Shown: positions 1-48,160, numbered from the stretch's first letter. The stretch: DNA of 48,160 nt from Clostridia bacterium (GCA_002919235.1 PKEX01000031.1:1-48160), one strand, 5' to 3'. The notes: generated by a model from the letters alone, not told the origin. A program made the numbers and translations.

Positions 1-32
1 CGGGCGGCGCGCGCCGCGGCGGAGCGGGAGCG

Positions 33-1142
33 TCACACCTGGTTGGCGGTGGCGCGGGACGGCGCCCCGCCTTTTTTCTTGGCCAGGGAGAGAAGCCACA
101 CGGCCGCCGGCAGGAGGTAGCACACGATGAGATTGAGGACCATGCCGCCTCCGGTCACGAAGAACTCCCGCTCCGGGAAGGTGTCGAAGACCACCAGCGC
201 GAGCGTGAGGAGGATGATGCCCATGGGGATGGACAGCGGCCGGTAGTCGCTGAGGCCGAAGACGGTGGCCAGCGAGATCAAGGAGCAGAGCAGCAAGGCC
301 GAGATCCTGAGGTATCCCAGGACGGTCCACCCCGTGAGGACCAGCGGGTCAAACCGCTCGAGAAACCGGCCGAGGCTCGCCTCCCGGATGAGGGAGAGGT
401 ACTCGAAGTTGAAGCTGTCGGCCAAGGGGAAGCTGAGGACCGCCACGATGAGCACCATCGCCGCGGCGATGATGCTGTTGGCGATGAGCGGCGTGGCGAA
501 AAAGAAGCGGACTTCTTTAGGCCGCAGCGTAGTGTAGGGCAGAAGGAACGCCACGACGATGAGGAGATCCGCCAGCGACGCGTGGTACACCACGGAGGTC
601 GCGAGGTGCCGGGCGTCGACGGGGAAAATGGGCAGCACGTGGGCCGTCCGGACCTCGGGAAGGAGCAGCAGGGAGAGAAAGCCCACCGCCAGGATGCCGC
701 CCCCCGCCAGGAACACGGCGGTGCGGGAGATGGTTTCGATCCCCTGCCGCACCGCGACGATGACCACCACCACCATGGCGCCGGAGACCGCGACGGACGG
801 GGTGCGGGAGAGGACCGTGGTGACCAGCACTTCGTCCAGTTCCCACAGGCTGATGGCCGCTGCGATCAGGAAGTAAAGGGCCAGGAAAAGGTTGAGGACG
901 GCACCGGCCGCCTTGCCCGCCTTCTCTTCGATGACTTGCGCCAGGGTCTTGCCGGGCGACTGCCGCCAAAGGGAGACGATAGGCCACATGGCCAGGGTGA
1001 CGGGGATCGTGGAAAGGAGCATGGCGATCCAGGCGTCTTTGCCCGCGGGGGCGTCAAACTCGGGAAACGAAAAGAACATGGACGTCACCCGCACCGTGAT
1101 CATCCAGACGATGAAACTCGAAAAGGACATCCGTTCCACCAC
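33..1142 (-). CDS. Spore germination permease, GerB/GerKB family
   Basis: The 369-residue product is hydrophobic almost throughout, with about ten membrane segments and no signal peptide, the length and character of GerAB/GerKB proteins of the amino acid/polyamine transporter superfamily. In germinant receptors the B subunit sits in the spore inner membrane and takes part in germinant recognition. It is the last gene of a minus-strand A-C-small-B operon, which fixes the role better than any single motif. The chosen start is the first of two consecutive GTG codons; a GAGGTG Shine-Dalgarno lies 7 bases upstream. The window begins 32 bases beyond its stop, so nothing can be said about the next gene. 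The germinant specificity cannot be read from the sequence. Confidence 0.93.
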   Translation of the reverse strand: MVERMSFSSFIVWMITVRVTSMFFSFPEFDAPAGKDAWIAMLLSTIPVTLAMWPIVSLWRQSPGKTLAQVIEEKAGKAAGAVLNLFLALYFLIAAAISLWELDEVLVTTVLSRTPSVAVSGAMVVVVIVAVRQGIETISRTAVFLAGGGILAVGFLSLLLLPEVRTAHVLPIFPVDARHLATSVVYHASLADLLIVVAFLLPYTTLRPKEVRFFFATPLIANSIIAAAMVLIVAVLSFPLADSFNFEYLSLIREASLGRFLERFDPLVLTGWTVLGYLRISALLLCSLISLATVFGLSDYRPLSIPMGIILLTLALVVFDTFPEREFFVTGGGMVLNLIVCYLLPAAVWLLSLAKKKGGAPSRATANQV

Positions 1143-1178
1143 GGCGCTCCACCTCGATAGCCGGATCCCGGCCCCGCA

Positions 1179-1412
1179 TCACCATGACCGGGGCATGATG
1201 CGCTCGCCGATGGGGCCCAGCACCTGCTGGATCAGCCGGGCCGGATTGGGCACCGGCCAGTTCAACGCCACGGCCAGCGCGTAGCCCACCGCCACCACCA
1301 TCATCGCGGCGAAGGCGGCCAGTTCTTTGGGGCCGCCGCCGTAGCGGCGGATCCGGATGTATTCGAAATACCCTGCGAGACCTAGAACGAGAAAGAGCCC
1401 AAGGAGGATCAC
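1179..1412 (-). CDS. Small two-helix membrane protein inside the ger operon
   Basis: A 77-residue protein with two predicted membrane helices, the first at residues 1-15 and the second around 30-50, separated by a basic segment rich in Tyr and Arg. Its GTG start overlaps the gerC stop codon in a GTGA arrangement, and a GGGAGGGG Shine-Dalgarno lies 8 bases upstream, so translational coupling to gerC is likely. The gerB start follows 36 bases after its stop. Small membrane proteins are known to accompany some germinant receptor operons (the GerD/2Tm class of Bacillus megaterium is one precedent), but I cannot show homology. A longer reading from an upstream ATG at 1589 would run through gerC in another frame and is not credible. 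Confidence 0.72.
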   Translation of the reverse strand: MILLGLFLVLGLAGYFEYIRIRRYGGGPKELAAFAAMMVVAVGYALAVALNWPVPNPARLIQQVLGPIGERIMPRSW

Positions 1413-2677
1413 CGCGCCGGCCCCTCCCGGCCGCCGGCCTCCCGCAGCTCTCTGAGGGAGGTCGCCCTGCTGCGCGGGACGGTGAGCGACCGGGACGTAA
1501 GGCCTGTCCGCAGGATTCGCGCGTCGACCACCACTTCGACGGGAATCTCCGGGAAGAGCTCGTCCCACGACGCTTTCACTTGCTCCCACACCGCGGGCAT
1601 CGCCCGGCGCACCGCCGCGCCGAACCCTAAAATGTCGCTCTGCGCCTCGCGCTGCACTTTATCCAGGGTGTGCCGGACGCTCCGTTCAATCTCGGAGGCG
1701 AGCTTCTCCTCCAGCAGGCGGACTACTGCGACGTCGTCCGCGTCGACGCTGGCTTGGTTGTCCACCAGCGCGGTCTCGGCTTTCACCTCAAGGCGCATGG
1801 TGATCTCCCCGTCCTTAACCGCGGGCACGAGCCGCCGGCTCTGGCGGATGACGTTGAATCCCACCCACTTCCCGTCGCCCATGGGCACTTCGACGGTCTG
1901 GATGGCAAAGTCGCCCTGGGCCCAGTGCAGCCCCGGGGTCTCTTCTTCCGTCAGCAGCGCCACGAGGCGCGGCCCCTTGAAGACGGCGGCTCCCCGCATC
2001 GAAGGCTGCGTGGGCCCCTCGCGCGCCGAAGAGACCGGCTGCGGTGAGCCGATGGAGCCGGGCTCGGGCGCCCCCGTGGTGGTGACGTGGACCAGGCCCA
2101 CAAAGGGCTCGACTCCTTCGTTGAGGAGCAGCGTCAGGAATCTGCGGAGGGTGATGAAGGGGCCGATCCGCAGCCGTTCGATCTCCTGGATCCCCGAGGG
2201 GACGTTGAGCTCGATGGGAAGAGTGGTGGCCAAGACGTCCTTCGCCCGGCCGACGGCCACCGCCAGCACGGTGTTGAGGCGCGGCTGGGTGCTGCGGGTA
2301 AAGAAGTCCAGCACGTCCGCAACCCCTTCGCGGGCCAGGTCCTCGCCGATGAGAATCACGGCGTTCTGCGCCCAAAAGAGCTGGCGGGAGAGCATCTTTT
2401 GCAGGCGGGTTTGGGCTTCGGAGACCGTCCGGCCGGTGGCCGACTTGTTGGTGGCCGGCGGTCCCTGGCCCTCGCCGCCCGGCGCGCCGGGCGGCTTGAT
2501 CTGCGCCGGGACGGCGATGGAGACGGTGAGCTCGACCTCGCCTTCGGGGCTGCGGTCGAGGGCCACCCCGTGCACAATGGCCAGGTCGTTCACTTCGATC
2601 CGGTCCCAGCAGCCGGAAAGGAGTGATGCCGCCAAGAGCACCGCCAGCGCGGCGGCCGCGCGCACGATCCGGCGCAT
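1409..2677 (-). CDS. Spore germination lipoprotein, Ger(x)C family
   Basis: The 422-residue product begins with a short basic segment and hydrophobic stretch ending in a lipobox LLSGC (Cys23), followed directly by the WDR-x-E-hN segment typical of GerAC/GerKC proteins. The C subunit is a lipoprotein of the spore inner membrane and part of the germinant receptor. A proline/glycine-rich stretch at about residues 62-80 interrupts the first domain and may be a lineage-specific insertion. The gene starts three bases after the gerA stop and overlaps the next small gene by four bases, so the operon is tightly packed. Length agrees with the family (about 370-420 residues). The lgt gene needed to lipidate it lies in the same window at 41435. 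Confidence 0.93.
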   Translation of the reverse strand: MRRIVRAAAALAVLLAASLLSGCWDRIEVNDLAIVHGVALDRSPEGEVELTVSIAVPAQIKPPGAPGGEGQGPPATNKSATGRTVSEAQTRLQKMLSRQLFWAQNAVILIGEDLAREGVADVLDFFTRSTQPRLNTVLAVAVGRAKDVLATTLPIELNVPSGIQEIERLRIGPFITLRRFLTLLLNEGVEPFVGLVHVTTTGAPEPGSIGSPQPVSSAREGPTQPSMRGAAVFKGPRLVALLTEEETPGLHWAQGDFAIQTVEVPMGDGKWVGFNVIRQSRRLVPAVKDGEITMRLEVKAETALVDNQASVDADDVAVVRLLEEKLASEIERSVRHTLDKVQREAQSDILGFGAAVRRAMPAVWEQVKASWDELFPEIPVEVVVDARILRTGLTSRSLTVPRSRATSLRELREAGGREGPAR

Positions 2678-2680
2678 GCC

Positions 2681-4336
2681 TCACTCCGCCTCCTGTTCCC
2701 AGGGCTCCGGGCCCGCCTTGCTGTGCCTTTTCTGGCGCTCGGGGTTGAGGTAGCCCGACATGGCGGGCCGGTGCGAGCGCCACCAAGCCGGCGGCCGGAT
2801 GACGACATCCCTTAGGCTCGAGGGGACCAACGGAGAGACGGGGGCCGTGTACGGCATGCCGAAAGAGCGCAGCCCCGTCACGTGGATCAAGATGAGGAGC
2901 ACGCCGATGACGATCCCGTACAGGCCGAAGGTGGACGCCAGGATCATCACGGGAAAGCGGAGGAGCCGCACCGTGACGCCCAGGTTGAACCGGGGAAAGG
3001 CGAACGACGCGATCCCGGTGATGGCGACGATGATCACCATCGGCGCGCTGACCAGGCCCGCCTGCACTGCCGCCTGGCCGATCACCAGGGCGCCGACGAT
3101 GCTCACGGCCTGGCCGACGTTGCGGGGAAGCCGCACGCCCGCCTCGCGCAAGGCTTCAAACATCAGCTCCATCATGAGGGCTTCCACCACCGAGGGGAAC
3201 GGGATCCCCTCGCGCGTGGCGGCCACGGTGAGGAGCAGCTGAGTGGGGAGCATCTCCTGGTGGAACGTGGTGATGGCGACGTAGAGTGCAGGGCCCAGCA
3301 GCGCCAGCGCGGCCAGCACGTAGCGGAGGCCCCGCAGGAACGAGCCGATGAAGTAGCGTTCGTAGTAGTCTTCGCTGGCCTGCAGGAGGCTCCAGAGCGA
3401 GACCGGGACGATCAGGGCGAAGGGCGAGCCGTCCACCAGGATCGCAAGGCGTCCCTCCAGGAGGTGCGCGGCGACGATGTCGGGCCGCTCCGTGGGGATC
3501 ACCTGGGGAAACGGCGAGTACGGGTCGTCCTCGAGGAACTCTTCCAGCATCGCGCTGTCGATGATCCCGTCCACGTCGACCCGGGCCACGCGCCGCTTGG
3601 CCTCCTCAACCAGGATGGGCGGCGCCAGCCCCTCGATGTAGCAGATGACGATGTCGGTGCGGGTGAGCCTGCCGGCGCGCGCCAGCTCCAGCTTCAGCTG
3701 CGGGGTCCGCAGCCGCCGCCTGATGAGGGCGGTGTTGGAGCGCAGGTTCTCGACGAACCCCTCCCTGGGCCCCCGGATGATGGACTCGGTCTCCGGCTCG
3801 CCGACTCCTCGCTTCTCGTACGCCCGGGCGCTGACCAAAAGGCCCCGGGTCTCCCCGTCCACCAGAAGACAGGTGTCGCCGTGGAGCATGCCGTCCACCG
3901 CGTCTTTGATGGTGTGGATCTCCCGGACTTGGGAGTCCTGCAGGATGCGGAGCTTGATGTGCTCGACGAGGTCCGGCGGCCCGCTCTCCGCTTCGCCCCC
4001 TGAGGCCGGGACGCCGTCGAAGCGCATCAGGGCGGCGATGACGTGCCGTTCCAGGCTGTCTTTGTCTACCAAGCCTTCGATGTAGGTGACCAGCGCCTCG
4101 CGTCCTTGGGCCAGGCGGAGCGGGCGGAGCACCCAGTCGCTGGCCGCGGCGAAGAGGTGGCCCAGCGTGCGCTGGTTTTGGTGGAGCTGGTCGCTGATGG
4201 GCAGGTGTTCCAGCACCCCGACGGCGGCCATCAGCGCGTCGCGGCGGGCCGCCCTCCCCTTCAGCGATTCGGATTCGGCGATCATCCCCCGGTATTCGTC
4301 GAGGATCCGGGCGCGCTCCGTCCGACCGCCGCCCAC
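2681..4336 (-). CDS. Spore germination protein, GerA/GerKA family
   Basis: The roughly 551-residue protein has a soluble N-terminal half (to about residue 300) and a C-terminal half with about five membrane helices, the GerAA/GerKA architecture. Recognisable family segments include a TRTDIVICYIEG stretch near residue 220 and an FPQVIPTERPD stretch near 275. It is the first gene of the receptor operon. Start choice: an AGGAGGT sequence at about 4347-4353 lies 10 bases upstream of the GTG at 4336; an earlier in-frame GTG at 4348 would overlap that Shine-Dalgarno and is unlikely. The C-terminal cytoplasmic tail is short and charged. The A subunit acts in the inner spore membrane together with B and C. 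Confidence 0.93.
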   Translation of the reverse strand: MGGGRTERARILDEYRGMIAESESLKGRAARRDALMAAVGVLEHLPISDQLHQNQRTLGHLFAAASDWVLRPLRLAQGREALVTYIEGLVDKDSLERHVIAALMRFDGVPASGGEAESGPPDLVEHIKLRILQDSQVREIHTIKDAVDGMLHGDTCLLVDGETRGLLVSARAYEKRGVGEPETESIIRGPREGFVENLRSNTALIRRRLRTPQLKLELARAGRLTRTDIVICYIEGLAPPILVEEAKRRVARVDVDGIIDSAMLEEFLEDDPYSPFPQVIPTERPDIVAAHLLEGRLAILVDGSPFALIVPVSLWSLLQASEDYYERYFIGSFLRGLRYVLAALALLGPALYVAITTFHQEMLPTQLLLTVAATREGIPFPSVVEALMMELMFEALREAGVRLPRNVGQAVSIVGALVIGQAAVQAGLVSAPMVIIVAITGIASFAFPRFNLGVTVRLLRFPVMILASTFGLYGIVIGVLLILIHVTGLRSFGMPYTAPVSPLVPSSLRDVVIRPPAWWRSHRPAMSGYLNPERQKRHSKAGPEPWEQEAE

Positions 4337-4443
4337 GCGGCCATCCACCTCCTATAGGTCCCGCTCCGGGCATTCTCTGCCTCGCCGGTAAGTTTCCCAT
4401 GGGAATTGAGACAATATGTGAGCGGGAAGAGAGGGAGACGGCC

Positions 4444-4962
4444 ATGACTGAACACGATGCACAGCGGCAAGGCGCGAGCCAGCACCGGGGCGCAGGGGAC
4501 GAAGGATCAGGCCAGCCGGGCGGCCGGGAGCTGGCGCGGCTGCTTCACGACGTCGCCGACGCGCAAGTGAAGATGGCCGGGCTGATCGAGGCGTCCCGGC
4601 AGGAGCTGCGGGACCTGGTGACCCGGTGTGAACGGGCGGCGGAGCAGATCAGCCGCGCCGCGGAGAGCCTGGCGCTGGCAGCCGGGGTGGGCGGGGCGCA
4701 GGGCGGGCAGAGCGGGCAGGAGAACGGGCACGGGAGCGGGTCCCGCGCGCAAAGCCGCAGAGAGGGGAGGGCTCGCCGGCGGGTGCGGCCGCGGCGCAGC
4801 CTTGGCCCGGAGGCTCCTTCCGGGAACGGGCCGAAGGCAGAGGCGGATTCCCGCGACGGCCACGCTTTCCACGACGGCGGGCAGCTCAGAGAAGAGCTGG
4901 AGCGCCTCGTCGCTGAGGCCGCGCAGCTCCTCCAGCGCGTGGAGCGCCTCAACCGGGCGTGA
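4444..4962 (+). CDS. Hypothetical coiled-coil protein
   Basis: I do not recognise this 172-residue product. Residues 30-80 and 140-172 look helical with heptad-like spacing of Leu, Ala and Val. The middle (about 82-130) is a low-complexity linker rich in Gly, Gln, Arg and Ser that is probably disordered. There is no signal peptide or membrane segment. The ATG at 4444 has a GGGAG motif 6 bases upstream; an upstream in-frame start at 4399 lacks one. It is divergent from the germinant operon and its last 14 bases overlap the 3' end of the convergent neuB-like gene. Codon use looks normal for the window, so I take it as real, though such high-GC low-complexity reading frames can be spurious. Confidence 0.55.
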   Translation: MTEHDAQRQGASQHRGAGDEGSGQPGGRELARLLHDVADAQVKMAGLIEASRQELRDLVTRCERAAEQISRAAESLALAAGVGGAQGGQSGQENGHGSGSRAQSRREGRARRRVRPRRSLGPEAPSGNGPKAEADSRDGHAFHDGGQLREELERLVAEAAQLLQRVERLNRA

Positions 4963-5824
4963 GCCGGATCTGCTTGAGCTTTTGCCGCTGGGCCACCTCG
5001 ACGGGGAGCAGCTCGGACCGCCGGGGCGTAAGGGCGCGGGCCACGTCGCGCACGTCCTGGACCAGCTGCCGCAGGGCGTGGGGCTCCAGCGAGGCCGCGT
5101 GGTCCGTCCCTTTCCACGTGCGGTCCAGCGTGAAGTGACGCTCGATCCACTCGGCGCCCAGGGTCATGGCGGCGATGTCGGCGGCGATGCCCAGGTGATG
5201 GCCGGAAAAGCCGATCCCCTTGCAGGCGGACCGGTATTCGCGCACGAGCCGTTCGACTTCCAGGAGCGAGAGCTCGTCGAAGGGAACCGGGTACCCGGAG
5301 ACGCAGGCGTAGAGCACCGTATCTTTCAGCCTTCCCCGCGCCTCGAGGAACCGGACGAGCCGCTCCTCTTCTTCCCGGGTGGTCATGCCCAGCGACACGT
5401 GGATCTCGCCCCCGTATTCGCCGCACAGGTAGGCCAGGAGCTCCATGTGGGTGTTGCACGCGGACGGCACCTTGATCATCTGAGGGTTGAGGCTGGCGAT
5501 CTCCCGCGCGCTGGTGAGGTCCCAGACGCTGGAGCTGTAGACGACGCCGCACGCTTCGCAGAGGTCCTTGAGGCGGCGGTGCTCCTCCAGGTCAAACTCC
5601 AGCGCCTCCCGGTGCTCGCCGTAGGTCTTGCCGTAGGCGTTGTGCGGCACGGGGTGGGGTGCGGCGTACTGCTCGGGCGTGAGGCACTCTTTCGGGTTGC
5701 GCTTTTGAAACTTTACCACGTCCACGCCGCAGACGTGCGCGGCGATGAACACCATCCGGCGGGCCGTCTCCGGCTCGCCCCGGTGGTTGCAGCCAACCTC
5801 AGCGATGATGCGCGGCCGCTTCAA
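4949..5824 (-). CDS. NeuB-family nonulosonate/sialate synthase, SAF domain absent
   Basis: The 291-residue protein matches the TIM-barrel NeuB domain that condenses phosphoenolpyruvate with a hexosamine-type sugar to give sialic, legionaminic or pseudaminic acids. Visible family segments are IIAEVGCNHRG near the N terminus, VKFQKRNP near 40, IKVPSACNTH near 120, GFSGHHLG near 200 and EWIERHFTLDR near 227. Usual NeuB/SpsE proteins are about 340-370 residues and carry a C-terminal SAF (antifreeze-like) domain; this one ends after the barrel. Start is TTG with AGGAGG 7 bases upstream, and its first 26 bases overlap the 3' end of the neuA-like gene, which implies coupled expression. The exact sugar product cannot be told from sequence alone. 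Confidence 0.85.
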   Translation of the reverse strand: MKRPRIIAEVGCNHRGEPETARRMVFIAAHVCGVDVVKFQKRNPKECLTPEQYAAPHPVPHNAYGKTYGEHREALEFDLEEHRRLKDLCEACGVVYSSSVWDLTSAREIASLNPQMIKVPSACNTHMELLAYLCGEYGGEIHVSLGMTTREEEERLVRFLEARGRLKDTVLYACVSGYPVPFDELSLLEVERLVREYRSACKGIGFSGHHLGIAADIAAMTLGAEWIERHFTLDRTWKGTDHAASLEPHALRQLVQDVRDVARALTPRRSELLPVEVAQRQKLKQIRLTPG

Positions 5825-6974
5825 CGCTCTCCCTCCTGGACGTGAAGATGAGATCGGCCAGCTCCCGGATGCACCCGCCCCCGCCGGGCGCTTCGAGGAC
5901 GATGCGCGCGGCGGCCTTGGCCTTCTCGTGGGCGTCCGCCGGGGCCACGCCGCACCCGGAAAGCAGCATGCAGGGGACGTCCGGCACGTCGTTCCCCACG
6001 TACACCACTGATTCCGGGGAGATCCCGCGGCTCGCGAGCCACGCCCCCAAGGCCGGCAGCTTCTCTTGAGCCACGAGACACTCGACGCCGAGCTTTTGGC
6101 ACCGGTGCCGCACCGCCGGATTGGACTCCTTGGTCAGCACCAGAAGTTCGATCCCGGCGGCGCGCAGCGCCCCGATGGCCCAGCCGTCCCCCCGGTGGCA
6201 GGCTACGGATTCGACGCCGTGCTCGTCCACGCGCACGCGGTTGTCGGTGAGGACGCCGTCGAAGTCCATCACCACGGCGGCGACGGTCTCCGGGAGCTGC
6301 GCCGCTTTCGCCCTCTGAAGCCGCCGGCGCAGCAGCGTCTGGGCGATGAGGAAGTCGGTCTCGTCGTCAATCTCGATGCCCCGTTCAGGCGGGATGACGT
6401 GCAGGGCGGTGGAGCCGTGAAACCGCCGCTTGAAGCGCTGGAGCCCCTCGATCTTCATGGCGTAGACCGCGCCCACCTCCACGTACCGGGGCTCCAGCTC
6501 CTGCCGGGGAAGGCGATGCTCCTTGTCGTGGCCCACCGGGCGCGCGTCCCGCAGCGGGCCTTTCCAGATGAAGCGGTGCCACGGCGTGGCGGTGACGGCG
6601 GTATCCGCCGTGTCCAAGAGCGCCAGCGTCCCGTCGATGTCCTCGGGCAGCGTCAGCGGGGAGGTGCACTGGAGAAAGGCCAGCGGGCCGCGGGTGAGCT
6701 CCAGCTGTTCCAAGGCGTGAAGGAGCGCCTCTTCGGAAGGCGAGCGATCGCCGCTGATCTCCGGCGGCCGCATGACCACCCGCGCGCCGAACCTCCGGCT
6801 CACTTCGGCGATTTCCGGATCGTCGGTGGAGACCACCACCTGGTCGACGGAGGCTGCAGCGGCGGCGCTTTCGATGGTCCATGCGATCAGGGGCTTGCCG
6901 CACAAGGGCAGCACGTTCTTGCGCGGCAGCCCTTTTGAACCGCCGCGGGCGGGGATGATGGCGATCGCCTTCAA
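5799..6974 (-). CDS. CMP-nonulosonate cytidylyltransferase fused to KdsC-like HAD phosphatase
   Basis: Two domains in 391 residues. Residues 1-225 form a NeuA-type CTP:acylneuraminate cytidylyltransferase with the signature IPARGGSKGLPRKN at 7-20 and a conserved QCTSPL segment near 98. Residues about 230-385 form a KdsC-type HAD phosphatase with the nucleophile motif DFDGVLTD (Asp237, Asp239), a TKE motif II and a GNDVPD motif near 335. Together these would dephosphorylate a sugar-9-phosphate and activate the free sugar with CMP. The TTG at 6974 has GAGGAGGT 9 bases upstream; upstream in-frame codons to 7139 look non-coding. It precedes and overlaps the neuB-like gene. The same fusion order occurs in vertebrate CMAS, where the phosphatase domain has lost its first Asp. 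Confidence 0.88.
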   Translation of the reverse strand: MKAIAIIPARGGSKGLPRKNVLPLCGKPLIAWTIESAAAAASVDQVVVSTDDPEIAEVSRRFGARVVMRPPEISGDRSPSEEALLHALEQLELTRGPLAFLQCTSPLTLPEDIDGTLALLDTADTAVTATPWHRFIWKGPLRDARPVGHDKEHRLPRQELEPRYVEVGAVYAMKIEGLQRFKRRFHGSTALHVIPPERGIEIDDETDFLIAQTLLRRRLQRAKAAQLPETVAAVVMDFDGVLTDNRVRVDEHGVESVACHRGDGWAIGALRAAGIELLVLTKESNPAVRHRCQKLGVECLVAQEKLPALGAWLASRGISPESVVYVGNDVPDVPCMLLSGCGVAPADAHEKAKAAARIVLEAPGGGGCIRELADLIFTSRRESVEAAAHHR

Positions 6975-7174
6975 CGCTCTGAGACCTCCTCGCGCCTCGT
7001 CACGCCGGGATGACGCGGACTTCGGCCCCCGCGCACCGGGCACGTTCTGGAGGATATAGTAGTCGGGCGGGGGCGAAGGGGAACGGGAGCGCGCGGCGAT
7101 TTTCCCCTTGGATGGGACGGGAAGGGGAGGGTGCGCCATATGGTGATCCAGCGGCTGAACGAGGGGGATGACCG

Positions 7175-7795
7175 TTGGCGAGCAAGGTGGCCATTGTCGG
7201 AGGGGCGTGGACCCGCCGCCTCGCCCCGTACGGCGACGACGCCTGGGAAATCTGGGCCTTTTCCAGCTTGAAGCTGCACACCCCGAGGATCACCCGCTGG
7301 TTTGAGATGCACGCCCTTCCCGACCTCAAAGGGCAGCTGGTGAAAGAGACTCGCCGGCGCCACTCCTATGCCTCGTATATGGCGTTCCTCCGCCGGCTGG
7401 AGGTGCCCGTCTACATGCAGGACGTGGTGCCGGAGGTGCCCGGCAGCGTCCGCTACCCTCTGGAGCAGGCGCTGGCCGCGTTCGGCCGGTGCTTTTCCAG
7501 CACGGCGTCGTACCTCATCGCCCTGGCGATCCTCGAGGGATTTCCCACCATCGGCGTCTGGGGCGTGCACCTCACCCACAAGAGCGTCTACGCCCGGCAG
7601 CGGCCGGGGGTCGAATACCTCCTGGGAGTCGCCCGCCAGCGGGGGATCGAGGTGGTCCTTCCCCGGCAGTCCCCCTTGAAGATCCCGAAGCGGCCCGTGC
7701 TGCCCCGGGTCGATGTCCTCTACGGCTATGACTGGCAGTCGCCCAAGGCCTGGTGGCGCCGGCGCCCCCGCCGGCGGCGGAGCACCAGGCGCTGA
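7175..7795 (+). CDS. Rossmann-like protein with GT42-like motif layout, paralog 1
   Basis: A 206-residue protein with a nucleotide-binding-like N terminus (KVAIVGGAWTRRLAPY), a WEIWAFSS strand, an RWFEMH segment near residue 48, an SSTASYLIALAILEG helix near 110 followed by GVWGVHL, and an IEVVLPRQSPLKI strand near 160. The order of these elements resembles GT42 sialyltransferases (Campylobacter CstI/CstII), and similar proteins occur in phage genomes; both are recollections, not searches. The aligned position of the CstII catalytic His seems not to be His here. It is the first of two tandem paralogs and diverges from neuA/neuB. Start is TTG with GAGGGGG 7 bases upstream. The C terminus is a basic, Arg-rich tail. 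Function is unproven. Confidence 0.75.
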   Translation: MASKVAIVGGAWTRRLAPYGDDAWEIWAFSSLKLHTPRITRWFEMHALPDLKGQLVKETRRRHSYASYMAFLRRLEVPVYMQDVVPEVPGSVRYPLEQALAAFGRCFSSTASYLIALAILEGFPTIGVWGVHLTHKSVYARQRPGVEYLLGVARQRGIEVVLPRQSPLKIPKRPVLPRVDVLYGYDWQSPKAWWRRRPRRRRSTRR

Positions 7796-7831
7796 CGGTC
7801 TTTCCCCCGCAGTGATCAACGGATCCGGAGC

Positions 7832-8506
7832 GTGAGGCTGGTCGTGGACGGAGCGGAACGGAAAGTGGCGATCGTCGGCGGAGGGCCGTCGCGCCGCAAG
7901 GCGCCTTTCGACGACCCCTCTTGGGAGATCTGGGCGTTTTCCAGCCGCAAGTGGAGGTACCCGCGGGTCGACCGCTGGTTTGAGCTGCACCATATGACGG
8001 ACCTGCGCCAGCAGCTGGCCACCTACAGGCCGGGAAGGCGGTCGTGGCGCGGGTATATGAGGATGCTCCGGCGGATGGAGTGCCCCGTCTACCTGCAGGA
8101 GCTCCATCCGGACATCCCCAACGGGGTCCGCTATCCCATCGAGGAGGCGCTCGAGCGGTTCGGCCGCTGCTTTACCAGCACGGCCTCGTACCTGGTGGCG
8201 CTCGCGATCCTCGAAGGGTACGACTGCATCGGCCTTTGGGGCATCGACGTGCGGCGCAAGGAGTACCTGAAGCAGCGCCCCGCTCTCAAGTACCTGCTTT
8301 CCATCGCCAAGAACCAGGGTATCCGCGTCGTCCTTCCCCGCCAGTCGCCGCTTTACATCCCCAAGACTCCGCGTTTGGTCAGGACGCGGGCGCTCTACGC
8401 CTACGACTGGCGTTCCAAGCACGCCTGGTGGAGAGAGCGGGTCCGCCGCCGGCTGCGCAGGCTCCGGCGGTTGAAGCGGCTCAGGCGGAGGCGGGCCAGG
8501 CGGTGA
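7832..8506 (+). CDS. Rossmann-like protein with GT42-like motif layout, paralog 2
   Basis: The 224-residue product aligns end to end with the preceding gene at roughly half of positions. Shared blocks are KVAIVGG, WEIWAFSS, RWFE-h-H, FGRCF-S/T-STASYL, ALAILEG, QRP and VVLPRQSPL-h-IPK. Compared with paralog 1 its N-terminal glycine loop is closer to the GNGPS motif of CstI (here GGGPS). It ends in a tail of about 30 residues that is almost entirely Arg, Leu and Lys. GTG at 7832 is used here; a GTG at 7841 is also possible, and no strong Shine-Dalgarno decides between them. The 36-base gap from paralog 1 suggests one transcript. It may be a glycosyltransferase for the sugar made by the neighbouring NeuB/NeuA, but this is inference. 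Confidence 0.75.
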   Translation: MRLVVDGAERKVAIVGGGPSRRKAPFDDPSWEIWAFSSRKWRYPRVDRWFELHHMTDLRQQLATYRPGRRSWRGYMRMLRRMECPVYLQELHPDIPNGVRYPIEEALERFGRCFTSTASYLVALAILEGYDCIGLWGIDVRRKEYLKQRPALKYLLSIAKNQGIRVVLPRQSPLYIPKTPRLVRTRALYAYDWRSKHAWWRERVRRRLRRLRRLKRLRRRRARR

Positions 8507-8510
8507 CCGG

Positions 8511-8558
8511 GGGCGCGCCCGCCGGCGGCCAAGGTCCCGGGAGCGGCGGGCGCGGCCC
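8511..8558. terminator. GC-rich hairpin between convergent genes
   Basis: A 14-base left arm at 8511-8524 pairs almost perfectly with 8544-8558, leaving a 19-base loop. It lies between the stop of paralog 2 and the stop of the convergent YheC/D gene. There is no U-tract on either strand, so it is at best a weak or factor-dependent bidirectional terminator. Confidence 0.4.
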
Positions 8559-8579
8559 GCTTGAGCGAGGGACCGGCCT

Positions 8580-9650
8580 TCACCGCCGGCCCCCGGCGAG
8601 CTCGCGGCTCAAACGGGCGCAGAAGGCGACAGGGTTGCGGTAGAGCGCCCGGAACGTGTCGTGCATCCCCGCGTTGTAGAACGTGTAGCGCTGGTCGCGG
8701 GTGTTCACCTCGAAAAGCCAGGGTTTGCCGCTGCGGTCAATCCCGATGTCAAGGCCGAGGTCTGCGGCAAAGGGATGCCGCCGGGCCAGCGCCCGGGCTG
8801 TCTCCAGCGCCAGCGCCTCGGCGCGCCGGGCCACTTCATCCGCCTGCGGGCCAAACGCGGCTCTGAGAGCCACCGCTCCCGGGACGGCTCGGCCGCCCTG
8901 CGCCATGTTGGTCAGGTACGGGTGGGTTCCGGCCACTTTGGCCACCATGCCGGGGACAAGCCATCCCCCGTCCGGGCCTCTCTGCACGGGAACCCGGAGG
9001 TCAAAGGGCCGGCCTTCGTAGCGGGCCAGCGCCACGTAATCCTGCAGGAGGTAGCGGCGCCTCCTGGTCAGCCGCGCAAGACGCCGCTTGAGGCTCCGGC
9101 GCCCGATCACCACCGGCCGCCGCCGCGTCCACTCCACCGCGCCCGTCCCCAGCGGTACGACCCGGACGATGCCCTGGCCCAGCGAGCCGATTTTGGGCTT
9201 GACCACGGCGCTCCCGCCGCGGCCCAAGAGGCCTCTCAAGGCCGGCCACGAGTAGGGGCGCGTCGGCGGAATATGGGCGGCGACGGACGGCTCCCGGCGC
9301 AGGAGGGACAGCATGCGGGCCTTGTCCTGGATCTTCACCGGGTTGACGAAGACCACCCCGCGGCGCTGCATCCGCCGGAGCTTTCGCAGGGGAGCGCTCT
9401 TGCGGTAGAGGACCCGCTTGTGGACCACCTTGGGGAGGGGGACCCGCACCCGGCGCCAGCCCTCTCCAGCCGGAGCGTAACCCACCACCGCGGCCCGTTT
9501 CACGTCGACCCGTTCCACGCAGAAGACGACGATGTCGACGCCAAGCTCCAGGGCGACGCTGCGGTAGAGCCCAACCCGCTCGATGGTCGGCCGGCCGCGC
9601 ATGGCCCGCGCGAGGACGCGCCGGTCGACCAGGATGCCGATGCGGTCCAT
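8580..9650 (-). CDS. YheC/YheD family ATP-grasp protein, spore coat associated
   Basis: The 356-residue protein has the YheC/YheD pattern: an N-terminal IGILVDRR segment, a central basic region, the FVNPVKIQDK motif, an ATP-grasp core with VVKPKIGSLGQGI near residue 155 and DLGLDIGIDRSGKPW followed by FEVNTRDQ near 310-330 as the metal-binding end. Members in Bacillus are associated with the spore coat; their substrate is unknown. ATP-grasp enzymes ligate a carboxylate to an amine or thiol. Start: ATG at 9650 with a GGGATGGG purine stretch upstream; an earlier in-frame start at 9695 adds 15 residues not typical of the family. It converges on the two paralogs above and may share a spore-surface role with them. 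Arg content is high. Confidence 0.85.
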   Translation of the reverse strand: MDRIGILVDRRVLARAMRGRPTIERVGLYRSVALELGVDIVVFCVERVDVKRAAVVGYAPAGEGWRRVRVPLPKVVHKRVLYRKSAPLRKLRRMQRRGVVFVNPVKIQDKARMLSLLRREPSVAAHIPPTRPYSWPALRGLLGRGGSAVVKPKIGSLGQGIVRVVPLGTGAVEWTRRRPVVIGRRSLKRRLARLTRRRRYLLQDYVALARYEGRPFDLRVPVQRGPDGGWLVPGMVAKVAGTHPYLTNMAQGGRAVPGAVALRAAFGPQADEVARRAEALALETARALARRHPFAADLGLDIGIDRSGKPWLFEVNTRDQRYTFYNAGMHDTFRALYRNPVAFCARLSRELAGGRR

Positions 9651-9733
9651 GGCAACCCATCCCTTCACGGCCTGATGGGAAAGTGTATGTGCCATGACCG
9701 CTGGCCGCTCACGGCCCGCAGCCGGGCGGCAAG

Positions 9734-10888
9734 TCAGTCCCGGCGCTCGCCGGTGAGCCAGCTCCAGAGGGCGTCGGCCCTCTCGACGCAGCGGGACAGG
9801 TCCCGGTCCATCACCAGGATGTGGCCCATCTTCCGGCCCGGCCGGGCTTGGGCTTTGCCGTAAAGGTGCACTTTGACGTGGGGATCCTGCATCAGGGAAG
9901 TGTATTTTTCCAGGACGGCCGGCAGGTGCTCGCCCAGGATATTGAGCATCACCGCCGGGACCAGCTGTTCCGTCGATCCCAGGCCCAGCCCCGCGACGGC
10001 CCGGATCGCCTGCTCAAACTGGGACGTGGCGCAGGCGTCGAGGGTGAAGTGGCCTGAGTTGTGCGGCCGGGGCGCCAGCTCGTTGACCACGATCTCGCCG
10101 CCGGGCAGGGCGAACATCTCGACGGCCAGCACGCCCACCAGCCCCAGCCCTTCGGCGATGTCCCGGGCCGCCTCGACGGCCCGCTCCCGTACGTTCGTCC
10201 CGACCCGTGCGGGCGCGATGGAGCGGTGGAGGATGCCGCGCCGGTGCTCGTTCTCCACGACGGGGTAGGCGGCGATGCGGCCGGCCGCGTCCCGGGCGAC
10301 GACCACCGAGATCTCCTTTTCAAACGGCACCACTGCTTCCACTACCAGGTCCACGCGGCCTGCGCCCAGCTCCTCGAAGGCGCGCTCCACCTGCCCGGGA
10401 TCGGCGATCCGCACCTGGCCTTTGCCGTCGTAGCCGCCCCGGGCGGTCTTGAGGATGGCGGGAAAGCCGATGCTCTCCAGGGCTTCCCGCAGCTGGGCGG
10501 CGCCGGTCACCTCCCGGAACGGGGCGACGGGAACGCCCATGGCCTCCAGCGCCTGCTTTTCCGCCAGGCGGTGCTGGGCGATCCGGACCACCGCCGCCGA
10601 CGGTCGCACCGGGACCTCACAGGCAGCGGCCTCCAGCCCCGGGACGGAGACGTTTTCGATTTCCACCGTGATCGCGCCGGCCACTCGGGCGAGGCGGGCC
10701 GCCGACTCGGGCGACATCAGATCCCCTTCGATGAAGTGGTCCGCCACCTGCGCCGCGGGGTCGTCGGGAGAGGCGCCCACCACCGCGACGCGGTAGCCCA
10801 TGTGCTTGGCGGCGGTGGTCATCATGCGGCCCAGCTGGCCCGCACCGAGAATCCCGATGGTGCCGCCGGGCAAGATCACCTGCGACAT
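9734..10888 (-). CDS. purK: 5-(carboxyamino)imidazole ribonucleotide synthase
   Basis: A 384-residue ATP-grasp enzyme that carboxylates AIR with ATP and bicarbonate to N5-CAIR in purine synthesis. Family features: IGILGAGQLGRMM dinucleotide-like motif near the N terminus, AEKQALEAMGVPVAP, KTARGGYDGKGQ, EFEKEISVV-type segment, ELAPRPHNSGH and YGK near the C terminus. Start chosen as ATG at 10888 with GGAGG 7 bases upstream; an in-frame start at 10912 adds eight residues without support. It follows purE by 39 bases on the same strand, so the two are cotranscribed and together convert AIR to CAIR. No other pur gene is adjacent, unlike the long pur operon of Bacillus. Confidence 0.95.
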   Translation of the reverse strand: MSQVILPGGTIGILGAGQLGRMMTTAAKHMGYRVAVVGASPDDPAAQVADHFIEGDLMSPESAARLARVAGAITVEIENVSVPGLEAAACEVPVRPSAAVVRIAQHRLAEKQALEAMGVPVAPFREVTGAAQLREALESIGFPAILKTARGGYDGKGQVRIADPGQVERAFEELGAGRVDLVVEAVVPFEKEISVVVARDAAGRIAAYPVVENEHRRGILHRSIAPARVGTNVRERAVEAARDIAEGLGLVGVLAVEMFALPGGEIVVNELAPRPHNSGHFTLDACATSQFEQAIRAVAGLGLGSTEQLVPAVMLNILGEHLPAVLEKYTSLMQDPHVKVHLYGKAQARPGRKMGHILVMDRDLSRCVERADALWSWLTGERRD

Positions 10889-10927
10889 CTCCTGCCCTCC
10901 GTCTTCACGCAAGAATCACCGGAAGAA

Positions 10928-11416
10928 TCACGGGTTCTCCGCTTGCTCCCGCACCTGACGGGCGATGCGCGCGGCCCGTTCCTGCAGGCGCTTTCGGATC
11001 TCCGGGTACTTCACGCCGAGGATGCGGGCGGCCATCAGGCCGGCGTTGGCCGCGCCGGCGGGGCCGATGGCCATGGTGGCCACCGGGACGCCCGCGGGCA
11101 TCTGCACGATGGAAAGGAGCGAGTCCAGGCCCGAAAGGGCGGAGGAGCGGACGGGCACGCCGATCACGGGCAGCGCCGTCTTGGAGGCGACCATGCCCGG
11201 CAGGTGGGCGGCGCCGCCGGCGCCGGCGATGATCACCTCGAGCCCCCGGGCCTCCGCGGTGGACGCGTACTCGAACATCCAGTCAGGCGTGCGGTGGGCG
11301 GAGACGATCCGGGTTTCAAAAGGAATCTCCAGCTCCTTCAAGATCTCCTCCGCATGCGCCATCGTCTCCCGGTCGGAGACGCTCCCCATGATGACGCCGA
11401 CCAGCGGTTGTTCCAT
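10928..11416 (-). CDS. purE: N5-carboxyaminoimidazole ribonucleotide mutase, class I PurE
   Basis: The 162-residue protein converts N5-CAIR from PurK to CAIR. It shows the PurE class I motifs GSVSDRETM near residue 10, SAHRTPD near 40, [12 protein letters not shown] near 70 and [13 protein letters not shown] near 95, and has the standard length. Start is ATG at 11416 with AAGGAG 7 bases upstream; the longer in-frame extension to 11521 is unlikely. It heads the purE-purK pair. The intergenic region it shares with the divergent lipoprotein gene holds a pair of similar AT-rich motifs that may be operators. Confidence 0.95.
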
Positions 11417-11456
11417 ACCGGTTCTCCTTCCTGCCTTTCGCCTCCGGCCGGGCTTC

Positions 11457-11510
11457 CACAAATTGCATGCCAAAAGCCCAGCTAGAGGGGGATGAGTCCC
11501 ACAATTTGCA
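11457..11510. promoter_or_regulatory. Paired CACAAWTTGCA motifs upstream of purE
   Basis: CACAAATTGCA at 11457-11467 and CACAATTTGCA at 11500-11510 differ in one base and repeat in the same orientation with a 43-base period, about four helical turns. Each has a partly palindromic core. They lie in the divergent region between purE and the lipoprotein gene. They do not match the Bacillus PurR box that I know. A cooperative operator is an inference. Confidence 0.3.
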
Positions 11511-11541
11511 GCGAATAGCAAGCATTAGCCAAGCTGACACC

Positions 11542-11562
11542 GGGTTCCAGGGCCCTGAACCC
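11542..11562. repeat. Inverted repeat upstream of lipoprotein gene
   Basis: GGGTTC at 11542-11547 and GAACCC at 11557-11562 flank the self-complementary AGGGCCCT, giving a near-perfect 21-base palindrome with one extra C. It lies about 20 bases before the Shine-Dalgarno of the lipoprotein gene. It could be an operator or an RNA hairpin; there is no U-tract. Confidence 0.4.
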
Positions 11563-11595
11563 ACTGTCGCAGACCAAACAAGGAGGCAATATCCC

Positions 11596-13131
11596 GTGAC
11601 CAAGCGTCTCGTCCTGGTCTTGCTCCTGGCGCTGCTCGCCATCGGGAGCGCGGGCTGCCGGCTCCTGGGAGTGAGCGGCCCCAGCGACGGGAGCCGGATC
11701 GACGTGGAGCGGGCGATCGAGTCGATCGCTGCCGCCGTCCAGCTCAAAGACGCCGCCGGTGTCGCAGTCCACTTGGCCGAGTACTTCGAGGTCACCTCGG
11801 GTACCGTCGCCCCCCTCTCGCTGGGCCTCATGGCCCAGAGCCAGATCCCGGAATTCCTGGAGCGCATCTGGGGCGACGTGGAGTTCGATACCGTCGAGGT
11901 GGTCCTCGGGCGCATCCAGGTCGACGGCGGGTCGGCCGTCGCCGAAGGGAGCTTTACGCTCTCCTTTACGGATGCGGGCGGCGCCGAGGTCCGCTGTGCC
12001 GGCACGGGCAGGGTTCACCTGGAGTACGCCGCCGGGCAGTGGGTTGTCACCCACGTGGACGTCCTGGAATCCGAGTGCACCGGAGGAACCCCCGGGGAAC
12101 CGGGAAGCCCCGGAGTGCCCGGGCTTGAACCCCCGCCTGCCGGCGTGCCGGGGTACTACTTCGACAGGTGCCAGTATTTAGTCCTTGGTTTTCAGGGCGA
12201 ACAAGTCGCGGCGCTGCAGACGGCCCTCAAGTTCCTGGGCTACTACAGCGGCAAGATCGACGGCGACTTCGGGCCGCTCACCGACCGGGCGGTCCGGGCG
12301 TTCCAGTCGGCCAAGGGCCTCTACGTCGACGGCGAAGCGGGGCCCAAGACCTACGCCGAGCTCAACAAGGCGCTCGCGTCCAAGAAGGGCTACTACCTCT
12401 GCGGCGTCGCTGACGAGCGGGCCGACGCGGGCCCCACGATGCTCACCATGTCGGCGCTGCGCAAGGGCACGGCCTTTGAGACGCCCGTCTACATCTACGA
12501 CTCGCCCACGCCGGGCCCGACTCTGGTGTTCATCGGCTGCATCCACGGCAACGAGCGGTCGGGGCACCTGGCCCTCACGGAGGCCATCGACCGGGGGATC
12601 ACCGTCTCCCGGGGCCGCCTGGTGATCGTGCCTGCTTTTAACAAGATCGCCTGCGAGCAGAACCGCCGCACGCTGTCGCGCAGCGGTTCGGCCCTGTCGG
12701 GCAAGGACTTCAACCGCATGTTCCCCGTGGGTTCGTCGCCCACGTACACCATCGCCAAGGAGATGTGGGACCTGATCAAATCCCAGCCCAACTTGGCGTT
12801 CGTGGTGGACTTTCACGACGGCTTCGTCAACAGCCTGGGGAACACGCTGATCCACACCCGGCAGGCCGAGGCGGGCAGCGTCGCCCGGCGGATCCGGGAC
12901 GCTCTCAATGAGATCCGGCCCAGCGGCGCGACGGGACCCAAGTGGCGGGCGCTGACGGAGCCCATCTCCGGCAGCCTCACCCGCAAGGTCGGCCGGGATC
13001 TAGGCATCCCTGCGGTGGAGGTGGAGCTCTCCGGCCGCTCGCCGGGTGACCCGCTCTCGCTGCGCAAGAAGTACGCCTGGCGCGTCATTCGCATGATGGG
13101 CTACGAGTACGGGATGGCCATCGGCTTCTAG
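11596..13131 (+). CDS. Lipoprotein with peptidoglycan-binding and M14/AspA-like carboxypeptidase domains
   Basis: The 511-residue product starts with a lipoprotein signal ending in GSAGC (Cys21). Residues about 30-155 look like a small alpha/beta domain. A collagen-like Gly/Pro linker follows (about 160-185), then a PG_binding_1 domain at about 197-255 with the KIDGDFGPLTDRAVRAFQ core. Residues about 290-505 resemble the succinylglutamate desuccinylase/aspartoacylase branch of M14 zinc peptidases: HGNE supplies His317 and Glu320, His407 is the likely third ligand, and Glu475 or Glu477 is a candidate catalytic residue. A role in trimming wall peptides is inferred. Start: GTG at 11596 with AGGAGG 9 bases upstream. 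A strong terminator follows. It is transcribed alone, divergent from purEK. Confidence 0.85.
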   Translation: MTKRLVLVLLLALLAIGSAGCRLLGVSGPSDGSRIDVERAIESIAAAVQLKDAAGVAVHLAEYFEVTSGTVAPLSLGLMAQSQIPEFLERIWGDVEFDTVEVVLGRIQVDGGSAVAEGSFTLSFTDAGGAEVRCAGTGRVHLEYAAGQWVVTHVDVLESECTGGTPGEPGSPGVPGLEPPPAGVPGYYFDRCQYLVLGFQGEQVAALQTALKFLGYYSGKIDGDFGPLTDRAVRAFQSAKGLYVDGEAGPKTYAELNKALASKKGYYLCGVADERADAGPTMLTMSALRKGTAFETPVYIYDSPTPGPTLVFIGCIHGNERSGHLALTEAIDRGITVSRGRLVIVPAFNKIACEQNRRTLSRSGSALSGKDFNRMFPVGSSPTYTIAKEMWDLIKSQPNLAFVVDFHDGFVNSLGNTLIHTRQAEAGSVARRIRDALNEIRPSGATGPKWRALTEPISGSLTRKVGRDLGIPAVEVELSGRSPGDPLSLRKKYAWRVIRMMGYEYGMAIGF

Positions 13132-13160
13132 CGGCCGGCGTCACCGGCCGGTCGCCCGGC

Positions 13161-13197
13161 GCACCCTGCCGCTTTCCTGCGGCAGGGTGCGTTTTTT
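13161..13197 (+). terminator. Intrinsic terminator after lipoprotein gene
   Basis: A perfect 12-bp stem (13161-13172 with 13179-13190) and 6-base loop are followed by TTTTTT at 13192-13197. It lies 30 bases after the lipoprotein stop and separates it from hsp20. Confidence 0.93.
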
Positions 13198-13234
13198 GTG
13201 GAGCGCGTAAAACCCGCCCCGCGGTGGCACACTG

Positions 13235-13248
13235 CTCCCGTAAGGGAG
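13235..13248 (+). promoter_or_regulatory. Hairpin covering the hsp20 Shine-Dalgarno
   Basis: CTCCC at 13235-13239 pairs with GGGAG at 13244-13248 across a GTAA (GNRA-type) loop, and the right arm is most of the GGGAGGT Shine-Dalgarno of hsp20. Small heat-shock genes are often controlled by RNA thermometers that hide the ribosome site in this way. The stem is only five pairs, all but one G-C, and is shorter than ROSE elements, so control is an inference. Confidence 0.4.
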
Positions 13249-13257
13249 GTTGGATGC

Positions 13258-13725
13258 ATGGCAGACATCGTCCGCTGGGACCCGCTGGGCGAGATTCAGC
13301 GGGTGCGGGACGACTTCGGCCGGTTCTTCGGCCGGCTGTGGCCGTGGGACCACGAAGGGTTTCCCGCGGCGCGCGTCCCCTCCGTCGATCTGAGGGAGAC
13401 GGGGACGCACTTCGTCGTCAGCGCGGAGATCCCCGGCGTCGAGCCGGACGATCTGGACGTCATCGTCACCGAGGACAGCGTGACGCTGCGAGGCGAGGTG
13501 AAGGAGCGCAAGGAGCACGACGAGACGGGCTACAAGAGGCTGGAACGGCGCTACGGCGCGTTCCACCGGACCATCACGCTCCCCGCGCCGGTCGACCCGA
13601 ACCAGTCGACGGCCGAGTACGTCAACGGCGTGCTGGAGGTGCGCCTGGCCAAGGCCGACCCGCCGCACGGCAAAGGCGTCCGCCTCCCGATCCGCGCGGC
13701 CCGACCGGAAGGGCAGCAGCACTGA
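13258..13725 (+). CDS. Small heat-shock protein, Hsp20/alpha-crystallin family
   Basis: A 155-residue ATP-independent holdase. The alpha-crystallin domain runs from about residue 40 to 130, with the family segments PSVDLRETGTHFVVSAEIPG, the LRGE strand, an FHRTITLP segment and the A-x-Y-x-NGVLEV motif. The N-terminal part (WDPLGEIQRVRDDFGRFF) is the usual amphipathic arm. ATG at 13258 is preceded by GGGAGGT at a spacing of 7. It is followed 27 bases later by a DUF378 gene, probably on the same transcript. The short leader has a hairpin over the Shine-Dalgarno, and the upstream motif GCACACTGC recurs before the DUF3243 gene. Confidence 0.95.
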   Translation: MADIVRWDPLGEIQRVRDDFGRFFGRLWPWDHEGFPAARVPSVDLRETGTHFVVSAEIPGVEPDDLDVIVTEDSVTLRGEVKERKEHDETGYKRLERRYGAFHRTITLPAPVDPNQSTAEYVNGVLEVRLAKADPPHGKGVRLPIRAARPEGQQH

Positions 13726-13752
13726 GAGGGCCATGGGAAGGAGGATGCTGCG

Positions 13753-13986
13753 ATGGACGCTCTCAGGGCTACGGCGCTGACGCTGATCATCATCGGCGCC
13801 ATCAACTGGGGTCTGATCGGCATTTTCAACTTCGACCTCGTCCAGGCCATCTTTGGCGGGGAGACCCCGTACGCGCCCAGCCTGGCGTCGCGGGTGGTCT
13901 ACGCCCTGGTCGCGCTGAGCGGGCTCTACGCCCTGACGTTCTACCGGACCGGAACCGAAGAGGCCGCGAAAGAGCGGCAGGAGTGA
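13753..13986 (+). CDS. DUF378 family small membrane protein
   Basis: The 77-residue protein has two membrane helices and the INWGLIGIFNFDLV motif that marks the DUF378 (YuzA-like) family, as well as the YALVALSGLYAL second helix. Function is not known. ATG start has GGAAGGAGG 8 bases upstream. It lies between hsp20 and a DUF3243 gene, all on the plus strand; the grouping suggests a stress- or sporulation-linked set of small proteins. Its tail after the second helix is acidic and polar. Confidence 0.9.
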   Translation: MDALRATALTLIIIGAINWGLIGIFNFDLVQAIFGGETPYAPSLASRVVYALVALSGLYALTFYRTGTEEAAKERQE

Positions 13987-14088
13987 CGGGGCCCGGCGAG
14001 GCCGCCGGGACGCTGGGGCGGTCCAGCGCCTGCGGGCGTATTGCGCCCAAAACCCACGGGGCACACTACCCTCTGAGGAGGTGACGGC

Positions 14089-14349
14089 ATGCAGCAGGTA
14101 GCCGGCTCTTGGGAGGCCTGGAAAAGCCAGCTGGCCCAGGCCGTCCAGCTCGGGCAGTCGATGAACCTGTCGCAGGAGGAGTTGGCCAAACGGGCTGAGC
14201 AAGTGGGTGACTTCCTGGCCAGCAAGATCGACCCGAAAAACCCGGAGCAAAAGGTGTTGAAGGAGCTTTGGGAGGCGGCGGACGACGAGGAGCAGCGCAC
14301 CATCGCCAACGTCCTCATCAAGCTCGTCTCCGGTACGAAAGTTCACTGA
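14089..14349 (+). CDS. DUF3243 family protein (YmfJ-like)
   Basis: An 86-residue, soluble, helical protein that resembles the DUF3243/YmfJ family of spore-forming Firmicutes, with the SWEAWKSQLAQAV start, DFLASKIDPKNPEQK centre and ELWEAADDEEQRTIANVLIKLV end. Function is unknown. ATG start has GAGGAGGT about 7 bases upstream; the pyrimidine stretch CCCTC just before could pair with that site. A promoter-like motif (GCACACTAC at 14061-14069) is shared with hsp20. An intrinsic terminator follows the stop. Confidence 0.88.
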   Translation: MQQVAGSWEAWKSQLAQAVQLGQSMNLSQEELAKRAEQVGDFLASKIDPKNPEQKVLKELWEAADDEEQRTIANVLIKLVSGTKVH

Positions 14350-14377
14350 GCCTCCCTCGCACGGAATCACCGTCGCG

Positions 14378-14414
14378 AAAGGCGCCCTTGTCTCAAGGAG
14401 CGCCTTTCTTTTTT
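14378..14414 (+). terminator. Intrinsic terminator after DUF3243 gene
   Basis: AAAGGCGC with CCTT extension pairs with AAGG-A-GCGCCTTT, and a run of six T follows at 14409-14414. The stem contains one bulged base. Orientation fits the plus-strand gene upstream. Confidence 0.9.
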
Positions 14415-14456
14415 GGACGCCCTTTGGCCGCGCCCGTGCCGCTGTGACCCGCTCGG

Positions 14457-14486
14457 TTGTCCCAAGCTCTTGCTTTACTGTATAAT
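14457..14486 (+). promoter_or_regulatory. Sigma-A type promoter for receiver-like gene
   Basis: TTGTCC at 14457-14462, an 18-base spacer and a perfect TATAAT at 14481-14486. Transcription would start about 14493, some 40 bases before the gene at 14532. Confidence 0.75.
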
Positions 14487-14531
14487 TTTCCCCGGCGTAA
14501 TCGACGATAGACATTAGGGGAGAGTCCGCTC

Positions 14532-14894
14532 TTGAAGATCATGGTGATCCAGGAAGAAGGGGAAGCCCGCGACAAGCTGGTGGAGTATCTCAAGGCGGGA
14601 GGGGCGGAAGTGATCTGCTCGCGCCCGGTCTGGCCCGGCTTCTTCTTCACGGCCAAGGAGGAGCGGCCCGACGCCGTCGTGGTGGACTGCTCGCCTCCGG
14701 GCTATGGCAGGGAGTGCGCGGGCTACTTGGGAGAGACCGGCTTCACCCGGCACATGCCGGTGCTGGCCTACAACGTGCCTTTGGACGAAGAAGCCCGGCT
14801 CAGGCGCCGCGCTCCCAAGGCCAAGATCGTCCAGCTGCAGGAGATCGGGCGGGAGCTGGCCGCCGTCGTCCCCGGGTTTCAGCCTCCCGAGTGA
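14532..14894 (+). CDS. Stand-alone receiver-like protein, atypical
   Basis: The 120-residue product has the alternating beta-alpha pattern of a CheY-like receiver domain: KIMVIQEEGE with an acidic pair near residue 8, AVVVDCSPP with an Asp (about 52) where the phosphoacceptor would be, and PVLAYNVP where the Thr/Ser strand would be. The last strand has KIVQ in place of the usual K-P. There is no output domain. It may be a degenerate receiver. The TTG start at 14532 has GGGGAGA 8 bases upstream; an ATG at 14541 is the alternative. It has its own promoter and converges on a tiny zinc-ribbon gene six bases beyond its stop. Confidence 0.7.
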   Translation: MKIMVIQEEGEARDKLVEYLKAGGAEVICSRPVWPGFFFTAKEERPDAVVVDCSPPGYGRECAGYLGETGFTRHMPVLAYNVPLDEEARLRRRAPKAKIVQLQEIGRELAAVVPGFQPPE

Positions 14895-14900
14895 GAGCGG

Positions 14901-15080
14901 TCACTCGTCTTCCGGGAGCTCCTCCCGGTTCGCAAGAGGCGCCTCTTCGCCGGCGAGGAGCTCGAAGGCAAACCATGAGTGATAGCAGTGGGAGCAGAGG
15001 TATAGATCGTCTGCTCGCCCTGAGGAGGAGATCACGTCCAGCGGGTGACGGCACCCGGGACACACCAGCTCGCCGTGCAC
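14901..15080 (-). CDS. Small zinc-ribbon protein, 59 residues
   Basis: A short open frame with a GTG start and AAAGGAG 9 bases upstream encodes a protein with C-P-G-C at residues 7-10 and C-S-H-C at 29-32, the two Cys knuckles of a zinc ribbon, followed by a YHSWFAFELL segment and an acidic tail. The pairing of a correctly spaced ribosome site with four spaced cysteines makes chance unlikely. Similar short ribbons occur as RNA-polymerase or ribosome accessory proteins, but I cannot assign a family. It is convergent with the receiver-like gene, six bases apart. Confidence 0.65.
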   Translation of the reverse strand: MHGELVCPGCRHPLDVISSSGRADDLYLCSHCYHSWFAFELLAGEEAPLANREELPEDE

Positions 15081-15470
15081 GGTTCATCGCTCCTTTCCCT
15101 GCCGCACTACACTTTAGGGTGCCCGCTCGCCGGCGGTGTCATCAGTGCCCGCCGACACCGTAGTGATGGGCGTTTTCGCCGCAAAAATCTCCCAGTAGGT
15201 GCAGGATAATGCCGGCCCGGCTCGAATATCCCAGCAAGTGTGTAGCGTCTGAAGTTCACCTCCCGCCGGGAATGAGGAGCGAAGGGGCAGGAAAGGAGGT
15301 GCACCCCTGAAGCCCACGACCGCTCTTTGGCGGGGTTCTTCTGGCTCTGCGGCCGCCGTGTGCGGGCCTGCGATCCGGTGAGGAAACCATGGAGGCTCAC
15401 GGGTGAGCGGCCGCCCGCGGCGACCCGCACGATGGAGCAGACGCAGTCGACGGATTAAGGGGGTAAGCAC
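15081..15470 (+). other. Gene-poor leader region before the SLH-porin gene
   Basis: This 390-base stretch holds no convincing gene. It has an inverted repeat CGGTGTC/GACACCG with a 13-base loop near 15133-15159. An excellent AAAGGAGGT at 15292-15300 is followed after six bases by CTG at 15307, opening a 24-codon frame that ends at 15381. A CTG start is rare, so I list the peptide as only possible. The strong porin gene downstream should have a promoter here, yet I found no clear -35/-10 pair. A long 5' leader on the porin mRNA is plausible. Confidence 0.4.
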
Positions 15471-18122
15471 ATGCGACAAAAGGCAGTGGCTCTCTTGATG
15501 GCTGCCCTGTTGATCGCCGCCGTGCCTCTGAGCGCGGGCGCCAACGTGAACCCGTTCTCGGATGTCCGGGCGGATCACTGGGCCTACGACGCCATCGTGA
15601 AGCTGGCCGCCGCGGGCCTGATCGAAGGGTATCCCGACGGCACGTTCGGCGGCGACCGCACGTTCACCCGGTACGAGATGGCCATGGTCTTCGCGCGTAC
15701 CCTCGCGCGGTTCGAGGAGCTGATCGAGCAGAGGATCGCCGAAGGCATTGACGCCAAGACCGCGGCCTTGGCGCATGACATCGAGTGGGTCCGCCAGGAG
15801 CTCACCGAACGCATTGCTGCCAACCTGGAGGACCTAGCGGCGCGCGTCCGGGCGCTCGAGCTTGAAGTGGCGGACCTTCAGACCGGCGCAATCAGCTCGC
15901 TGTCGGATGAGGCGCGGGCTGCCCTGGCCGCGGCGCTCATCGACGAGATGCGCGCTCAGCTGCGGGAGCTGTTGGGTGAGGACATCACCGAGCTGGCGGC
16001 GCGGATCCGCAATCTCGATGAAGAGGTGGAGCGCATCGCCCGCCAGGTGCTGGCGGACCTGATCGCCGGCGGCGATCTCTCCCTCATCGAAGGGGCCGAA
16101 GGCGATCCGGCGGGCGCGGCCCTGCTGGTGCAGCGGCGGGTGCGCGACCTCGAGGCCACCATCGCGGCGCTGGCTGACGAGTTCCGCAACGAGCTGGACC
16201 TCCTCGGCGCGAGGGTCTCGGTGCTCGAAAAGCGCGTCGGCAGCGTGTGGATCAGCGGCAAGAACGAGACCAACTACACGCAGACGTCCATCGTCAGCGC
16301 TGATCTCAGCAAGAAGTTCTACGCCGACCCGCGGGAAGAGGAAGGCGAGCTCAAGCGGGAGCACGAGTTCACCAACAAGTTCACGGTGACCCTGACGGCG
16401 ACGCCGGCGGAGAACGTCACCGTGAAGGGTTCGCTGACCGCCACGACGCAGCTGGGCCCGACCGAGGTCAACAAGGACGGGTTTGAGGCGGTGGGCCACC
16501 TGTCGGTGACCACTCCGGGCGTCCTGCGGTCGCTGGAGGCAGGCGACCTGGATACGGAGGTCATCGCCGAGCCCTTCGGCAAGTACCTGTTTGACGCCGC
16601 GCGGTACAACGACACCGATGGTACCACCAAGCGGGGCGCCCACGTGGATCTCGTCTGGGGCCGGAACGACAGCACCAACCTGCACGCGTTTATGAGCAAG
16701 GTTGATCTGCAGCCGGTCGCTGCTGCTGAAGACCCTGACGATAACGAGCTCGTCCTGGGTGGTTCGCTGTCGTACGCGCTCGGCGAGGCCTTCAACCTGA
16801 ACTTCGCGGGCGTCCGGTACGTCAACGTGCTGGATGCGGCGGATCCGGCCGCTGCGGCCTTGGGTGCCGTCGACGACCGGGTCTACAGCGCGGCGGCTAA
16901 GGGGACGCTGCAGTCTGTCGACTACAGTGCCTTCTATGCCGCGCATGAAGACGCAGTCGAGGGCGACGGCGTGTCCAACGTGGTGGAGGCCCGCCTCTCG
17001 TTCCCGGTGCTCTCCGCAAAGGTGGAGGCGGAGTACGGCGCGGTCGACGAGAACTACGCGCCCAAGTTCGCCAAGGAGCTCGACGCCGGCAAGGATATGG
17101 TGTCCAAAGGCCTTGACTGGCTCGAGCGGAAGCTGGCGCCGGCGGAGGACTGGCTGGACCGGGGCGAGAGCACGTACTCGGCCAAGCTTAGCTTCCCGGT
17201 GCTGGGCGGCGAGGCCAGCGCTTCGTTCGGCCGGCTGACGGCGAATGACAGCGGCAAAGAGGGTCCGGATCCGGCTACGACGACCGTCACCAACGACTTC
17301 GTCCAAGCCGAGGTGACCGGCATCCGCTTCGCCGGCATCGAGACCGGGGTGCTCTACGACCGGCGGGCCGACGAGGCTGGCGCCGAGGATCAGACGCTGC
17401 GGGCCAGCTTGGAGGCACCCATTCTGGGCGTGATAGTCAAGGCGACGGTGCACAACCGCACGAACGACCAGAACTGGGCCGTGAGCACGGGCGAGGACGA
17501 GCAGCAGCACGTGTGGGTGGTCGCACAGCGCGAGTTCACTGACTGGGTGCTGCCGCTGAAGTTGACGGGACGCTACGGCACGAGCGAGACGGCGCCGGCC
17601 AGCGACCACACCTTCCTTGAGGTGATGGTGGAGGACTATCCGGTGGGGCCGTTCGCCTTCACGGCGGGCTACTCGACGTCCCGCAACGACGTGGATCCGG
17701 ACAAGTGGTGGTTCAACGAGAAGTGGACCACGGATCAGGTGAACACCACCACCCTGGGCGTCAAGTACACGTTGCCCAGCTTCTTCGGCACCGACATCGT
17801 CACCGGGTACGAGTACAAGCACGTCGACAAGAACGGGACGGGCTACACTCGGAACACGATCACCGCCTCCTTTGAGAAGGAGCTGCGGGGCGGCGAAGCC
17901 AAGTTGGCCGGAGAAGGGAAGTACATCAGGGGCAGCGTCCCGGGTGACAAGCGTGACAGCGACACTGACCTCGTGACCAAGCTCACGCTCACCTACCCGG
18001 TGTTTGAGGGCGCCGAGCTGAACGTCAGCGGGCTGTACGTGGACAGCAAGGGCTCCACGGATCCGGATAAACCGGACTACACCGCGTACCAGCTCAAGGC
18101 CGGACTGGCGTTCGAGTTCTAA
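15471..18122 (+). CDS. SLH-domain outer-membrane porin, OmpM-like
   Basis: The 883-residue protein has a signal peptide (cleavage near residue 24), one SLH domain (about 27-80, with FSDVRADHWAYDAI and GYPDGTFGGDRTFTRYEMA), a long helical coiled-coil region (about 82-255, heptads of Leu/Ile/Val) and a beta-rich C-terminal part of about 620 residues with alternating polar and hydrophobic strands that ends in Phe. This is the layout of OmpM proteins of Negativicutes and Halanaerobiales: the SLH domain binds peptidoglycan, the coiled coil spans the periplasm and the barrel sits in the outer membrane. It therefore argues for a diderm envelope. The ATG has an AAGGGGG Shine-Dalgarno. A terminator follows. 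Composition fits an abundant protein. Confidence 0.9.
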   Translation: MRQKAVALLMAALLIAAVPLSAGANVNPFSDVRADHWAYDAIVKLAAAGLIEGYPDGTFGGDRTFTRYEMAMVFARTLARFEELIEQRIAEGIDAKTAALAHDIEWVRQELTERIAANLEDLAARVRALELEVADLQTGAISSLSDEARAALAAALIDEMRAQLRELLGEDITELAARIRNLDEEVERIARQVLADLIAGGDLSLIEGAEGDPAGAALLVQRRVRDLEATIAALADEFRNELDLLGARVSVLEKRVGSVWISGKNETNYTQTSIVSADLSKKFYADPREEEGELKREHEFTNKFTVTLTATPAENVTVKGSLTATTQLGPTEVNKDGFEAVGHLSVTTPGVLRSLEAGDLDTEVIAEPFGKYLFDAARYNDTDGTTKRGAHVDLVWGRNDSTNLHAFMSKVDLQPVAAAEDPDDNELVLGGSLSYALGEAFNLNFAGVRYVNVLDAADPAAAALGAVDDRVYSAAAKGTLQSVDYSAFYAAHEDAVEGDGVSNVVEARLSFPVLSAKVEAEYGAVDENYAPKFAKELDAGKDMVSKGLDWLERKLAPAEDWLDRGESTYSAKLSFPVLGGEASASFGRLTANDSGKEGPDPATTTVTNDFVQAEVTGIRFAGIETGVLYDRRADEAGAEDQTLRASLEAPILGVIVKATVHNRTNDQNWAVSTGEDEQQHVWVVAQREFTDWVLPLKLTGRYGTSETAPASDHTFLEVMVEDYPVGPFAFTAGYSTSRNDVDPDKWWFNEKWTTDQVNTTTLGVKYTLPSFFGTDIVTGYEYKHVDKNGTGYTRNTITASFEKELRGGEAKLAGEGKYIRGSVPGDKRDSDTDLVTKLTLTYPVFEGAELNVSGLYVDSKGSTDPDKPDYTAYQLKAGLAFEF

Positions 18123-18160
18123 GCGAAAGCGCATTGAGGACGTGTGGTTCCTCGGAGAGG

Positions 18161-18195
18161 AAGGCCCCCAGGGGGTGACACACCCCCGGGGGCCT
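18161..18195 (+). terminator. Terminator after SLH-porin gene
   Basis: A very strong stem of about 15 pairs (18161-18177 with 18181-18195, one bulged A, 3-base loop) is followed by TTCCT rather than a full T-run. Position just after the porin stop supports termination or mRNA 3'-end protection. Confidence 0.75.
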
Positions 18196-18205
18196 TTCCT
18201 AAACC

Positions 18206-18661
18206 ATGGGCGGTGTGGCAGCCTTGAGCAGGGAATTCCTCGCGGCGGTCGATCCGGGGCGCGAGAAGTGCGGCCTCGCGCTGATGTCCACGGACGGCGG
18301 CGTGGTGGAGCGGCGGGTGGCGCCGCGACGCGAGGCGCTCGCCCTCCTCGTGCAGTGGACGGAGACGTACGGGGTTCGGACGGTAGTGCTAGGCGACGGT
18401 ACGGGCTCCAAGGAGTTCGCCCGGGAGATCGAGAAGTCGCCGCTGGCCGGACGTGTGCGGGTCTGCGTGGTGGACGAACGCCTCTCCACGCTGGCGGCCA
18501 GGGAGCGTTACTTCGAGGAGCACCCCCCGCGAGGGTGGCGGCGGCTCCTCCCCCGGTCGCTGCAGGTGCCGCCGGTGCCCTACGACGACTTCGTCGCCGC
18601 GATCCTAGGGGAGCGGTTCTTGGCGCAGAGGGCCGCTGAGCCCGGCGCCCCGGATCCCTAA
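18206..18661 (+). CDS. YqgF/RuvX-like RNase H-fold nuclease
   Basis: A 151-residue protein with the YqgF (RuvX) pattern: AVDPGREKCGLA at about 14-25 with the first acidic residue, VVLGDGTGSKE near 63, VDERLST near 92 (family DERLTT) and DDFVAAIL near 127 supplying the last Asp. YqgF proteins process the 5' end of pre-16S rRNA or resolve branched DNA. The usual Firmicutes RuvX gene sits beside alaS and yrzB; this copy is instead embedded in a cell-envelope cluster and its sequence is divergent, so it may be a paralog with a different job. The ATG at 18206 has no clear Shine-Dalgarno; GTG at 18215 or TTG at 18224 are possible starts. Confidence 0.8.
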   Translation: MGGVAALSREFLAAVDPGREKCGLALMSTDGGVVERRVAPRREALALLVQWTETYGVRTVVLGDGTGSKEFAREIEKSPLAGRVRVCVVDERLSTLAARERYFEEHPPRGWRRLLPRSLQVPPVPYDDFVAAILGERFLAQRAAEPGAPDP

Positions 18662-18791
18662 AGGCTGGGATGGCTTTCATCTTTTGGTGATCCGTTGTAA
18701 TCTAGAAGTACCGTCGGCCGGTATGGGAACTGAATGAGGCGCTGGATGAACGTCGTGGGAAAGAATACCTGAGTGAAAGGAGGCGAGCGGG

Positions 18792-20549
18792 ATGAGGGTG
18801 TGGTGCAAGGGCCGCGGCGCGAGGCTGGCTGTGCTGCTGGCGCTGCTTATCCTGTGGACCACAGCGTGCCCGCTCGCCGTCCCCGCGTCGGCCAACCCTT
18901 TTGAAGTACTGCCGGAGGGCCACTGGGCGTACGCGACGGTGAGATCCCTCTCGCGGAAGGGGTTCGTCCCGCGGTATGTGGCGGACCGGCTGTCGCTGGG
19001 GTACAAGATGTCGTACTTCGATCTCGCCGTCTGGCTAGGGGAGGCGGTCCAGAGCCTGACGCCGGCTGAAGGACCCCCGCCTACCGTCGATGACATCGTC
19101 GACGTCCACAACCGGGCGCACCCCGATGTCCCGCTGAGCGAAAGCGAGCGCCGGGAGCTGGGCGAGCTGCTGGCACTGGTCAGGGACCAGCTGGAGATCC
19201 TGGGCTACCCCATCCCGGTGGGCGTCGCCGGGAACGGGCACGAGGGCATCCGGCTCGATGGCGTGGCCCAGGCGCTGGAACGTTTTCGCATGCGGGGAGA
19301 GAGCCGCATCGTCTACCAGGACATCCAGCAGTCGGCGCCCGAGGAGGAAGAGCGTCGCAGCTCCAACGTGGAGCACAGCTATGCACTGCACCTCTCAGGG
19401 GCGTTGAACCAGTGGCTGAATGTGGGCGCGGCCTTCTACACCGAGAGCAAGTTCGGGACCGGCTATGAGCAGGGGATGTTCCGCGTAGCTGCTCCCGGCG
19501 TCGACTTGGGCGTCCCCGGGGCCGCGGTGGCCCGTTTCGGCCCGGTGACGGGCGCCGGCCTGAGCGAGCTGGCCGCGGGCGGCGTGCGGGAGCTGTCGGG
19601 CTTTCAGGCGGCTTTCCAGTCGGGCCAGCTCGGTTCGACGTTGCTCGTCGCCAGAGCCCGCGTGGATGGGCTCGACCCGACAAGCTCGGCGACGGCTCCG
19701 CTGATCACCGCCGTGGACGGCCTGGTGCGGGTGACGGACCGGCTGCAGCTGGAGGCGACGATGGCGTACCGGTCGGGTGGGCTGGAGCCTTCTGCGGACG
19801 GAGAAGGGAATGAGGAAACCGCCGTGGTGTCGGTGGCGGGGACGTACGCGGTCCTTCCCCAGCTGACGCTCACCACCGAGGTGGCCCAGAACCCCACGGC
19901 CGGAGACGGAGGCGGGGCCCTCAAGGTGGGCGCGGTGGTCTACCCGGCGCCCGAAGTGACGTTGGGCGCCCTGCTGTCGTCGTTCGGCGAAGGATACCGC
20001 ACTTTGCTGGGATCGGAGACGGGCCCCCGCTCGCGCGTGGACCTGTCGGCCGAGATCGGCCGCTGGATCCTGTCGCTCCGCCGGGAGCAGCTGGTGACCC
20101 CCCAAGGGGAAGACGGCCAGTCGACCCGGTGGGGGCTTGCGTCGTACGTCGACGATTACACCATCGTCCGGGCGGCCCGGGAGCTCTCCCGGGTGGACGG
20201 TGGCGAGGGGGACGAGCCGGCGGTCCTGGACAAGACGGAGCTGGGGCTGGAAATCCGCTTCGAACTGGGCAAGCTGGGACTGGATTTCGCCGTCGAGGGC
20301 GCGAAGGGCGAGCCCTCGTCCACCGTGCGACGGACCCGGGCGACGCTGGAGCACGCGGTGGGGCCCATCGGCCGGGCTTCGGCAGGGATCGCCATCGTCG
20401 ATCAGGAATTGGGAAGAGAGACCGCGTCGAACCTGGGCATTCGCTACGACTTCGACGACGCCAGCGTGGCGCTGCGGTACGAGATCTTGACGAAGGTGGG
20501 TGAGGTCACGGAAAACGTCACTACGGCGGAGGTTTCGATCAAGTTCTGA
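18792..20549 (+). CDS. Predicted outer-membrane beta-barrel protein with degenerate SLH-like N terminus
   Basis: A 585-residue exported protein. The signal peptide ends near residue 35 (PASA). Residues about 36-85 (NPFEVLPEGHWAYATVRSL and later YFDLAVWLGEAV) keep the spacing of an SLH domain but lack the usual GYPDGTF core. A helical stretch at about 85-180 follows. The rest is beta-rich with alternating residues and ends in IKF, with the terminal Phe seen in outer-membrane barrels. It probably sits in the outer membrane like the larger porin upstream. ATG start has AAAGGAGG about 9 bases upstream. It lies in a plus-strand set with the porin, YqgF-like and exported repeat genes. Confidence 0.75.
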   Translation: MRVWCKGRGARLAVLLALLILWTTACPLAVPASANPFEVLPEGHWAYATVRSLSRKGFVPRYVADRLSLGYKMSYFDLAVWLGEAVQSLTPAEGPPPTVDDIVDVHNRAHPDVPLSESERRELGELLALVRDQLEILGYPIPVGVAGNGHEGIRLDGVAQALERFRMRGESRIVYQDIQQSAPEEEERRSSNVEHSYALHLSGALNQWLNVGAAFYTESKFGTGYEQGMFRVAAPGVDLGVPGAAVARFGPVTGAGLSELAAGGVRELSGFQAAFQSGQLGSTLLVARARVDGLDPTSSATAPLITAVDGLVRVTDRLQLEATMAYRSGGLEPSADGEGNEETAVVSVAGTYAVLPQLTLTTEVAQNPTAGDGGGALKVGAVVYPAPEVTLGALLSSFGEGYRTLLGSETGPRSRVDLSAEIGRWILSLRREQLVTPQGEDGQSTRWGLASYVDDYTIVRAARELSRVDGGEGDEPAVLDKTELGLEIRFELGKLGLDFAVEGAKGEPSSTVRRTRATLEHAVGPIGRASAGIAIVDQELGRETASNLGIRYDFDDASVALRYEILTKVGEVTENVTTAEVSIKF

Positions 20550-20602
20550 GGTTTTCCGTTGGCCGTTTCCGTCCGGGGGCACGAAGAGAAGGAGGGCCGA
20601 AC

Positions 20603-21541
20603 ATGCGCAGGACAGTGGCTTTGCTCGTCACATTCTCTCTTGTTTGGTGGATGATGGTGCCCGCGGCGCACGCCCAAACCGCCACGGCCGTCGGACCGCC
20701 GGGGTTGATCCAGGTCGAACAGATCCTCTACGGGCAGGCGCAGGAAGGACCGCTGGTACCCCGTCTTGAGAAGGCAGAGCGCGACATCTATGGGAGAACC
20801 CAAGACGGGAGCGCCTTCCTGGTCCGCCTGCAGCGGCTGCAGAACATGCTGACGGGGGCGGAAGGCGACATCCCGCTCAAGATGAAGTTGAACGCCATCG
20901 AATGGGTGACGTTCCGCTCCATCAACGAGAACCCCTCCATCCAGCGGCGGCTTGAGCTGTTGGAGTCGCAGCTCTACGGGCAGATCTTCAATGACATGAG
21001 CCTGGTGGAGCGGCTCGATCAGCTCCTCCAGCTGATGTGGCCGGGCGGGAGGATCTACGCGGCCGACGCCACCGTCCCCAAGGGGACGCTGATCCGCATC
21101 GAGCTCTTGACGGAATTGAACTCGGAGAAGAGCCAGCTGAATGACGTCGTCCGCTACCGCGTCCTGGACGACGTGACGATCGAGGGGAAGATCGCGATCC
21201 CCGCGGGCTCGGAGGGCCAAGGCCGCATTACGGCGGTGAGCGGCGCGGGCCGGCTGGGCCAGGACGGGAGAGTGCAGGTGGATTTCGGCTCCGTCCTCGC
21301 GATGGATTCCACCCCGGTGCCGATCCATCTGGACGAACGGGCCACTGAGCGCAACAAGTCGCTGGAGCTGGCCGCCGGCGCGAGCATCGCCGGGATCATC
21401 CTGCTGGGGCCCATCGGGCTGACCGCGGGGTATTTCGTGCAGGGACGGCAGCACGTGGTGCCGCAAGGTTCCGTCTTCTACGTCGAAGTGGCCCGGGACA
21501 CGCAGGTGCGGGCCCTGTCCCTCGTGCCTACCGGGCGCTGA
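20603..21541 (+). CDS. Exported protein with LYG-type repeats and C-terminal beta domain
   Basis: The 312-residue product has a signal peptide ending near AHA (residue 23). Residues about 38-145 contain three imperfect repeats of form h-YG-x(6-9)-L-h-x-RL-x-x-h, at about 43, 61 and 127. The rest has beta-like segments (VPKGTLIRIELL, IPAGSEGQGRI) and a glycine-rich hydrophobic hairpin near 255-275. I recall LYG-x-RL repeats from proteins of diderm Firmicutes and cyanobacteria but cannot name the family. It follows the SLH-like barrel gene by 53 bases and has a GAAGGAGGG ribosome site, so it is likely cotranscribed. A periplasmic or envelope-spanning role is inferred from company. Confidence 0.7.
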   Translation: MRRTVALLVTFSLVWWMMVPAAHAQTATAVGPPGLIQVEQILYGQAQEGPLVPRLEKAERDIYGRTQDGSAFLVRLQRLQNMLTGAEGDIPLKMKLNAIEWVTFRSINENPSIQRRLELLESQLYGQIFNDMSLVERLDQLLQLMWPGGRIYAADATVPKGTLIRIELLTELNSEKSQLNDVVRYRVLDDVTIEGKIAIPAGSEGQGRITAVSGAGRLGQDGRVQVDFGSVLAMDSTPVPIHLDERATERNKSLELAAGASIAGIILLGPIGLTAGYFVQGRQHVVPQGSVFYVEVARDTQVRALSLVPTGR

Positions 21542-21636
21542 TCGCCCGCCGGTTCCCCGCCGCGATCGTAGGCAGAACGGCAAGACGGGCGCCGGCCGGA
21601 GGCCCCTTGGAGGGGCTCCGGCCGGTGTCTTGCGTT

Positions 21637-21673
21637 CCGGGCCGGTCTGGGGGCCGGCCCGGCTTCGTTCTTT
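21637..21673 (+). terminator. Terminator ending the envelope cluster
   Basis: A 9-bp perfect stem (21637-21645 with 21654-21662) is followed by a T-rich stretch ending at 21673. A second, longer GC hairpin at about 21592-21625 with a single bulge lies just before it. Both sit between the plus-strand envelope genes and the convergent M42 gene. Confidence 0.7.
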
Positions 21674-21701
21674 GAGGATGCAGGCACCTTAGGCCGGGGG
21701 A

Positions 21702-22736
21702 TTAGAGCGAAGGAACGCCCTCCCGGGCCACCCGGTGGAGCAGCGCCCGCACGAGGCGGAGGGCTTCCGCCATGTCTGAAAGGGACAGCAGCGCCCTGGG
21801 AGTGTGCAGGTACCGGCAGGGAACCGAAATGGAGACGGTGGGAATCCCGCCGGCCGCGAGATGGATGCTGCCGGCGTCGTTCCCGCCGGCGGTGGTCTGC
21901 TTCCACTGGTAGCGGACGCCTTCTTCCTCCGCCGTGCGGACCAGGAGCTCGAGCAGGCCCCGGTGGGGGATGGACGTCGCGTCCTGAAAGGTGAGCGCCG
22001 GCCCCTGGCCCAGGAGCGTGGAGCGGCGGCGGGCCTTGGGGTCCGGGAAGTCCGCGCACGTGGTGGCCTCCAGGACGACGGCGAAGTCGGGCTTCACTCT
22101 CTCGGCGGCCACCTTGGCGCCCCTCAAGCCGATCTCTTCCTGCACCGTGAAGGCGAAGTCCACCGGCAGGGGAAGCTCTTCCACGGCCAGCGCCGCCGCT
22201 ATGGCGCAGCCGGCCCGGTCGTCCAGAGCCTTGCCCGTGACCACGCCGCCGGTGAGCTCTTGAAACCGGGTGTCGAAGACCGCGTAGTCGCCGGGGCGGA
22301 CCCGCTCCTCCGCTTCGGCTTTGGAGCGGGCGCCGATGTCGATGTAGAGGTCGTCGCTGTCGACGACCCGTTCGGCCTCTTCCCCTTTGAGCAGATGCTT
22401 CGGTTTGAGCCCGATGACGCCCGGCACGCGGTGGCGGCCCACCCGCACGCGCGCCGCGGGCAGCACCCGGTCGTCGATGCCGCCCACCTTCTTGAACCGC
22501 AGGAAGCCGTCGTCGTCGATGAAGTCGACGATCAGGCCCACCTCATCCATGTGGGCGGCGATCATCGCCCGCGGGCCGGGCTTTTGCCGGCCGAACGAGG
22601 CGATGAGGTTGCCCATGGAGTCGACGTAAGCGGCGTCCCAGCGGCCCTTGAGCTCTTCCGTGAGAATCTGCCGCACCTCGGCCTCGTCGCCCGAGGGGCC
22701 GAAGGCTTCACTCAGCCGAGCCAGCAAGAGAAACAC
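21702..22736 (-). CDS. M42 family aminopeptidase, second copy
   Basis: A 344-residue metallo-aminopeptidase of the M42 (FrvX/PepA glutamyl aminopeptidase) family. Visible metal-site segments are AAHMDEVGLIVDFID, KALDDRAGCAIA, TVQEEIGLRGA with the EE pair, and a final CRYLHTP His. A GGNDAGSIHLAAGG segment is also typical. Members form large dodecameric assemblies that trim peptides in the cytoplasm. The GTG start has AGGAGGG 7 bases upstream and overlaps the 3' end of the upstream M42 gene by 29 bases, so the two are coupled. Length agrees with the family. Confidence 0.93.
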   Translation of the reverse strand: MFLLLARLSEAFGPSGDEAEVRQILTEELKGRWDAAYVDSMGNLIASFGRQKPGPRAMIAAHMDEVGLIVDFIDDDGFLRFKKVGGIDDRVLPAARVRVGRHRVPGVIGLKPKHLLKGEEAERVVDSDDLYIDIGARSKAEAEERVRPGDYAVFDTRFQELTGGVVTGKALDDRAGCAIAAALAVEELPLPVDFAFTVQEEIGLRGAKVAAERVKPDFAVVLEATTCADFPDPKARRRSTLLGQGPALTFQDATSIPHRGLLELLVRTAEEEGVRYQWKQTTAGGNDAGSIHLAAGGIPTVSISVPCRYLHTPRALLSLSDMAEALRLVRALLHRVAREGVPSL

Positions 22737-23823
22737 CGTGCCACCCTCCTATCCGGTCCGGGGTCACTTTTTGGCAGAATCCAGCGGCCAGCTCCGCGGC
22801 AGCCGCCACGTCGGCCAGCTCCACCACCTCGACCGGGCTGTGCATGTACCGCAGCGGAATGCTGATGATCCCGGTGGGGATGCCCTGGAGCGCCACTTGG
22901 ATGGGCCACGCGTCCGTTCCCGAGTGGCCGGGGAGGACCTCTACCTGCACCGGAATCTCACGCTCCGCTGCCGTCTCCAGGAGGAGCTCCCGCAGCTGCG
23001 GGTGGACGTTGGCGCCGGTGGAGACGGCCGGCCCCTTTCCCATCTCGATGGTCTCCCGCTTGGCCAGGCCGGGCATCCCGGCGAACCCCACGTCGATGGC
23101 GACGGCGGCGTCGGGTGCCACTGCGTGGGCGGCGGCCGCGGCGCCGCGGGTGCCGACTTCCTCCTGGCTTGTCGCGACCAGGACCACTTCGGCCGGACGC
23201 TCGCTCTCCTGGAGACGGCGGAAAGCCAAGAGGGCCGCGGCCAGGCCCGCCCGGTTGTCGAGGGCCTTGGCAGTGTAACGCCCGGCCCCGAGGCGCATGC
23301 CGGGGCCCACAAAGCTCACGACGTCACCGGGACGCACCCGGGCGCGCACTTCCTCCGGGCTCAGTCCGAGGTCGATGAAGAGGTCGTCCCAGGCAGGCGG
23401 CTTTGACCGCTCTTTCGCCGCGGTGAGGTGCGGCGGCGTGCTCCCCACGATGCCGGGAAGCGGCCCGCCCCGGGTGTGGACCACCACGTCGGACGCCAAG
23501 AGGTTGCGGATGTCGACGCCCCCCACGGGCAGGACCCGCAGCGCTCCGCTGTCGTCGTCGATGGAGGCCACCACGAGGCCGATCTCGTCCATGTGCGCCG
23601 CCAGCATCACCCGGGGCGCCCGCCCGCCTTCGGGAGCCCGGGTCGGGTGGAGGCGGGCGATGACGTTGCCCAGCGCGTCCGTCGACAGCTCGTCGGCGAA
23701 GGAGAGGAGCCTTGCCAAGAGCGCTCTCATGGGCGCCTCGCGTCCTGAGACGGCGGAGACGGAGGTGAGCTCGTCGAGGAGCGCGGCCACTTCGCTTTCC
23801 CTGTCCGCTTCGATGTCAGCCAC
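22708..23823 (-). CDS. M42 family aminopeptidase, first copy
   Basis: A 371-residue M42 peptidase paralogous to the next gene. Metal and catalytic segments are AAHMDEIGLVVASID, KALDNRAGLAAA, TSQEEVGTRGA and LRYMHSP. At the bridging Asp the second copy has LDDR and this one LDNR; many M42 proteins have Asn there, so activity is expected. The chosen GTG at 23823 has AGGAGGG 10 bases upstream; an ATG at 23901 would add 26 residues with no family match. It overlaps the downstream copy by 29 bases. Substrate preference cannot be told. Confidence 0.92.
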   Translation of the reverse strand: MADIEADRESEVAALLDELTSVSAVSGREAPMRALLARLLSFADELSTDALGNVIARLHPTRAPEGGRAPRVMLAAHMDEIGLVVASIDDDSGALRVLPVGGVDIRNLLASDVVVHTRGGPLPGIVGSTPPHLTAAKERSKPPAWDDLFIDLGLSPEEVRARVRPGDVVSFVGPGMRLGAGRYTAKALDNRAGLAAALLAFRRLQESERPAEVVLVATSQEEVGTRGAAAAAHAVAPDAAVAIDVGFAGMPGLAKRETIEMGKGPAVSTGANVHPQLRELLLETAAEREIPVQVEVLPGHSGTDAWPIQVALQGIPTGIISIPLRYMHSPVEVVELADVAAAAELAAGFCQKVTPDRIGGWHGVSLAGSAE

Positions 23824-24010
23824 CGGTGAAAAACCCTCCTCAGCGTCTACTGGGTGCGCGCCGCCCGTTGAACGAGGCAGGGCGCGCAGGTGGGATTTCA
23901 CCTAGCGCAGGGCGGTCACCTTTCCGGAAACGCCCCGGCGCGGGGCAGGCCAAGGCGCGAACCCGCGCCGGCGAGAACAGGGTGAGGGCCGAGAAGAAGA
24001 CCGGGGGCGG

Positions 24011-24526
24011 TCAGCAGGCCGCCTTGCCGCCTGCGGCCGCCGGGCGCGAGGACGAGAGAAGGCAGCACAGGTGGTTTTCCTGGATCTCCCGGCGGACGGC
24101 GGCGCCGATGGGCTCCGCGATCATTTTCTGGTAGTCGTCGAGGCTGATGGGGATCCTGAGCTCCTTGAGCAACAAGAACCCTTGCACGAACGCCGCGATC
24201 TCCACTTCGTCGGGCACGTCGAGCCAGTGCATCCCGTGCACCTCCCGGCGCCGCTCGGGATTTTGGTCGAAATCCACGGCGTGTCCCATCTCGTGCGCCA
24301 GGATGACCACCAGGTAGGTGAGGGACTGAGAGGTGAGGTCGGGCTCCCAGACCAGGATCGCCCGCCGGCCGGGGTGGTAGAGCCACTGCTCCCGCACCGG
24401 GCTGCGCTCGAACGAGATGCGCAGTTCCTGAGCCTTTGCCAGGAGCCTTTGAACGAACGGGTTCGGCGGAAAGCGCGAGACCAAAGTGTCGTGAAGCTCT
24501 CTGCACTGGCACGGGCCGGACGGCAA
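24011..24526 (-). CDS. HExxH zinc-peptidase-like protein
   Basis: A 171-residue protein with ILAHEMGHAVDFDQ at about residues 88-101, containing the HExxH zinc-binding and catalytic motif, preceded by a hydrophobic helix and followed by an acidic-rich helical region. A CQC motif lies near the N terminus and CC plus a final Cys near the C terminus. No signal peptide is visible. The TTG start has AAGGAGG 7 bases upstream; the longer frame to 24712 is not supported. It is 170 bases downstream of spmB on the same strand, which suggests, but does not prove, a spore-related function. I do not recognise the family. Confidence 0.7.
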   Translation of the reverse strand: MPSGPCQCRELHDTLVSRFPPNPFVQRLLAKAQELRISFERSPVREQWLYHPGRRAILVWEPDLTSQSLTYLVVILAHEMGHAVDFDQNPERRREVHGMHWLDVPDEVEIAAFVQGFLLLKELRIPISLDDYQKMIAEPIGAAVRREIQENHLCCLLSSSRPAAAGGKAAC

Positions 24527-24696
24527 GCGGCTCCCTCCTTTCCCCGGGGGCGTTCTGGCGCGCCGGCGGCGGCCGGGCTGCGGCCTGCGGTTCCCGCACG
24601 GCGCACACCGGTGTATGACTCGACCATTTCCCCAGCTCAGAATGGGGATCCTGCCGCGGGCGCCCCGCCAATTTGTGGCTGCCGCACCGGAGGCCC

Positions 24697-25230
24697 CTAT
24701 CCCAAGAGCCACCGAACCGCGGCCACCGAAGCGATGAACCCGGCCAGGTCCCCCAAGAGGCCCACCGCCACCGAGTGCCTGGCTTTGACGACGCCCACGG
24801 CGCCGAAATACACCGTGAGCACGTAAAACGTGGTTTCGGTGCTCCCCTGCATGGTGGAGGCGATGAGGCCGACGAGAGAGTCCGGGCCGTGCTCCTTGAG
24901 CAGTTCAGCCAAGACTCCCAGGGAGCCCGAGCCCGAGAGCGGGCGCAGGATCGCCAGGGGAAGGACTTCCGCGGGCAGGCCCAAGCGCTCCGCGGCGGGC
25001 CGGAGGAGGCCCAGCACGGCGTCGAGCCCGTGGGAGGCCCGGAAGACGCCGACGGCGACGAACATCGCCACCAGGTACGGCAGGATGCGGAAGGCCGTCT
25101 CCAGCCCTTCCCGGGCGCCTTCGCAGAAGACCTCGTACACCCGGACGCCCCGCAACAGCGCGACCCCTGGCACCAGCAGGAGAAGGGCGGGGATCACCCA
25201 GGACGAAAACGCCTGGACCAAGCCGCTCAC
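24697..25230 (-). CDS. spmB: Spore maturation protein B
   Basis: The 177-residue membrane protein has several hydrophobic helices and the nucleoside-recognition (Gate) domain pattern typical of SpmB, with LRPLSGSGSLGVLAELL near residue 96 and STMQGSTETTFYVLTVYFG near 125. SpmA and SpmB act in spore core dehydration and heat resistance in Bacillus and Clostridium. The GTG start overlaps the spmA stop as GTGA and has GGAGGT 7 bases upstream, a coupled pair. Length agrees with the family (about 178). Confidence 0.95.
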   Translation of the reverse strand: MSGLVQAFSSWVIPALLLLVPGVALLRGVRVYEVFCEGAREGLETAFRILPYLVAMFVAVGVFRASHGLDAVLGLLRPAAERLGLPAEVLPLAILRPLSGSGSLGVLAELLKEHGPDSLVGLIASTMQGSTETTFYVLTVYFGAVGVVKARHSVAVGLLGDLAGFIASVAAVRWLLG

Positions 25231-25814
25231 GGCCTCCACCTCCGCAGCTGGAAGAGGCGGTCGGCGGCGACGGCTGCCGCGGTGCCGGCCAGGGTGGCGA
25301 GGAGCGTGGTGACCACCACGGCCGCCGGTTGAGCCGAGCCGGCGGCGGCCCGGACGGCGATGACGGTGCTGGGGATCAGCGTGACGCCCGACGTGGAGAC
25401 GGCGAGAAAGGTGCACATGGCGTCGGAGGCCTCGTCCCGCCTGCCGTTGAGGTCCGCCAGGTCCTCCATGGCCTTGAGGCCCAAGGGAGTGGCCGCGTTG
25501 CCCAGCCCGAGCATGTTGACGGTGATGGCCATGAGGACGGAGGCGCTGGCGGGGTGCCCGGGCGGGATGGAGGGGAAGAGAAGGCGGACCAGCGGGGAGA
25601 GCGCCCGGGCCACCGCATTGGTGATCCCCGAGGCTTCGGCCACCTTGAGCATCCCGGACCAAAAGGCCAGGGCGCCGATGAGCCCAAAGGCGAAGACGAC
25701 GGCGTCTTCCGCGCCCTTGACCACGCCTTGCGTGACGGCGGTGGCGCCGTCAGCGCCTTGCAGGAACGCAAGCAGCACGCTGACGGCCAAGATGGCGGTC
25801 CAAATGAGGTTCAC
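25227..25814 (-). CDS. spmA: Spore maturation protein A
   Basis: A 195-residue membrane protein that starts VNLIWTAILA and shows the SpmA pattern: a Gate-type domain with FWSGMLKVAEASGITNAVAR near residue 50, LSPLVRLLFP near 73 and NMLGLGNAATPLGLKAME near 97. With SpmB it is needed for low water content of the spore core. The GTG start at 25814 has GGAGGT 9 bases upstream. Upstream in-frame codons to 25862 do not match the family. It is the first gene of the minus-strand spmA-spmB pair. Confidence 0.95.
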   Translation of the reverse strand: MNLIWTAILAVSVLLAFLQGADGATAVTQGVVKGAEDAVVFAFGLIGALAFWSGMLKVAEASGITNAVARALSPLVRLLFPSIPPGHPASASVLMAITVNMLGLGNAATPLGLKAMEDLADLNGRRDEASDAMCTFLAVSTSGVTLIPSTVIAVRAAAGSAQPAAVVVTTLLATLAGTAAAVAADRLFQLRRWRP

Positions 25815-25911
25815 CGGCCTTTCACCTCCGGGCGCGGCCCGTTCTGAGGACGCGGTCCTCACGTCAATCTACACGCCGCGCCGGCGCCCTTAGAACCCCA
25901 GCACCGGCCAG

Positions 25912-25983
25912 AGCCCGCCGGCGGGTCCGGGAGAGAAGCGGGCCCGCCGGGGGCTTCAGGAGAGGAGGGAGCCCGCCGGCGGG
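25912..25983. repeat. Repeated GCCCGCCGGCGGG units upstream of aminotransferase gene
   Basis: AGCCCGCCGGCGGG occurs at 25912-25925 and again at 25970-25983, with a related GGGCCCGCCGGGGG at 25940-25953. Each is near-palindromic; the first and middle units can also pair with each other into one long hairpin. They fill the divergent region between spmA and the aminotransferase gene. Confidence 0.5.
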
Positions 25984-26003
25984 GAAGATGGGAAGGAAGA
26001 GTC

Positions 26004-27176
26004 GTGCAGGAGGCGAGGCGCCTGATGTTTCAACGCCTGAGAGAGAGCCTGCCCGCGCTGCGGGACCGGGTCTATCTCAACACCGGCACCTCTGGGCCCG
26101 TCCCGGAGCCGGCCTTTGCGCGCCAGGTGGCGCTGCTGGAAACGTTCTTGCGGGAGGGCTTTTCGTCCCCGCCGGCGATGGCCGCCTACGCAAAGGCGCT
26201 GCGGGAGGCCCGCGCGGCCGTCGCGTCGGTCCTCTCCTGCGATCCGGAGCGGGTGGCCTTGACTCAATCCACCAGCGACGGCCTGGGGCTGGTCGCCTCC
26301 GGCCTGGATTGGCGCCCGGGCGATGAGGTGATCACCTCCGACCTGGAGCACGTGTCGGGCATCGCCCCGTGGCGGGAGCTGGCGCGGCGCAAGGGCGTGG
26401 TGGTGAAGGAGCTCGCGAGCGAAGACGGGTACCTGGAAGCCTCCCGCGTCTTGGACGCCGTGACCCCCAGGACCCGGCTCATCTGCATCAGTCACGTCTC
26501 ATACGCCACGGGAGCGGTGCTGCCCGTGCGCGAGGTGTGCCTAGGGGCCAGGGACGCAGGGGTCCTGGTGGCGGTGGACGGGGCGCAGGCGGCAGGGCAC
26601 CTCCCCGTGGACGTGAAGGAACTGGGCTGCCACTTCTACGCGCTGCCCGGGCAGAAGTGGCTCCTGGGACCGGAGGGGACCGGCGCGCTGTATGTGGCCC
26701 CGGAGGCCTTAGACGTGCTGGCGCCGTCGCGGGTCGGCTGGGCTTCCCTCTCTAGTGAAGGCGACGGCCTCAACCTGATCCAGCTCCACCGGGACGCCCG
26801 GCGGTTTGAGACGGGGACAGTGGACGCGCCGGCCTTCGCCGCGCTGGCGGAGTCCATCCGGATCCTGGAAAGCCTGGGATGGGAGGCGATCTTCACCCGG
26901 GCCCGCGCGCTGGCCCGGCGGGCCGCCCAGGGGTTGGCTGCCCTGCCCGGCGTGCGCATCCTTACGCCCCGGCACGCCGATTCGGGCCTCTTGACCTTCG
27001 CGGTGGAGGGCCTGGATCCCGAGCGGGTGGTGAAGGAGCTCTGGGAGAAGCGCCGGATCGTCATCCGTTCGATTCCCAAGCCCAGGGCGCTCCGGGCGTC
27101 CTTCCACGCGTTCAACAACGAAGGCGACGTGGAGGCCCTGGTGGCCGCCGTGGACCAGATGATCCGGAAAGCCTGA
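26004..27176 (+). CDS. Class V aminotransferase / cysteine desulfurase-like protein
   Basis: A 390-residue PLP enzyme of the class V fold (NifS/SufS/isopenicillin epimerase group). Visible parts: VYLNTGTSGPVPE near the N terminus, TQSTSDGLGLVASGL near 90, LEHVSG near 114, HVSYATGAVLP near 163, VAVDGAQAAGHLPVDV near 190 with the PLP Asp, and YALPGQKWLLGPEGTG near 213, whose Lys is the expected Schiff-base residue. No conserved loop Cys of desulfurases is seen near residue 340, so an aminotransferase, lyase or epimerase role is at least as likely. GTG at 26004 has AAGGAAG 4-6 bases upstream; ATG at 26025 with AGGAGG is an alternative. It is a single-gene unit. Confidence 0.85.
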   Translation: MQEARRLMFQRLRESLPALRDRVYLNTGTSGPVPEPAFARQVALLETFLREGFSSPPAMAAYAKALREARAAVASVLSCDPERVALTQSTSDGLGLVASGLDWRPGDEVITSDLEHVSGIAPWRELARRKGVVVKELASEDGYLEASRVLDAVTPRTRLICISHVSYATGAVLPVREVCLGARDAGVLVAVDGAQAAGHLPVDVKELGCHFYALPGQKWLLGPEGTGALYVAPEALDVLAPSRVGWASLSSEGDGLNLIQLHRDARRFETGTVDAPAFAALAESIRILESLGWEAIFTRARALARRAAQGLAALPGVRILTPRHADSGLLTFAVEGLDPERVVKELWEKRRIVIRSIPKPRALRASFHAFNNEGDVEALVAAVDQMIRKA

Positions 27177-27207
27177 ACCCGTTCGAGGGCGCCGGACCGC
27201 GCACCTC

Positions 27208-27238
27208 TTGCGCGCTCCGGTGCAATTCGTGGTATAAT
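27208..27238 (+). promoter_or_regulatory. Promoter of the ctsR operon
   Basis: TTGCGC at 27208-27213, a 19-base spacer and perfect TATAAT at 27233-27238. Transcription would start near 27245, directly before the CtsR operator, so bound CtsR would block RNA polymerase. Confidence 0.75.
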
Positions 27239-27248
27239 GACCACGAAA

Positions 27249-27265
27249 GGTCAAATAAGGTCAAG
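27249..27265 (+). promoter_or_regulatory. CtsR operator
   Basis: GGTCAAA-TAA-GGTCAAG matches the CtsR heptad direct repeat (RGTCAAA-NAN-RGTCAAA) with one mismatch in the last base. It lies between the promoter and ctsR, the standard autoregulated arrangement. Confidence 0.92.
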
Positions 27266-27312
27266 AAACCGTCATCCAAGATCAGCAGCAGAACCGTCGC
27301 GAAGGAGGTCCC

Positions 27313-27786
27313 GTGGGTGTGGGCACGCTTTCCGACAGCATCGAGAGGTACCTGAAAGGGCGACTTTCCCGTGCCGTCGAAGGCGTGATCGAGATCCGCC
27401 GCTCGGAAGTGGCCGAGCAGTTCGACTGCGTTCCCTCGCAGATCAACTACGTGCTGGAGACGCGCTTCACACCCCAAAGGGGATACTACGTCGAAAGCCG
27501 GCGAGGGGGCGGCGGATATATCCGCATCATGCGGATCTACCTTCGCCAGAAGCAGTCGATGTGGGAGTCGGTATGCGAGGAGATCGGGGAGAGCATCGAC
27601 GCGGCCCGGGCCGACTCCTTGGTGGCGCGGCTTGAGGAGATGGGTGTCCTCAACGCGCGGCGGGCCCTCTTGGTCCGGGGGGCGCTCCGCCATGAAACGG
27701 CGGGGATAAGCCCGCCTTGGGACGGCGTGATCCGGGCGAAGCTGCTCAAGTCCATGCTGTCGTTGGTGTTTCACGAAGGCGGTTGA
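27313..27786 (+). CDS. ctsR: Transcriptional repressor of class III stress genes
   Basis: The 157-residue protein has the CtsR DNA-binding half (LSDSIERYLKG, IEIRRSEVAEQFDCVPSQINYVL, TRFT) and the RGGGGYIRIMR beta-wing with the glycine-rich tip, which includes the Arg that McsB phosphorylates. The C-terminal half is the helical dimerisation part. CtsR represses its own operon and other clp genes by binding GGTCAAA repeats; a matching operator is present upstream. Starts: GTG at 27313 lies 4 bases and GTG at 27319 10 bases after AAGGAGG, so the second may be the real one. It heads ctsR-mcsA-mcsB-clpC. Confidence 0.95.
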   Translation: MGVGTLSDSIERYLKGRLSRAVEGVIEIRRSEVAEQFDCVPSQINYVLETRFTPQRGYYVESRRGGGGYIRIMRIYLRQKQSMWESVCEEIGESIDAARADSLVARLEEMGVLNARRALLVRGALRHETAGISPPWDGVIRAKLLKSMLSLVFHEGG

Positions 27787-27820
27787 TGCGTAGCCTGTGA
27801 AGAAGCGGGGTGAAGCCGCC

Positions 27821-28330
27821 GTGATGTGCGAGGCGTGCCATAAGGAACCGGCGACCGTTCACGTCACCCGGATCGTCAACGATCAAAAGACCGAGCTGCA
27901 CTTGTGCGCGCAGTGCGCCAAGGAACGAGGAGAGATCGAGATGAATGTCGAGCCCAGCTTCGCTTTTCACAATATCCTCGCGGGCTTCTTCGAGCCCGAG
28001 ACGGTCGTCGTCTCCCACCCGTCCCGGCCGGCGGCGCTCCGGTGCAGCAACTGCGGCCTGAGCCTTGCCGACTACCGGCGCATCGGCAAGCTGGGCTGCA
28101 GCCAGTGTTACGCCCAGTTCGAGCGGGAACTGGAGCCCTTGCTCAAGCGGATTCACCGCAGCGTCGAGCACACCGGCAAGCGGCCTAAGAGGCTGGCGGG
28201 CGGGCGGCTCGACGTCCGGCGGGAGATCGAACGGCTCCGGCGCGAGCTCCAGGAGGCCATCGCCCGGGAAGCGTACGAGGAGGCCGCTCGCCTTAGGGAC
28301 CAGATTCGCAGCCTTGAGCAGGGCTTGTGA
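27821..28330 (+). CDS. mcsA: McsA, zinc-finger activator of McsB
   Basis: The 169-residue protein has two Cys-rich zinc modules, CEACHKE...CAQCAKE near residues 3-37 and CSNCG...CSQCY near 70-95, and a C-terminal UVR motif (about 130-165, REIERLRRELQEAI). McsA stimulates the arginine kinase McsB and binds metals. Start is given as GTG at 27821 followed by ATG at 27824; GGGGTG lies 8 bases upstream of the GTG. An earlier GTG at 27797 is less likely. It is the second gene of the ctsR operon, 34 bases after ctsR. Confidence 0.94.
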   Translation: MMCEACHKEPATVHVTRIVNDQKTELHLCAQCAKERGEIEMNVEPSFAFHNILAGFFEPETVVVSHPSRPAALRCSNCGLSLADYRRIGKLGCSQCYAQFERELEPLLKRIHRSVEHTGKRPKRLAGGRLDVRREIERLRRELQEAIAREAYEEAARLRDQIRSLEQGL

Positions 28331-28346
28331 GGAGGGAGCGCAAGCC

Positions 28347-29420
28347 TTGTCCCTCAAAGATCTCATCAACAAGACGCTGAGCCAGTGGATGAAGGGGACG
28401 GGGCCCGAGCGGGACATCGTCATCGGCAGCCGGGTCCGCCTGGCGCGCAACTTGGCCGGCGTCCCGTTTCCGTCCATCGCGGATGACGAGCACAAGGCGT
28501 ACGTGATCAAAGAGACCAAGCGGGCCCTGCAGGCCACCAACGGCACCCTGGGCCGGATGGAGTTCATCCCCCTGGCCGAGGTGCCGCCGCTGGAACGGCA
28601 GCTCCTGGTAGAAAAGCACTTGATCAGCCCTGCGCACACTCAGAACGTGAAGCACAAGGCCGTCATCTTGCGGGATGACGAAGCGGTCAGCATCATGGTA
28701 AACGAAGAGGACCACTTCCGGATCCAGGCGCTCTTTCCCGGCCTGGCGCTGGAGGAGGCGTGGAAGCTCTGCTCCAGCGTGGACGATGCGTTCAGCGAGG
28801 TGCTGGACTTCGCCTACGGGGAGCGGTTCGGCTACCTTACCGCCTGCCCCACCAACGTGGGGACCGGGATGCGCGCCTCCATCATGATGCACCTGCCCGC
28901 CCTCACCATGACCGACCAGATCCGCAAGATGATCGGCGCCGTGAGCCGCTTCGGCCTGGCGGTGCGGGGGATCTACGGCGAGGGCACCGAGGTCCTGGGC
29001 AACATCTACCAGCTTTCGAACCAGATCACCCTGGGACACTCGGAGGAAGAGATCATCCAGCACCTCCAGAAGGTGACCATGCAGGTGCTGGAACAGGAGC
29101 GGGCGGCGCGCCAGCGGGTGCTGGCCCAGGATCGCCTCAGGCTCGAGGACCGGATCTACCGTTCGTACGGCATCCTGGCCAACGCCCGGCTCCTCGCGAC
29201 CCACGAGGCGATGCAGCTCCTGTCCGATGTCCGCCTCGGCATCGACCTGGGCATCGTGAAAGGGATCGAGCCCAGGATCCTGCAGGAGCTGATGGTGATG
29301 ATCCGCCCGGCCCACCTGCAGAAGCTGATGGGCCAGGAACTGGACGCTCCCGCCCGCGACGAAAAGCGCGCGGCCCTCATCCGGGAGCGGCTGCGCCTGG
29401 CGGAAAAAGAGGGCGGTTGA
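28347..29420 (+). CDS. mcsB: Protein arginine kinase McsB
   Basis: The 357-residue protein belongs to the ATP:guanido phosphotransferase family and phosphorylates arginine residues of substrates destined for ClpC, including CtsR. Family segments: SRVRLARNLAGVPFP near residue 28, YLTACPTNVGTGMRAS near 166 with the conserved Cys, GIYGEGTEVLGNIYQLSNQ near 210 and SYGILANARLL near 272. The true start is a TTG at 28347, 10 bases after GGAGGG; longer frames reading back into mcsA in another frame are shadow. It starts 16 bases after the mcsA stop, and clpC follows 59 bases after its end. Confidence 0.95.
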   Translation: MSLKDLINKTLSQWMKGTGPERDIVIGSRVRLARNLAGVPFPSIADDEHKAYVIKETKRALQATNGTLGRMEFIPLAEVPPLERQLLVEKHLISPAHTQNVKHKAVILRDDEAVSIMVNEEDHFRIQALFPGLALEEAWKLCSSVDDAFSEVLDFAYGERFGYLTACPTNVGTGMRASIMMHLPALTMTDQIRKMIGAVSRFGLAVRGIYGEGTEVLGNIYQLSNQITLGHSEEEIIQHLQKVTMQVLEQERAARQRVLAQDRLRLEDRIYRSYGILANARLLATHEAMQLLSDVRLGIDLGIVKGIEPRILQELMVMIRPAHLQKLMGQELDAPARDEKRAALIRERLRLAEKEGG

Positions 29421-29479
29421 GCCGCCCGGGCTGCACGGAGTCTTGAGGAGAGATTTTCACCAAGGGACGGTGATACACG

Positions 29480-31921
<2,442 letters not shown>

Positions 31922-31941
31922 ACCGGGGAGTGGCATGCACC

Positions 31942-31985
31942 GCGTGGGGAAGGGGCGGTTTTCCGCTCCTTCCCCACGCTTTTTT
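31942..31985 (+). terminator. Terminator of the ctsR-clpC operon
   Basis: A 17-bp perfect stem (31942-31958 with 31963-31979) with TTTT loop and a run of six T (31980-31985). It may also act on the convergent small membrane gene, as the other strand lacks a matching U-run. Confidence 0.95.
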
Positions 31986-32005
31986 CGGCGCGATCCGCAG
32001 CAGGG

Positions 32006-32191
32006 TTACTTGCGGATCTTCATCAAGAGGTTGGCGCTCAAGTAGACGGCCGCGAGCCACACCAGGCTGCTCACCACGGGAGCGGTGAAGACGTCGCCTT
32101 CCGCCAGAGCCGCGGCGCGGTTCGCCAAGAAGGCGAAGGTGACGATGGCCGCGACCGAGATGATCGCCACAATCCAGCGAAATACGAACAA
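32006..32191 (-). CDS. Small two-helix membrane protein
   Basis: A 61-residue product with two membrane helices (about 5-25 and 40-55) and a short charged end LMKIRK. The TTG at 32191 has GGAGGT exactly 7 bases upstream, which I prefer to the ATG at 32212. Its promoter region overlaps that of radA, which runs the other way. No family is recognised. Between clpC and radA many Firmicutes have PIN/TRAM or other small genes, but this one is not conserved to my knowledge. Confidence 0.65.
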   Translation of the reverse strand: MFVFRWIVAIISVAAIVTFAFLANRAAALAEGDVFTAPVVSSLVWLAAVYLSANLLMKIRK

Positions 32192-32253
32192 AGGTCTCAC
32201 CTCCGGCCGCATACCTTCGCCTTCCGGCGGCCCTCCACCTGCATGGCCTTCAG

Positions 32254-32283
32254 TTGTCACCCCGCCCCACCGCTTGCTATAAT
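32254..32283 (+). promoter_or_regulatory. Promoter of radA-disA
   Basis: TTGTCA at 32254-32259, 18-base spacer, perfect TATAAT at 32278-32283. The transcript would start near 32290, leaving a leader of about 24 bases before the radA ATG. This supports the ATG at 32314 over an earlier in-frame TTG inside the promoter. Confidence 0.85.
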
Positions 32284-32313
32284 CGAGGCGACCCCACATT
32301 TTTCACTTTTCAC

Positions 32314-33714
32314 ATGGAGTCGATCCCTTTGCCCCCCCGTCGAAGCCGTTACGTCTGCCAGCAGTGCGGTGAAGTGAGCGTCAAGTGGCTGGGACGCTGC
32401 CCCTCGTGCGAAGCCTGGAACACGCTGGTGGAAGAGCTGGATGTCCGGGAAAGCCGCCCGCGGCGGGCGGCGGCAGGCGCCCGTTCCGTTCCGGCGACGG
32501 AGGCCTCCGGCTGGGAGGAAGAGCGTCGGAGCCTGGGCGTGTGGGAGCTCGACCGCGTGCTGGGAGGGGGCATCGTGCCGGGTGCCCTGGTGCTGGTGGG
32601 CGGCGAGCCGGGCGTCGGCAAGTCCACGCTCCTCCTGCAGGTGGCGGCGCTCTACGCCGAGCGCTGCGGCACCGTGCTGTACGTGAGCGGGGAGGAGTCG
32701 GTGGGACAGGTGGCCATGCGGGCGCGCCGGCTGGGGACGGTGCACCCGAGGCTCCGGCTCCTCAGCGAGGCCCGGGTCGAGGTGATCGAAGAGGTGATCG
32801 CCGCCGAGGAGCCTGAGCTGGTGGTGGTCGACTCCATCCAGACGATGCTCCACCCGGACCTGGAGACGGGGCCGGGCAGCGTGGCCCAGGTGCGGGAGTG
32901 CTGCCACTTCCTGGGCCGGATCGGCAAGGAGCGGGGCATCGCCGTCTTTTTCATCGGGCACGTGACCAAGCAAGGGACGCTGGCCGGGCCCAAGGTACTG
33001 GAGCACGCGGTGGACGTCGTGCTCCACGTCGAAGGGGAGAGCCACTCCGCCCTCCGCCTCCTGCGGCCGGTGAAAAACCGGTTTGGCTCCACGCAGGAAG
33101 TGGGCATCTTCGAGATGACGGCCGCGGGACTCAAGCCCGTGGAGAATCCGTCCGAGTTATTCTTGCAGGAAAGGCCCATGGGAAGCCCGGGTTCGGTGGT
33201 GACCGCCTCGCGGGAGGGCAGCCGGCCTCTCCTGGTTGAGGTGCAGGCCCTGGTGGCGCCGACGGCGTTCGGAGGCACGCCCCGCCGGCAGGCGGCGGGA
33301 GTGGACTACAACCGGGTCTCCATCATCCTGGCGGTCCTCGAACGGCGGGTCGGCATCCCGCTGCAGACGCACGACGTGTACGTGAACGTGGCCGGAGGGG
33401 TGAAGACCACCGAGCCCGCGTGCGACCTCGCGATCGCCCTGGCGGTGGCCTCCAGTTTTCACGGCCGGCCGGTGGATCCGTCCACCGTCGTCTTCGGCGA
33501 GGTGGGACTCTCCGGAGAAGTGCGGAGCGTAGGGCACGGGGAGGAGCGGCTTCAGGAAGCGGCGCGGCTGGGGTTCCGGCGCGCCGTGGTCCCCGCCGGG
33601 GCCCGGCTGGAGCGGGCGGCGGCCATAGCGGTGGCCGGGGTGCGCAGCGTCGAAGAGGCGATCTCCGCCGGGCTCGGCGGCAGCGCCGGGAAGCGAGGAG
33701 GAGGATCGGCATGA
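32314..33714 (+). CDS. radA: DNA repair protein RadA (Sms)
   Basis: A 466-residue RecA-like helicase that promotes branch migration in recombination. It has the N-terminal zinc finger (Cys15, Cys18, Cys29, Cys32), a Walker A GEPGVGKST at about 97-105, a KNRFGSTQE motif near 254 unique to RadA, and a C-terminal Lon-protease-like domain (about 290-455). No ribosome site is seen at the ATG, in keeping with a short leader transcript. The gene's stop overlaps the disA start as ATGA, as in many Firmicutes, so RadA and DisA are coupled; RadA is known to inhibit DisA in Bacillus. Confidence 0.97.
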   Translation: MESIPLPPRRSRYVCQQCGEVSVKWLGRCPSCEAWNTLVEELDVRESRPRRAAAGARSVPATEASGWEEERRSLGVWELDRVLGGGIVPGALVLVGGEPGVGKSTLLLQVAALYAERCGTVLYVSGEESVGQVAMRARRLGTVHPRLRLLSEARVEVIEEVIAAEEPELVVVDSIQTMLHPDLETGPGSVAQVRECCHFLGRIGKERGIAVFFIGHVTKQGTLAGPKVLEHAVDVVLHVEGESHSALRLLRPVKNRFGSTQEVGIFEMTAAGLKPVENPSELFLQERPMGSPGSVVTASREGSRPLLVEVQALVAPTAFGGTPRRQAAGVDYNRVSIILAVLERRVGIPLQTHDVYVNVAGGVKTTEPACDLAIALAVASSFHGRPVDPSTVVFGEVGLSGEVRSVGHGEERLQEAARLGFRRAVVPAGARLERAAAIAVAGVRSVEEAISAGLGGSAGKRGGGSA

Positions 33715-34793
33715 AAGACGGGGCCAAGGGGAACGAGGAGCTGATCCGGGAGACCCTCCGGCTCGTCTCGCCCGGCACCGCGCTCTACGAGGGATTGGAG
33801 AACATCCTCAGGGCCAGGACCGGCGCGCTGATCGTCGTCGGCGACTCCGAGGAAGTGCTTTCGCTGGTCAACGGCGGGTTTCGCATCGACACCGAGGTGA
33901 ATCCCGCCGCCCTCTACGAACTGGCCAAGATGGACGGGGCGCTGATCCTGAGCCGGGACGCCAAGCGGATTCTCTATGCCAACGCCCACCTCACGCCCGA
34001 CCCCATGATCCCTACCGTGGAGACGGGTTCCCGGCACCGCACCGCGGAGCAGGTAGCCCGGCAGACGGGAGCCCTGGTCATCTCCATCTCGCAGCGGCGG
34101 AACATCATCACCCTGTACCGGGGCACCATGCGCTACGTCCTCCAGGACGTGGGCGTCCTGCTCACCAAGGCGAACCAGGCGCTTTCCACCCTGGAGCGGT
34201 ACAAGAGCGTGCTGGAGCAGTCGCTGTCCAACCTGAGCGCCCTGGAGTTTGAGGACCTGGCCACGCTGACCGACGTGGCCACCTGCCTGCAGCGGGCGCA
34301 GCTGGTCTCCCGCATCGCCCGGGAGATCGAGCGGTACGTGGCGGAGCTGGGGGTAGAGGGCCGGCTGGTCAGCATGCAGCTGGACGAGCTGATGGTGGGC
34401 ATCGAAAACGAGGGCCTCTTGATCATCATGGACTACCGGGACCCCGAGCACTCCGGCTCGCCCCAGGAGATCCTGCAGCAGCTGGAGAGCTGCACGTCCG
34501 ACGAGCTCTTGGAGCTCGGCTTCATCGCCCGGGCCCTGGGCCACGGCGGCAGCCTCAACAGCTTGGAAGTGCCGGTGACGCCCCGGGGCTACCGGGTGCT
34601 GCACAAGATCCCGCGGCTTCCCGCACCGGTCATCGAGAACATCGTGCAGACCTTCAAGAGCCTGCCCGAGATCATGGAAGCCAGCATCGACGAGCTGGAC
34701 GACGTGGAAGGGATCGGCGAGGTGCGGGCCAAGGCCATCAAGGACGGCCTGCGCCGCCTCAGGGAGCAGGCGCTGCTGGATCGGCACCTCTGA
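33711..34793 (+). CDS. disA: Diadenylate cyclase, DNA integrity scanning protein DisA
   Basis: The 360-residue protein makes cyclic di-AMP from two ATP. The DAC domain contains DGALIL (Asp75-Gly-Ala) and RHRTAE (108-113), the two catalytic motifs. A helical linker follows (about 140-290), then a C-terminal helix-hairpin-helix DNA-binding domain (LDDVEGIGEVRAKAIKDGL near 332-350). DisA scans DNA for branched lesions at the start of sporulation. ATG at 33711 overlaps the radA stop and has GGAGGAGG 6 bases upstream. Confidence 0.97.
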   Translation: MKDGAKGNEELIRETLRLVSPGTALYEGLENILRARTGALIVVGDSEEVLSLVNGGFRIDTEVNPAALYELAKMDGALILSRDAKRILYANAHLTPDPMIPTVETGSRHRTAEQVARQTGALVISISQRRNIITLYRGTMRYVLQDVGVLLTKANQALSTLERYKSVLEQSLSNLSALEFEDLATLTDVATCLQRAQLVSRIAREIERYVAELGVEGRLVSMQLDELMVGIENEGLLIIMDYRDPEHSGSPQEILQQLESCTSDELLELGFIARALGHGGSLNSLEVPVTPRGYRVLHKIPRLPAPVIENIVQTFKSLPEIMEASIDELDDVEGIGEVRAKAIKDGLRRLREQALLDRHL

Positions 34794-34854
34794 CAGGCAG
34801 CCGCCGCGCCCCGGGGGGCTTGGCCCGGCCGGGGGCAACAAGAAAACCTGACGG

Positions 34855-35289
34855 TTACGTCAGGTTGAAAACCCCCAGCGTGGCGATGCGTTTTTGCTCT
34901 TCCTGCAGCACCCGCTCCAAGCGGAGCCCGAAGAGGTCACAGAGCGCCGTGAGATAGTAGAGGTTTCTTCCGATCTCCTGCTCCAACACCTCGCGGCAGT
35001 GCTCGCACATCTCGCCCTTCACGTGGGTCTCCATGTGTTCCTTCATTTCCCAGTAGCTGATGTTGGCGGGAACGGTCTGCCGGCCGGCGTCCACCTGGAC
35101 GCACCCGCACGACGTCACGGCCTTGGCCACCGCCCGGTTCACCCGGGCGCCGGTCTCCTGGAACTTGGACATGACGTCCAACACGCTGCGATGGCGGATG
35201 AGACAGTCGGAAACGGCCTGCTGAAACGAGGCGAGATCGACGGAAGGCTCGGCGGGACGTGCGGTCTCCGGGGACGACTTGGCGCTCAC
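34855..35289 (-). CDS. Conserved Firmicutes protein with CGC and CxxC motifs, DUF1573-like
   Basis: A 144-residue cytoplasmic protein. Visible segments are CLIRHRSVLDVMSKFQE near residue 30, NRAVAKAVTSCGC near 52, GEMCEHCREVLEQEIG near 92 and a C-terminal helical part that ends LGVFNL. I recall close relatives next to carD/disA in clostridia, often labelled DUF1573; the label is from memory. The C-terminal helices resemble MazG-type pyrophosphatases. GTG at 35289 lies 10 bases after AAGGAG. It has its own near-consensus promoter, divergent from carD. Possible metal binding by the cysteines is inferred. Confidence 0.75.
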   Translation of the reverse strand: MSAKSSPETARPAEPSVDLASFQQAVSDCLIRHRSVLDVMSKFQETGARVNRAVAKAVTSCGCVQVDAGRQTVPANISYWEMKEHMETHVKGEMCEHCREVLEQEIGRNLYYLTALCDLFGLRLERVLQEEQKRIATLGVFNLT

Positions 35290-35382
35290 AGACACCACGC
35301 TCCTTGGACAGGGATCAGCAGGGGACCTATGCGGACGATCTGCTCCAAGGGACTGGTGCACCAGACCACCTTAGATGTGTCC

Positions 35383-35412
35383 ATTATAGGTTGGCGAGAA
35401 TGCCTCTGTCAA
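35383..35412 (-). promoter_or_regulatory. Near-consensus promoter, minus strand
   Basis: On the minus strand TTGACA (35407-35412), an 18-base spacer and TATAAT (35383-35388): both hexamers match the sigma-A consensus perfectly. It would give a leader of about 85 bases for the CGC/CxxC gene. Confidence 0.9.
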
Positions 35413-35458
35413 GCCGATTTCCCGCTCTTTCGCCCGGTCCGGGGGCACCCCCGTTTCG

Positions 35459-35487
35459 TTGACACCCTTTGCGGCAAACGATAAAAT
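35459..35487 (+). promoter_or_regulatory. carD promoter
   Basis: TTGACA at 35459-35464, 17-base spacer, TAAAAT at 35482-35487. Transcription would start near 35494, about 44 bases before carD. It lies back to back with the minus-strand promoter 47 bases away. Confidence 0.88.
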
Positions 35488-35537
35488 TATCAAAAGGAAC
35501 GTGCCCATTCGGCGCGAGAAGTGGAGGGCACCCCACG

Positions 35538-36017
35538 GTGACGTTCAACATCGGAGACAAAGTTGTCTACCCGATGCACGGCGCGGGCATCATCGAGGCC
35601 ATCGAGGAGAAAGAGGTCCTGGGCGAGCGGCAGAAGTACTACGTCATGAAGCTCCCCATCGGGGACATGAAAGTGATGATCCCCACGGACAGTGTGGCCG
35701 AGCTGGGGCTGCGCCAGGTCATCGACGAGGAGAGCGTCGAAAAGGTCTACGAGATCCTGCGGGGCGAGCAGACCGCGATGTCCCAGAACTGGAACCGGCG
35801 CTACCGCGCCAACATGGAGAAGATCAAGAGCGGGGACATTTTCGAGGTGGCGGAGGTGGTGCGGAACCTCGCCATCCGCGACCGGGAGAAGGGGCTTTCC
35901 ACCGGAGAACGCAAGATGCTGGACAACGCCCGGCAGATCCTCATCAGCGAGCTGGTCCTCGCCCAAGACACCACGGAAGAGCAGGTGGAATCGACCCTCA
36001 ACGAGCTGCTGGGCTAG
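35538..36017 (+). CDS. CarD family RNA polymerase-binding regulator
   Basis: The 159-residue protein has the CarD/TRCF-RID fold at the N terminus (FNIGDKVVYPMHGAGIIEAIEEKEVLG), which binds RNA polymerase beta, and a helical C-terminal DNA-contacting domain (YRANMEKIKSGDIFEVAEVVRNLAIRDREKGLS). CarD-type proteins stabilise open promoter complexes, in particular at rRNA promoters. In Firmicutes the gene usually lies before ispD, as here. GTG at 35538 has GGAGG 10 bases upstream; an earlier start at 35469 would read from within the promoter region. A terminator follows. Confidence 0.93.
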   Translation: MTFNIGDKVVYPMHGAGIIEAIEEKEVLGERQKYYVMKLPIGDMKVMIPTDSVAELGLRQVIDEESVEKVYEILRGEQTAMSQNWNRRYRANMEKIKSGDIFEVAEVVRNLAIRDREKGLSTGERKMLDNARQILISELVLAQDTTEEQVESTLNELLG

Positions 36018-36087
36018 GCGCGCCCGCGCCGGCCGGCAGAGGGCTGAACGGCCGTCGCCTTGCAGTGGGACACGCACCGAGCCGGTT

Positions 36088-36119
36088 CGTCAGGGCCCGG
36101 AGGCTCTGGCGGCTTTTTT
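36088..36119 (+). terminator. Terminator after carD
   Basis: A 10-bp stem (36088-36097 with 36102-36111, two G-U wobbles) with CGGA loop, then GC and TTTTTT at 36114-36119. Confidence 0.88.
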
Positions 36120-36170
36120 GTCCTTGAACGAAGCTTGAACGAAGCCCGTGTGGAGCTGAGGTGATGCCGG

Positions 36171-37373
36171 ATGTCTCACGCCGCAGCCATCGTCGTCGCC
36201 GCCGGCAGGGGCATGCGGATGGGCGGGGGAGTGAAAAAGCAGTTCCGGCCCCTCGGGGGCCGGCCCGTCCTCCACTGGTCGCTGGAGGCCATGGAGCAGG
36301 CGCCCAGCGTCGAGGAAGTGGTGGTGGTCGCCGGGGAGGAGGACGTGGACCGGCTCCGTAGGGAGGTTTCTCCCCTTTTCGCGAAAGTGACGGCGGTGGT
36401 GGCCGGCGGCGCGACCCGCCAGGAGTCGGTGGCCCGGGGCCTCAGGGCTTTGACGCCTTCGGCCCGTTGGGTGGTGGTGCACGACGGCGTCCGGCCCATG
36501 GCGGGGGCCGCCCTGGTGGAGCGGGTCCTGGAGGCGGCCCGCAAGCACGGGGCGGCCACAGCGGCGGTGCCCGTCGCCGACACCATCAAGCGGGTGGATG
36601 CCGGCGGGCGGGTCGAGCGCACCCTGGAGCGGGACGGGCTGTGGGCGGTGCAGACGCCCCAGGCCTTCGCCCGGGACGTGCTGGAGCGGGCGCACGCGGA
36701 AGGCGGCTCGCTCCGGGCGACGGACGACTGCGGCCTGGTAGAGGCCATGGGACACCCGGTGGCGGTGGTGCCCGGCTCGCCCCGGAACCTGAAGGTGACC
36801 ACCGAGGAAGACCTCGAGATCCTGGAAAGCCTCGTCCGCCGGCGCGCGGAAGGGGCGGCCGTGCCCGTGACGGGCTTCGGCCTCGACGTGCACCGGCTTG
36901 AGGCGGGCAGGCCCCTGGTCTTGGGTGGGGTGACCATCCCCTTTCCCAAAGGCCTCGCCGGTCACTCGGACGCCGACGTCCTGGCCCATGCCGTCATGGA
37001 CGCGCTCCTGGGCGCGTGCGCTCTGGGCGACATCGGCCAGCACTTTCCCGATTCGGACCCGGCGTACCGGGGTGCGGACAGCCTCCAGCTTCTGACGCAG
37101 GTCAGCCAGCTCCTTACGGCTCGCGGCGCTCGCATCGTGCACGTGGACGCGTTCGTCAGCGCCGAAGCGCCGCGGCTCCGACCGTACCTGGACGCTATGC
37201 GGGCGAACCTGGCCCGGGCCATGGGCATCGGCGTCCAACAGGTGAGCGTGAAAGCGGGGACGGCCGAGGGGCTCGGACCGGTGGGGCGCGGCGAAGCCAT
37301 CGAGGCCCGGGCCGTCGTCACGGTGCTGCGGCACGTCGCTCCCGGCGGCCTGTTCAGCCCAGCTTCTTCATGA
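36171..37373 (+). CDS. ispDF: Bifunctional IspD/IspF isoprenoid enzyme
   Basis: A 400-residue fusion for the MEP pathway. Residues 1-230 are IspD (2-C-methylerythritol 4-phosphate cytidylyltransferase) with [24 protein letters not shown] near 103 and DDCGLVEA near 186. Residues about 235-395 are IspF (MECDP synthase) with [36 protein letters not shown], and [15 protein letters not shown]. IspD makes CDP-ME and IspF cyclises CDP-ME2P. The ATG has a weak ribosome site (GAGGTGATGCCGG). Its last 20 bases overlap the convergent ribH gene. Confidence 0.96.
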
Positions 37374-37827
37374 GGTTGGCCATCTCGATCGCGCTCAGGG
37401 CCGCGTCCCAGCCCTTGTTGCCCGCCTTGGTGCCGGCCCGCTCCACCGCCTGCTCGATGGTGTCCGCGGTGATCAGCCCGTAGATGACCGGAACACCCGT
37501 CTCGAAGCCCGCCGCGGCGATTCCCTTCGCGCTCTCCGCGCAGACGTAATCGAAATGGGGTGTGGCTCCCCGGATCACCGCCCCCAGGCAGATGACGGCA
37601 TCGTACTCTTGGCTGCGCGCCATCTTGAGAGCGACCAGCGGGATTTCAAAGCTGCCGGGAACCCGGGCGACGGCGATGTCCTCGTCTTGAGCGCCGTGGC
37701 GGCGCAGCCCGTCGAGGCAGCCGTCCAGCAGCTTGTCGGTGATGAACGAGTTGAACCGGGCGACGACGATGCCAAACCGCAGCCCTGCTGCGCTCAAGTG
37801 CCCTTCGATCACGGTGGCCATGTTCAC
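37354..37827 (-). CDS. ribH: 6,7-dimethyl-8-ribityllumazine synthase
   Basis: The 157-residue enzyme condenses 5-amino-6-ribitylaminouracil with dihydroxybutanone phosphate. Family segments: [14 protein letters not shown] near 20, [15 protein letters not shown] near 55, [16 protein letters not shown] near 80 and [16 protein letters not shown] near 112. It is the last gene of the rib operon; its start overlaps the ribBA stop by four bases. Its 3' end overlaps ispDF by 20 bases. No intrinsic terminator is seen between the two. Confidence 0.97.
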
Positions 37828-39071
37828 TTCGCCTCCTTGGTGGTGGAGCCGCTCAGCAGGCCGAGCTCATCGAGCCAGTGGCCGAGCTTTTCCTTCTTGG
37901 TGGTCAGGTAGCGCAGGTTGGCCTCCCGGGCGGGCATCTGGAGCGGGACCCGCTCCGTTACCTGGAGGCCGTAGGCTTCCAGGCCCACGATCTTCCGGGG
38001 GTTGTTGGTCAGCAGGCGGATGGTGGAAAGGCCCAGGTCAGCCAGGATCTGCGCTCCCAGCCCGTAGTCCCGCAGGTCGGCGGGGAAGCCCAGCGACGCG
38101 TTGGCCTGGACGGTGTCCTGGCCCAGGTCCTGGAGCGCGTAGGCTTTGATCTTGTTGAGCAGCCCGATCCCCCGCCCCTCGTGCTCCGGGAGGTAGACCA
38201 GGACGCCCCGGCCTTCCGCTTCGATCTGCCTCAGGGCCGCTTCCAGCTGGTCGCCGCAGTCGCAGCGGAGGGACCCCAGGATGTCCCCGGTGACGCAGCC
38301 CGAATGGACCCGCACCAGCACGTCCCGGGCGCCTTCGACCTCGCCTTTCACCAGGGCAAGGCACTCGGCGCCGCTCAGGAGACTCCGGTAGCCGATGACC
38401 CGGAAGTGGCCGTAGCGGGTGGGAAGCTCCGCTTGCGCGACCCGCTCCACCAGCTTCTCGTGCTGGCGGCGGTAGCGGATCAAGTCGGCGATGGAGATCA
38501 TCTTGAGCCCGTGATGCTTGGCGAACTCCCTGAGCTGGGGCACCCGGGCCATGGTGCCGTCCGGGTTCATGATCTCGCAGATGACGCCGGCCGGCTGGAG
38601 CCCGGCCAGCCGCGCCAGGTCCACCGCAGCTTCGGTGTGGCCTGCTCGGCGCAGGACCCCGCCCTCTTTCGCCATGAGGGGGAAGATGTGGCCCGGCCGG
38701 CGCAGGTCCTGGGGCCGGGTCCGGGGATCGACCAAGGCCCGGATGGTCCTGGCCCGCTCGGCGGCGGAGATCCCGGTGTGCACGTCGCCGGCGTCCACCG
38801 ACACGGTAAACGCGGTGCCCATGGTGTCCGTGTTTTCCGGGGTCATCAAGGGGATGCCCAGCTCCTTGAGGCGCTGGGAGGTGAGGGGGACGCAGATGAG
38901 GCCCCGGGCGTGCGTGACCATGAAGTTGACGTGCCACGGCTCGACCTTTTCCGCGGCCATCACCAAGTCGCCCTCGTTCTCCCGGTCCTCGTCGTCCACC
39001 ACGATGACCATCCGGCCCTGCCGGATCTCCTCGATGGCCTCTTCGACGCTGTCGAACAGCGGCTCGTTCAT
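37824..39071 (-). CDS. ribBA: Bifunctional DHBP synthase / GTP cyclohydrolase II
   Basis: The 415-residue protein joins RibB (about 1-205; [16 protein letters not shown] near 26, [11 protein letters not shown] near 52, FTVSVDA near 90) to RibA (about 206-405; [19 protein letters not shown] with zinc Cys, [11 protein letters not shown] near 305, [12 protein letters not shown] near 340). RibA starts riboflavin synthesis from GTP, and RibB makes the four-carbon unit from ribulose 5-phosphate. Start overlaps the ribE stop as ATGA with GGGAGG upstream. Third gene of the rib operon. Confidence 0.97.
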
Positions 39072-39739
39072 CGCGAAGCTCCCTCCCGTCCGCCGGCTGG
39101 CAAGTCAACGAACCCCGAACGCTGGAGCGCGCTCCAAAGGTCCCGGCGCTCGCCCGTGCCGAGGAGTTTTTCCACGTACTTTCCGATCAGGTCCGCTTCC
39201 AGGTTGACCCGGTCTCCCGGGCGGAGCTGGCCTAGGGTGGTCACCTGCAGGGTGTGAGGGACCAGGGCCACTTTGAACCCCCGGGGAAGGACGGCGGCCA
39301 CCGTGAGGCTGACGCCGTCCACCGCGATGGACCCCTTTTCGATCACGTACCGCATCACGTGCTCCGGGGCGGAAAAGGTGACGACGCAGCCGTCGCCGCT
39401 CTTTTCCACGGCCTCCACCCGGCCGACGCCGTCCACGTGGCCCGTCACCAGGTGCCCTCCCAAGCGGTCCGAGAGCCTCAGCGCGGGCTCCAAGTTCACC
39501 CGGTGGCCGGGCCGCAGCTCGCCCAGGGTGGTGCGGTCCAGCGTCTCCCGGCTGAGGTCCGCTTCAAAGCTTTCCTCCGTCCGGGCCACGCAGGTGAGGC
39601 ACGCCCCGTGGGTGGCGATGGAATCGCCGATGCCGAGGAGCGGCGCGGTGCGGGGCGCCGCCACTTCAACCCGGGCCCCGTCGCTGCGGGTGTGGATCCG
39701 CACCACCCGGCCCACCTCTTGCACGATGCCAGTGAACAT
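39068..39739 (-). CDS. ribE: Riboflavin synthase, alpha subunit type
   Basis: The 223-residue enzyme dismutates two lumazines into riboflavin. It shows the internal duplication of two lumazine-binding barrels: [12 protein letters not shown] with the first domain to about residue 95, and [12 protein letters not shown] with the second from about 97 to 190. Both carry a G-x-S-h-A/T-x-x-G/D active-site type segment ([25 protein letters not shown]). The last 15 residues are poorly conserved. It overlaps ribBA by four bases and follows ribD by 49. Confidence 0.97.
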
Positions 39740-39788
39740 CCGGTATCACCGCCTTTTCCTTTGGACGCCGCGAGCGCCGGATGAGCCG

Positions 39789-40913
39789 TCAGTCGCCGAG
39801 GAAGCGGCGGGGCGTCCTCCCGTAGACGCGGAGGTCGCGGCCGGCGATCTCCCACGACACGTCGATCAACTTCAAGGCCTGGTCCAGCCTGGCCCGGCCC
39901 CGGCCGCCCAGGGACGGCAGCGCCTCGCTCCCTCCGATCAGCAGCGGCGCGACGTACGCGTGCACTTCGTCCACCAGGTCCTGGTCAAAGAAGGCGCCGG
40001 CCAGCGTGGGCCCGCCCTCGACCAGGAGGTGGGTGATCTCCTGGCCGGCCAGGTGTGCCAGCAGGGCGGCGAGATCGACCCGCTCCCCGTCGCCGGGGCT
40101 CACCCAGACCCGCGCGCCCGCCGCTTCCAAGGCCTTCACCCGCTCGCGCGGGGCCCGCCGGGTGACCGCCACCCACGTGGGCCCGCCGGGCCCCGTCAGG
40201 CAGCGGGCGGCGCCGGGAAGGCGGGCTTCGCTGTCCACCACGACCCGGACGGGCTGGCGGGCTGCCGGCTGCCCGCCGGGCCTCGCCGTGAGCAGCGGGT
40301 CGTCGGCTAGGGCCGTGCCGATGCCCACCGCGATGGCGTCCACCTGCGCCCGCAGCCGGTGGGCGTGGTCGCGCGCTTCGGCCGAAGTGATCCACTGGCT
40401 GTGGCCGGTGCGGGTCGCCGCTTTCCCGTCGAGGCTCTGCGCCAGCTTTAGGGTGACGTAAGGCCGTCCTTGGGTGATCCACGTGACGAAGGCCCGGTTG
40501 ACCAGGCGGGCCTCCCGCTCCAGGACGCCGGTGGTCACTTCGATCCCCGCCTCTCGGAGGCGGGCGGCGCCGCGGCCCGAGACCCGGGGATTGGGGTCGA
40601 TCATGGCCGCCACCACCCGCCGCACGCCGGCTTGGATGATCCGGTCCACGCACGGGGGTGTCCGGCCGTGATGGGAGCACGGCTCCAGCGTCACGTAAAG
40701 CGTGCCGCCCCGGGCTCGCTCGCCGGCTTCGTCCAGCGCCACCACTTCCGCGTGGGGCCGGCCGGCGCCCTCATGCCAGCCGGTGCCCGCCACGGCGCCG
40801 TCGGCGTCCAGGACCACAGCGCCGACCATGGGGTTGGGCGACGTCCGTCCCCGGGCCTTCAGCGCCAGGTCCAGCGCCTGCTTCATGTACTTGAGGTCTT
40901 GGTCTTCCGGCAA
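39789..40913 (-). CDS. ribD: Bifunctional riboflavin biosynthesis deaminase/reductase
   Basis: A 374-residue protein. The N-terminal deaminase has HAEVVAL near 52 and PCSHHGRTPPC near 77-87 as zinc ligands and catalytic Glu. The C-terminal reductase (about 150-365) contains RPYVTLKLAQSLDGK, TGHSQWITS and LLVEGGPTLAGAF. The start is TTG at 40913, 8 bases after GAGGT, which gives the usual length; the long frame to 41300 runs into the riboswitch. It is the first gene of ribD-ribE-ribBA-ribH and lies behind an FMN riboswitch and terminator. Confidence 0.95.
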   Translation of the reverse strand: MPEDQDLKYMKQALDLALKARGRTSPNPMVGAVVLDADGAVAGTGWHEGAGRPHAEVVALDEAGERARGGTLYVTLEPCSHHGRTPPCVDRIIQAGVRRVVAAMIDPNPRVSGRGAARLREAGIEVTTGVLEREARLVNRAFVTWITQGRPYVTLKLAQSLDGKAATRTGHSQWITSAEARDHAHRLRAQVDAIAVGIGTALADDPLLTARPGGQPAARQPVRVVVDSEARLPGAARCLTGPGGPTWVAVTRRAPRERVKALEAAGARVWVSPGDGERVDLAALLAHLAGQEITHLLVEGGPTLAGAFFDQDLVDEVHAYVAPLLIGGSEALPSLGGRGRARLDQALKLIDVSWEIAGRDLRVYGRTPRRFLGD

Positions 40914-40964
40914 AGGAGATGACCTCGCTTGCTTCGCGGGCAGGGGAGGAGGGCGCGGCGACAC

Positions 40965-40993
40965 AAAAAACCCGGGGCGTTGAGCCCCGGGGC
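40965..40993 (-). terminator. Riboswitch-linked terminator before ribD
   Basis: On the minus strand a GC stem (CCCCGGGGC with GCCCCGGG, 5-base loop) runs into six T. It lies between the FMN aptamer and ribD, the place of the expression platform. With FMN bound, transcription should stop here; an antiterminator would have to use upstream bases of the 80-base linker. Confidence 0.88.
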
Positions 40994-41071
40994 CGAGCCG
41001 GCGGGGCACGGACGCGCCCGCCGGCGGACGTGCATTAGCCGCGTGGAGACGATCCGTCCACCGGTTAAAGC

Positions 41072-41240
41072 CGCCTTCTCCCATCCGGACTGTACCGTCG
41101 GCTCTGGATTTACACCAGATCCTGCTCTCCAAGGGAGAGCTCGTGGGCTTAGGCGTCCCAGCGCAGGCACCGGGCGCCATCACCACCGGTCGGGAATTGC
41201 CCCCCGCTGGCCGCGGCGGGCTCACCCTGCCCCGAAGGCT
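41072..41240 (-). ncRNA. FMN riboswitch (RFN element)
   Basis: On the minus strand the conserved RFN pieces appear in order: TTCGGGGCAGGGTG, TTCCCGACCGGTGG, GCCCACGAGC, GGTGTAAATCCAGAGCCGAC, GGTACAGTCCGGATGGG and AGAAGG. P1 arms are CCTTCGGGGC near 41232-41240 and a pairing segment near 41072-41080. The usual GGGTGAAATTCCC of the P2 region is interrupted by an extra hairpin at about 41203-41220. The aptamer lies about 160 bases upstream of ribD and controls the rib operon through the terminator that follows. Confidence 0.96.
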
Positions 41241-41271
41241 GATTTTGGTGATGAAGTTGTGGTTCAATCCT

Positions 41272-41300
41272 AGCATAACACCGGGCCCGGAGGGGATCAA
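41272..41300 (-). promoter_or_regulatory. Promoter of the rib operon
   Basis: Minus strand TTGATC (41295-41300), 17-base spacer, TATGCT (41272-41277). Start of transcription would be near 41265, about 25 bases before the riboswitch aptamer. Confidence 0.75.
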
Positions 41301-41314
41301 GGACAGCTGTCCTT
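41299..41314. repeat. 16-bp perfect palindrome at the rib promoter
   Basis: AAGGACAGCTGTCCTT is a perfect palindrome that overlaps the outer edge of the -35 hexamer by two bases. A further GGGACAG lies at 41324-41330 and could pair with the CTGTCC arm. A dimeric regulator site is suggested; no regulator gene is adjacent. Confidence 0.6.
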
Positions 41315-41434
41315 TGTTTCATAGGGACAGAAGGCGGTTTCGCGCGGAGGAATCGCCGCCGCCGGAGGGAATCCCTACGGCGTGCGCGCCGGCGCAAAAC
41401 CCCAGCGGCGCGCGGCGAGGAGGAGTGACGGCCA

Positions 41435-42235
41435 GTGGCGGCCGGAATCGACCCGGTTATTGTAGAGATCGGCCCTTTTGCCATCCGCTGGTACGGAGTG
41501 CTCATGGCGGTCTCCATCGCCTGGGGCTTCTACTACCTGCGCCGCGATGGGATGAAGCTGGGCTACGGGGAGGATTTCCTGTACAATGCCGCGGCGCTGG
41601 CGGTGGCAGGCGGCATCGCCGGGGCCCGGCTGGTCTACGTCGCGACGAATTGGGAAAGCTACGCCGCCTCGCCCCTCTCCATCCTGAGAGTGGACCAGGG
41701 GGGCTTGTCTTTTCACGGGGCGATGGCCGGCGGTGGGCTGGCGCTGGGCCTTTACCTCAAGCGCAAGGGGTATTCCCTGGAAGAGCTGCTGGACCTTGTG
41801 GTCCCCGGCATCTGCATCGGCATCGCCCTGGTGCGCATCGGGAACCTGATCAACGGCGAGGTGCTGGGCCGGCCCACCGGGCTTGACGGGTGGTTCGACC
41901 GGCACCCGGCGCAGCTGATCGGATCGTCTATCGGCCTGGTGCTCCTCGTCGTCCACAACGTCCTGGCCCGGCGGCGCCCGCCGGCGGGGTACCTCTTCTG
42001 GTCCTTTGTCCTGTATTACTCGCTCCTCCGGGGCATCGTCGAAGAGACCGTGCGGGAGAATCCTCTATACGCATGGGGCTACGTGAACGAGACCTGGGGG
42101 ATCGGCTTTTTCACCCTGACGCACCTGGTGACGCCGTTGTTCGTGGCGTTGGGATGGGCGATGCGAAGGAGGGCCTTGGCGTTGGACCGCAGGCCGCGGG
42201 GCCCGCGGGTGCCCGAAGGCGGGAGGCGGCCGTGA
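41435..42235 (+). CDS. lgt: Prolipoprotein diacylglyceryl transferase
   Basis: The 266-residue integral membrane enzyme attaches diacylglycerol from phosphatidylglycerol to the lipobox Cys of prolipoproteins. About seven membrane helices are visible, with family motifs IRWYGVLMA near residue 17, GGLSFHGAMAGG near 88 (catalytic HG) and RIGNLINGEVLGRPT near 133-147. It would lipidate the GerC and PG-binding lipoproteins encoded in this window. GTG start has GGAGGAG 9 bases upstream. A Nudix gene overlaps its stop by four bases. It is divergent from the rib operon. Confidence 0.96.
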   Translation: MAAGIDPVIVEIGPFAIRWYGVLMAVSIAWGFYYLRRDGMKLGYGEDFLYNAAALAVAGGIAGARLVYVATNWESYAASPLSILRVDQGGLSFHGAMAGGGLALGLYLKRKGYSLEELLDLVVPGICIGIALVRIGNLINGEVLGRPTGLDGWFDRHPAQLIGSSIGLVLLVVHNVLARRRPPAGYLFWSFVLYYSLLRGIVEETVRENPLYAWGYVNETWGIGFFTLTHLVTPLFVALGWAMRRRALALDRRPRGPRVPEGGRRP

Positions 42236-42675
42236 GCGTCACCCGGGATTTCGCCGTCGCGACCTTCGTCGTCCACCGGGGAAGGGTCCTCTTGCTGCAT
42301 CACGCCAAGCTTTCCAAGTGGCTGCCTCCCGGCGGGCACATCGAACCCCACGAGCTGCCCGACGAGGCGGCGGTACGGGAGGTGCGGGAGGAAGCCGGCA
42401 TCGACGTACGCCTCGTGGGCGAACGGGCGCTTCCCGTCGACGATCCGCGGCAGCTGATCATCCCCCGGGGCGTGCAGGTGGAGACCATCGCGCCGGGACA
42501 CGAGCACATCGACCTGGTGTACTTCGCCGTGCCGGTGGGCGACACCCGGCTCACGAGGAACCGGGAGGCCCTGGACATCGGCTGGTTCACCCGAGACGAG
42601 CTGGAGGCGCTGCCGCTCACCCGGGAGATCCGGCTGTGGACCGAGAAAGCCCTGGCAGAGCTGGGGGCTGGTTGA
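42232..42675 (+). CDS. Nudix hydrolase
   Basis: A 147-residue protein with the Nudix box in full: GGHIEPHE-x(7)-REVREEAGI at about residues 40-62. The N-terminal FAVATFVVHRGRVLLLHHAKLS strand pair is typical of housekeeping Nudix enzymes that clean up nucleotides or diphosphate sugars. The substrate cannot be told. GTG overlaps the lgt stop as GTGA, so the two are coupled. Its own stop codon lies inside the -35 box of the cysE promoter. Confidence 0.92.
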   Translation: MSVTRDFAVATFVVHRGRVLLLHHAKLSKWLPPGGHIEPHELPDEAAVREVREEAGIDVRLVGERALPVDDPRQLIIPRGVQVETIAPGHEHIDLVYFAVPVGDTRLTRNREALDIGWFTRDELEALPLTREIRLWTEKALAELGAG

Positions 42676-42702
42676 CACCGCCCGCGGGCACAGTGGTATA
42701 AT
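42672..42702 (+). promoter_or_regulatory. Promoter of the cysE operon
   Basis: TTGACA at 42672-42677, a 19-base spacer, TATAAT at 42697-42702 with a TGG extension just upstream (extended -10). Both hexamers are perfect; the long spacer is offset by the extended -10. The -35 overlaps the Nudix stop. Confidence 0.88.
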
Positions 42703-42708
42703 GGCTTC

Positions 42709-43037
42709 GAAAGACGATGACGGGGCCGAAGTAGTTCTCGCCAGCAGGGCCTCAAAGAGAGGCGCGGTCACCGGCTGCGAGCCGCGCCGGGGCCGGCGGG
42801 GACGAAATGCACCCCGGAGTCGCGGGTCGAACGATCTGCCGTAGAGATCCAGTAGACCGACAGCCGGGAGCGCCCGTTACAGCGCTAGGGTATCGGCGAG
42901 CGGCACGTCCCTGCAGGCCAATTTCACACTCGCCTGTACCCGAGCGAGGGGAGGCGACGGACGTCGCCTCAAGCAGGGTGGAAACGCGGCGAGCGAGATG
43001 CTCCCGTCTCTGCGGCAGCAGAGGCGGGAGCATTTTA
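42709..43037 (+). ncRNA. T-box leader, probable Cys specifier
   Basis: The leader holds the T-box core AGGGTGGAAACGCGG at 42975-42989 just before an intrinsic terminator, as in amino-acid-responsive T-box RNAs. The stem I region contains AGTA (S-turn) and AGAGAGG elements near 42730-42775. TGC at 42837-42839, in the position expected of the specifier loop, would read tRNA-Cys, in accord with cysE and cysS downstream. The core differs from the common GGTACCGCG by A for C at one position. Uncharged tRNA-Cys should let transcription pass the terminator. Confidence 0.9.
42998..43037 (+). terminator. T-box terminator
   Basis: A 16-bp stem (42998-43013 with 43018-43033), GGCA loop and ATTTTAT tail. 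It competes with the antiterminator formed by the T-box core. It ends 45 bases before cysE. Confidence 0.92.
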
Positions 43038-43081
43038 TATGCGACAATCTCGATCGTGCAAGTAGGAAATGGGGTGAGAGC

Positions 43082-43768
43082 ATGCGCTGGTACCAGCGGC
43101 TCAAGCGGGATATCGAGGCGGTGTTCGAGCGGGACCCGGCGGCCCGCAGCATCTGGGAGGTGATCTTTTGCTATCCGGGGTTCCACGCGCTCCAGATGCA
43201 CCGCATCGCGCATTTCCTCTGGAAGAAGGGGCTGAAGTTTCCGGCCCGCCTCCTGTCTCACATCACGCGGTTTCTCACCGGCGTGGAGATCCATCCCGGT
43301 GCGGTGATCGGCGCCGGCGTCTTCATCGACCACGGCATGGGCGTCGTCATCGGGGAGACCGCCGAAGTGGGCGACAACGTCACGCTGTATCAAGGCGCCG
43401 TCCTGGGCGGCCGGGGAACGGAGAAAGGGAAGCGGCATCCTACCATTAAAGACAATGTGGTCATCGCAGCGGGCGCCAAGATCTTGGGCTCGTTCACCGT
43501 CGGGGAAAACTCCAAGATCGGGGCCGGCGCGGTGGTCCTCAACGACGTGCCGCCCAACTGCACGGTGGTAGGCGTTCCCGGCCGCATCGTTCGCGAGCAG
43601 GGCAGGAGGGTCGACGTGATCGACCTGGACCACGCGAACTTGCCCGATCCCATCGAGAAGACCTTCCGGGCGATGGAACGGCGCATCGAACAGCTCGAAG
43701 CGAGAGTGCGCGAGCTGGAGGCGGCGATGCGCCCGGCGGTGGTCACGGAGGCCATCAGCGAGCGCTGA
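43082..43768 (+). CDS. cysE: Serine O-acetyltransferase
   Basis: The 228-residue enzyme acetylates serine to O-acetylserine for cysteine synthesis. It has the short helical N-terminal domain of Firmicutes CysE and a left-handed beta-helix of hexapeptide repeats (about 62-160) with [23 protein letters not shown], including the catalytic DHG His, and a GVPGRIV turn near 167. The last 55 residues form a helical tail with a coiled-coil pattern ([17 protein letters not shown]). ATG has GGGGTG 5 bases upstream. It is the first gene behind the T-box. Confidence 0.96.
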
Positions 43769-43852
43769 CGGGAAAGCCTCCGGCGGCCGGGCGGCTTCAC
43801 CCTGCCTGGCCCGCCTCGGCGAAGTTCTGCGCGCAAGTGGAGGAGTTGGAGG

Positions 43853-45325
43853 ATGTCGATGCAGCCGGAGATCTATTTGTACAACACGCTCACTCGCCGG
43901 AAGGAGCGGTTCGAGCCCCGGCGTCCGGGGGAGGTGAGCATTTACGTCTGCGGGGTGACCCCCTACGACGACGCCCACATCGGCCACGCCCGCCCGGCCG
44001 TCTTTTTCGACGTGGTCCGCAAGTTCTTGCGGGCGGCAGGTTACCGGGTGACGTTCGTTCAGAACTTCACCGACGTGGACGACAAGATCATCGCCCGCGC
44101 CCGGGAAAGGGGAATGGATCCGCTGGAGCTGGCCCGACGCTACTCCCAGTCGTACCTGGAGGACATGGACCGCCTGGGGGTCGAGCGGGCCGACATCTAT
44201 CCCCGGGTGTCGGAGCACATCGACGACATCATCCGGATGATCCAGGGGTTGATTGAGAAGGGGGCGGCCTACGCCAGCGAGGGGAGCGTCTTTTTCAGCG
44301 TGGAGTCGTTCCCCGGTTACGGCAAGCTCTCAAACCAGCGGGTCGACGAGCTGGTGGCCGGCGCCCGGGTCGAGGTGGACCCGGGCAAGCGGGCGCACCT
44401 GGACTTCGCCCTTTGGAAGGCGGCCAAGCCGGGCGAGCCGGCCTGGGACAGCCCGTGGGGGCCGGGCCGGCCCGGATGGCACATCGAGTGCTCCGCCATG
44501 TCCCTCAAGTACCTGGGCAACTCCTTTGACATCCACGGCGGCGGCCTCGACCTGGTCTTCCCGCACCACGAAAACGAGATCGCCCAGTCGGAGGCGTACA
44601 CCGGCGAAGCGCCGTTCGTCCGGTACTGGCTCCACAACGGGCTGGTGACCCTGGGCGACGAGAAGATGTCCAAGTCGCTGGGGAACTTTGTCACCGTCCA
44701 AGAGGTGCTCAAGGAGCATCACCCGGCCTTCGTCCGCTACGCGGTGCTGCAGCACCACTACCGCAGCCCCATGGAGTTTGGGGGCGAGCAGCTGGAGACG
44801 ATGAAGCGGGGCTGGCTGCGGCTGAACCGCACGTACCAGCAGCTGGCGGGGGCGGCGCCCGCCGCCGGTGTGGACGAGGCCCGGAAGGCCGGCGCCCCGG
44901 AGGAGCTCTTGCACGCGGTCCAGCGGACCAGGGAGCGCTTTTTCGCCGCGATGGCCGACGATTTCAACACGGCCGCCGCGCTGGCGTCCCTCTTCGAGCT
45001 GCTGCGGGAGGTTCGGCCTCTCTTGGGTCAAAGCCCTGACGACGGGGCCAAAGCGGCGCTGGGCGCGGCCCGGGCGGTCTTGGAAGAGCTGGGCGCCGGC
45101 ATCCTCGGCGTGCTGACCCTGGACCCGCTGGATCCGGCGGGGGACACCGGAGGCCGCAGCGACGAGCTGGTCCGGGAGCTGGTGAACCTCATCGTGGAGA
45201 TCCGCAGCGAGGCCAGGGCGGCCCGGGATTTCGCCCGGGCGGACCGGATCCGGGACGCGCTCCAGCGGCTGGGAATCGTCCTGGAGGACCGGCCCGACGG
45301 CACCCGGTGGAGCTTCAAAGAATGA
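43853..45325 (+). CDS. cysS: Cysteinyl-tRNA synthetase
   Basis: The 490-residue class I synthetase charges tRNA-Cys. Signatures: TPYDDAHIGHARP with HIGH near residue 40-46, the zinc ligands CGVTPYD, CSAMS and HHENE, and KMSKS near 268-272. The C-terminal DALR-like helical domain is complete. ATG has GGAGGAG 7 bases upstream. It is the second gene of the T-box-controlled operon, 84 bases after cysE, and its stop overlaps the mrnC start. Confidence 0.98.
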   Translation: MSMQPEIYLYNTLTRRKERFEPRRPGEVSIYVCGVTPYDDAHIGHARPAVFFDVVRKFLRAAGYRVTFVQNFTDVDDKIIARARERGMDPLELARRYSQSYLEDMDRLGVERADIYPRVSEHIDDIIRMIQGLIEKGAAYASEGSVFFSVESFPGYGKLSNQRVDELVAGARVEVDPGKRAHLDFALWKAAKPGEPAWDSPWGPGRPGWHIECSAMSLKYLGNSFDIHGGGLDLVFPHHENEIAQSEAYTGEAPFVRYWLHNGLVTLGDEKMSKSLGNFVTVQEVLKEHHPAFVRYAVLQHHYRSPMEFGGEQLETMKRGWLRLNRTYQQLAGAAPAAGVDEARKAGAPEELLHAVQRTRERFFAAMADDFNTAAALASLFELLREVRPLLGQSPDDGAKAALGAARAVLEELGAGILGVLTLDPLDPAGDTGGRSDELVRELVNLIVEIRSEARAARDFARADRIRDALQRLGIVLEDRPDGTRWSFKE

Positions 45326-45750
45326 CGGCGTTTGGGCGGCCGCTGGATCCCGAAGAGGCGAAAGTGTATTCTCCGCTGGTCCTGGCGTACGTGGGGGACG
45401 CCGTCTATGAGCTGGCCATCCGCACGCTGCTCCTTTCGGCCGGCACGCCTGTGGACCGGCTGCACCAGCGCAGCGTCGCCTGGGTTTCGGCCCAAGGCCA
45501 GGAACGGGTGTGGCAGTGGGTCCGGGAGCGGCTGCACCCTGAAGAGGCGGACGTGGCCAGAAGGGCCCGCAACGCCAAGTCCTCCGCTCCCCGGACGGCG
45601 ACTCCCGCCGCGTACCGGCGGGCCACGGCCCTGGAGGCGGTGGTGGGCTACCTGTACCTCACCGGGCGCCAGCGGCGGGTCGCCGAGCTCCTGCAGGGAG
45701 CGCTCAAGGAACTGGGCGGCGAAGTTTGGGAGGGGGAGGCGTCCCCGTGA
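45322..45750 (+). CDS. mrnC: Mini-ribonuclease III
   Basis: A 142-residue RNase III-type nuclease without a dsRNA-binding domain that matures 23S rRNA ends. Family segments: LAYVGDAVYELAIRTLLL near 24-40 with the catalytic Asp, a helical KSSAPRTATPAAYRRATALEAVVGYLYLTG stretch near 88-117 with the second acidic residue. ATG at 45322 overlaps the cysS stop as ATGA and has GGAG 9 bases upstream; a GTG at 45307 is less likely. Classic position between cysS and rlmB. Confidence 0.95.
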   Translation: MTAFGRPLDPEEAKVYSPLVLAYVGDAVYELAIRTLLLSAGTPVDRLHQRSVAWVSAQGQERVWQWVRERLHPEEADVARRARNAKSSAPRTATPAAYRRATALEAVVGYLYLTGRQRRVAELLQGALKELGGEVWEGEASP

Positions 45751-46535
45751 AGCCGAAGGAGAAGGGAAACGGCCGCCGTGCAGGCCAGCGGTGGGTGGCC
45801 GTCGCCGGCCGGCGCCCCGTCTTGGAAGCGCTGGCCGCCGGAAGGCCGATCCGGGAGATCTGGCTGGCTGAAGGCGCCCACGGCCGCGCCGCGGGAGAGA
45901 TCGAGCAGGCGGCGGAGGCCAGGGGGGTCCGGGTGGTGCGGGTCCCGCGCCGGGAGATTGACGCTCGCGCGCCGCTGGCGGTGCACCAAGGCGTCGTCGC
46001 CTACGTGCAGGCCATCGAGTACGCTCCCCTCGAAGTCCTCCTGGAGAGGGCAAAAGGCGCCGGGCCGGGGCTCCTCTTGGTCCTGGACGGGATCGAGGAT
46101 CCGCAGAACCTGGGCGCGCTGATCCGCACCGGCGACGCCGCGGGGGTGCACGGCGTCGTCATCGGCAAGCACCGTGCTGCCGGGCTCACCGAAGCCGCCG
46201 TGAAGGCGTCCGCCGGCGCCGCCTACCACGTCCCCGTGGCTCAGGTGACCAACATCGCCCGCACGCTCGACCTGCTCAAGGAAGAAGGGTTTTGGACGGT
46301 GGCTGCGTCGCCGGAGGGCGACCGCACGCTCTGGGACGTGGACTTCACGGTGCCCACCGCGGTGGTGGTGGGGAGTGAAGGCAAAGGGCTTTCCCGCTTG
46401 GTGGAGGAGCGCTGCGACGTGCGGGCGCGGCTGCCTATGGCCGGCGCCGTCTCCTCGCTCAACGCCAGCGTCGCCGGCGCGCTGTTCCTCTTCGAAGCGG
46501 TGCGGCAGCGCCGGAGCGGCGCGGGATCGACATAA
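45747..46535 (+). CDS. rlmB: 23S rRNA (guanosine 2251-2'-O)-methyltransferase
   Basis: A 262-residue SPOUT/TrmH methyltransferase. The N-terminal substrate-binding domain (about 20-95) has VAGRRPVLEAL; the catalytic domain has the three SPOUT motifs LDGIEDPQNLGALIRTGDAAG near 112, VVGSEGKGLSRLVEE near 205 and LPMAGAVSSLNASVAGALFLFEA near 230. GTG overlaps the mrnC stop as GTGA, with GGGAGG 7 bases upstream; an earlier start at 45726 is not needed. Last gene of the cysE operon. No intrinsic terminator is evident before the sigH promoter. Confidence 0.95.
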   Translation: MKPKEKGNGRRAGQRWVAVAGRRPVLEALAAGRPIREIWLAEGAHGRAAGEIEQAAEARGVRVVRVPRREIDARAPLAVHQGVVAYVQAIEYAPLEVLLERAKGAGPGLLLVLDGIEDPQNLGALIRTGDAAGVHGVVIGKHRAAGLTEAAVKASAGAAYHVPVAQVTNIARTLDLLKEEGFWTVAASPEGDRTLWDVDFTVPTAVVVGSEGKGLSRLVEERCDVRARLPMAGAVSSLNASVAGALFLFEAVRQRRSGAGST

Positions 46536-46651
46536 AATCGAAAGAATTCAAGAGAAGACGCCTGCAGCGGCATGAAACAGCATGGTCTCGAAACCTATCG
46601 CCGGGTCTCGGACACCCCTCGCTAGCTGGAAGGTCATGGCAAAGCCGTTCC

Positions 46652-46680
46652 TTGACGGCGTTTCAGCCATCGTGTATAAT
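46652..46680 (+). promoter_or_regulatory. sigH promoter
   Basis: TTGACG at 46652-46657, 17-base spacer, perfect TATAAT at 46675-46680. Transcription would start near 46687, about 240 bases before the sigH ATG. Confidence 0.88.
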
Positions 46681-46686
46681 AGCCAC

Positions 46687-46925
46687 AGGTTGTTGCCGGA
46701 AATCCAATAGCGATGGGCATTGCCAGGTCTTCCAAACTCTGGGTGCCTCATTGGAAAAGTGTCGAGGAGCGTCGAAGTTCCTCGACCTCGCGACGCTCTT
46801 TGAGCACTTGACGACGTCCTGCTCTGGCGGTCCTTTCGAAACACGCACATAGGGGAAGACTCGCACATCGAGGCCTCCGAGGGGGCAAGCGGGTCTGCGA
46901 CAGCAGCATACACGGGGCGGAGGCG
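46687..46925 (+). promoter_or_regulatory. Long structured 5' leader of sigH
   Basis: About 240 transcribed bases without a gene. Two mutually exclusive hairpins are visible: GTCGAGGA (46761-46768) with TCCTCGAC (46779-46786), and a longer fold of AAGTG (46757-46761) plus GAGCGTCG (46767-46774) with CGACGCTC (46791-46798) plus CACTT (46805-46809). The overlap of the two left arms means only one can form. I do not recognise a known riboswitch. Such a switch could set translation or decay of sigH mRNA. Confidence 0.55.
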
Positions 46926-47588
46926 ATGTATGTGAGTGTGTATGTGGAGTACAACCACTACCAGAGTTTCGAGGACTTGGCCGACGAGGAGATCGTTGAG
47001 TACGCCAGAGAAGGGGACACGGTCGCACTTGAGTATCTGATCCACAAGTATAAGAACTTTGTGCGCGCGAAAGCGCGCTCGTATTTTCTGATCGGCGCGG
47101 ATCGCGAGGATATCATCCAGGAAGGGATGATCGGTCTTTACAAGGCGATCCGCGATTTTCGCGCGGACAAGCTGGCCTCGTTCCGGGCCTTTGCCGAGCT
47201 CTGCATCACCCGCCAGATCATTACCGCCATCAAGACGGCCACGCGCCAAAAGCACATCCCGCTCAACTCCTACGTGTCGCTGAACAAGCCGCTCTACGAC
47301 GACGAGTCCGACCGGACCCTCGAGGACGTGCTGGCGGGGAACAAGGTGACCGACCCTGAGGAGCTGGTCATCAGCCGCGAGGAGTTCCTGGATATCGAGA
47401 GCAAGATGAGCGAGTTCCTGAGCGACCTGGAGTGGAGCGTCCTCATGCTCTACCTTGAGGGCAAGTCGTACCAGGAGATCGCCGACCAGCTGTCTCGGCA
47501 CGTCAAGTCCATCGACAACGCCTTGCAGCGGGTGAAGCGCAAGCTCGAGCGGTACCTGGAAAAGCGGGAAAGCGAGATGTACCGCTGA
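46926..47588 (+). CDS. sigH: RNA polymerase sigma-H factor
   Basis: The 220-residue sigma-70 family protein matches Spo0H. Region 2 is at about 20-90 (EEIVEYAREGDTVALEYLIHKYKNFVRAKARSYFL is the start; then DREDIIQEGMIGLYKAIRDF with the -10 recognition helix), and region 4 at about 155-215 (LSDLEWSVLMLYLEGKSYQEIADQL, helix-turn-helix). SigH turns on early sporulation genes. Its place after rlmB and before tRNA/secE/nusG genes is conserved in Firmicutes. ATG has GGGGCGGAGGCG upstream. Expression probably depends on the long leader. Confidence 0.97.
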   Translation: MYVSVYVEYNHYQSFEDLADEEIVEYAREGDTVALEYLIHKYKNFVRAKARSYFLIGADREDIIQEGMIGLYKAIRDFRADKLASFRAFAELCITRQIITAIKTATRQKHIPLNSYVSLNKPLYDDESDRTLEDVLAGNKVTDPEELVISREEFLDIESKMSEFLSDLEWSVLMLYLEGKSYQEIADQLSRHVKSIDNALQRVKRKLERYLEKRESEMYR

Positions 47589-47602
47589 GCCTGCGGCCTT
47601 CC

Positions 47603-47632
47603 TTGACCCCGGCCGGCCGCGGGTGGTATACT
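47603..47632 (+). promoter_or_regulatory. Promoter of tRNA-Thr(TGT)
   Basis: TTGACC at 47603-47608, 18-base spacer, TATACT at 47627-47632 preceded by TGG (extended -10). Start about 47639, 20 bases before the tRNA. Confidence 0.85.
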
Positions 47633-47659
47633 CTTGGGTGCCCGGACGGCGGAAGGCGT

Positions 47660-47734
47660 GCCAGTGTAGCTCAATGGTAGAGCGGCTGCCTTGTAAGCAG
47701 TAGGTTGCGGGTTCGAGCCCCGCCGCTGGCTCCA
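47660..47734 (+). tRNA. tRNA-Thr(TGT)
   Basis: Cloverleaf with acceptor GCCAGTG/CGCTGGC, D-loop TAGCTCAATGGTAGAGC, anticodon loop CTTGTAA (anticodon TGT at 47692-47694), T-arm GGTTCGAGCC and encoded CCA. 75 bases. Confidence 0.97.
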
Positions 47735-47744
47735 AGGAAGACCG

Positions 47745-47780
47745 TGGCCCTGGTCCGGCGCGAGCGGGCCCCAGGGGCCA
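47745..47780 (+). terminator. Hairpin between tRNA-Thr and next promoter
   Basis: TGGCCCTGG pairs with CCAGGGGCCA (one bulged G), and the inner GGTCCG with CGGGCC. No T-run follows, so it may serve as a 3' processing signal or weak terminator. Confidence 0.35.
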
Positions 47781-47792
47781 GGTGGAGACACC

Positions 47793-47822
47793 TTGACGCC
47801 GGGAACAGGGCGATGTTATAAT
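47793..47822 (+). promoter_or_regulatory. Promoter of tRNA-Tyr
   Basis: TTGACG at 47793-47798, 18-base spacer, TATAAT at 47817-47822. It should drive tRNA-Tyr, tRNA-fMet and tRNA-Thr(GGT). Confidence 0.85.
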
Positions 47823-47877
47823 GAGCTCTGGCTCCGCCGCTCCCGCGGGGCCGGCAGGCGGCGAAAGCCGCAGGTAC

Positions 47878-47962
47878 GGAGGGGTACCGAAGCGGTCAAA
47901 CGGGGCAGACTGTAAATCTGTTGGCGTAGCCTTCGCAGGTTCGAATCCTGCCCCCTCCACCA
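47878..47962 (+). tRNA. tRNA-Tyr(GTA)
   Basis: A class II tRNA of 85 bases with acceptor GGAGGGG/CCCCTCC, long variable arm, anticodon loop CTGTAAA (GTA at 47912-47914), T-arm GGTTCGAATCC and encoded ACCA end. Confidence 0.97.
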
Positions 47963-48001
47963 GGGAAAGCTTTAATCGGCACGCATGGCCGTGCCGCATA
48001 C

Positions 48002-48078
48002 CGCGGGGTGGAGCAGTCAGGTAGCTCGTCGGGCTCATAACCCGAAGGGCGCAGGTTCAAATCCTGCCCCCGCAACCA
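48002..48078 (+). tRNA. Initiator tRNA-Met(CAT)
   Basis: 77 bases. The acceptor CGCGGGG/CCCCGCA leaves a C1-A72 mismatch, and the anticodon stem has three G-C pairs (GGG/CCC) around CTCATAA, both marks of initiator tRNA. The sequence is nearly the same as the E. coli initiator. Confidence 0.96.
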
Positions 48079-48112
48079 GAGAGGCGTCCGGCTGAGAGGC
48101 CGGGCGGCGCCT

Positions 48113-48160
48113 GCCCGCATAGCTCAGTTGGTAGAGCGCATCCATGGTAAGGATGAGGTC
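48113..48160 (+). tRNA. tRNA-Thr(GGT), truncated by window end
   Basis: GCCCGCA acceptor 5' strand, D-arm AGCTCAGTTGGTAGAGC, anticodon stem CATCC/GGATG with loop ATGGTAA (anticodon GGT). The variable region begins, and the window ends before the T-arm. Confidence 0.9.

Follow-up and report, generated by a model that had tools for sequence, protein, structure and literature searches.

Introduction

In OmpM1 of Veillonella parvula, particular residues of the SLH domain have been linked to ligand binding (PMC10628300). In Negativicutes and Halanaerobiales, OmpM homologues belong to an outer-membrane locus that clusters BamA, TamB, Skp, lpx, lpt, DUF3084 and COG0816 genes; COG0816 and DUF3084 were flagged there as candidate outer-membrane-related proteins (Antunes et al., 2016, PMC5007114). 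A further V. parvula gene, vpar_0646, lies upstream of lptD, and its product was found in outer-membrane and surface fractions. It has no known domains, is co-conserved with lptD throughout the Negativicutes and has been suggested to play an LptE-like role (PMC5491611).

Cultured members of the Limnochordia have diderm cell walls, as seen by electron microscopy (PMC11456536). That paper describes an earlier genomic claim of diderm Limnochordia (Taib et al., 2020) and cites Limnochorda pilosa as a Gram-negative spore-former (Watanabe et al., 2016). The diderm spore-forming combination in Limnochordia is already known, and what is new here is one more genome with the kit. The diderm envelope of Limnochordia is relevant to the question of a two-membraned Firmicutes ancestor. 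Here we analyze an outer-membrane gene block in such a genome, with emphasis on its last gene, whose product (protein 3) appears to belong to an unreported family.

Results

Layout of the block

The window is the whole of contig C15 (48,160 bases), from an assembly of 2.24 Mb in 47 contigs that is 99.45% complete. The rest of the genome was examined through targeted stretches and family searches. The block and its features are as follows.

15471-18122, + strand: protein 1, predicted OmpM-type outer-membrane tether/porin, 883 aa; signal peptide, one SLH domain, coiled-coil stalk, predicted barrel, C-terminal Phe
15552-15683, + strand: SLH domain of protein 1; W37, Y39, G61 and T66-R67-Y68-E69 kept
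18157-18198, + strand: strong GC-rich hairpin in the gap between the protein 1 and RuvX-like genes, by RNA fold
18206-18661, + strand: divergent RuvX/YqgF paralogue (COG0816 type), 151 aa; Pfam RuvX E = 1.5e-6
18792-20549, + strand: protein 2, predicted second SLH-type porin, 585 aa; AF2 model, porin fold matches
20603-21541, + strand: protein 3, predicted to be exported, 312 aa; signal peptide, helical repeats (33-145), VirB10-C-terminal-like β domain (152-312)
21056-21538, + strand: TrbI/VirB10-C-terminal-like domain of protein 3, by VIA-align and Foldseek
21368-21445, + strand: hydrophobic Gly-rich insert in the VirB10-like domain of protein 3, LAAGASIAGIILLGPIGLTAGYFVQG, by alignment and hydropathy maximum
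21637-21662, + strand: terminator-like hairpin 3' of protein 3, by hairpin scan

The open reading frames of proteins 1, 2 and 3 are coding by codon usage, all lie on the + strand, and the gaps along the block are 83, 130 and 53 bases. The RuvX-like gene, a fourth member between the two barrels, was overlooked in the original prediction. An antisense reading frame (15834-18680, 948 aa) was rejected as a GC-rich shadow of protein 1 that codon scoring passed over. RNA folding of 18151-18205 gave -38.6 kcal/mol for the hairpin in the first gap; a long T-run is absent 3' of it, and it is possibly an attenuator or a processing site. The number of terminator-like hairpin sites was not above shuffled expectation, and a promoter scan found none. 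The flanking genes, an HSP20-like gene (by inspection) and M42 peptidases, are not outer-membrane genes.

The block order recurs across the class, and is therefore more than chance. In eight relatives of other orders (L040, L041, L042, L043, L044, L046, L048 and L056), DUF3084 is followed by one or more SLH porin genes; all but L048, where gene calls are incomplete, also show the RuvX-like gene, protein 2 and protein 3 after them in that order. In class orders other than the window's, the block sits directly after lptB-DUF3084. Within the window's own order, the members whose upstream sequence was covered far enough (the window, L039 and L047) all have the block away from DUF3084, and in this genome DUF3084 stands at the end of contig C23, ahead of a tRNA gene. 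The block was therefore probably split from the outer-membrane locus in the ancestor of the window's order. BamA and protein 3 share a contig in 25 class genomes, 18-33 kb apart. This relocation, like the wider distribution of protein 3 described below, lay beyond the view of the original prediction.

Proteins encoded ahead of protein 3

The SLH domain of protein 1 (residues 28-71) was recognized by Pfam with E = 7.6e-12, and the signal peptide by inspection. A profile built from eight relatives matched OmpM1 (8bys, E = 8.5e-32) and SlpA (7zgx, E = 1.5e-21), a match that comprises the SLH domain and, separately, the junction of stalk and barrel, which aligns to OmpM1 residues 83-172 (i-Evalue 5e-4). 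The cyanobacterial somb-porin model gave E = 1.6e-19 over residues 25-180, under the model's cut-off. W37, Y39, G61 and TRYE correspond to W34, Y36, G58 and TRYE of VpOmpM1. The predicted barrel contains 32 amphipathic stretches against 23.0 ± 3.3 in shuffles, a modest excess (z 2.7), and the C-terminal Phe is present in 8/8 relatives. Protein 1 would be a porin whose predicted barrel lies in the outer membrane, held to the cell wall by the SLH domain on its stalk.

Protein 2 has a signal peptide and an N-terminal SLH-like region that falls below the Pfam cut-off in this copy; the profile of 12 relatives nevertheless matched the SLH domain of OmpM1 (8bys) with E = 3.6e-17, and that of SlpA as well. 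The W and Y are kept, whereas TRYE is replaced by MSYFD here and by MTYFD in the sister genome; about half of the remaining relatives have TR.E. The AF2 model (mean pLDDT 62.5) comprises a helical SLH region and an unreliable stretch at 146-340; about 17 strands, reaching the last residue, make up the barrel (304-584), where pLDDT is mostly 65-89. Comparison of the model with porins gave VIA-align Z values of 15.8-17.6, Foldseek matches include OmpM1 (8byt, E = 1.6e-4), and Porin_4 was found in 8 of the 12 relatives. Protein 2 would be a shorter second SLH-type porin and, because the cell-wall-binding motif has decayed in its family, probably works mainly as a channel.

The RuvX-like protein is divergent: the block copy scores 25-29 bits, against 146.8 bits for the canonical RuvX on contig C6. 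When 13 block copies were aligned with the canonical sequence, the first-motif D, a DE or EE pair and a late D were common to the block copies, and the protein keeps the D, E and D positions of the RNase-H fold. It is presumed to be cytoplasmic.

The original prediction had placed here an SLH-coiled coil-barrel porin, a second SLH-like barrel and an exported repeat protein. The first was found as an open reading frame with a Pfam SLH domain, a stalk, a profile match to OmpM1 and SlpA and a predicted barrel; the second has a family profile that matches the OmpM1 SLH domain and a modelled barrel with a porin fold; and the third, protein 3, has a signal peptide and repeats of period 20-21. That both barrels end in Phe holds in every relative aligned (...GLAFEF in protein 1, ...TTAEVSIKF in protein 2).

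Diderm and sporulation genes in the genome

Contig C31 encodes an Omp85/BamA protein with POTRA domains, adjoining TamB, together with FlgH and SpoIIID. The genes run in one direction: SpoIIID, MreB/Mbl, FlgF/FlgG-type, FlgA, FlgH, FlgI, FlgJ-like, NAGPA (phosphodiester glycosidase), S55 peptidase-like, TamB and BamA (Flg names other than FlgH were assigned by sequence inspection). Contig C23 starts with OmpH, LpxD, YjbH-like, LptG-type, OstA/LptD_N, LptC, LpxC, FabZ, LpxA, LpxI, LpxB and MsbA-like genes and continues with an epimerase, LptB, LptF and DUF3084; LpxC, LpxB, OmpH, YjbH, LptD_N, LptC, LptF and DUF3084 were tested by Pfam and the rest assigned by inspection. The canonical LptD C-terminal domain (PF04453) is sub-threshold inside the OstA gene (E = 0.02, 14.3 bits against a cut-off of 22.4). 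A profile built from the LptD-like genes next to protein 3 matched this OstA protein with E = 3.3e-37. Across the class, BamA occurs in 71 of 73 genomes.

A GerA-type germination operon lies in the window (33-4336), and SpoIIID (C31) and SpoIVA (E = 2.6e-116) are encoded elsewhere in the genome. Because BamA, TamB, OmpH, LpxC/A/B/D, LptB/C/F, an LptD-like OstA, FlgH, SpoIIID and SpoIVA are all present, the genome codes for a diderm spore-former. This agrees with the earlier proposal of a diderm endospore-former, which the BamA, TamB, Lpx/Lpt, FlgH and spore genes support, and relatives place the genome in the Limnochordia, as had been suggested. Full spore genes had also been claimed; the GerA operon, SpoIIID and SpoIVA were found, and the completeness of the spore set was examined in part. 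Absence of BamA/TamA and of outer-membrane biogenesis genes had been named as evidence against a diderm: BamA, TamB and Lpx genes were found, along with a sub-threshold match to canonical LptD, and this check did not count against the proposal.

Predicted structure of protein 3

The AF2 model of protein 3 (mean pLDDT 79.1) consists of six helices spaced 19-21 residues apart followed by a β domain. The best repeat period is 20 in 19 of 22 relatives and 21 in the other three. Residues 152-312 superimpose on 6gyb_C (VIA-align Z 10.4, rmsd 3.5, 123 residues) and 3jqo_V (Z 10.2), with Foldseek E values down to 9.7e-7, whereas the first unrelated VIA-align row has Z 3.2; the VIA-align result bears on this domain, and the helical repeats (33-145) are barely covered. 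Pfam TrbI scored 18.3 bits against a gathering cut-off of 35, with similar sub-threshold matches in 7/14 class members and 7/22 of the wider set of relatives. Since TrbI is under its cut-off, we file protein 3 as sharing the VirB10 fold and not as a TrbI member. Searches of PDB sequences with protein 3 profiles gave nothing significant, so the VirB10 link rests on the fold comparison and the weak TrbI matches. Matches to NCBIfam were all weak and well under cut-off. No type IV secretion genes were recognized among the neighbours of protein 3, either in the window or in relatives.

The VirB10 C-terminal domain in type IV secretion core complexes bears a membrane-inserted projection. Protein 3 has a hydrophobic, Gly-rich insert in the equivalent domain; of the 22 relatives aligned, 20 keep it and two (L095 and L098) have lost it, and the monomer model has pLDDT <50 in this region (257-279). 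By analogy, the insert may correspond to the VirB10 projection. A fold match alone, we stress, is no proof that the insert enters a membrane.

Distribution and neighbours of protein 3

Protein 3 occurs in 68 of the 73 class genomes, nearly always as a single copy. Among 398 genomes of the phylum, it was found in 85 and BamA in 102; the two co-occur in 84, and 295 lack both. Protein 3 occurs without BamA in one genome only, G425, a draft of 91% completeness; BamA is present in its relatives. BamA without protein 3 was seen in 18 genomes, nine of them from one family (f35). The Fisher p value for co-occurrence (6e-67) is purely descriptive, and overstates the evidence because the counted genomes share ancestry.

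In most of the loci read outside the class, protein 3 has the same SLH porin as its neighbour; in 9/17 (L085, L088, L090, L092, L093, L096, L097, L099 and L101) the next gene downstream, in the same orientation, is LptD-like. A literature search for TrbI/VirB10 with diderm Firmicutes or Negativicutes, which did not extend to Taib et al. (2020), found no reports. The protein 3 gene appears to be unreported; it belongs to an unnamed family largely confined to relatives with an outer membrane.

Discussion

We regard the block as the detached tail of a large outer-membrane locus of diderm, spore-forming Limnochordia, and consider its outer-membrane identity very probable. SLH domains are typical of S-layer proteins, and a triple-SLH protein is encoded on contig C3, so the block could be imagined in a monoderm with ordinary S-layer proteins on its cell wall. 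We give this almost no credence: a single SLH domain with stalk and barrel is the OmpM architecture, and the BamA, TamB, LPS and FlgH genes in the genome rule the monoderm explanation out.

Protein 3 is a candidate outer-membrane component with a modelled fold, and it occurs almost only where BamA does. Once exported, it would act at the outer membrane, with the helical repeats in the periplasm. The VirB10-like domain would dock in or on the outer membrane via the hydrophobic insert, and protein 3 would partner either the neighbouring porin or an LptD-type LPS translocon. Every functional step that we infer for protein 3 at the outer membrane is tentative, with the balance tipping slightly against it. 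A little more doubtful is the broader idea that protein 3 founds an unrecognised outer-membrane family of diderm Bacillota, with a VirB10-type domain that was either taken over from secretion machines or gave rise to theirs, a helical-insert anchor, a part in LPS insertion or porin assembly, and vpar_0646 as a member. If so, protein 3 may explain a Veillonella surface protein that was found by proteomics but left unnamed.

Two other roles deserve consideration. Protein 3 might be the missing LptE-type partner of LptD, bound to the LPS translocon or plugging it, in which case shared regulation alone would tie it to the OmpM block. The LptD-like gene directly downstream in 9 of 17 loci outside the class points this way, as does the position of vpar_0646, the proposed LptE equivalent from outer-membrane and surface fractions, upstream of lptD (PMC5491611), a likeness of gene position. 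In Limnochordia, however, the LptD-like gene is elsewhere (C23) while protein 3 stays with the porins, and the fold of protein 3 matches VirB10, not LptE; we think this role unlikely. Alternatively, protein 3 could form a VirB10-like ring whose inserts line an α-helical outer-membrane pore, making it an export channel in its own right. A Z of about 10 for the VirB10 C-terminal fold, where unrelated rows score 3.2 and below, and the retention of the insert in 20 of 22 relatives are consistent with a ring, but no VirB7/VirB9-like partner or ATPase is encoded beside protein 3, and the insert, short and rich in glycine, does not form two clear amphipathic helices. This makes an autonomous channel improbable. 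Our preferred reading remains a docked outer-membrane protein that partners the porin or the translocon.

Comparison with described systems sets out what is shared and what is particular to this locus. Protein 1 has in common with OmpM1 of V. parvula (8bys/8bym) and Deinococcus SlpA (7zgx) the single N-terminal SLH domain, the coiled-coil stalk, the conserved 'EF..EL..LGVRV..LE' junction and a predicted C-terminal barrel region ending in Phe. Its stalk, however, is longer, and over the ~630 residues of its barrel region no sequence similarity to the OmpM1 barrel can be detected. Protein 3 shares with the VirB10/TrbI C-terminal domain (3jqo, 6gyb) the fold of residues 152-312 and a hydrophobic insert, but carries N-terminal helical repeats in place of an inner-membrane part and has no secretion genes nearby. 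Its placement in L088 is the upstream-of-lptD arrangement of vpar_0646; the two are likened by gene position, not by sequence, and their equivalence is a lead. Finally, Negativicutes and Halanaerobiales carry the same kinds of gene in their outer-membrane locus (Antunes et al., 2016), whereas here the OmpM-RuvX-porin-protein 3 block no longer lies with the rest.

Other genes in the window

The RuvX/COG0816 paralogue that lies between the two SLH-type predicted barrel proteins (window 18206-18661) retains its catalytic positions, and it is linked with outer-membrane genes throughout the phylum. Elsewhere in the window, a CMP-sugar-transferase-like gene adjoins a NeuB-type synthase gene (4949-6974), a pair that possibly provides a sialic-acid-like sugar for the spore coat or surface. 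Two similar genes stand in tandem at 7175-8506, the first of which had no match in Pfam. Peptidoglycan-binding and AstE/AspA-type catalytic domains are combined on one lipoprotein-like protein at 11596-13131.

Outer-membrane genes beyond the window

Directly 3' of protein 3, the exported repeat protein, two relatives carry a large gene (L044:14726-17371; L056:14890-18327) that was labeled polysaccharide-export-like by sequence inspection only. One gene run on contig C31 of the window's genome (L037:5125-15516) holds SpoIIID and a SpoIVB/S55-peptidase-like protein together with FlgH, TamB, and BamA.

Nine genomes of the phylum sample, all in family f35 (G091, G134, G172, G205, G234, G306, G329, G352, and G451), are Omp85-positive and lack protein 3; most of the nine have more than one Omp85 match. 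These genomes possibly have a different kind of outer membrane.

A Tol-like run of five genes was found on contig C13 (G000:C13, L053:4682-10141), in this order:

ExbB/TolQ
ExbD/TolR
protein in the TonB/TolA place, no match in Pfam
protein of 717 aa that carries DUF11/CARDB domains
SLH and coiled-coil protein

The gene order is identical at two further loci (L045 and L054). The run looks like a Tol-type assembly in which the SLH protein occupies the position of Pal.
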